DNA of 33,276 bases from the NCBI GenBank assembly GCA_030831315.1, contig JAURLI010000003.1:82884-116159 (forward strand), written 5' to 3'. Under the pieces are notes generated by a model. The model was not told the origin of the DNA, did not search any database, and was given only the letters and a program-made list of their open reading frames with translations. This document shows, piece by piece, positions 1 through 33,276 of this stretch. Source of the stretch: Alphaproteobacteria bacterium. Its GTDB lineage: Bacteria > Pseudomonadota > Alphaproteobacteria > SMXQ01. The position numbers and the translations under genes were made by a program. Each line of letters starts with the position of its first letter. Within the stretch, counting starts at the first letter, position 1.

Positions 1-937
1 CGAGCTTGCCGCCAAGCTGCTGGCTCAGCCCGGCGTGAGCGATCAGGCCTTCGTCGTCGTCATCGGCGACGCCCGCGTGTTCGATCAGGGCTGCAAGGTC
101 GCCCGCGTCGATATCCCCCATCGCAGGGTTGCGCGTGCGGTGGATTTGCGTTTCGCGGGCGCCATCGAATTTCTCAACGAGCCTTCGATCGCCCCCGAAG
201 AGGTGACCCCGGGCCAGGCGACGGCGGCGGGCGGGCGTTCGGTCTTCGTCGCCATCAAGACGGCCTTGCGCCTCGCCAAGGACGGCCTCATCGACGGTTT
301 CTGCTTTGCGCCGATGAACAAGAAGGCGCTGGCGCTCGGCGGATCGCCCTTTGCCGACGAACACCAGCTGTTCGCCCATGAATTGGGCTTCACCGGCCCT
401 TACTGCGAACACAACGTGCTGGGCGATTTGTGGACGGTGCGCGTGTCCTCGCACATCCCGCTCAAGGATGCCGCGGCTCACGTCACCGAAGACCGCATTC
501 TTGAGATGACACGGCTTGCCAATACGACGCTGAAGCGTGCCGGCATCGCGCGCCCGCGCATTGCCGTTGCCGCGCTCAATCCCCACGGCGGCGACGGCGG
601 CCTGTTCGGTCGCGAAGAGATAGACATCATCGCGCCCGCCGTCAGGAAGGCGCAGGGCGAGCAGCTTTCGGTCGAAGGGCCGTTCCCGGCCGATACCATT
701 TTCGTCAAGGCCGCCGAAGGCGCCTATGACGCGGTCGTCACCATGTATCACGACCAGGGCCAGATCGCGATGAAGCTGATGGGATTCTCGAAGGGCGTCA
801 CCGTGTCGGGTGGGCTTCCCGTCGCCATTGCCACGCCCGCCAGCGGCACCGCCTTCGACATCGTCGGCAAGGGCATCGCCAGGGCCGACGGCATGCGTGC
901 CGCCTTCGATCTGACCTGCCGCATGGCGCGGGCGTGA
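1..937 (+). CDS. pdxA: PdxA-family 4-phosphate dehydrogenase, PdxA2-like (5' end outside window)
   Basis: NAD-dependent dehydrogenase of the PdxA family. Canonical PdxA oxidises 4-hydroxythreonine 4-phosphate in pyridoxal phosphate synthesis in the cytosol. The frame is open from base 2 (ELAAKLLAQPG, matching the N-terminal GPEL-type region of the family), so the GTG at 35 is not the true start and the first few residues lie upstream. Visible family blocks are APMNKKAL, LNPHGGDGGLFG, GPFPADTIF and the metal-site segment MYHDQGQIAMKLMGF. The last segment and the ending GGLPVAIATPASGTAFDIVG resemble the PdxA2 branch, which includes D-threonate/D-erythronate 4-phosphate dehydrogenases, more than E. 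coli-type PdxA. The substrate is therefore uncertain. The PBP gene follows after 44 bases without an evident terminator. Confidence 0.88.
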   Translation, partial: ELAAKLLAQPGVSDQAFVVVIGDARVFDQGCKVARVDIPHRRVARAVDLRFAGAIEFLNEPSIAPEEVTPGQATAAGGRSVFVAIKTALRLAKDGLIDGFCFAPMNKKALALGGSPFADEHQLFAHELGFTGPYCEHNVLGDLWTVRVSSHIPLKDAAAHVTEDRILEMTRLANTTLKRAGIARPRIAVAALNPHGGDGGLFGREEIDIIAPAVRKAQGEQLSVEGPFPADTIFVKAAEGAYDAVVTMYHDQGQIAMKLMGFSKGVTVSGGLPVAIATPASGTAFDIVGKGIARADGMRAAFDLTCRMARA

Positions 938-981
938 TGATGCGCCCCGTTGTCGCCGCAATTCACGGCTAAGCCCCCGTC

Positions 982-2946
982 ATGGCTAAGAAAAAAACCG
1001 AGAAACCCGGGCACGCAGACAAGCCCGCCAAGGCTCGCGCCGTCAAGGGGCGCGGCTCGTGGCTGCGCGCGATCTTCAAGTGGTCGGCGGTTGCCGCCAT
1101 CTGGGGAGCCCTTGCCGTGCTGGCGCTGGTCGGCTGGTATGCTTACGACCTGCCGGAAATGGACCGAATCCCCGCGCTGGAGCGCCGCCCGGCCGTAACC
1201 CTGCTTGCCGCCGACGGCACGCCGTTCGCGCGCTTCGGCGAGGCGACGGCGCGGCCCGTCACCATCCGCGAACTGCCCCCTCACGTGCCGCGCGCCGTGA
1301 TCGCGACCGAGGACGCACGCTTTTATTCCCATTTCGGCATCGACCTGATCGGCCTTGCCCGCGCCATGGCGGTCAATGTCATGTCGCTCAGCATCCGCCA
1401 GGGCGGCTCCACCATTTCCCAGCAGCTTGCCAAGAACCTGTTCTTCGGGCCCGAACGCACAATCAAGCGCAAGGTGCAGGAAGTCATTCTTGCGCTGTGG
1501 CTTGAGCGACGCTTCACCAAGGACGAGATCCTCGCGCTTTATCTCAATCGTGTTTATTTCGGTTCCGGCAATTTCGGCATCGAGGCGGCGGCACGCAGTT
1601 ATTTCGGCAAGCCCGCAGCCAAGCTCTCTCTGAACGAGGCGGCGATGCTGGCGGGCCTTCTCAAGGCGCCGTCGCGCTATTCGCCCGCGCGCAACCGCGA
1701 CCGCGCCGCGGCGCGGGCCTCCGTCGTCCTCGACCGCATGGCGGCTGCCGGCTTCATCACCAAGGCCCAGGCCAATGTGGTGAAGCTCAACCCCGCCCGC
1801 CTCGGCCGCCAGCAGGCGCGCATCGCGCGCTACTTCGCCGATTGGGCGCTGGAAGCAGTGCGTGGCTACGTCGGCGGCGCGACCGGCGATCTCGTGGTGC
1901 AGACGACCCTCGATGCCAGGCTTCAGCGGCGCGCGGAAGCGGCTGCCGAAGCCATGATCGACGGCGCCGGCCGCCAGCGTGGCGTTGGCCAGCTTGCCCT
2001 TGTCGTGATGTCGCCCGACGGCGCCGTGCGCGCCATGATCGGCGGCGCCGACTACGCGCAAAGCCAGTTCAACCGCGCGACCCAGGCGCTGCGCCAGCCG
2101 GGTTCGGCGTTCAAGCCGGTGGTCTACCTCGCCGGGCTCGATGCGGGGCTCGCCCCTGAGACCAAGATGACGGACGCGCCCGTGCGCATCGGTAATTTCC
2201 GTCCCGCCAATTACGACGGCAAGTTTCACGGCACCGTCAGCCTGACCGATGCGCTGGCGCTGTCGCTTAACACGGTCGCCGTGCGTGTTTTGGAAAAAGC
2301 CGGTGTCGATCGCGTCATCGCCTGGGCACGCAAGCTGGGCATCGCGTCGCGGCTCAGGCGCGAGGCCGGCCTCGCGCTGGGGGCTTCGGAAGTGACGCTC
2401 TCGGAACTGGTGTCGGCTTATGCGGTACTGGCCAACGGCGGCGACGGCGTTTTCGCCCACGCCGTCATATCCATCACCGATGGCCGGGGGCGTGTGCTCT
2501 ATCGCCGCCAGGGCCAGGGTCCGGGCAACATCGTTCCAGCCCGCCAAGTCGATGACATGAACGCCATGTTGCAGGCTGCCGTCGCGCGTGGCACGGCACG
2601 GGCGGCTGCCTTCGGCGTACCCGCCGCGGGCAAGACCGGCACCACCCAGGATTACCGCGATGCCTGGTTCGTCGGCTACACGGCCGATTACGTGGCGGGT
2701 GTCTGGATGGGCAACGATGATGGCCGGCCGACCAAATCGGTCACCGGCGGTGGCCTGCCCGCGCAGCTTTGGCGCCAGGTCATGGTCGCCGCCCATGAGG
2801 GTCGCGGGGGCCGTGCGCTGGTCGCCGGCAAGGGCGGAGGTTTCTGGTCGAACCTTCTGGGCGGGTTCTCTTTCGGGCGCTCCGTCACCGTCACCCCCGA
2901 CAACAGCGAGCGCGGGGAAGACCCCCTGCGTGCGCGCCGCGACTAG
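982..2946 (+). CDS. Class A penicillin-binding protein (PBP1-type transglycosylase/transpeptidase)
   Basis: Bifunctional peptidoglycan synthase of 654 residues. It polymerises glycan from lipid II and cross-links stem peptides in the periplasm. A basic cytoplasmic tail is followed by one membrane anchor at about residues 30-52. The GT51 domain shows catalytic Glu110 in ATEDARFYSHFG, GGSTISQQLAKN at 141-152 and the RRFTKDEILALYLN block. The transpeptidase domain shows Ser375-x-x-Lys378 (GSAFK), SLN at 428-430 and KTGTT at 551-555. All key catalytic residues are present. It is shorter than E. coli PBP1a (about 850 residues), consistent with lack of the OB-like insert, as in other compact alphaproteobacterial PBP1 proteins. 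The ATG at 982 is the only sensible start, since the frame is closed by TAA at 970. No strong Shine-Dalgarno is seen. Its end faces the MFS gene end 12 bases away. Confidence 0.95.
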   Translation: MAKKKTEKPGHADKPAKARAVKGRGSWLRAIFKWSAVAAIWGALAVLALVGWYAYDLPEMDRIPALERRPAVTLLAADGTPFARFGEATARPVTIRELPPHVPRAVIATEDARFYSHFGIDLIGLARAMAVNVMSLSIRQGGSTISQQLAKNLFFGPERTIKRKVQEVILALWLERRFTKDEILALYLNRVYFGSGNFGIEAAARSYFGKPAAKLSLNEAAMLAGLLKAPSRYSPARNRDRAAARASVVLDRMAAAGFITKAQANVVKLNPARLGRQQARIARYFADWALEAVRGYVGGATGDLVVQTTLDARLQRRAEAAAEAMIDGAGRQRGVGQLALVVMSPDGAVRAMIGGADYAQSQFNRATQALRQPGSAFKPVVYLAGLDAGLAPETKMTDAPVRIGNFRPANYDGKFHGTVSLTDALALSLNTVAVRVLEKAGVDRVIAWARKLGIASRLRREAGLALGASEVTLSELVSAYAVLANGGDGVFAHAVISITDGRGRVLYRRQGQGPGNIVPARQVDDMNAMLQAAVARGTARAAAFGVPAAGKTGTTQDYRDAWFVGYTADYVAGVWMGNDDGRPTKSVTGGGLPAQLWRQVMVAAHEGRGGRALVAGKGGGFWSNLLGGFSFGRSVTVTPDNSERGEDPLRARRD

Positions 2947-2958
2947 CGGTTCCTGATT

Positions 2959-4221
2959 TCAGGCCGCCGTTGCCGCCCTGCGCTCGGCGCCAATCGCGAA
3001 CCGCCCCGCCATCCAGGCGAGCATGGCGCCGGCCAGGATGCCCGCCGCCATCGGAAGTTCTGTGCCGTCGGCGGCGAAGCCAATGATCGCGACCATCGAT
3101 GCGCCGGTCAGTTGCTGCAGGAATCCGAACAACGCCGATGCCGCCCCGGCCTTGTCGGGAAAAGGGGCCAGTGCGCCGGCCAGCGAATTGGGCATGATCA
3201 GCCCGGTGCCGACGAGAAACAGGAACTGCGGCCCGACGATCACCCACCAGCCGCGAAAGCCCGCCAGCACCAGCGCCATCATCAGCGCACCGCCCAGTGT
3301 CGCGACCATGCCGCCCGTCGTCACCATGCGCCTGTAGCCGAAGCGCAGGGTGAGGCGCGCGGACGCGAGCGAGCCCAGGAAATATCCCGTCACCACCATG
3401 GTGAAGAACATGCCGTAGGTTTCCGGCCGGTAGCCGAGCAGGTCGATGAACACGAAGGACGAGGCCGAGTGAAAGGCGAACATGCCGGCGAAGGTGAAAC
3501 CGAAAGCAAAGGTATAGCCGAGGAAAACGGGACTTCTGATTATCGCGCGATAGTTGTGGAGCATCCGTGCTGGATCCAGGGCGAAAGGATCGGGCGCGCG
3601 CAGGGATTCGCCGAACCCTTTCCATACGGTCAGCGCCACCAGCGCGCCGATTCCGGTCAGCAGCATGAAGACCGATCGCCAGCCGAAGGCCGTCTCCATG
3701 AAGCCGCCGACCAGGGGCGCGAAGCCGGGGACGATGGTGAAGACGGCGGCCATGACCGACATCAGGCGCGCCGCCTTGTCGGGGGGAAACAGGTCGCGCA
3801 CGATGGCGCGCGACAGCACCTGGGTTGAGGCAACGGCCACGCCCTGCACGAAGCGGGCGCCGATCAGGGTAGCGATGTCGGGAGCAGCAGCACAGACGGC
3901 GGAGGCGAGCGTATAGGCGGCGAGCCCGCCCAGCAGCACCGGCCTGCGGCCGAAGCGGTCGGACACGGAACCATACAGAAGTTGGCCGAAGGCGAAGCCG
4001 ACGAAGAAGGCCGAGAGCGTCAGCAGGATCCCCGACGCCGGCACACCCAGCTCGCGCGACATGGCGGGGAAGGACGGCAGATAGGTGTTGTTGCTGAGTG
4101 CGCCGAAGGCGACCAGCACCGTCAGCAGCAGGGTCAGCGCCAGTGAGTCGGGAGCGAAGCGGGAGGAACGGGACGCGGATGAAATTTCACCGCCGGAACC
4201 GGCGGGACCGGGCTCAGCCAT
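2959..4221 (-). CDS. MFS drug-resistance transporter, Bcr/CflA type
   Basis: Inner-membrane major facilitator of about 420 residues with roughly twelve hydrophobic segments. MFS motif A is visible in the loop after TM2 (GSVSDRFGRRPVLLG). The Bcr/CflA signature start is NNTYLPSFPAMSRELGVP, and RFVQGVAVASTQVLSRAIVRD matches the TM4 region of that subfamily. Such proteins are proton-driven exporters of drugs or small metabolites; the substrate cannot be told from sequence. I take the ATG at 4221. It lies in ATGGCTGA, overlapping the stop of the upstream metallopeptidase gene by eight bases, so the two are translationally coupled. The frame is also open 15 codons further upstream, but that extension would lie inside the previous gene. 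Confidence 0.9.
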   Translation of the reverse strand: MAEPGPAGSGGEISSASRSSRFAPDSLALTLLLTVLVAFGALSNNTYLPSFPAMSRELGVPASGILLTLSAFFVGFAFGQLLYGSVSDRFGRRPVLLGGLAAYTLASAVCAAAPDIATLIGARFVQGVAVASTQVLSRAIVRDLFPPDKAARLMSVMAAVFTIVPGFAPLVGGFMETAFGWRSVFMLLTGIGALVALTVWKGFGESLRAPDPFALDPARMLHNYRAIIRSPVFLGYTFAFGFTFAGMFAFHSASSFVFIDLLGYRPETYGMFFTMVVTGYFLGSLASARLTLRFGYRRMVTTGGMVATLGGALMMALVLAGFRGWWVIVGPQFLFLVGTGLIMPNSLAGALAPFPDKAGAASALFGFLQQLTGASMVAIIGFAADGTELPMAAGILAGAMLAWMAGRFAIGAERRAATAA

Positions 4222-5011
4222 AACGCAGGAGGCGCGCGCCCTCGGTGTCGAGCCAGTCGCGGGCAAAATCGGCGTGGGGCGTCAGGCGTTCGACGATGGC
4301 ATGGAAGCGGGGGCTGTGATCAAGCGCCTGCAGGTGCGCCACTTCGTGGGCGACGACGTAATCGAGCACTTCGATCGGCGCCATGATCAGGCGCCATGAA
4401 AAGCACAGCCTGCCGTCCGAAGAGCAGCTTCCCCAGCGTGCCCGGGGGTCGGTCAGGCGGAAGGGCGGCGGGTCGCGACGAATCATCGCTGCCTTGACCG
4501 CGACGCGCACGGCGAGCGCACGGCGCGCTTCTTCCACCAGCCAATCGCGTACTGCCTGGGATACCGCGGCGGGACTTCCCGGCACGTGCAGCACGTCGCC
4601 TGACAGGATCGGATCGGGACCGGCTAGCGGGAAATGGGAGATCAGCACGTCACGTCCGTGATAGGGCACGGTGCGTCCGTCGGCGAAGGGCGTATGGGGC
4701 GCCAACTCGTCGAGCTGGCGCACGACCCAGTCGGCCTTGGAGCGTGCGAAGGCCATGCCCTCGGCGATCAAAACCCAGTAGGGCAGGGTCAGCACCGCGC
4801 AGGCCTCGCGCGCATCGATGCGCAGGGACATGTGGCGGGCCTGGCGGTTGCGCTGGACGCGGACGGGAATATCGCGGCCGAGATGGTTGATCAGGCGCTG
4901 GTTGCCGGGCGCGCTGCGGGCGATCCCGTGGCTGCCCTTGCGTGCCGCCTTCTTGCCGCCGCGGCGCTTGCTGGCGGGTCGATCCTGGAGGGGGACGGCA
5001 CGGGTCGGCAT
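4214..5011 (-). CDS. YgjP-like zinc metallopeptidase domain protein (DUF45, M48-like)
   Basis: Predicted zinc metallopeptidase of the YgjP/DUF45 family, about 265 residues and presumably cytosolic (no signal peptide). The zinc motif HEVAH with LQALDHSPRFH downstream supplies HExxH plus a third His ligand, and WGSCSSDGRLCFSWRL is the conserved WGSCS block of this family. The N-terminus is basic and Lys-rich and precedes the DUF45 fold. A GTG at 5068 would extend the protein by 19 residues into the stop region of ycgN. I prefer the ATG at 5011, which leaves 44 bases after ycgN. It sits third in a minus-strand run cobA-ycgN-ygjP-like-MFS with short or overlapping junctions. The substrate of the family is not established. 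Confidence 0.88.
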   Translation of the reverse strand: MPTRAVPLQDRPASKRRGGKKAARKGSHGIARSAPGNQRLINHLGRDIPVRVQRNRQARHMSLRIDAREACAVLTLPYWVLIAEGMAFARSKADWVVRQLDELAPHTPFADGRTVPYHGRDVLISHFPLAGPDPILSGDVLHVPGSPAAVSQAVRDWLVEEARRALAVRVAVKAAMIRRDPPPFRLTDPRARWGSCSSDGRLCFSWRLIMAPIEVLDYVVAHEVAHLQALDHSPRFHAIVERLTPHADFARDWLDTEGARLLRYG

Positions 5012-5055
5012 GGAATTGGTTAATCCGGAAAACCAGGTTCGCGGGGCACCGAAGA

Positions 5056-5538
5056 TCACTTCGGCCACTTCACGATATGATCTTGGATTCGATCTTCGTC
5101 AACGTCTGATTCGGACACCGCGCGGCCCTTCACGGAAACCCCCGCTTCATGAACGGTTTCGGGGTCCCCCGAGACCAGGGGATGCCACCATTCCAGGTCC
5201 TTGCCCTCGGCGACCAGCCGGTAGGCGCAGGTCCGCGGCAGCCATCCGAAGCGCTTGACCATGGCCGGGCGCAGCACGATGCAGTCGGGGACCTTTTTCT
5301 TGCGATTCGCGTAAAAGTTGCAACGGCAGGAATTGGTATCGAGCCCGCGGCACGCGATGTCGGTGTAATCGACCTTGCCGGTATCCCAGTCCTCGAGCTT
5401 GAGCAGACAGCACTTGCCGCAGCCGTCGCAAAGCGATTCCCATTCGCCTTGCGTCATTTCAGCAAGCGTCTTGGTTTTCCAGAAAGGGAGCGACTCCTCG
5501 CGCTTCTTCCTGCCGCGTTTTTTTGGCTTGTGCGTCAT
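5056..5538 (-). CDS. ycgN: YcgN-family cysteine-cluster protein
   Basis: Small (160-residue) soluble protein of the YcgN/UPF0260 family. The diagnostic feature is the cysteine cluster [14 protein letters not shown], followed by further cysteines in CRGLD, CRCNFY and PDCIVL. It belongs to the zinc- or iron-chelating CxxCxxCC superfamily, whose precise role is unknown. The tail ends in [26 protein letters not shown]-type sequence as in other family members. Its N-terminus is strongly basic ([13 protein letters not shown]). The start codon overlaps the cobA stop in an ATGA junction, so the two genes are co-translated. This may only reflect a housekeeping operon. Confidence 0.92.
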
Positions 5539-6362
5539 GAAGCGTCTGCCGCCGCCGCGATTTGTTCAAACCACGCCAGTTCATCGCGCAGGCGCACGAC
5601 TTCGCCGACGACGATCAGCGCCGGGGTCGGCGGGCGCGCAGCGGCGACGTCTCTGGCCGCCCGCCCCAGCGTCGTTACCAGCACCGACTGATCGGGCGCG
5701 GTGGCACGTGAAATGATGGCGACCGGCTCTTCGCTGTTGCGCCCCGCCGCCATCATTTCGTCGGCGATGCGTCCTATGTGGCTGAGCCCCATGTAGAACA
5801 CGATGGCTGGCGAACCCTTGGCCAGCGCCGTCCAATCGAGGTTGCCCGGCACGTCGCCCGCGGCCGTATGGCCGGTGATCAGGGTGATTGCGGCATTGGC
5901 GCCGCGATGGGTCGCGGGGATGCCCGCATAGGCGAGGCCCCCGATGCCCGCCGTCACGCCGGGCACGATGCGAAACGGGATACCCGCGCGCGCCAGCGCC
6001 AGCGCTTCCTCGCCGCCGCGGCCGAACAGGCAGGGATCGCCGCCCTTGAGGCGCGCCACCCGCAGGCCTTCGCGCGCCAGTGCCACAAGCTGGGCCGAAA
6101 TGTCGGCTTGCGCCGGTGATGGCCGTCCGCCGCGTTTTCCCGCGAAGATCATGCGCGCGTCGGTGCGCGCCAGCGACAGGATGCGCGGATCCACCAGCGC
6201 GTCATAGACCACGGCGTCGGCCTGGGCCAGCGCGCGCGCTGCCAGAAGCGTCAGCAGGCCGGGATCACCCGGCCCGGCGCCGACCAGCCAGACCCAGCCC
6301 GGCGCGAGATCGGCGAGCGCGACAGCCCCCTGCGGTTGCGGATTGTGCGGCGAGGAATTCAT
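5535..6362 (-). CDS. cobA: Uroporphyrinogen-III C-methyltransferase (SUMT)
   Basis: SAM-dependent methyltransferase of about 275 residues that converts uroporphyrinogen III to precorrin-2, the branch point to sirohaem and cobalamin, in the cytosol. Diagnostic blocks are [16 protein letters not shown] at the N-terminus, [42 protein letters not shown] and TLITGH. All are intact. There is no CysG-type dehydrogenase/ferrochelatase domain, so it is the single-domain form. The ATG at 6362 (MNSSPHNP) is preferred; an extra 11 upstream codons are open but have no better start. It is the first gene of the minus-strand run and diverges from the CobD-like gene across 169 bases. Confidence 0.95.
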
Positions 6363-6420
6363 ACCGGCATATTGCACCGCGCGCGCCGGCGGCAAAACGC
6401 CTTTTCATGCGCCACGGTCA

Positions 6421-6432
6421 GTAAATATTTAC
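6421..6432. promoter_or_regulatory. AT-rich 12-base perfect palindrome in cobA/cobD-like divergent region
   Basis: GTAAATATTTAC is a perfect inverted repeat in an otherwise GC-rich genome. It lies between divergent cobA and the CobD-like gene (6363-6531), and GTAATATTTC follows at 6441. It could be an operator or part of a promoter, but no regulator is identified. I see no cobalamin riboswitch in this gap. Confidence 0.35.
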
Positions 6433-6531
6433 TCGTTTATGTAATATTTCTGCGCCTTGCAATTGCGGGCGTCACGACGAAGAATCCTGAACGCCACTGC
6501 CGCCCTCTCACGATAAAGGTTTTCCCGCACG

Positions 6532-7536
6532 ATGCTGACGTTCATGCCGCTGGCCCCGGGTACGCACGGCGATGCGCTCGTGCTGTTGCTGGCCGTGCTG
6601 GTGGTGGATCTGTTCCTGGGGCTCGTTCCCGGCATGGCCCGGTTTGTTCCCGACGGCACGGCGATCTTTACGTCGGTCGCCCGGGCGCTGGAACGACGCC
6701 TCAATCGCGAGGGCCGCACGAGGCGGAATCTTCTGATACGCGGCGCGATCGTGACGCTTCTTCTGGTTGCCCTGGGTGCGGGGACGGGGATCGCCCTGTT
6801 CGAGGCATCGAAGGCCGTTCCCTATGGTTGGGCCATCGACGCGTTGGTCCTGCTGGTCTGTGTTTCTGGGCGCCGCGTTTTTTTCGACCTGCGTCGGGGT
6901 CTCGCCTTCGCCGCGTCGAACGATATCGATCAAGGGCGCGCGCTTGTGGCGGAACTGACGGGTCGCGATTCATCGCGCCTCGACAGGTTTGGTCTTGTCC
7001 GTGTGGTCATCGAGATGGGCGCCATCGGTTTCTGCCGCCGTGTCCTGGTGCCGGTGTTCTGGTATCTCCTGCTCGGCTTGCCCGGTCTTCTGGCGAGCCG
7101 TGCCGTGGCCCAGATCGCCCGTGCCGTTCTTTTGCGCGATCGAGAAGGCCGCGCCTTTGGTGCCGCGGCGCTGTCTCTTGACCATGCGCTTGGCCTGTTG
7201 CCGTCATATGTGGCGGCTTATTTCCTCAGTTTCGCGGCGGCATTGGCGCCGCGCGCCAAGGTCGGCAGCGCCCTGCACTTCATGGCGCTTGATGCGCACC
7301 GCGATAGTCTTGTCAACGATGGGCGCGTCAAGGCCGCGATTGCGGGGGCTCTTGGTCTCGCGCTCGGCGGGCCTTTCGGAACCAAGGGCGGCGGCGGCGG
7401 TGATGCGTGGATCGGCAACGGGCGCGCGCGCGTCGGCCAGGGCGATATCCGCAGCGTGTTTTATCTCTGCGCTGTAGGGTCGCTGTTCAATATCATGCTG
7501 GTGGCGGCGCTGACGCTCGCCCTGGTGCGCCTCTAA
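6532..7536 (+). CDS. CobD/CbiB-like (AmpE-related) integral membrane protein with lost catalytic motifs
   Basis: Polytopic inner-membrane protein of 334 residues related to CobD/CbiB (adenosylcobinamide-phosphate synthase). The framework aligns: VLVVDLFLG at the N-terminus, the region SNDIDQGRALVAELTGRDSSRLD (about 129-151), VPVFWYLLLGLPGLLASRAV, LLPSYVAA, AGALGLALGGP and WIGNG with GDI near the end. The residues normally invariant are replaced. GDPxxxPHPV became GLVPGMARFVP. The VExxAENxxDG block became IEMGAIGFCRR (160-170). The NTxDSMxG segment became VAQIARAVL. DDxxNxxPAR became LDHALGLLPSY, and the SPNxxWxE block is gone. AmpE is a related non-enzymatic branch, so an AmpE-like or scaffold role is possible. 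Its TAA overlaps the TAG of the convergent dCTP deaminase gene. The start ATG at 6532 is reasonable, and an ATG at 6544 is an alternative. Confidence 0.8.
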   Translation: MLTFMPLAPGTHGDALVLLLAVLVVDLFLGLVPGMARFVPDGTAIFTSVARALERRLNREGRTRRNLLIRGAIVTLLLVALGAGTGIALFEASKAVPYGWAIDALVLLVCVSGRRVFFDLRRGLAFAASNDIDQGRALVAELTGRDSSRLDRFGLVRVVIEMGAIGFCRRVLVPVFWYLLLGLPGLLASRAVAQIARAVLLRDREGRAFGAAALSLDHALGLLPSYVAAYFLSFAAALAPRAKVGSALHFMALDAHRDSLVNDGRVKAAIAGALGLALGGPFGTKGGGGGDAWIGNGRARVGQGDIRSVFYLCAVGSLFNIMLVAALTLALVRL

Positions 7537-8663
7537 CGGCGGAAGTGCTTGGACAGCGTCAGGCCCTGATGGGCATAGGACGAGCCGATCCCCTGTCCGT
7601 AAATGCGTGCCGGCGCACCGGTCAGCCGTTCATAGGCAAGGCGTCCGACGATCTGCCCGTCTTCCAGCAGGAACGGCACTTCGTGGGAGCGCACCTCCAG
7701 CACCGCGCGGGTGCCGTCGGGCCAGCCGAAGCCGGGATCGAAGAAGCCCGCGTAGTGGACGCGGAACTCGCCGTTCAGCACGTCATAGGCGACCATCTCG
7801 GCGCAGAGGTCAGGCGGCACCGACACGCGTTCCTTGGACGCAAGAATGTAGAATTCGCCGGGATCGAGGATCAGCCCGCCGTCGGCTTCGGCATGAATCG
7901 GTTCCCAGAAGGCGCCCGCGTCGTAATGGCCGATGAGGTCGAGGTCGATCACGCCGGTATGGCGGCGCGCGCGGTAGCCGATCAGTCCCTTCGAATCTTT
8001 TCCTTCAAGATCGACGCTGACGGCGATGGTGTTGTCCTTGATCGTCGCCACGGCCGCATCGCTGTGCACCAGCGCTGTCGCCGCATGGGTTTCGCGGGTG
8101 GCCTTTTCCGACAGGGCCACCGCGCCGCGCCTGAGGCGCAACTGCGTCAGCCGTGAGCCTTCATGGACGAAGATCGAAAACGTCTTGGGGCTGATCTCGG
8201 CATAGAGCGGGCCGCGATAGCCCGCAGGCACCGTGTCAAAGGCACCCGCGCCGTCGGCGATCACGCGGGTGAAAACGTCGAGCCGCCCGGTGGAGCTTTT
8301 CGGATTCGTCGTGCCCGACAGGCTGCGCGGCAGGGCCAGGCTTTCGATCAGCGGCACCACGTAAAAGCAGTGGCGTTCCAGAACGGCGCCCTTGCTCAGA
8401 TCGATGGCGTGCATGACGTGCTGGTCGAGCTTGTCGCGCACGCTGCGGCCTTCCATCGGCAAGAAAGATGAGCGCACGCGGTAGGCGAAGGGGCCCAGCC
8501 TGAGATCGATGCTGGCGGGCTGGACCTGGCCCGCTTCCAGCGGGCGCGTCGGCGCGATGGCGCCCGTCGCAGCCAGTGCTTCGATATCGGAAGCGATCAG
8601 CACGCCCGAGCCGCCGCGATCGGTCGTGCGGCCCTCGTTCTGGTGGCTGATGGTATCGGTCAT
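7533..8663 (-). CDS. dcd: 2'-deoxycytidine 5'-triphosphate deaminase (long alphaproteobacterial form)
   Basis: Cytosolic enzyme that deaminates dCTP to dUTP, feeding thymidylate synthesis. At 376 residues it is about twice the length of E. coli Dcd, consistent with the tandem-domain form found in alphaproteobacteria. Seen in the first half: QPASIDLRLG (about 48-57), the NPKSSTGRLDVFTR catalytic block (about 120-133), and PAGYRGPLYAEISPKTF with the general-base Glu at about 156. The second half carries a diverged repeat of the fold, with DPGEFYILASKERVSVPPDL and EVPFLLEDGQIVGRLAYERL. It ends the minus-strand run that starts with the ABC exporter. The 111 bases upstream of its start separate it from the phosphatase gene, so it may have its own promoter. 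Confidence 0.93.
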   Translation of the reverse strand: MTDTISHQNEGRTTDRGGSGVLIASDIEALAATGAIAPTRPLEAGQVQPASIDLRLGPFAYRVRSSFLPMEGRSVRDKLDQHVMHAIDLSKGAVLERHCFYVVPLIESLALPRSLSGTTNPKSSTGRLDVFTRVIADGAGAFDTVPAGYRGPLYAEISPKTFSIFVHEGSRLTQLRLRRGAVALSEKATRETHAATALVHSDAAVATIKDNTIAVSVDLEGKDSKGLIGYRARRHTGVIDLDLIGHYDAGAFWEPIHAEADGGLILDPGEFYILASKERVSVPPDLCAEMVAYDVLNGEFRVHYAGFFDPGFGWPDGTRAVLEVRSHEVPFLLEDGQIVGRLAYERLTGAPARIYGQGIGSSYAHQGLTLSKHFRR

Positions 8664-8774
8664 CGGGACGCTTTCCGCTCGCGGTGGGGGTCAGGGCTGG
8701 CGGCAAGGTACCATGCGGCGGGGGCCGATTCCAAACCCGCGCAGGGGCCGCCGCGGTGAATTTTTTCCACAGAT

Positions 8775-9431
8775 TTATTCACAGGCATCCGGGGGCAGGG
8801 GCGGCAGATTGACGGCTTCGATTCGCCAGCGGCGCAGGCTGCCGGGTGTGCGTTCCGTGCCTTGCGGCACGAAATCGATCCGCGTGAGCGACAGGGTATC
8901 GATGCGAAAGCCGAGCGCGGTATCTGCATCGAGGCCGAGCGCCAGCGCCATCGCCGCGCGGATGGTGCCGCCGTGGGCGATGGCGACGATGTCGCGCCCG
9001 GCGTGGCGGGCGGTCATGTCTTCGATCACCGGGGCGACGCGGGCGATGACATCGGCGAAGTTCTCGCCAGCGGGGGGCCGCGTGGCACCGGGTGCGTTCC
9101 AGATACGTTCGAAGTCATCGCCAAGCTCGCGCAGTTCGGAAAAGCTGAGGCCTTGCCAGTCGCCAAAATGCTGTTCGGCCAGCGCGGCGTGAGCGTCGGG
9201 GCCAGCGGCCGGTTTTTTCTCCAGCGTCTTGATCAGGGCATCGGCGGTCTGGTGCGTGCGCCGGAGGTGTGACGTCAGCCACAGCGCGTCCCGGGGCAGG
9301 CGCGCCGCCAGCGCCGTCACCGCCTGCTCGTCGGGGAAATGGGCATCGAGGTCGGATTGTCCGTAAAGCCTGCGCTCGGGATTGTGCACGGGGCCGTGGC
9401 GCACCCACCACCAGCGCGTCGTCTGGGCCAT
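8775..9431 (-). CDS. CobC-like histidine phosphatase (alpha-ribazole phosphatase type)
   Basis: Histidine (phosphoglycerate-mutase superfamily) phosphatase of 218 residues, cytosolic. The catalytic set is complete: RHG at 11-13, Arg57 in SHLRRTHQTA, acidic Glu86 in LAEQHFGDWQG and the second His153 in IAHGG. The RLYGQSD stretch and the GDWQG block are typical of CobC/alpha-ribazole-5'-phosphate phosphatases. It lies four bases downstream of the CobS-like gene, which supports a cobalamin nucleotide-loop link. That neighbour is itself degenerate, however, so the real substrate might be another phosphoester. Histidine phosphatases are hard to assign by sequence alone. Confidence 0.85.
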   Translation of the reverse strand: MAQTTRWWWVRHGPVHNPERRLYGQSDLDAHFPDEQAVTALAARLPRDALWLTSHLRRTHQTADALIKTLEKKPAAGPDAHAALAEQHFGDWQGLSFSELRELGDDFERIWNAPGATRPPAGENFADVIARVAPVIEDMTARHAGRDIVAIAHGGTIRAAMALALGLDADTALGFRIDTLSLTRIDFVPQGTERTPGSLRRWRIEAVNLPPLPPDACE

Positions 9432-9435
9432 GGTG

Positions 9436-10266
9436 TCAGCCGACGGCGGCGACGGCGATCAGCACGCCTGCTTCGGCCGCCTGTTGCGCGGCGCCGAGTG
9501 TGGCGCCGGTGACGCCGCCCGTCATGCGGCGGGAAAACCAGAACATCTTGAAAGCACCCGCCGCCGCCAGCGCCAGTGCGACGATGCCGGTCCATGGGCC
9601 CAGAACCAGCAGCGCGACCGCCGCGCCAAGTGCTGCGGCAACCGCGGCTTGTTCGAAAACGGGTTGGCCCGCTCGCGCTGCAAGACCCTGTGTGCTTGCC
9701 GCCGGCAGCACATGCAGCAGTACGGCCATTGCCGCCCACGATACTGCGCCCGCTGCTACCAGCGCCAGCGCGGCGCGTGCCGTTCCAGCGAGTGCGGCAA
9801 GCGCGCCGAGCTTCATCGCCGCAACGGCGACGATGATGACGATGCCGTAATAACCCGGCGTATGGTTGCGCATGACATCCAGCGCGCGGTCCTTGTCGCC
9901 GCCCGCAATCGCCGCTTCGGCGAAACGGGCGAGGCCCGCTTCGAACAATGCGCCGCTCGCGAAGGCGGTGGTGGCCAGGGCCAAGGCGGCGGCGACGAAC
10001 ATCGGTACGCCGAAGCCGCGGGCGACGATGAAAACGCAGGCTGCCGCGATTCCGACCAGTGCGCCCGCTAACGGGAAGCCGCGCGCAGCGCGGGCCAGCG
10101 CGCCGTCTTCGGTGACGTCGTCGGCGCCGGCGCGGCCCAGCAGTCGGCGCACCGGGCGCAGGAATTCGGTTGCGACGGTACCGAGCGCTTCGCCCCAGCC
10201 CGCCAGAATCTGCGCCGGGCCGAGCCCGCCGTCGTTATTGCCGGTATCTTTGTCAGAGCTGCTCAT
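9436..10266 (-). CDS. CobS-like integral membrane protein with lost metal-binding motif
   Basis: Hydrophobic, Ala-rich protein of 276 residues related to CobS (adenosylcobinamide-GDP ribazoletransferase). The framework is clear: FPLAGALVG at 64-72, GALFEAGLAR at 105-114, DKDRALDVMRNHTPGYYGI at 124-142 and VTGATLGAAQQAAE near 252-265. In CobS the second block is normally HxDGLADxxDG, which supplies the metal-binding aspartates. Here it reads FEAGLARFAEAA, so every motif aspartate is missing. RDSRIGTYG has become RNHTPGYYG, and the usual TGD near the C-terminus is TGA. A hydrophilic N-terminal extension of about 30 residues is also present. Normal ribazole transfer is therefore unlikely. It is coupled to the downstream phosphatase (4-base gap) and follows the ABC permease after 46 bases. 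Confidence 0.78.
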   Translation of the reverse strand: MSSSDKDTGNNDGGLGPAQILAGWGEALGTVATEFLRPVRRLLGRAGADDVTEDGALARAARGFPLAGALVGIAAACVFIVARGFGVPMFVAAALALATTAFASGALFEAGLARFAEAAIAGGDKDRALDVMRNHTPGYYGIVIIVAVAAMKLGALAALAGTARAALALVAAGAVSWAAMAVLLHVLPAASTQGLAARAGQPVFEQAAVAAALGAAVALLVLGPWTGIVALALAAAGAFKMFWFSRRMTGGVTGATLGAAQQAAEAGVLIAVAAVG

Positions 10267-10312
10267 GGACGGAGGGTATGACGGGCGCGGCCCCTCAACA
10301 AGTGGGTAGGCG

Positions 10313-11143
10313 CTATTCGCCGATACGCATCAAGAGCCCGTCTCGCCGCGCGATGCGGAAGGTGTGAAGAAAGAACAGGGCGGAGCCCGCAAAGTAGAGA
10401 ATATTGAGCCCGGCCGCGGTCAGCAGAAGATCCACCCGCGTCGCCCCCGTGAACAGCGCCGCGCGCATGCCCTCGAAAACATAGGTGGACGGCAGCGCAT
10501 GGGCCACCACCTGAAGCCAGTCGGGCAGGACGGTGACCGGGTAAAAGACGCCCGACAGCGGCGCCAGCACGAACATCGCCATCCACGCCAGACTTTCCGC
10601 GCCAAGCCCGTGGCGCAGGATGAGGCCGCTGATAATCAGTCCCATCGACCAGCCCAGCACCATCAGGTTGACGAAGAAGGCGAGCAGCAGCAGGCCGAGA
10701 TCGAAGATGGAATAGTGATAGAAGACGATCGCCAGCAGAGCCGCGGGCAGGGCGCCGATCAGGGTGCGTACCAGGCTCATGAGGGTCAGCGACACGATGA
10801 ATTCGTGCGGCCGCAGCGGCGTGACGAACAGGTTCGGCAGATTTCGCGACCACATCTCCTCGAGGAACGAAACCGAAAACCCGAGCTGGCCCCGGAACAG
10901 AACGTCCCACAGCAGCACCGCCGCGATCAGCACGCCGGCTGCCTGCGCGACCCAGGTGGAATTCGTCGCCATGAATTTCGAGATGAAACCCCACAGGATC
11001 ATCTGCATTAGCGGCCAGTAGGCCAGCTCGACGATGCGCGGCCAGCTTGTGCGCAGGATGTAGATATAGCGCAGCGCCATGGCCCAGGCGCGGTTGGCGC
11101 CGGCGGCGAGGGGGGCGAAAAGCGATGTCGATGGTTCGTGCAT
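10313..11143 (-). CDS. ABC-2 type transporter permease
   Basis: Inner-membrane permease of 276 residues with about six hydrophobic segments and the ABC-2 layout. The N-terminal amphipathic region (ALRYIYILRTSWPRIVELAYWPLMQMILWGF) is followed by FLEEMWSRNLPNLFVTPLRPHEFI, a typical cytoplasmic coupling segment, and by PLSGVFYPVTVLPDWLQVVAHALPSTYVFEGMR near the C-terminus, the ABC-2 signature region. It resembles NodJ/DrrB-like exporters. The ATG at 11143 (MHEPSTSLF) lies one base after the ATPase stop. The open frame continues upstream inside the ATPase gene but that is not coding. With the ATPase it should form a homodimeric or heterodimeric exporter; the substrate is unknown. Confidence 0.9.
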   Translation of the reverse strand: MHEPSTSLFAPLAAGANRAWAMALRYIYILRTSWPRIVELAYWPLMQMILWGFISKFMATNSTWVAQAAGVLIAAVLLWDVLFRGQLGFSVSFLEEMWSRNLPNLFVTPLRPHEFIVSLTLMSLVRTLIGALPAALLAIVFYHYSIFDLGLLLLAFFVNLMVLGWSMGLIISGLILRHGLGAESLAWMAMFVLAPLSGVFYPVTVLPDWLQVVAHALPSTYVFEGMRAALFTGATRVDLLLTAAGLNILYFAGSALFFLHTFRIARRDGLLMRIGE

Positions 11144-11144
11144 G

Positions 11145-11900
11145 TTATTGCGCCGCCGCTTCGCGGACGATGTGAAGGAAAACTTCTTCGAGATTGGCCC
11201 GCCCGTAGCGCGCCACCAGTTCACGCGGGCTTCCCTGATCACGGATGCGTCCGGCGCGCATGATGAAGACGCTCGCGCACATGCGTTCGACCTCGGCCAT
11301 GTTGTGGGAGGCGAGCAGGATGGTCGTGCCATGATTGGCCTGATAGGCCGTCAGGTAGCTGCGGATACGGTCTGCCGTGTCGGGATCGAGGGACGCGGTC
11401 GGCTCATCCAGCAGCAGAACATCGGGGCGGTTGATCAGCGCCTTGCCTAGCGCCACGCGCGAGCGCTGCCCAGCCGACAGTTGTCCGGAAGGCCTGTCGA
11501 GCAGTGCCGTCATGTCGAGTTCCGCCGCGATCTCGCGCACGCGGGCCTTGATGTCGGCGACGCCATAGAGGCGGGCAAATATTTCCAGGTTCTGGGCGAC
11601 GGTCAGGCGGCGCGGCAGATCGACATAGGGCGAGGAGAAATTCATGCGCGGCAGGGCGCGGTAGCGCTCGCTCAGCATATCGGCGCCGAGGATCCTGATG
11701 CTGCCTGTATCGGGTAGCAGCAGGCCCAGCAGCATGGCGATGGTTGTCGTCTTGCCGGCGCCGTTGGTACCGAGCAGCGCCGCTGTCTCGCCGCGCCGGA
11801 CGGCAAAACTGATGCCGTCGACGGCGGTGATCGCGCCGTATCGCTTGGTCAGGTTTTCGACCTCGATGACGAGGGGGGCGGGCGAAGTGGTGGCGGTCAT
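11145..11900 (-). CDS. ABC transporter ATP-binding protein (ABC-2 exporter partner)
   Basis: Cytoplasmic ATPase of about 251 residues. Walker A GTNGAGKTT lies at 44-52, the signature LSAGQ at 141-145, Walker B LLLDEPT at 162-168 and the H-loop His in LLASHNMAE. The signature has Ala where LSGGQ is usual, which is common in ABC-2 exporters. It pairs with the permease one base downstream. The ATG at 11900 is preferred over a TTG at 11957; GGAGG lies about 13 bases upstream, a rather long spacing. It is the first gene of the minus-strand run leading to the CobS-like gene, and diverges from the exopolysaccharide locus. Confidence 0.92.
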   Translation of the reverse strand: MTATTSPAPLVIEVENLTKRYGAITAVDGISFAVRRGETAALLGTNGAGKTTTIAMLLGLLLPDTGSIRILGADMLSERYRALPRMNFSSPYVDLPRRLTVAQNLEIFARLYGVADIKARVREIAAELDMTALLDRPSGQLSAGQRSRVALGKALINRPDVLLLDEPTASLDPDTADRIRSYLTAYQANHGTTILLASHNMAEVERMCASVFIMRAGRIRDQGSPRELVARYGRANLEEVFLHIVREAAAQ

Positions 11901-12006
11901 GCCGGTTTGCGGTCCTCCGGGATGGCCGGTATCGGCCCGGTCGGGCCCGTTCGTCAACGATTTCTTGCAGATTTGCCGCCTACACTCAGCCTGTGGAGCC
12001 TATTAC

Positions 12007-12030
12007 CCAAAAAATTTTCCGGTTTTTTGG
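12007..12030. repeat. Inverted repeat in divergent intergenic region
   Basis: CCAAAAAA at 12007-12014 and TTTTTTGG at 12023-12030 form a perfect 8-base stem around TTTTCCGG. It lies in the 217-base gap between the ABC ATPase and the secreted-protein gene. It could be an operator. A terminator is less likely, since no transcript is expected to end here. Confidence 0.4.
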
Positions 12031-12052
12031 TGGTATTAACTTAAAGCGATAG

Positions 12053-12058
12053 CTATAT
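12053..12058 (+). promoter_or_regulatory. Possible -10 element for the exopolysaccharide locus
   Basis: CTATAT matches the alphaproteobacterial housekeeping -10 consensus and sits in an AT-rich stretch about 60 bases before the ATG. I cannot find a convincing -35 at 16-18 bases upstream, so this is a weak call. Confidence 0.25.
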
Positions 12059-12117
12059 CATTTTCGATACAGGCGGCCTCGCGGCTGGCCCCTTGGGCCC
12101 TCGCGTCAGGAGTGCAG

Positions 12118-13287
12118 ATGATGCCTAAGGTTCACCAAAAACCCCGATTTCATGGCGTGCGGCTGACAGCAGCCACGCTTGGCCTGCTCGCAGCCCTGAC
12201 GCTTCCGGGCGCGGCAGCTTTGGCGCAGGGCGCGGTCCCGGCTGCCCCGGCGGCAAAGGCCGCGGCGGCCAAGGCCCCGGCGGCGAAGGCCCCGGCGGCG
12301 AAGGCCCCGGCGGAACTGACGAAAATGCCGGCGCTGGTGCTTGCCGGTCTTCTGACCGGTACACCCGAGTCGCTGCTCGCGCTCAAGCAATACCTTGCCG
12401 CGGTGGCGTCATCGCCCGACGATGTCGCCCGGCGTGCTCTCGATATCGTGCAGCAGTTGAAGGAATCCGGCATCGTTCGCGACCCGGCGCTGATCATCGC
12501 CGCCGCCGAGCGCGTTACCCAGGCGGTGTCCGAGACCCTGTCGTCGGCCAAGATCACCCAGCTCAAGGTCGATCGGAACTTCCGCCCGCCCGCAGGCGTG
12601 ATCGCGCTCGACCTCGCACCGCCCGACGCCAGGGGGCGCGCAGGCTTCAGAAAAGTTCTCCCTAGCGACCCCATGCTTTCGGGCCAAAACGTGCAGGGCA
12701 TCCGTCGTCCCGGCAATGATAGCGGCCTTCTAGGAGACGGGATTGCCGGGATTGAGAATATTTCTTTGTCGATGCCCAATGGCGAGTATCGCGTGACGCT
12801 GATCACCCAATCGCTTGGCGATGCTACTACGAATACTGCACCTTTTGGCCAGAAAATTATCGGTAACGGCCAATCATTCGACGTGTCGCAGGCGCCTCCT
12901 GATACTTGGCTCCCACCGTCGGTACTGTCGAACGCCGGGCTTGGCGGGTTCTCGAACGTGACCAAAGAGCAGGGTGGCGCCGTGACGGTCAACTTTAAGG
13001 TGAGGGATGGTATGCTCAATTTGGGGTTTGATTTAGGATCCTATGGCGGGCTCAAGACCTACCTTTCCGGTGTGGTTATTGAACCTGAAAATCAACCTGC
13101 TGTGCTGGTAATTAATCCTGAAAATCGTGATGCTCTCTACGCTGTTCCAGAGACGCGGGCCCGGTATGAGTCGCAGTTTGTATCGTTGGTCGCCGACATA
13201 CTGGAACAGACCACCCCAAGTGCCGGCCCGGAGACCGATGCGCTGTCGCGGCCAGTGCAGACCTTAGAGCAGGCAAGCCCCAGCTGA
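12118..13287 (+). CDS. Secreted protein with Ala/Lys/Pro linker and malectin-like beta-sandwich domain (unassigned)
   Basis: Exported protein of about 389 residues, not recognised as a named family. The signal peptide (KPRFHGVRL then a hydrophobic core) is followed by an AxA cleavage site at about residue 36 (ALA-QG). An Ala/Lys/Pro spacer encoded by a 15-base tandem repeat leads into a helical region of about 100 residues. A beta-rich domain covers roughly residues 160-345. Its pattern, with LDLAPPDARGRAGFRKV at the start and SMPNGEYRVTLITQSLGD, recalls malectin-like carbohydrate-binding modules, so sugar binding is inferred. AGGAG at 12108-12112 suits the ATG at 12118 or the one at 12121. 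From about 12,650 on, codon third positions become visibly more A/T-rich than in the first part. As first gene of the export block it may act on or bind the polymer. Confidence 0.75.
   Translation: MMPKVHQKPRFHGVRLTAATLGLLAALTLPGAAALAQGAVPAAPAAKAAAAKAPAAKAPAAKAPAELTKMPALVLAGLLTGTPESLLALKQYLAAVASSPDDVARRALDIVQQLKESGIVRDPALIIAAAERVTQAVSETLSSAKITQLKVDRNFRPPAGVIALDLAPPDARGRAGFRKVLPSDPMLSGQNVQGIRRPGNDSGLLGDGIAGIENISLSMPNGEYRVTLITQSLGDATTNTAPFGQKIIGNGQSFDVSQAPPDTWLPPSVLSNAGLGGFSNVTKEQGGAVTVNFKVRDGMLNLGFDLGSYGGLKTYLSGVVIEPENQPAVLVINPENRDALYAVPETRARYESQFVSLVADILEQTTPSAGPETDALSRPVQTLEQASPS
12271..12314 (+). repeat. 15-base tandem repeat, about 2.9 copies, coding for Lys-Ala-Pro-Ala-Ala units
   Basis: The unit AAGGCCCCGGCGGCG starts at 12271, 12286 and 12301; the last copy diverges at its end. 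It is in frame inside the secreted protein gene and encodes a flexible Ala/Lys/Pro linker after the signal peptide. Such repeats may change copy number by slippage without breaking the frame. Confidence 0.9.
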
Positions 13288-13340
13288 GCGGGACCGCTTT
13301 GTTGCGGGAGTAGGGGTAAGCCCACGGGGGTGAAAAAGTC

Positions 13341-14684
13341 TTGACGTCAGTAGGCTCGCGTATCGAGGCAGCTTCGCGCTTTGTTCTCCTGGGCGTGGCG
13401 TGGGGCATTGTCTCTCTGTCCCTTCTGGCGCCCTCGGCCGTTCAGGCGCAAAATGCCCAGGCCGAATCGGTCGATGGCCGTGGGCGTCCTGAATACGATC
13501 CGCTTGGAATTTATCTGAACGACGGCTTGACGATGCTCGGCCGTCTTCAGGTCGGTCGCCGTGCCGCGCCGGTTCCGCGCAGCGGCGAAACGCTTGGCAG
13601 TTTCATCGTCAACACGACGATGGAGCTTGAGGCAGTGCAGGATTCCAACGTCTACCGGAAAAGCACGAACGAATCTTCGGATACCCTGATGCGGTTCAAC
13701 CCGGGCCTGCGGATGGGATCGGACTGGGCCAACCACGCGCTGAATTTTTCGCTCGGCGGCAGCTTCGGCCGTTATCTCGATCTGTCATCCGAAGACTATA
13801 ACGACTTCAATGCCGGCGTTGACGGCAAGCTCGATATCGACGAGGGCGAGGCGGCAAGCCTCGGCCTGTCATGGAACCGCATCCACGAAGCACGCGGATC
13901 GATTGATGACCAAAGTTCGGCAAAGCCAACGATTTCGCAGAACTTCAATTTCAACGCGGGATACAACCGCGATGTCGGGGAAATTTTTTCGCGCACGACC
14001 CTGACCACGTCCTACGCGGACTATTTCGACAATGGCACCACCAATCATGATGACCGTGACGTCTGGACCTATACCCTGCGACAGCGGTTCGGTCATGACA
14101 TCGACGAAGGTAGCCAGATTTTCATCGAGGGTGCCGCCAACCTGCGGGATTATGTTCTTTCCTATGATGACAACGGCAAGAAACTCGGGTCGCACGGTTA
14201 CGAAGGTCTCGTCGGCGTCGTCTGGGACGTTTCCGGGGTGACCTTCGTCGAATTCGGCGCAGGCTATCTTTTTCAGAATCCGAACGACAAGAACTACAAG
14301 TCCCAGAAGGGGCCCGCCTTCCGCGGGCGCTTCCTGTGGAATCCGACCGGTGTCCTGACCCTCTCCGGATCGGTTGCGCGCGAAGTGCGCGAAACGTCGC
14401 AGGCAAACTCGTCGGGCGTGCTAGCGTCCGTCTACGGGCTCAAGCTCGACTGGGAAGCGCGGTACAATCTCATCCTTTCGCTCGATGGTGGCCTGACAAC
14501 CGAAGAGGTTGGCGGGACCAACCGCAGCGACGACACGTCCCGGATGGCTTTCCGCTGGCGCTGGCTGATCGGACAGAACTGGTCCTTGCGCGGCGCTGCT
14601 GAATACGAAGAGAAAACCTCTTCTTCGGCAAATTCCGGCTTCAAGGACATGCGCTTCAGTATCGCCATCGTCGAGCGTCTGTAA
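13341..14684 (+). CDS. Outer-membrane beta-barrel protein of the exopolysaccharide locus (BBP2-like)
   Basis: Predicted outer-membrane barrel of 447 residues. A signal peptide (RFVLLGVAWGIVSLSLLAPSAVQAQ) precedes a region containing YDPLGIYLNDG, then a long series of alternating amphipathic strands rich in Asp/Asn/Tyr/Trp turns. It ends with DMRFSIAIVERL, consistent with a C-terminal last strand. Size and pattern resemble the BBP2_2/outer-membrane beta-barrel proteins often coded beside polysaccharide export genes. The only upstream in-frame start is TTG at 13341 with a G-rich stretch (GGGGGTGA) before it; a later start would lose the signal peptide. It could provide the outer-membrane passage that the short Wza-like protein downstream may not form by itself. 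Confidence 0.82.
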   Translation: MTSVGSRIEAASRFVLLGVAWGIVSLSLLAPSAVQAQNAQAESVDGRGRPEYDPLGIYLNDGLTMLGRLQVGRRAAPVPRSGETLGSFIVNTTMELEAVQDSNVYRKSTNESSDTLMRFNPGLRMGSDWANHALNFSLGGSFGRYLDLSSEDYNDFNAGVDGKLDIDEGEAASLGLSWNRIHEARGSIDDQSSAKPTISQNFNFNAGYNRDVGEIFSRTTLTTSYADYFDNGTTNHDDRDVWTYTLRQRFGHDIDEGSQIFIEGAANLRDYVLSYDDNGKKLGSHGYEGLVGVVWDVSGVTFVEFGAGYLFQNPNDKNYKSQKGPAFRGRFLWNPTGVLTLSGSVAREVRETSQANSSGVLASVYGLKLDWEARYNLILSLDGGLTTEEVGGTNRSDDTSRMAFRWRWLIGQNWSLRGAAEYEEKTSSSANSGFKDMRFSIAIVERL

Positions 14685-14751
14685 CGGGTGGCTCGAAGTC
14701 GCTACTTGTGGCTAGAATGAACGGGTTTTTGCCTTTCACCGCGGCATCTGG

Positions 14752-15354
14752 ATGATGAAGAACACGAAGTTTGGAATATTCATTGCGGTCCTCCTGGCGC
14801 TGACGGTGGCGCTTTCGGCCTGCGCGCGCCGTCAGCCTGCTCCCGTCGCCTCCGTTGAGTCCGTTCAGGAAGCGGCCGGCGAGGCCGGGATCACCGACGA
14901 ATATCGCCTCGGCCCCGGCGACAAGCTCAAGGTCGTGGTCTTCGGTCATCAGGACGTCTCGGGCGAGTTCGTCATCGACGGTTCGGGCAACCTGTCCCTG
15001 CCGCTGGTCGGGCAGTTCAAGGCGGGGGCCTTGACCGTGCCGGGGCTGCAGGAGTCCCTGCGTCAGACCCTCAATGACAAGTACATCGTCAATCCCCGTG
15101 TCTCGATCGAGGTTTTGAATTACCGGCCGTTCTTCATTCTGGGCGAGGTCAACAAGCCCGGTTCCTACCCCTATGTCGCAGGCATCGACGTGACCCAGGC
15201 GGTGGCGCTGGGCGGCGGCTATACCCGCAGGGCAAGGACGTCTTCGGTGCGCATTACACGCGAAACCGGCCAGGGACGGGTGACCCTGTCGGCCCAGCCC
15301 CACACCGCGGTTCTGCCCGGCGACACAATTGAGGTAGAGCGGCGACTGTTTTAA
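14752..15354 (+). CDS. Wza-like polysaccharide export lipoprotein
   Basis: Periplasmic/outer-membrane lipoprotein of 200 residues in the polysaccharide export (PES/SLBB) family. The signal peptide ends in the lipobox LSAC with lipidated Cys24. The PES domain begins YRLGPGDKLKVVVFGHQDVSGEFVIDGSGNLSLPLVG. One SLBB-type domain follows, with FFILGEVNKPGSYPYVAGIDVTQAVALGGGYTRRA. It is half the length of E. coli Wza (379 residues) and lacks the extra domains and C-terminal amphipathic helix that forms the Wza outer-membrane pore. Two ATGs (14752, 14755) are adjacent. It lies between the beta-barrel and tyrosine-kinase genes, a classic export order. Confidence 0.93.
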   Translation: MMKNTKFGIFIAVLLALTVALSACARRQPAPVASVESVQEAAGEAGITDEYRLGPGDKLKVVVFGHQDVSGEFVIDGSGNLSLPLVGQFKAGALTVPGLQESLRQTLNDKYIVNPRVSIEVLNYRPFFILGEVNKPGSYPYVAGIDVTQAVALGGGYTRRARTSSVRITRETGQGRVTLSAQPHTAVLPGDTIEVERRLF

Positions 15355-15628
15355 CGCCGATCCTTAATGTTCTATTAAGCATTTTATAAGCAATATTGCC
15401 CTTGACTATAACCTAAGGCATATGCCTGAATGGTCTGGGTCGCTAAAAAGTTGTCGGCGGCCTTCATTTCAGAAGGGGCTGGGGAAAACCCTGTCAAATT
15501 CCCTAAAATTTTAATAAAAGCTCCGTAATTTCAGAGCGTAGGAATTGGTTTGTAAGACGACACATCAAATTGGTCCGGCCAGTTCGCCAACCGGACCTGT
15601 TGGTTGAGACCCCTGCGGTAACCGGGAA
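15355..15628. promoter_or_regulatory. Palindrome-rich AT-rich intergenic region before the tyrosine kinase gene
   Basis: These 274 bases hold no supported gene. They contain CTTAAT-gttct-ATTAAG (15363-15379), the palindrome GCAATATTGC (15390-15399), the 12-base palindrome AGGCATATGCCT (15416-15427) and a CTTGAC -35-like hexamer at 15401. They also hold the AT motif repeated at 22361, and GGTCCGG/CCGGACC arms (15572-15578 and 15591-15597) in the leader close to the kinase start. A promoter with operators is likely here, but the exact -10 is unclear. Confidence 0.45.
15504..15519. repeat. 16-base AT-rich motif, copy 1
   Basis: TAAAATTTTAATAAAA is identical to 22361-22376. It lies 110 bases upstream of the kinase start. 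It contains the palindrome TAAAATTTTA. It may be a shared binding site of an AT-preferring regulator. Confidence 0.6.
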
Positions 15629-17959
15629 ATGAGCAGCGTAACGCCACTTCATCCATCTTCAGATCGAGGATCGCGCCTCGGCGACGAATATGTGAGCCGC
15701 GAAGAGGAGGCCCAGTCCGGCCTTTCCATTCCGCACGTCCTCAATATCCTCAAGCGTCGCAAATATCTCATCCTCGGCATCGTCTTGGCTGGCGCGGCCT
15801 GGGCCACCGTCTATTCCAACAGCCTGACGCCTCTTTACAGTGCGGAAACAAACCTGGTGGTCGAACCCAGCCGCCAGCGTGTCCTCAATGTCGAGTCGGT
15901 GGTATCCAGCCTGCGCCCCGACTATTACACGAACGAAACGGAAGCAGCCGTGCTCGGCTCGCGCGAGATTGCGCGCAAGGTCGTGGTCAAACTCAACCTG
16001 ATCGAAAGCCCGCTGTTCAATCCTTCGCTCCGGCCGAAAAACAAGAGCCTCATCTCCGTAATAACGTCACCATTCAAGACCGCGGCTTCGGCCGCGGTGA
16101 CCTGGGCGCAGGATCTCGCCACCGGCGGCCGCCATAGCGCTGAAAAGCTTGCGAAGCGCACCGAGGCCCTGGCCAAGGCCCAGAAGACGCCCGAGCAGCT
16201 TCGCGACGAAGCGGTCGAGGAGGCGACGGATCTCTTCCTGTATGGGCTGAAGGTCCTCCCGGCGCAGCGTTCCCGGGTGATTACGGCGCGCTTCAGTTCG
16301 CCCGACCCCGCCATGGCGATGCTGGCATCCAACACGATTGCCGACATTTACGTTCTCGAGCAGCTCGAATCGAAGGGGCGTGCGACCTCGCGCGCCTCCG
16401 AGTGGCTCAACCAGCGTGCCCAGGAACTGCGCAACCGGGTCATCGCGTCCGAGCGCCGGCTGGAGGAATTCCGCCGCAAGTCGGGCATCGTTGAAGTCGG
16501 CGGCGCGAGTGTGTATGCGCGCCAGCGCGCCGAACTGGACAGCCAGCTTGTCGCCGCCCGCGGCAAGCGCGCGGAAGCGGAGGCTCGTTTTTCACAGGTT
16601 CAGAGGCTGCTTTCACAGGGCGCCAATGCAGAATCCATTGCGGCGGTGCTGGATTCGCCGCTGATCCAGAAGTTGCGTGAACAGGAATCCCTGATCATGC
16701 GCAAGATTTCCGAGTTGAAGACCCAGCTGCGCGAAGGGCATCCGCGCATGGTTCTCGCGGAAAACGAAATCAAGGACCTGCGCGGCAAGATCGAGAGCGA
16801 GGTGAAGAAGATCGTCACCAACCTCAAGAGCGAAACCGAAATCGCCGTCGTCAGGGAAAAGAACCTCAACGACGAAATCAGTCGGATTCAGGTGAAGCTC
16901 GACGAGCAGCACGAGGCAGAGGTTTCCCTGCGGGCGATCGAATCCGAGGTCAAGGCCAACAAGCAGCTTTACGAGACCATCCTTGCGCGCCTCAAGGAAA
17001 CCGGCGTTCAGGACCAGTCGCTGCAGGAAGCCGATGCCCGCATCATTTCACGGGCGGTCGAGCCGGCATCGCCGTATTACCCGCGCAAGAATTTCATCAT
17101 CGTCTCGGCGACGCTGATTTCGCTGGTGCTCGGCGTCGGTCTCGCGGTTCTGCTCGAGTTCTTCGACAAGGGCTTCCGCAGCATCTACCAGCTCGAGGCA
17201 TATACGGGCCTGCCGACGCTCGGCATCGTGCCGCTGGTCCCGGGTGCCAAGGCGCGTCACAAGAAAGCACACGAGGTGGCCGCAGATCAGCCGGGCAGCG
17301 CTTTCGGCGAAGCGATCCGGACATTGCGTACCAGCCTGATGCTGGCGAACGTCGACCATCCGCCGAAGACGGTTCTCGTCACGTCCGCCGTTCCGGGCGA
17401 GGGCAAGACCTCGACAGCGCTTGCACTGGCCGCGATGGCCAGCCGTTCGGGCCAGAAATGCGTCGTTATCGATTGCGATATCCGACACCCCAGCGTTCAT
17501 ACGAACCTCAGCTGTGCTAACGAGCGCGGTCTCAGCGATTATCTGGCGGGACGCTGCCAGTTGTCCGATGTGATCGAGGTGGAGCCCCGTTACGGCATTC
17601 GTTACATCACCGCTGGTTCCTATGTGCCCAATCCGCCCGATCTTCTGGGGGCGCCCAAGATGCGCGAGCTTCTGCGCCGCCTGTCCGATGTCTTCGATCT
17701 TGTCATTCTCGATGCGCCGCCCCTTCTGGCCGTTTCCGATACGCTGGTTCTTGTCCGTTATGTCGATCGGACGGCCTTCGTCGTGCGCTGGGTCAAGACT
17801 GCGCGCCAGAACGTATTGTTGGCCTTGCGTCAGGCGGTCGAGGCGGGCGCTTCCGTTGCCGGTCTTATCCTGACGCAGGTGGACCTGCGCAAGCAAAGCC
17901 AGTACGATTCCACCGACGCCGGTTACTACCAGTATCATAACTATTACACGAACGACTGA
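15629..17959 (+). CDS. Polysaccharide co-polymerase / tyrosine autokinase (Wzc-like BY-kinase)
   Basis: Inner-membrane protein of 776 residues that controls chain length and export and autophosphorylates. An N-terminal Wzz domain has TM1 at about 47-63. A long periplasmic coiled-coil part with GNVR-type features leads to TM2 at about 489-507. The cytoplasmic kinase domain has Walker A in AVPGEGKTS (Lys593), Walker A' VVIDCD (612-617) and Walker B LVILDAPP (691-698). The C-terminus is a tyrosine cluster, YDSTDAGYYQYHNYYTND (759-776), with six tyrosines as autophosphorylation sites. N-terminal and kinase parts are fused, as in proteobacterial Wzc. No low-molecular-weight tyrosine phosphatase is coded in the window; a PPP-type phosphatase lies at 24639. 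Confidence 0.95.
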   Translation: MSSVTPLHPSSDRGSRLGDEYVSREEEAQSGLSIPHVLNILKRRKYLILGIVLAGAAWATVYSNSLTPLYSAETNLVVEPSRQRVLNVESVVSSLRPDYYTNETEAAVLGSREIARKVVVKLNLIESPLFNPSLRPKNKSLISVITSPFKTAASAAVTWAQDLATGGRHSAEKLAKRTEALAKAQKTPEQLRDEAVEEATDLFLYGLKVLPAQRSRVITARFSSPDPAMAMLASNTIADIYVLEQLESKGRATSRASEWLNQRAQELRNRVIASERRLEEFRRKSGIVEVGGASVYARQRAELDSQLVAARGKRAEAEARFSQVQRLLSQGANAESIAAVLDSPLIQKLREQESLIMRKISELKTQLREGHPRMVLAENEIKDLRGKIESEVKKIVTNLKSETEIAVVREKNLNDEISRIQVKLDEQHEAEVSLRAIESEVKANKQLYETILARLKETGVQDQSLQEADARIISRAVEPASPYYPRKNFIIVSATLISLVLGVGLAVLLEFFDKGFRSIYQLEAYTGLPTLGIVPLVPGAKARHKKAHEVAADQPGSAFGEAIRTLRTSLMLANVDHPPKTVLVTSAVPGEGKTSTALALAAMASRSGQKCVVIDCDIRHPSVHTNLSCANERGLSDYLAGRCQLSDVIEVEPRYGIRYITAGSYVPNPPDLLGAPKMRELLRRLSDVFDLVILDAPPLLAVSDTLVLVRYVDRTAFVVRWVKTARQNVLLALRQAVEAGASVAGLILTQVDLRKQSQYDSTDAGYYQYHNYYTND

Positions 17960-18000
17960 CGTGTTCCTGTCACGTGCGGTCTTCTACTGGTCGAGGCCCC

Positions 18001-18723
18001 ATGTCTGATCAGCACGTAACAAAAGAACGTTCGCCCCGCAGCCTCGTCATGGTCGTCGCGATTCTTTTCGTTGGGGCCGTCGCGTTGTTCTCGGGCGTGC
18101 CTCAGTTGATGTCTGGCCTTTACAGCAATCCCTATGACGACGTGTTCAGCGATATTGCGCGCGACCGTCCCGTTGCTCCTGAGCTTCTGTCGCTCGCCGA
18201 AACCAGTCGCCTTTCAGCCATTTCCTGGGCCGAGAGCGGCGCTCTATACGCCGATCTTGCCGTATTGCGGCTTGCTGCCGCATCGCGCGCCCCGGTTTTC
18301 TCCGTACAGCGTCGTCAGCTCGCCGGCGAAGCCCATGATTTTCAGCAAATGGCCCTGGCACGGGCCCCCGGCGACGGATTCGGCTGGGTGCGGCTTTTAC
18401 AGACCATGGCGGTAACGGCGGCCCCGGTCGCCGATGTCGAGCGCGTTCTCGATGTTTCTCTTGCCCGCGCCTCCAGCCATCCCACCCTTGTCCTGACCCG
18501 CATCGCACTCGTGGGGCTTTACTGGCGCGGGCTCAGCCCGGCCATGAAAGACCGCATGGGCCGTCAGTTCATACTTGCCGCTCGCTGGTCGCCGACTGCG
18601 CTGGTCCGGATTGCCAGAGCGCGGCAAATCGAGGACGCGGTTGCCGGTTATGTCGCTGCGGACCCGATCGCGCTGGCGCGCTACACTTACGCGCGCACCC
18701 GGATCAGGAACCAGGCGCCTTGA
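18001..18723 (+). CDS. Unassigned membrane-anchored protein of the exopolysaccharide locus
   Basis: Protein of about 240 residues, not recognised. A basic N-terminus (KERSPRS) precedes one hydrophobic segment at about 14-33, so it is probably anchored in the inner membrane with the rest in the periplasm. The body is helical and Ala/Arg-rich (SLAETSRLSAISWAESGALYADLAVLRLAA, ARAPGDGFGWVRLL), suggestive of TPR-like helical repeats without a confident repeat count. The ATG at 18001 is chosen over a GTG at 17974. It follows the kinase gene by 41 bases and is probably co-transcribed. Its last 20 bases overlap the convergent O-antigen-ligase-type gene. An accessory role in assembly or export is inferred from position only. 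Confidence 0.75.
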   Translation: MSDQHVTKERSPRSLVMVVAILFVGAVALFSGVPQLMSGLYSNPYDDVFSDIARDRPVAPELLSLAETSRLSAISWAESGALYADLAVLRLAAASRAPVFSVQRRQLAGEAHDFQQMALARAPGDGFGWVRLLQTMAVTAAPVADVERVLDVSLARASSHPTLVLTRIALVGLYWRGLSPAMKDRMGRQFILAARWSPTALVRIARARQIEDAVAGYVAADPIALARYTYARTRIRNQAP

Positions 18724-20125
18724 TGTCCTCGGAGGGCGCTTCCTGGGTGCCGGTACGAACCCGGTGAGGGAAGGACTGGGCGAAACAAACCCCGGCAATG
18801 GCAACATAGGTCACGGCGACGGCCGGGATCTCCAGTGAGAAATCGACAAAAGCGTGCATGGCGACGAGTACCGTTGCGCCGGCGCCGATGGCTGGAATGA
18901 GATCGTTTCGCTTTCGCCGCGCCGCGCCACGCAGGAATACCAATACCAACAGGGCAGACAGCACCAGCATTATCATGAGTGCTGGCAGGCCGTGTTCGAG
19001 GCCAAACTCGAGATAGGTGTTGTGGGCATGTGCATAGATCGCAGATTCCGCGTTCATTTGGTCAGGCCGCACCGAATGGAACATGCCCTCGAAGCCACCG
19101 CCGCCGATGCCCAGGAACGGCCGCTCAAGGATCAATTGCATCGTTGCCTCGAACACGTTCAGCCGGCTTGATGAATGAAAGGCGATCGCTTCGATCCGGG
19201 AGGCGAGCTTGTCGCCGGTAAGAGCAAGCACCGCTACGCCGCCGAGTGCCAGCGCGGCGCCAAATCGCAGGATACGCAAACCTGACACCTTCGATGACCG
19301 TGACGCGCACAGGAGAAAGCCGATGACCCCGCCAGCGGTAGCGACCATGGCGCCGCGCGATGCCGTAAAGACCATCGCGAGGGCGATCATGCCGATCAAT
19401 CCGAGCAGGAGGTAGAGCCTGAAATCCAGCGCCTCCGTCGCTCGAAGAATTCCGGCGATACTGCGCAGGCTTATGCCCGCCGAAATGCGCCGCAGTTCCT
19501 CGACGAGAAGGCCGAAGCCGATGAGCAGGGCGAGGGCTGCATAAGTCGCGAAATGATTGCGGTTGACGAAGGTGCTGCTCAGGAACTCGGGGAAGGCCCA
19601 TTTGGGGAACCACAGGATGGTGGCGTTCCCGGAAAAATAAACTGCCAGTCCGTAAAGTGCGTTGACGGCGGCGGCGAGAAGAATGACCCAGAGCATCACG
19701 CGTGCCCGGGCGTCGTGGCCGCCGAATTGAAGGGCCAGCCAGAAAATCCCGCCATAGGCTGCGAATTTCGCAGTTTCGCCCGCCGCGGCCGCGGGGTTCA
19801 CGGCAATGGTGCCCGGTAATGCTTGGCCGGGCGCCGCCGACGCCTGCCGCCAGACCGGATGATGCAGGAATTCCGGCAGCCCCGGTAACGCCTGCACGAT
19901 CATCCATGCCAGGACGAGAAGATACCCCGTCGCGAGCCAGCGATAGTGATTCCACGCCACGGTCAGGGTGCCCGGCCTCAGGAAGGCGGCCGCGGCCATC
20001 GGCAGCAGCATGGTGCCGACCAGGACGGCAAGCAGGCCCCAGGCCCACATTCGGTTGGCGCCGAAAGGCACGGCGACCAGCGCCAGCACCAGCAGGAGAA
20101 GCGTATAGACGATGCGCTGGATCAT
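18704..20125 (-). CDS. O-antigen ligase / polymerase family membrane protein (Wzy_C)
   Basis: Polytopic inner-membrane protein of 473 residues with about twelve hydrophobic stretches and a large periplasmic loop. The Wzy_C/O-antigen ligase signature region is visible: STFVNRNHFATYAALALL, FTASRGAMVATAGG, then after the long loop ERPFLGIGGGGFEGMF and YAHAHNTYLEFGLEHGLPAL. Such proteins polymerise lipid-linked repeat units or transfer polymer to an acceptor; sequence alone does not separate the two. A second, unrelated Wzy-like protein is coded at 28867, so this one could be the ligase or the polymerase of a separate step. It follows the sugar-phosphate transferase gene by 42 bases on the same strand. 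Confidence 0.9.
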   Translation of the reverse strand: MIQRIVYTLLLLVLALVAVPFGANRMWAWGLLAVLVGTMLLPMAAAAFLRPGTLTVAWNHYRWLATGYLLVLAWMIVQALPGLPEFLHHPVWRQASAAPGQALPGTIAVNPAAAAGETAKFAAYGGIFWLALQFGGHDARARVMLWVILLAAAVNALYGLAVYFSGNATILWFPKWAFPEFLSSTFVNRNHFATYAALALLIGFGLLVEELRRISAGISLRSIAGILRATEALDFRLYLLLGLIGMIALAMVFTASRGAMVATAGGVIGFLLCASRSSKVSGLRILRFGAALALGGVAVLALTGDKLASRIEAIAFHSSSRLNVFEATMQLILERPFLGIGGGGFEGMFHSVRPDQMNAESAIYAHAHNTYLEFGLEHGLPALMIMLVLSALLVLVFLRGAARRKRNDLIPAIGAGATVLVAMHAFVDFSLEIPAVAVTYVAIAGVCFAQSFPHRVRTGTQEAPSEDIKAPGS

Positions 20126-20167
20126 GGGCGGGTGTCCCTCATTTTTCCTGCGGCCATCAGGCGTCGG

Positions 20168-21562
20168 TCAATAAGCGTTGCGGTTCACGAAACCGAAGAT
20201 GGCTGTCATCACAAGAATTTTCAGGTCCAGCCAAAGCGACCAGTGCCCGATGTAATAGAGGTCATGTTCGATGCGCTGGCGCATCTTGTCCAGTGTATCG
20301 GTCTCGCCCCGCAACCCGTTCACTTGCGCCCATCCGGTCATGCCGGGCTTCACGCGATGCCGGGCGAGATAGCCGTCAAGCATTTGCGCGTATTCCCGGT
20401 TATGGGCGATGGCGTGAGGCCTTGGCCCCACCAGCGACATCTCGCCGCGCAGGACATTGAACAGCTGCGGCAGTTCATCAAGGCTGGTGCGACGCAGGAT
20501 GCGGCCGAGCGGGGTGATACGCGGATCATCCTTGCGGGCCTGGGGCACGATATCGCGGGCGCCTTCAGGCGTCTCCGCTTCGCGCATGGTGCGGAATTTT
20601 AACAGGGTAAAGGCGTTGTTGTTGAAGCCGAGTCGCCGCTGGCGAAACAAGACCGGTCCCGGAGACGTCAGGCGAACCATCAGGGCGATGACAAGCATCA
20701 GCGGGGCGGCAAAAATCAATATCACCGATGCCAGTATCAGGTCTTCGAGCCGTTTTACGACCCGGCTCCAGATGGAAAGCGGACGACGGTGCACGCCGAA
20801 CAGAGGCAGTGGGCCGACGAAAGACACCCCGAGAATGGGGAAGGGCAGTTCTCGGGATTCGGGGAGATAGCTGACTTCGACCGAAACGGTGCCGAGAATG
20901 CCGACAATCCGGGCCAGGGCTTCGTCATCATGGCCCGGCATCGCATGGTCCGGCATCGCGATGATGATTTCATCGATCTGTTCGCGGGTAATCTTTTCCA
21001 AAAGGGCATCGATCTCTTGCGGCGAAAAAACGCCGACGATGACGATGTCTCGCCCGGTCACGGTTTCGGAAAGGCCTCGAATTCTTTCTGCTTTGTCGCC
21101 GGTGCCGACCACGGCGACCCGGCGGCGCAGCTTGCCCTCTTCCCGCCACTGCTCGATTCGGCTGATGGCGATGATGCGACAGACGATGAGTGCTGCCGTC
21201 ACGGAAACGAACCAGGTCACCGCCCACAGGCGCGAAAAGCTATCCGAGGTCTTGGTGAAATATGCGATGACGATCAATACCGTCATGACCGCCGCCCAGG
21301 CCACCGTCGCGCGTCCGAATTGTCCGCGTACGCGGACCAGCGAGCCGATGTCGTAAAGGCCTATGGCTTGGGCGGCGTTGGCGATGCCGAATGCCCCAAG
21401 GAAAATGGCGAGCGCATAACGTGCCGGAAGATCGGAAATGTTGTCGCGCATCCAGAAAGCGAAAACGCCGGCGGCAATCACCACGCAGACGTCCGCTAGC
21501 CGCAGCAGGCCGATCATCAGGCCGCCCCGTTCCGCCGGGCTGAAGGAATTGTGGAAGAACAT
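20168..21562 (-). CDS. Polyprenyl-phosphate sugar-1-phosphate transferase (WcaJ/ExoY-like initiating enzyme)
   Basis: Initiating glycosyl-1-phosphate transferase of 464 residues (PHPT family). It transfers hexose-1-phosphate from a UDP-sugar to undecaprenyl phosphate at the cytoplasmic membrane face. Several N-terminal membrane helices precede a Rossmann-like middle region (RRRVAVVGTGDKAERIRGL). The catalytic C-terminal domain follows one more hydrophobic segment and contains FRQRRLGFNNNAFTLLKFRTM, RRTSLDELPQLFNVLRGEMSLVGPRPH and KPGMTGWAQVNG. The protein ends with IFGFVNRNAY, typical of undecaprenyl-phosphate glucose phosphotransferases. Glucose is thus the likely but unproven sugar. The ATG at 21562 is used; an internal ATG 15 codons on is possible. 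It lies downstream of the LapG-like gene. Confidence 0.93.
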   Translation of the reverse strand: MFFHNSFSPAERGGLMIGLLRLADVCVVIAAGVFAFWMRDNISDLPARYALAIFLGAFGIANAAQAIGLYDIGSLVRVRGQFGRATVAWAAVMTVLIVIAYFTKTSDSFSRLWAVTWFVSVTAALIVCRIIAISRIEQWREEGKLRRRVAVVGTGDKAERIRGLSETVTGRDIVIVGVFSPQEIDALLEKITREQIDEIIIAMPDHAMPGHDDEALARIVGILGTVSVEVSYLPESRELPFPILGVSFVGPLPLFGVHRRPLSIWSRVVKRLEDLILASVILIFAAPLMLVIALMVRLTSPGPVLFRQRRLGFNNNAFTLLKFRTMREAETPEGARDIVPQARKDDPRITPLGRILRRTSLDELPQLFNVLRGEMSLVGPRPHAIAHNREYAQMLDGYLARHRVKPGMTGWAQVNGLRGETDTLDKMRQRIEHDLYYIGHWSLWLDLKILVMTAIFGFVNRNAY

Positions 21563-21647
21563 GAGGCCTCTTGCGCGTCTTCCCGTTCGTCAGAAGGGAT
21601 GGGCCATTAAACCATAGAAATAGATGAGCGAAAACGCCAAGCGGGGC

Positions 21648-22340
21648 CTAGGCCCGCCGGTGCAGCCACCAATGGGTCTCGTTGATCGAGTAGATCGGCT
21701 GGTAGTGGCGGATGAGGCTGGCCGGAACGACGTCACGGATCTGGTTGTCGAGGATATATTTCTCGCCATTAAGCTCGACCACAAGCACTGCATGGGCAAC
21801 CCGCAGGTTCAGGTCGCGCAGGACGACGATGCGCATCTGGCTGTTGGAGAAGCCGAGTGCCCGCAGCGACATGAATTTGGCGATGGCGTAATCCTCGCAA
21901 TCGCCATCCTTGTCGAAGAACTGGAAGGGGCTCGCCCAGTAGTCGTCAACCTGCCAGTTGACGATATCGAGGATATAGCGTGTCCGGTTATGGAAGTAGT
22001 TCACCTCGCGCAGTTTTTCGGCGGGCGATCGCCCGGCCATTGAATTCAGGAACGCCTTCCAGTCATCCACCGGGCAGCGCGTGAACATGCCCGACGAACA
22101 AGGTGCCCGCGGCACGCGTGATTCGCTGAAATACCGCTCGAGCGCTCCGCGCCACTTCGGAAACGGCACGAGGTTTTCGGAACGGATCGTCAGGGTATTA
22201 AAGATGTCGGGACCGGACTGGGTAAAATCGGCGCCTGCCTTGCCGGCCATCGCCAGAATGAGGACAAGCGCCAGCGTCGCCCGGCGCATAACCGGTGATG
22301 CAAGCAATCGGCGCAAGGTCTTTGGTCCCGGCATTTCCAT
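21648..22340 (-). CDS. LapG-like transglutaminase-like cysteine protease (BTLCP)
   Basis: Exported cysteine protease of 230 residues in the bacterial transglutaminase-like cysteine proteinase family. The signal or anchor segment ATLALVLILAMAGKAGA is followed by the papain-like core. The triad is visible: Cys138 in DGDCEDYA, His173 in VAHAVL and Asp188 in YILDNQ. These positions are close to those of LapG, and the acidic residues flanking the Cys match its calcium site. LapG cleaves large surface adhesins in the periplasm and is held by the c-di-GMP receptor LapD. No adhesin or LapD is coded here. The divergent neighbour is a degenerate HD-GYP receptor. It appears to head a minus-strand run with the sugar-phosphate transferase (85-base gap) and the ligase gene. 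Confidence 0.9.
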   Translation of the reverse strand: MEMPGPKTLRRLLASPVMRRATLALVLILAMAGKAGADFTQSGPDIFNTLTIRSENLVPFPKWRGALERYFSESRVPRAPCSSGMFTRCPVDDWKAFLNSMAGRSPAEKLREVNYFHNRTRYILDIVNWQVDDYWASPFQFFDKDGDCEDYAIAKFMSLRALGFSNSQMRIVVLRDLNLRVAHAVLVVELNGEKYILDNQIRDVVPASLIRHYQPIYSINETHWWLHRRA

Positions 22341-22360
22341 CGTGGCGGGAGCCTAGACCA

Positions 22361-22376
22361 TAAAATTTTAATAAAA
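22361..22376. repeat. 16-base AT-rich motif, copy 2
   Basis: TAAAATTTTAATAAAA is identical to 15504-15519. It lies in the 94-base gap between the divergent LapG-like and receptor genes, 20 bases upstream of the protease start and about 58 upstream of the receptor start. It could serve both promoters. Confidence 0.6.
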
Positions 22377-22434
22377 TCTCAAGCGCCGCCGTTTACCTTG
22401 CGGATAGGCCCTAACCGGCCGTTTTTAAGGGATA

Positions 22435-24585
22435 TTGAGCGCAGCCGTGAGCATCAGCAACCGAACGGAACTGCCCGTGCCGGGCGACGGGTCGCCGGCG
22501 AAGGAGCCGCGCGCCCTTGTCGGTGTCGCGGCCACCATCGTCGTGCTTGCCGCCGTCGTCGTTGCGGCGGTCATGGGGGTGTTTTCCTTCATCGATTCCG
22601 AACGCGCGCGTGAACTGCGCGCCTGGCAAACACGGCTTGCCATCGTTGCCGATTCGCGCGCCGGTGCCGTCGCACGCTGGTTCACCGAGCGCGTCAGCGG
22701 CGAATTGGCCGAACTTGCCGCCAATGAAAGCTTGCAGATTTACATGACGCAGCTCGCGCTCGCACAGGGTGCGCGTGCCTCCATTGCCGATGAGCCGGCG
22801 CAGGCGACTTTCCTGCGCAATCTTCTCGTGGTGACGGCCGAGCGTTCGGGTTTCAGCGTGCCCGCAGCGGGCCCGGAGGTTTCCGCCAACGTGCGCCGCA
22901 TCGGCATTGCCGGGATCGGTCTTTACGATATGACCGGCAGGCCGCTTGCGACGACGCCTGCGATGGTGCCCCTCGATGGATCGCTGGCCGCGTTCTTCGG
23001 GTCGCTCGCGCGCGGGTCGGTGAAGGTGCTCGATCTCTACCGGTCCGATGTGGGCGGCGCGACCATCGGTTACGCGGTGCCCGTTTATCGTGTGCAGGGC
23101 AGCGGCCAGCCGAGCGAGCAGGTCGGCTGGATCATCGGCATCAAGCCCGTGGCACGCGAGCTTTTCCCGTTGCTGGCCCAGCCCGGCGAGGTCAACAAGT
23201 CCGCCGAGAATATCCTTATTCGACACCGCGCCCCGCTGATCGAGTATCTGTCGCCTCTTGGCGACGGCTCGCCGCCGCTGACACGTTCCTTCGCCGACAA
23301 CACGCCGGGGCTTGCGGCGGTCGCCGCAGCCTCGCGGCCGGGGGCCTTCGTCGCCGCCCGCGATTACCGCGAGCGTGAAGTGCTGGCGATTTCCCGTCCC
23401 GTTGCCGGGCTGCCGTGGCTGCTCGTCAGCAAGATCGATCGGGCCGAGGCGCTCGGCGCCACCGACGCAAGGCTCAATCGCCTTCTGATCATCGGGCTTC
23501 TGTCCGTGGCCGGTCTTGCCGCCATCATTCTGGCGCTGTGGCGTCACGGCGCGTCACGCCGGGCGAGCACCGCCGCCCAGCGTTATGCGGAAATGGCCCG
23601 CCGCTTCGAGGCGCGCGGACAGCTTCTGCGCCTCGTCACCGACAGCCAGCCGAATGCCATCTTCATTGCCGATGCCGCGGGGCAGATCAGCTTTGCCAAT
23701 CAGGAAGCATCCCGGCGTGCCGGCATTCCAATTTCCGATATGCTGGGGAAGGGACTTGCTGCGATCTTCGGGCCCGCGGCAGCCCGTGGGCGCATCGAAT
23801 TGAACCGCGAGGCGATCGAGAGCGGTGTCAAGGCGGTACAGACCCACCAGGAAGAAGGTGGCAGCGTCATTCAGGCGGTCGCGGTTCCGCTGCCGCGTGA
23901 AGATAGCGAAACCCTGCCCTCGGTTCTGGTCGTCGAAAACGACGTGACCGAAGCCGTGACCGAACGTGCGCGGCGTGAGCGCACGCTCAACCAACTGGTC
24001 GGCACATTGATGGCGGTGGTGGACAAACGCGATCCCTACGCTGGCCATCAGTCGGAGCGGACGTCCTTCCTTGCCCGGGCCATCTCCGGGGAAATGGAAC
24101 TCGACCCGGTCATTGTTCGTACGGCGGAGATCGCGGGTTCGGTCATGAGTCTCGGCAAGATGCTGGTTCCCGCCGAGGTACTGACCCGCAGCGGCAGCCT
24201 GACCGCCGACGAGATCCAGAAAGTGCGCGATTCGCTGCAGGCGACCGCAGACCTGCTGTCGGATATCGAGTTCGACGGGCCGGTTGTCGATACCCTGCGT
24301 CAGCTCCAGGAGCGCTGGGACGGCACGGGTGTGCCGCGCGGCCTCAAGGGCGAGGAAATCCTTCTGCCGGCACGCATTGTCGCGGTGGCCAACGCCTTTG
24401 TGGCCATGACCAGCCCGCGCGCATGGCGCGCGGGGTCCTCTGTCGATGAAGCCATCGATCAGCTGATGGCCGGTGTCGGCACCTCCTTCGATCGGCGTGT
24501 CGTCGCCGCTCTGGTCAACTACTTCGACAACCGCGGCGGTCGGGCCGCCTGGGACGATCTGTCCCGTGCGCAGGCGGCGCCGTAG
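22435..24585 (+). CDS. Membrane receptor: periplasmic dCache-like sensor, PAS domain and degenerate HD-GYP domain
   Basis: Sensor protein of 716 residues. TM1 lies at about 29-52, a periplasmic region of about 300 residues looks dCache-like (with IGLYDMTGRPLATTP and IGYAVPVYRV), and TM2 lies at about 349-369. A coiled linker leads to a PAS domain at about 398-510 (DSQPNAIFIADAAGQISFANQEAS). The C-terminal domain aligns with HD-GYP c-di-GMP phosphodiesterases: MAVVDKRDPYAGHQSERTSFLA, LTADEIQKVRD and the region around 621-660. The catalytic HD of LHDIGK is MS in VMSLGK (570-575). HHExWDGxGYP is LQERWDGTGVP (624-634). Hydrolysis is therefore unlikely; it may bind c-di-GMP or signal by conformation. 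The start is uncertain: TTG at 22435 has AAGGGA just upstream, and GTG at 22447 is an alternative. Confidence 0.85.
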   Translation: MSAAVSISNRTELPVPGDGSPAKEPRALVGVAATIVVLAAVVVAAVMGVFSFIDSERARELRAWQTRLAIVADSRAGAVARWFTERVSGELAELAANESLQIYMTQLALAQGARASIADEPAQATFLRNLLVVTAERSGFSVPAAGPEVSANVRRIGIAGIGLYDMTGRPLATTPAMVPLDGSLAAFFGSLARGSVKVLDLYRSDVGGATIGYAVPVYRVQGSGQPSEQVGWIIGIKPVARELFPLLAQPGEVNKSAENILIRHRAPLIEYLSPLGDGSPPLTRSFADNTPGLAAVAAASRPGAFVAARDYREREVLAISRPVAGLPWLLVSKIDRAEALGATDARLNRLLIIGLLSVAGLAAIILALWRHGASRRASTAAQRYAEMARRFEARGQLLRLVTDSQPNAIFIADAAGQISFANQEASRRAGIPISDMLGKGLAAIFGPAAARGRIELNREAIESGVKAVQTHQEEGGSVIQAVAVPLPREDSETLPSVLVVENDVTEAVTERARRERTLNQLVGTLMAVVDKRDPYAGHQSERTSFLARAISGEMELDPVIVRTAEIAGSVMSLGKMLVPAEVLTRSGSLTADEIQKVRDSLQATADLLSDIEFDGPVVDTLRQLQERWDGTGVPRGLKGEEILLPARIVAVANAFVAMTSPRAWRAGSSVDEAIDQLMAGVGTSFDRRVVAALVNYFDNRGGRAAWDDLSRAQAAP

Positions 24586-24638
24586 AGCCCTGCCGCTGGG
24601 TCGTGGATTTCGCCCCGCGCATCGGTCATATTGACTGC

Positions 24639-25406
24639 ATGTTTGAGCGAATTTTCGGACGTCCCCGCAAACCGGCAGCCAACGCCGCCCGTGTTCCGGA
24701 GGGAAGCCGCGTCTACGCGATCGGGGATATCCACGGCCGCCTCGATCTCCTGCGCAGATTGCACGGCATGATCGGCGAAGATGCCGCGAGCTTCGCTGGG
24801 CCGCGCAAGGTCCTGGTCTATCTCGGGGATTACGTCGACCGCGGCCTACAATCGCGCGAGACCGTCGATTACCTTCTGGAATATCCGCTGCCCGGTTTCG
24901 AACGCGTGTTTCTGATGGGCAACCACGAGCGCGCGCTGCTCGATTTCCTTGCCGATTCGCGGGTGGCGCTCGACTGGATGACCTACGGCGGCGATGCGAC
25001 GCTTTACAGCTACGGTGTCGGTCTCGAGGGCCCGCGCTCCCAGCCTGCTACCCTTGCTCGCGCGCAGGAAAAATTTCGCGCCAATCTTCCCGACAGCCAT
25101 TTTGCGTTTTATCAGGGCCTCGGCCTGCTTCACGCCGAGGGCGATTACATTTTTGTTCATGCGGGCTTGCGTCCCGGCGTGCCGATCGAACGTCAGCAGG
25201 AAAGGGATGTGCTCTGGATCCGCGACGAGTTTCTCGATTCGGAAGAAAACTTCGGCAAGGTCGTCGTGCATGGCCACAGCATCACCCGTGCGCCCGAGGT
25301 CAGGAAGAACCGGATCGGTATCGATACCGGCGCGTTCGCATCCGACAAGCTGACGAGCCTGGTACTTGAGGGAGAGACCGGCCGCTTCCTCGATACGGTC
25401 CACTGA
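24639..25406 (+). CDS. PPP-type metallophosphoesterase (serine/threonine protein phosphatase family)
   Basis: Cytosolic metal-dependent phosphatase of 255 residues. The PPP signature motifs are intact: GDIHGRLD at the N-terminus, GDYVDRG and GNHERALLD, with later metal ligands in FVHAG and VVHGHS. This layout matches the bacterial PrpA/PrpB-like protein phosphatases and lambda phosphatase. The ATG at 24639 (MFERIFGRP) is preferred to an earlier GTG at 24603. It sits 53 bases after the receptor gene and four bases before the FkbM gene, so it is coded with the polysaccharide genes. Dephosphorylation of the Wzc-like kinase or of a glycan intermediate are both possible. Confidence 0.9.
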   Translation: MFERIFGRPRKPAANAARVPEGSRVYAIGDIHGRLDLLRRLHGMIGEDAASFAGPRKVLVYLGDYVDRGLQSRETVDYLLEYPLPGFERVFLMGNHERALLDFLADSRVALDWMTYGGDATLYSYGVGLEGPRSQPATLARAQEKFRANLPDSHFAFYQGLGLLHAEGDYIFVHAGLRPGVPIERQQERDVLWIRDEFLDSEENFGKVVVHGHSITRAPEVRKNRIGIDTGAFASDKLTSLVLEGETGRFLDTVH

Positions 25407-25410
25407 AATC

Positions 25411-26343
25411 ATGGCCGTCGCCGACCAGAGCGGGACGACGTTGATGGGCGGCCTTTACAATATTCTTGGACAAATTCTGCTGCGACGCCGATTCGGCCTC
25501 GCCTCTCTTCTTGCAGGGCCTTTCCTTGCGGTTCTGTGGCAGATTTACAAAAGAACTGTGGGGCGTCCGATCACGATCAGAACGTGGATGGGACCACGTT
25601 TCGTCCTTCGTCCAGATTCGGTGACGTCGTCGCGTTTCGTTTACGAAGGGCAACCGGACCGCGATTACATCGATGTTCTGGCGTATTTTTCCGGCGGCGA
25701 TGCGAGCTTTGTCGATGTCGGTGCAAACGCAGGCATGTACAGCGTGCTCCTGAGCGAGTTGTTTCCGCGCGCGTGGCTGTTTGAGCCGAACCCGGTGGCG
25801 GTAAAGCTGGCGCGGGAAAATCTTGTGGTCAACGGCGTAGAGCCGACCTTCATGATCGTCGAAATGGCTGTTTCCGACTGCCCGGGCCGGGCCCGGTTCC
25901 CCATCCTGTCGACCGCCGATCCTGCGGCTCGTCTAGAGGACGGCCCGCCGGGGGAAGATGACGGCAGTACCCGCGAGGTTGAAGTCACGACCCTCGATCT
26001 CGCCTTGCCTCAGCGTGGCGAATATGTGCTCAAGGTCGATGCGGAAGGTTATGATTGCGAGGTGTTGCAGGGGGCGACCGGGCATCTCGCGAGGGGCGGC
26101 ATCCGCGCCGGGTTGTTCGAATGCCATACCGATGAGACCCTTGCCTGTGTTCTCGGCGTGCTCCGGGGCTTCGGCTATCGGGTCTTCGACGGCCCGCGAG
26201 AGATCAGCGCACCTGGGGCCGAGCGCGGCCGCGATCTTTTCTTGATACGTGGCGACCTGGTTGATGCCTATCTTGTGCATCTGCATGCCCTGATGGTGCG
26301 AGGCGGGACGGGTTGGCGACCGATGGATGGCAGGGCGGCATGA
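25411..26343 (+). CDS. FkbM-family SAM-dependent methyltransferase
   Basis: Protein of 310 residues with an FkbM-type methyltransferase domain. The SAM-binding motif I is FVDVGANAGMYSVLLSE, followed by LFEPNPVAVKLARENL, and motif VTTLDLALPQRGEYVLKVDAEGYDCEVLQGA is diagnostic of FkbM. A basic N-terminal segment of about 60 residues with a hydrophobic stretch (FGLASLLAGPFLAVLWQIYK) may associate with the membrane. The likely role is O-methylation of a sugar residue in the exopolysaccharide. The ATG at 25411, just after the phosphatase stop, is preferred. Its TGA is inside the ATGA start of the flippase gene. Confidence 0.9.
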   Translation: MAVADQSGTTLMGGLYNILGQILLRRRFGLASLLAGPFLAVLWQIYKRTVGRPITIRTWMGPRFVLRPDSVTSSRFVYEGQPDRDYIDVLAYFSGGDASFVDVGANAGMYSVLLSELFPRAWLFEPNPVAVKLARENLVVNGVEPTFMIVEMAVSDCPGRARFPILSTADPAARLEDGPPGEDDGSTREVEVTTLDLALPQRGEYVLKVDAEGYDCEVLQGATGHLARGGIRAGLFECHTDETLACVLGVLRGFGYRVFDGPREISAPGAERGRDLFLIRGDLVDAYLVHLHALMVRGGTGWRPMDGRAA

Positions 26344-27638
26344 AAGACGTGCTCAAGGCTTTCCTGACGACCGGTGTCGTTCAGATCGTCAATATCCTGA
26401 GCGGAATCATGCTGGCGCGAATCCTTCTGGTCGAAGGACGGGGCGAGCTTGCAGCGGCGACATTGTGGCCTACCGTTGTCGCCGCGCTTGGCACTCTCGC
26501 CATCCACGAGTCGATCACTTATCACCTCTCGCGCAAAACCGCGCCGGAAAATACCGTCCTTTTTTCAGCGCTTGTGCTGGTGGCAGGCCTTTCGGTGCTC
26601 GCTTCCGCAGTGGCCTTCATCACGGTTGATGTTGCCCTGGCTGGATACAAGTCCGACGTCGTTACGGCGGCGCGCTATTGTATCGCCTTCATTCCCCTGA
26701 ATTATGCGGGTCTTTGCTTGGTCGGGATGTTTCAGGGGGCCATGCGGCTCGATGACTGGAACATCCTGCGCGCCTTCGTGCATGTGGCCTATACGGTTCT
26801 GATCGGCCTTTTCTATCTTGCAGGATGGGGCACGCCCGTCGGAATGGTATTCGCCATGCTGCTGGCCAACGGGCTGCTCATCGTCGTTGCCATGGTGCGT
26901 GCGGCGCCACGCGGCTGGCTGCGGCCCTCCCGGCCTCTGGTTGTTCGCGAGGTTGCCGGCTTCGGCCTGCGTGCCCATGCCGGTTCGGTCGTGCAGGCAT
27001 TGGCCGAACGTGTCGATCAGATGTTCATATCGGTGATGATCGGCAGTACCGGTCTCGGCCTCTACGTCGTTGCGGTGACGGTGGCGCGCCTCGTGGCGGT
27101 GCCTGCGGCGACCCTCTCGTCTCTTGCCCTGACCAAGATCGCCAATGGCATTACCCCCGTTGCCCGGCAGGATCTGTTTGCGCTCTATCTGCGCGTGACA
27201 CTTGCTCTTGTTCTGCCTGCGATGGTGCTCGTAATGGGTTTCGCCGGCTTGATTCTCTCCATTTTCTTCGGCCCCGCCTTCGCCGCAGCAAAGCCGGTTG
27301 CCATGGTTCTCGCCGTTGCCATGTTCCTGCTGGGTTTCAAGCTGGTTCTTGCGGCCGGATTCAAGGGCCTCGGGCGCCCGCTGGTGCCCGCGCGCGGGGA
27401 ACTGGCAGGGCTGCTTTGTTCCGTCGTTTCCCTAGCCGTACTGATGCCGCTTTACGGCCTTTTTGGCGCAGCTATTGCCGCAGTCCTCGCCCAGGCGGCA
27501 GGCCTTGTTTACATGATGATCGATGGCAGGCGAAGCCTCGATCGGAGCTGGGCAGACCTGTTGCGCCCGCGCGTCGACGATGTCCGCATGGTCGTCGATC
27601 AGCTGCGCGCTTTGAGGAACGGGGGGCGGGGGCCATGA
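26340..27638 (+). CDS. Wzx-type oligosaccharide flippase (MOP superfamily)
   Basis: Inner-membrane protein of 432 residues with about twelve to fourteen hydrophobic segments and few charged residues. The start LKAFLTTGVVQIVNILSGIMLARILLVEGRGELAAATLWP is the typical TM1-loop of polysaccharide flippases. The mid-protein segment VAGFGLRAHAGSVVQALAERVDQMFISVMIGSTGLGLYVVAVTVARL is the repeat of this motif at the second half. It should move undecaprenyl-linked repeat units across the membrane before polymerisation. Start and stop both lie in ATGA overlaps with the FkbM and glycosyltransferase genes, so it is in an operon with both. Confidence 0.9.
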   Translation: MKDVLKAFLTTGVVQIVNILSGIMLARILLVEGRGELAAATLWPTVVAALGTLAIHESITYHLSRKTAPENTVLFSALVLVAGLSVLASAVAFITVDVALAGYKSDVVTAARYCIAFIPLNYAGLCLVGMFQGAMRLDDWNILRAFVHVAYTVLIGLFYLAGWGTPVGMVFAMLLANGLLIVVAMVRAAPRGWLRPSRPLVVREVAGFGLRAHAGSVVQALAERVDQMFISVMIGSTGLGLYVVAVTVARLVAVPAATLSSLALTKIANGITPVARQDLFALYLRVTLALVLPAMVLVMGFAGLILSIFFGPAFAAAKPVAMVLAVAMFLLGFKLVLAAGFKGLGRPLVPARGELAGLLCSVVSLAVLMPLYGLFGAAIAAVLAQAAGLVYMMIDGRRSLDRSWADLLRPRVDDVRMVVDQLRALRNGGRGP

Positions 27639-28870
27639 GCTTCCCGACGATCGGCGTTTTCCATCCGGGAACCCAGCATTCCTGGCATACGGCAATCGCG
27701 TTCCAGGACGGGGGCCAACTCGGCTGGCATGCGACGTCCATTTTTTGTGATCCCGGCCGGTGGCCCTGGCGCGCGGTGCATTGGCTGCCGGCCGGGGTTG
27801 CGGCGCGGGTGGAGCGGGAGCTTCGCCGCCGTTACACGCCGGAACTCGATCCCCGACATCTGCGGATTTTCGGACTTTCCGAATGGGCCGAGGTGTTTGC
27901 CCGTCGGCTTGGTTCCACGCGCATTGCCGACGCCGTCAACATATCGGGAAACAGGCGCTTCGGCCGCCAGGTCATCCGCCTTCTTGGGCGCGAACCGGTC
28001 GATGTCGTCTGGGGCTACAATACGTCGGCGCTCGAAGTGTTTCGCTGGGCGAAGCAGCACGGCATTCGCTGCGTCCTCGACCAGACCATCGGCCATCCGC
28101 GCGCCATGAACGAGATGTTTGCAGCTGAATACCGTGTTCACCCGGCCTATTTCGGGAAAGAGTATACGCCCTTCGATGCCGCCGCCATTGCGCGCCAGGA
28201 CGAAGAGGCGGCGCTCGCCGATATCGTCGTTTGCGGATCCGACTTCTGTGCCGATACCATGCGTGACAATGGCTGCGCGCCTGACAAGCTGCGCGTGGTG
28301 CCATATGGATTCAGCGATCGCCTGTTTCCCGAGGGGCCTCCCGCACGTGCGCCGCTGGCGGGGCGGCCGGTAAGGTTCCTGTTCGTCGGCACCCTCGAGC
28401 CGCGCAAGGGGGTTCCGTATCTGCTCGAGGCTTTCGCGGAAATCCCGCCCTCCGATGCGACCCTGACGCTGATCGGGCGTTGCGATATTCCGGCCCCGGT
28501 CATGGCGCGCTTCGCCGGACGCGTCACGCATGTACCGCATTTGCCGCGCGACGAACTGATCGCGCATTACCGTGCCGCCGATTGCTTCATATTTCCTAGC
28601 CTGTTCGAAGGCGGCGGCTTAGTTTTGTACGAAGCGGCCGCGGCGGGATTGGGCATCGTCCAGACCCGCTTCTGCGGCGACGGGGTGCGCGACGGAAAAA
28701 ACGGTATCGTTCTCGATCGGATCGATGCCGCGTCAGTTGGCGCTGCCATCCGCGGCGTGCTCGCGGATCGCGAGCAGCTCGTGCGATGGCAGGATGCCTC
28801 CTGGCGGATGCGCAAGGAGCGAAGCTGGGAAGCTTACGCGGTTCGGGTGCGGGAGATCGTGGCGAAATGA
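27635..28870 (+). CDS. Glycosyltransferase, GT4-like (group 1)
   Basis: Cytosolic or membrane-associated glycosyltransferase of 411 residues with the GT-B fold. The C-terminal group 1 domain shows RPVRFLFVGTLEPRKGVPYLLEAF and FPSLFEGGGLVLYEAAAAGLGIV, the latter carrying the E-x7-E motif of GT4 enzymes. The N-terminal half (TIGVFHPGTQHSWHTAIAF, DVVWGYNTSALEVFRWAKQHG) is the acceptor side. The frame is open far upstream, back to 26825 inside the flippase gene, but the flippase reading is clearly the coding one there. The ATG at 27635 in an ATGA overlap is the start. Donor and acceptor are unknown. Confidence 0.92.
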   Translation: MSFPTIGVFHPGTQHSWHTAIAFQDGGQLGWHATSIFCDPGRWPWRAVHWLPAGVAARVERELRRRYTPELDPRHLRIFGLSEWAEVFARRLGSTRIADAVNISGNRRFGRQVIRLLGREPVDVVWGYNTSALEVFRWAKQHGIRCVLDQTIGHPRAMNEMFAAEYRVHPAYFGKEYTPFDAAAIARQDEEAALADIVVCGSDFCADTMRDNGCAPDKLRVVPYGFSDRLFPEGPPARAPLAGRPVRFLFVGTLEPRKGVPYLLEAFAEIPPSDATLTLIGRCDIPAPVMARFAGRVTHVPHLPRDELIAHYRAADCFIFPSLFEGGGLVLYEAAAAGLGIVQTRFCGDGVRDGKNGIVLDRIDAASVGAAIRGVLADREQLVRWQDASWRMRKERSWEAYAVRVREIVAK

Positions 28871-30264
28871 TCGAGACCGGCCTGTTTCTTCAAACGGGAT
28901 TTTTCCTGATCGTTCTGCTGGCGTTCCTGTTTTCGCGCAGCGCCAGTTTTTTCCATCCGCTGACGATTTACCTGATTTTTCATTTCCTGGTATTCGTTCT
29001 GCGGCCGTTGATGGTGCATGCCTTCGACTTCAATACCATGTGGTACTACATTGAATTCAAGCCCGATGACTTGCAGTTCGTAAACACACTGTTGGTCAGT
29101 TCGGTCGGGCTTCTTGCTTTTGCTGTCGCGGTATCGTTCGCGGGACGCGCCAAAGTCGAATTCACCGTCGCCGAATTGCCGCCCTGGACTCTGGCGGAGA
29201 AGCGGTCGTTTCTGGTGGTGATCGCGTTGCTGTCGCCGCTTGCCGTCTACTCGGCCATTTTCGCCAAGGCCGGTGCGTCTTTCTCCGGCGAAGGCAATAT
29301 CCAGATGACCCTCGACCTGACGACGGGGATCTCGGTCTTCACCAACACCACAGGTTATATCGCCGATGCCCATGCCATGATGGGCACTTTGTTCATTTTG
29401 CTGATATGGCGGTTCAACTTTCGGCTTTGGGCTTATGCGCCATTCATCGCGTTTCTCGGCTATCGCGCTTTTCTGGGCTGGGGGCGATGGGCGATCATCA
29501 TGTCGATCTTCACGCTGTTGCTGGTTTACTTGTACCGCCACAGTCACCGGTGGCTGAAAATTCGCTATTTAGCGATCATCCTCCCGGTTTTCATACTGTT
29601 TCACAGCCTAGGCATGAACCGCGACCTCGTTCGTGATTACGTCGAGGACAAGGGCGTCGCCGTTGCCGATGTCCCCCAATACAAATCGAAAGAATCGTTC
29701 CTCGACCAGCTCGATAACCCGGACTTCGCCAATTTTGAATTTTTGGCATTCATCGTTTCGGTCGTTCCGGAGAAGTCGCAGACCTACACCTACTTCACCC
29801 AGTATCTGCAGCTTTTCACCGAACCGATTCCCCGAATCATATGGCCGGAGAAACCAATCGGAACCCCGATCAAGCTGATCAACCTGAACGACTTCGGAAA
29901 CTTCTTTTTCATGACCACGTCGCTCGTCGGCGACGGCTGGATGAGCTGGGGTTGGCTGGGGGTGGTTTTGACCCTGGCGGCGGTTGGTTTCGTGCTGGGG
30001 CGTCTGCATCGCTGGTACTGGCGCAATCAGTCGAATCCGAAGATCGTCATGGGCTATTTCGTCTTTTTGCCGCTGTCGATTTACTGGTTTCGTGATGGCG
30101 GCATTTCGATTGCCAAGATTTCGCTGTGGACCATTTTGCCAATCGTGTTGTGGTCGTTTTTCAGCAGGTTGATTGGCGATCTGCAGGAAAAGAGGCGTTC
30201 TTTGAAGCGTACCGGGGCGGTTGAGCCTCGCCGGTATTTTGATGGCCGTGGGGGCGGGCGATGA
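28867..30264 (+). CDS. Wzy-like oligosaccharide repeat-unit polymerase (putative)
   Basis: Polytopic inner-membrane protein of 465 residues with about ten to twelve hydrophobic segments and aromatic-rich sequence. I do not see a diagnostic motif, as is usual for Wzy proteins. The call rests on topology and on its position between glycosyltransferases and downstream of the flippase. A central loop of about 100 residues (MNRDLVRDYVEDKG to IIWPEKPIGTPIKLINLND) contains EPIPRIIWPEKPIGTP, similar to a segment often present in oligosaccharide repeat-unit polymerases, and is likely periplasmic. Base use is somewhat more T-rich than in the flanking genes. Both ends lie in ATGA overlaps. Confidence 0.75.
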   Translation: MIETGLFLQTGFFLIVLLAFLFSRSASFFHPLTIYLIFHFLVFVLRPLMVHAFDFNTMWYYIEFKPDDLQFVNTLLVSSVGLLAFAVAVSFAGRAKVEFTVAELPPWTLAEKRSFLVVIALLSPLAVYSAIFAKAGASFSGEGNIQMTLDLTTGISVFTNTTGYIADAHAMMGTLFILLIWRFNFRLWAYAPFIAFLGYRAFLGWGRWAIIMSIFTLLLVYLYRHSHRWLKIRYLAIILPVFILFHSLGMNRDLVRDYVEDKGVAVADVPQYKSKESFLDQLDNPDFANFEFLAFIVSVVPEKSQTYTYFTQYLQLFTEPIPRIIWPEKPIGTPIKLINLNDFGNFFFMTTSLVGDGWMSWGWLGVVLTLAAVGFVLGRLHRWYWRNQSNPKIVMGYFVFLPLSIYWFRDGGISIAKISLWTILPIVLWSFFSRLIGDLQEKRRSLKRTGAVEPRRYFDGRGGGR

Positions 30265-31394
30265 CGGCCGATGGCCCCATCCTCCATATCCTGCAATGCA
30301 CGAATCTCGGCGGGATGGAGCACGCCGCCCTGCGAACGATGGAGAACCTGCGTGGTCATGGCGCGCGGTTTCGGCTAGCGACACCCCGGCCATTTGGTCC
30401 GGGCGCTGCCGCCTTCCAGGCTTTCGATCCCGAGATGCGCGATTTTCCCTATCGCGGGCGTTTTGGCTGGCGCGATTTTCCCGCTTTTCGCCGCCATGTC
30501 CGCTCGCTTGCCGCCGGGTGCAGGGGCATCTGGGTGACCGGCACCAGCGCCGCATCACTGGCGGCTATTCGTGGCTTGCCGGGCCCGAAGGTCCTTTCCC
30601 ACCACTACCATCATTTTGAGCGGCCCTTTTCGTGGCTGCGTTGGCGGGCGTTCTACGAGCTCGTCTGCCGCGATCTCGATATCATCATCTATCCATCCGC
30701 CTTTACCCGTGACGAGGCCCTGCGTATTGCGCCATGGCTCAAGGAACGCGCGATCATCGTCCGAAACGGGTGCGAGATGGGCTATCGCGACGACAGCGAA
30801 CGCCGCCAGGCACGGGCGGACGCCCGCCGCCGTCTCGGTCTGCCGACGGACTCATTCATTGTCGGCGGTGCGGGTTGGCTGATCGACCGCAAGCGTTTTG
30901 ATGTTTTCCTGACGACAGCACAGAAGATAGCAGCGGCGATCCCTGCTGCGCGTTTCGTGATCTGCGGCGACGGCCCCTTGCGTGGCGCGCTGGAAGAACA
31001 GGCGCGCAATCTCGGAATTGCCGATCGCGTTCTTTTCGCCGGCTGGGTGCATGACATCGGCGAGTATTATCGGGCGTGGGATGTGGTGCTTTTCGTGTCC
31101 GACTATGACGCATTCGGACTGACGCCGATTGAAGCGGCCGTCCATGGGGCGGTGATCGTTGCCTCCGTGCGCTATGGCGGGCTCGGCGAGTTTCTCACCG
31201 ATGGCGAGAATGGCTTTCTGTTTTGCGATCACGATGTCACGGCGATGGCCGATCGGGTGACGCTCCTGTATTCTTCACCAGAACTCCGCGCGCGACTGCG
31301 GGCGGCGGCGGCGGAAAAGATCCAGCGTGAATACGACATCGAAAAAGTGACGCAATTCTTCAGGAAAACTTTTGGCGTGGGAGTTCCCCGATGA
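30261..31394 (+). CDS. Glycosyltransferase, GT4-like (group 1)
   Basis: GT-B glycosyltransferase of 377 residues. The N-terminus has LHILQCTNLGGMEHAALRTMENL, the typical glycine-rich acceptor-side loop of GT4 enzymes. The C-terminal domain has SFIVGGAGWLIDRKRFDVFL, RFVICGDGPLRGALEEQARNLGIADRVLFAGWV and DYDAFGLTPIEAAVHGAVIVAS with the E-x7-E-like motif. It should add a sugar to the lipid-linked repeat unit on the cytoplasmic face. Start and stop are in ATGA overlaps with the Wzy-like and next glycosyltransferase genes. Confidence 0.93.
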   Translation: MTADGPILHILQCTNLGGMEHAALRTMENLRGHGARFRLATPRPFGPGAAAFQAFDPEMRDFPYRGRFGWRDFPAFRRHVRSLAAGCRGIWVTGTSAASLAAIRGLPGPKVLSHHYHHFERPFSWLRWRAFYELVCRDLDIIIYPSAFTRDEALRIAPWLKERAIIVRNGCEMGYRDDSERRQARADARRRLGLPTDSFIVGGAGWLIDRKRFDVFLTTAQKIAAAIPAARFVICGDGPLRGALEEQARNLGIADRVLFAGWVHDIGEYYRAWDVVLFVSDYDAFGLTPIEAAVHGAVIVASVRYGGLGEFLTDGENGFLFCDHDVTAMADRVTLLYSSPELRARLRAAAAEKIQREYDIEKVTQFFRKTFGVGVPR

Positions 31395-32524
31395 CCGCGC
31401 ATCCCGTGATCGCTTTCGTCTGGGGCCAATTCGGTCCATACCACATGGACCGTTGCGAGGCCGCCGCCGAGGGCCTTCGCGGCATCGCCTCCGTTGTGGG
31501 CATCGAAGTGGCTGGGGCCAGCGATTATTACGCCTGGGACCGGACCGGCGAGGGCGCCAGTTTCCGCAAGATGACGCTGTATCCCGATCGCTCCTATAAC
31601 GCGACGACCCGGTTCGGGCGCTTTTGCCGGATCGTGCGGGCCTGCCTGTCCTCGCGCGCCCGGCATGTTTTCATGTGCCATGCGAGCGAGCCGGAATATC
31701 TCGCTGCCGCCCTGTCGTTGCGCCTGCTTGGGCGCCGCCTTTACGTGATGACGGAATCGAAATTTGACGATTTGCCGCGATCGGGCTGGCGCGAGGTGGC
31801 GAAGAAATTCTTCTATCTGCCCTACATGGGCGCCCTTGTCGGCGGCGCGCGCAGCCGCGCCTATATGCGTTTTCTCGGCTTTGCCGAAAACGCGATCGCC
31901 GAAGGCTACGATAGCGTTTCCATCGCCCGCGTGCGGCGTCTTGCCCATGCGCCGGCGGCCCCGGACGGGCTGCCCTTCGCCGAACGCCATTTCACGGTCA
32001 TTGCCCGTCTGGTCGCCAAGAAGAACATCGCCCTCGCCATTGATGCCTATCGCCGCTATCGCGATATCGCCGCCGCCTCGCCGGGCGCGGTCGTCCGTGA
32101 TCTGTTGATATACGGCTCCGGCCCGCTCGAAGATGACCTGCGCACCCGCGCGGGGATGTTGGAAGGGCTGCGCTTCATGGGCTTCCAGCAGGAGGCGGCC
32201 ATTGCCCGTGCGCTCGCGTCAAGCCTCGCCCTCATTCTGCCGAGCGTGGAGGAGCAGTGGGGCCTTGTCGTCAACGAGGCCGCGGCCATGGGCGTGCCGT
32301 CGCTGGTCACTGCTCAGGTCGGCGCCTGCGACCGGCTGGTTCGCGCCGGCGTCAGCGGTTACATCATCGAGCCCGACAACAGCGAAGGCCTTGCTCGCCT
32401 GATGCATCGCGTCGGCGTCGACGAGCGAGAGTGGCGCACCCTGGCCGAAGGCGCCGCCGCTGCTGCGCCAGAGGGCGACACGGCGTGCTTCGCTGCCGGT
32501 GTTCGCGTGCTTACGGGGGTCTGA
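31391..32524 (+). CDS. Glycosyltransferase, GT4-like (group 1)
   Basis: GT-B glycosyltransferase of 377 residues. The N-terminus (IAFVWGQFGPYHMDRCEAAAEGL) resembles other GT4 enzymes that begin with a short strand and a conserved H-x-x-R-like element. The C-terminal domain shows HFTVIARLVAKKNIALAIDAYRRY, LLIYGSGPLEDDLR and LPSVEEQWGLVVNEAAAMGVPSLVT, the last with the E-x7-E motif. The mid part has a hydrophobic, positively charged patch (REVAKKFFYLPYMGALVGGARSRAYMRF) that could contact the membrane. The start is in an ATGA overlap. The next glycosyltransferase starts one base after its stop. Confidence 0.92.
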   Translation: MTAHPVIAFVWGQFGPYHMDRCEAAAEGLRGIASVVGIEVAGASDYYAWDRTGEGASFRKMTLYPDRSYNATTRFGRFCRIVRACLSSRARHVFMCHASEPEYLAAALSLRLLGRRLYVMTESKFDDLPRSGWREVAKKFFYLPYMGALVGGARSRAYMRFLGFAENAIAEGYDSVSIARVRRLAHAPAAPDGLPFAERHFTVIARLVAKKNIALAIDAYRRYRDIAAASPGAVVRDLLIYGSGPLEDDLRTRAGMLEGLRFMGFQQEAAIARALASSLALILPSVEEQWGLVVNEAAAMGVPSLVTAQVGACDRLVRAGVSGYIIEPDNSEGLARLMHRVGVDEREWRTLAEGAAAAAPEGDTACFAAGVRVLTGV

Positions 32525-32525
32525 A

Positions 32526-33276
32526 TTGGCTTCGCCGTCAAGCGCATCGCGTCCTGTGCTCATCGGCCCTTTCCCGCCGCCGATGCAGGGCGCGGCGGAA
32601 ATTACCGAACGGATACATCGGTTGCTTGCGGCCCGGGGCCCGGTCGTGAAATGCGACACCGCCCCGAAGGGCCGGTTGCGTGGTCCCCTTTACCACCTGT
32701 CGCGCCTTTCGCGCGTAATGGCTGCGCTTGGGGCGATTTTTGCTGGTGGCCGCAACGACGGCGCGGTCTATATCTCGGCGACCGGCGGTGCCGGTGTTTT
32801 CTACGATATCCTTCTTGCGGCTGCTGCCCGCGGCCTGCGTCGCCCCCTGTTTCTGCATCATCATTCTTTTGCCTATGTCGATCGCACCGACTGGCGCCGC
32901 CGCCTGCTGTTCGCCGTTGCGGGCGCATCATGCCGTCACATCTGTCTGTGCCCACGCATGGCTTGCGAGTTGCGGGCGCGTTACCGGGGGGTGGGCGAGG
33001 TCAGGATCGTGTCCAACGCGGCGCATTTCCCGCCGCCATCCTCGCTTCCCCGTGCGACTTCCGGTGGTTTTGTCATCGGGCACCTGTCCAACCTCAGCCG
33101 GGACAAGGGGCTTGATCTCGTCATTGAAACGCTGGAACGCTGTGACGGGGCCACGCGGCTGGTGCTTGCCGGAAATCCGGCTGACGGGGACGCGGCTGCC
33201 CTGCTCGCCGATGCAAAGGCGCGGCTGGGTGCGCGGCCCGATCTGCGCGGCCATCTTGAGGGCGAAGCCAAGCGGC
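32526..33276 (+). CDS. Glycosyltransferase, GT4-like (3' end outside window)
   Basis: Partial reading frame of 250 codons that runs off the window, so no stop is seen. The start is taken as TTG at 32526, one base after the previous stop (TGA-A-TTG). An ATG at 32583 is later but would remove the opening strand RPVLIGPFPPPMQGAAEIT. The frame shows the N-terminal GT-B region with that glycine/proline loop, VYISATGGAGVFYDILLAAAARG and LFLHHHSFAYVDRTDWRRRLL. The linker then enters the group 1 domain at FVIGHLSNLSRDKGLDLVIETLERC. This is enough to call a GT4-type enzyme of the same operon. Confidence 0.85.
   Translation, partial: MASPSSASRPVLIGPFPPPMQGAAEITERIHRLLAARGPVVKCDTAPKGRLRGPLYHLSRLSRVMAALGAIFAGGRNDGAVYISATGGAGVFYDILLAAAARGLRRPLFLHHHSFAYVDRTDWRRRLLFAVAGASCRHICLCPRMACELRARYRGVGEVRIVSNAAHFPPPSSLPRATSGGFVIGHLSNLSRDKGLDLVIETLERCDGATRLVLAGNPADGDAAALLADAKARLGARPDLRGHLEGEAKR

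Follow-up and report, generated by a model that had tools for sequence, protein, structure and literature searches.

Background

Can a membrane receptor with a degenerate HD-GYP domain take the place of LapD in controlling a periplasmic protease? The question is raised by two divergent genes of an alphaproteobacterium, one coding for a BTLCP (Peptidase_C93) protease and the other for a transmembrane receptor. They lie in the window, by which we mean the whole analyzed stretch of 33,276 nucleotides; coordinates throughout use its numbering (Table 1). A sequence-only reading of this DNA had proposed that the receptor does LapD's job with different parts, which would make it a novel form of inside-out control.

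The claim of novelty does not hold, because HD-GYP-based replacement of LapD is already known. DvhD and DvhG of Desulfovibrio (Nitratidesulfovibrio) vulgaris have been published as a LapD analogue (Font et al. 2026, PMC13090378). The HD-GYP domain of DvhD, in which HD is changed to SQ, binds c-di-GMP without hydrolyzing it, and c-di-GMP-dependent control of the BTLCP DvhG by DvhD was shown experimentally (PMC13090378). As cited in that article, a 2024 PNAS study also supports the c-di-GMP results for DvhD; publication of this principle dates from 2024 to 2026. A second point of comparison is the Caulobacter BTLCP HvyA. Its gene lies among capsule export genes, close to pssY, which codes for a phosphotransferase; the catalytic triad is required to block capsulation, and control is by cell-cycle transcription and turnover (PMC4241560). 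The available text describes no partner receptor.

What is new, judging from sequence comparisons, is that the window receptor belongs to a distinct, widespread and mostly divergently transcribed alphaproteobacterial variant, here called group I, with a recurrent exopolysaccharide (EPS) gene order. L, G and C numbers below are our labels for loci, genomes and contigs.

Table 1. Features of the window, with the evidence for each
Feature	Coordinates	Strand	Evidence
Beta-barrel porin BBP2_2 of EPS locus	13341..14684	+	PF10082, 3.3e-70
Polysaccharide export lipoprotein (Poly_export/SLBB)	14752..15354	+	PF02563, 6.6e-21
Wzz/Wzc-type chain-length determinant and tyrosine autokinase	15629..17959	+	TIGR01007, above cut-off
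Wzy_C polymerase/ligase	18704..20125	-	PF04932, 1.7e-18
WcaJ-type undecaprenyl-phosphate glucose phosphotransferase, directly 3' of protease gene	20168..21562	-	TIGR03023, 1.5e-137, above cut-off
BTLCP (Peptidase_C93) periplasmic protease, 230 aa	21648..22340	-	apparent signal peptide; C148/H183/D198; D147/E149
Intergenic region between divergent genes, 94 bp	22341..22434	.	ORF coordinates
Receptor, 716 aa, TM - dCache - TM - PAS - degenerate HD-GYP	22435..24585	+	profiles, fold matches
Periplasmic domain, dCache fold, residues 50-346	22582..23472	+	AlphaFold and PDB match 9RC2
PAS domain, residues 403-507	23641..23955	+	PF08448, 2.8e-6; best PDB match DvhD PAS/HD-GYP, 9RC0
Degenerate HD-GYP, residues 525-689	24007..24501	+	HD_5, 5.7e-33
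Calcineurin-like phosphatase, conserved downstream neighbor of receptor in many relatives	24603..25406	+	PF00149, 4.6e-14
Further EPS genes: flippase, three glycosyltransferases, second polymerase-like gene	26313..32524	+	profile matches

The protease and the domains of the receptor

The protease matches PF06035 (E 8.8e-17, 61.8 bits versus a cut-off of 27), and its match to the NCBIfam LapG profile (2.4e-31, 108.7 bits) falls below the equivalog cut-off of 320. By these profiles it is classed as LapG-like and as a BTLCP, outside the LapG equivalog. Alignment with the LapG structures 4U65 and 4FGO bears out the intact Cys-His-Asp triad that had been read from the sequence, and the Ca-site residues are present as well; the LapG protease of Pseudomonas fluorescens has the same triad and Ca site. 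Its N-terminal sequence resembles a Sec signal peptide, and the protein is taken to be secreted. DvhG of D. vulgaris has a TM helix instead, whereas most DvhG orthologs have a signal peptide.

The receptor gene begins with TTG, and the position of its start is uncertain. Its periplasmic part had been described as dCache-like, and structure prediction agrees: the Pfam dCache profile scores only 0.037, but the AlphaFold model (pLDDT 93.6) resembles dCache domains, and its best PDB fold match is the periplasmic domain of DvhD (9RC2, E 6.4e-10, TM 0.72 by target length). No sequence match was found between these two periplasmic domains, and the one in the window is unrecognizable by sequence. For the cytoplasmic part, DvhD ranks first both in a sequence search of the PDB (9RC0, 3.8e-41) and in a fold search (9RC0 and 9RBZ, 5.8e-17). 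DvhD, represented by PDB entries 9RBZ, 9RC0 and 9RC2, is therefore the best structural match for every domain of the receptor, which also has the DvhD-type order of dCache (between two TM helices), PAS and HD-GYP. Profile and fold searches of the receptor yielded no LapD_MoxY_N, HAMP, GGDEF or EAL domain. In this it differs from LapD, like which it is catalytically dead and would follow an inside-out logic.

The degenerate active site

Loss of catalytic residues, the other observation on which the sequence-only reading was built, is confirmed. The metal ligands are gone (HD is MS, HH is LQ, and the D of VADxxDA is N, giving VAN), and GYP is GVP, without the Tyr. The 11 DvhD ligand residues named in PMC13090378 all agree with the numbering of the PDB sequence that we used. 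In this numbering, the window receptor is identical to DvhD at Y523, P567, L577, M646 and R650 (in the window receptor P567, L577 and R650 are P579, L589 and R662), and carries R for K520 and W for Y652. Residues Y621 (V in the window), K582 (I), E668 (G) and R569 are not kept. Because Y621, K582 and E668 are missing, the affinity for c-di-GMP, or even binding, is uncertain.

The same pattern holds across the 99 aligned group I rows, which include near-duplicates from overlapping searches. R650 is kept in 98, L577 in 97 and P567 in 92; M646 is M or L in 98, K520 is R in 98, and position 652 is mostly aromatic or His. The HD motif reads [M/L/I][N/S] in nearly all copies, and conservation does not extend to the GYP Tyr, K582 or E668. 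As aligned, group I is thus a family in which the metal site and the GYP Tyr are gone and most c-di-GMP-contacting residues are retained. Like DvhD, the window receptor lacks the metal ligands; it keeps c-di-GMP contacts to the extent given above, and differs from DvhD in having MS/MN in place of SQ and in lacking the GYP Tyr.

Signaling could also run from outside to inside. The dCache domain would then sense either a ligand in the periplasm or the protease once loaded, and the degenerate HD-GYP domain would act as a ligandless protein-interaction module. dCache domains usually bind small ligands, and in a dozen relatives the gene after that of the protease codes for an EAL protein. The receptor has no output domain other than HD-GYP, however, R650, L577 and P567 are kept in 92 to 98 of the 99 rows, and DvhD is a precedent for the opposite direction; we regard the outside-in arrangement as quite improbable.

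Conservation of the pair

The sequence-only reading had drawn its link from adjacency, and adjacency is widely conserved. In a first survey of 61 related genomes, a BTLCP gene adjoins the receptor gene in all nine close full-length relatives (40-100% identity) and in all four distant ones (26-29% identity), and none of 17 loci matching only the HD-GYP or PAS part has a BTLCP within about 1.5 kb. A wider scan of genome contigs covered 329 relatives and 80 loci. We took as testable the 69 loci with at least 1.2 kb upstream. Protease and receptor genes adjoin each other in 60 of these, and in 59 they are divergent. At the other nine (L062, L071, L074, L091, L096, L076, L082, L083 and L086), no BTLCP flanks the group I receptor in the sequence available. 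Five of the BTLCP-less group I receptors form one clade.

The two genes may be mere neighbors, or the receptor a decayed phosphodiesterase, for which the loss of catalytic residues would speak. Both ideas are strongly disfavored by the conserved pairing and by strong constraint across many families, and we give them almost no weight. A comparison of distance matrices for the periplasmic domain and the protease gave a positive correlation, no stronger than that for the cytoplasmic part, and no specific contact signal.

Other features of these loci were noted in passing. In a dozen of them (L059, L066, L070, L072, L075, L077, L079, L081, L104, L108, L115 and L121), the group I protease gene has, on its 3' side, a divergent gene for an EAL-domain protein. 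The records of L090, L105 and L114 are titled Verrucomicrobia, Anaerolineae and Mesoflavibacter, and their receptors are nested in the alphaproteobacterial tree; these are probably mislabeled or contaminated assemblies.

Two groups of receptors

In a tree of HD-GYP domains, the window receptor falls in group I (support 100/99), and DvhD joins a second alphaproteobacterial clade, group II (97/93). DvhD and group II together form the sister clade of group I, and all of these stand apart from active HD-GYPs (99/96), of which the outgroup is small. The protease tree splits similarly. A further degenerate HD-GYP, L019 (G025), joins group I on a long branch, and its contig also carries a BTLCP about 20 kb away.

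Group II pairs are the same module in genuine Dvh-type operons, and occur in the family and genus of the window organism (L040-L043, G051, G090 and G133). L040, from its own genus, has the Dvh plan, an operon of RTX/VWA protein, T1SS ABC, HlyD, BTLCP and receptor, and the dCache domain of this receptor does match that of DvhD by sequence (6.2e-18). Unlike the window pair, group II has tandem genes and the GYP Tyr and, at L040, an RTX/VWA adhesin and T1SS within the operon. Pairs of both groups lie side by side at L119:2515-3285(-) and on contig C3 of G051 (L204:5800-6495). In the group II BTLCP there, Ser replaces the catalytic Cys (GGDSED), possibly making it a pseudo-protease, and the neighboring group I protease is intact.

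An exopolysaccharide locus around the pair

The sequence-only reading had overlooked that the pair sits within an EPS locus (Table 1), and that a LapA-type adhesin is not detectable in the genome. The window pair resembles DvhD-DvhG in setting a dCache-PAS-degenerate HD-GYP receptor beside a BTLCP; it differs in its divergent genes and in having EPS genes where the Dvh system has an RTX adhesin and T1SS, both of which are absent from the locus. Several families share, whole or in part, the order Wzc, (Wzy), WcaJ, BTLCP, receptor, phosphatase, as seen in G038, G070, G093, L058, L065 and L113.

EPS-linked loci are scattered over a fast tree of receptors and reach its base, where the place of G038 is a flagged long-branch join. 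Linkage to EPS genes does not mark a single clade: eight EPS loci need seven changes on this tree and are no more clustered than in many shuffles. Since scattered loci share an identical gene order, an ancestral EPS arrangement that was lost many times would fit better than repeated assembly.

With its BTLCP gene set among polysaccharide export genes and next to one for a hexose-1-phosphate transferase, the locus recalls that of HvyA (PMC4241560). The window protease might accordingly restrict capsule or EPS catalytically, with the receptor a mere neighbor or acting on something else. HvyA itself, in a capsule export locus near pssY and dependent on its triad, is the model, and some BTLCPs lie near Wza/Wzc without a receptor (for example, L174, L177 and L202). 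Against this, receptor and protease stay paired across contexts, and the window protease clusters with receptor-linked BTLCPs, apart from a receptorless clade with strong PF06035 matches (100/99). We consider such a role unlikely.

No substrate of the protease was identified in the window. A [TAP]AAG site, the LapG consensus, has a single match among the window EPS proteins, in Wzy; it is not conserved in relatives and was dismissed as chance. One [TAP]AAG match also lies inside the receptor itself.

Adhesins and c-di-GMP enzymes

The organism's own genome is 99.2% complete, but it is a MAG of 89 contigs, and absence from it is not proof. It codes for seven proteins with a clear GGDEF domain and five with an EAL domain. 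Profile searches detected no LapD domain in it, so that a canonical LapD elsewhere in the genome, which would have spoken against the proposal, was not found. A search for a retention-module (LapA-type) adhesin was also negative, and the same search gives matches in adhesin-bearing relatives. With GGDEF and EAL proteins present and no retention-module adhesin, c-di-GMP input is available and the usual substrate was not found. The only RTX protein is a short stand-alone ORF of about 261 aa between unrelated genes (G000:C10:6568-7080). One T1SS ABC/HlyD pair lies on contig C9 with no adhesin beside it; it was rejected as a partner of the protease-receptor pair, since its neighbors are cupin/TctC/M20-type genes.

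The pair may nonetheless control an adhesin as in the Lap and Dvh systems, with a LapA-type RTX adhesin encoded at another site or missed by the assembly, and the EPS locus incidental. About 20 relatives have a group I pair adjoining T1SS genes or a giant RTX adhesin, and a large subclade of group I sits next to such adhesins. One of these, in the L068 genome, is complete at its N-terminus; it shows RTX repeats, a TAAG motif and similarity to retention_LapA, scored at 39 bits and so short of the cut-off of 50. Giant repeat genes often go unassembled, and the genome does have the C9 T1SS pair. The completeness of the genome, its single short RTX ORF, the negative retention-module search, the C9 T1SS without neighboring adhesin, and the recurrence of one EPS gene order in several families count against adhesin control, which we hold to be a possibility of some substance, short of an even chance.

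Taking the EPS-linked loci together with the RTX-adhesin-linked subclade, group I is probably a means of controlling surface structures at large through a protease, and a polysaccharide role in some lineages is a new possibility.

A model for the window pair

We favor, with reasonable confidence, reading the pair as an alphaproteobacterial version of DvhD-DvhG, a switch in which a c-di-GMP-bound receptor would hold the protease; the target most likely lies in or near the EPS locus. By homology with DvhD and from the retained residues, the degenerate HD-GYP domain would bind c-di-GMP without cleaving it. Binding would reshape the receptor dimer, a change passed along the PAS stalk and the membrane helices, after which the dCache domain in the periplasm would restrain the protease. 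A drop in c-di-GMP would free it to cut the periplasmic part of a surface structure. If the target is encoded in or near the EPS locus, as is most likely, c-di-GMP would control polysaccharide display; the alternative target is an unlinked or unassembled adhesin. HvyA (PMC4241560) offers a precedent for a polysaccharide-linked BTLCP target. More tentatively, the EPS-locus form could be a c-di-GMP-gated protease switch for polysaccharide export, an HvyA-like restriction factor under a DvhD-like receptor; this may be the use from which group I started, and adhesin control a later branch.

Conclusions

That a degenerate HD-GYP/dCache receptor stands in LapD's place is well supported. The functional half of the original proposal survives, on the strength of the pairing, the homology to DvhD and the lack of a detectable LapD; its novelty belongs to the Desulfovibrio work.

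In an even sample of the class (114 genomes), BTLCP occurs in 33 genomes and LapD_MoxY_N in one, never together; the single LapD_MoxY_N match is an 879-residue open frame (L170, in G063). Most of the BTLCP neighborhoods were inspected, and no fewer than 18 of these 33 genomes have a receptor of the type described here next to the BTLCP, where it supplies the missing partner. These numbers suggest that the HD-GYP solution, described experimentally only in Desulfovibrio so far, is common in alphaproteobacteria. The recurrent EPS gene order makes it a concrete question whether c-di-GMP may control polysaccharide display through periplasmic proteolysis, and what an HvyA-type protease cuts.
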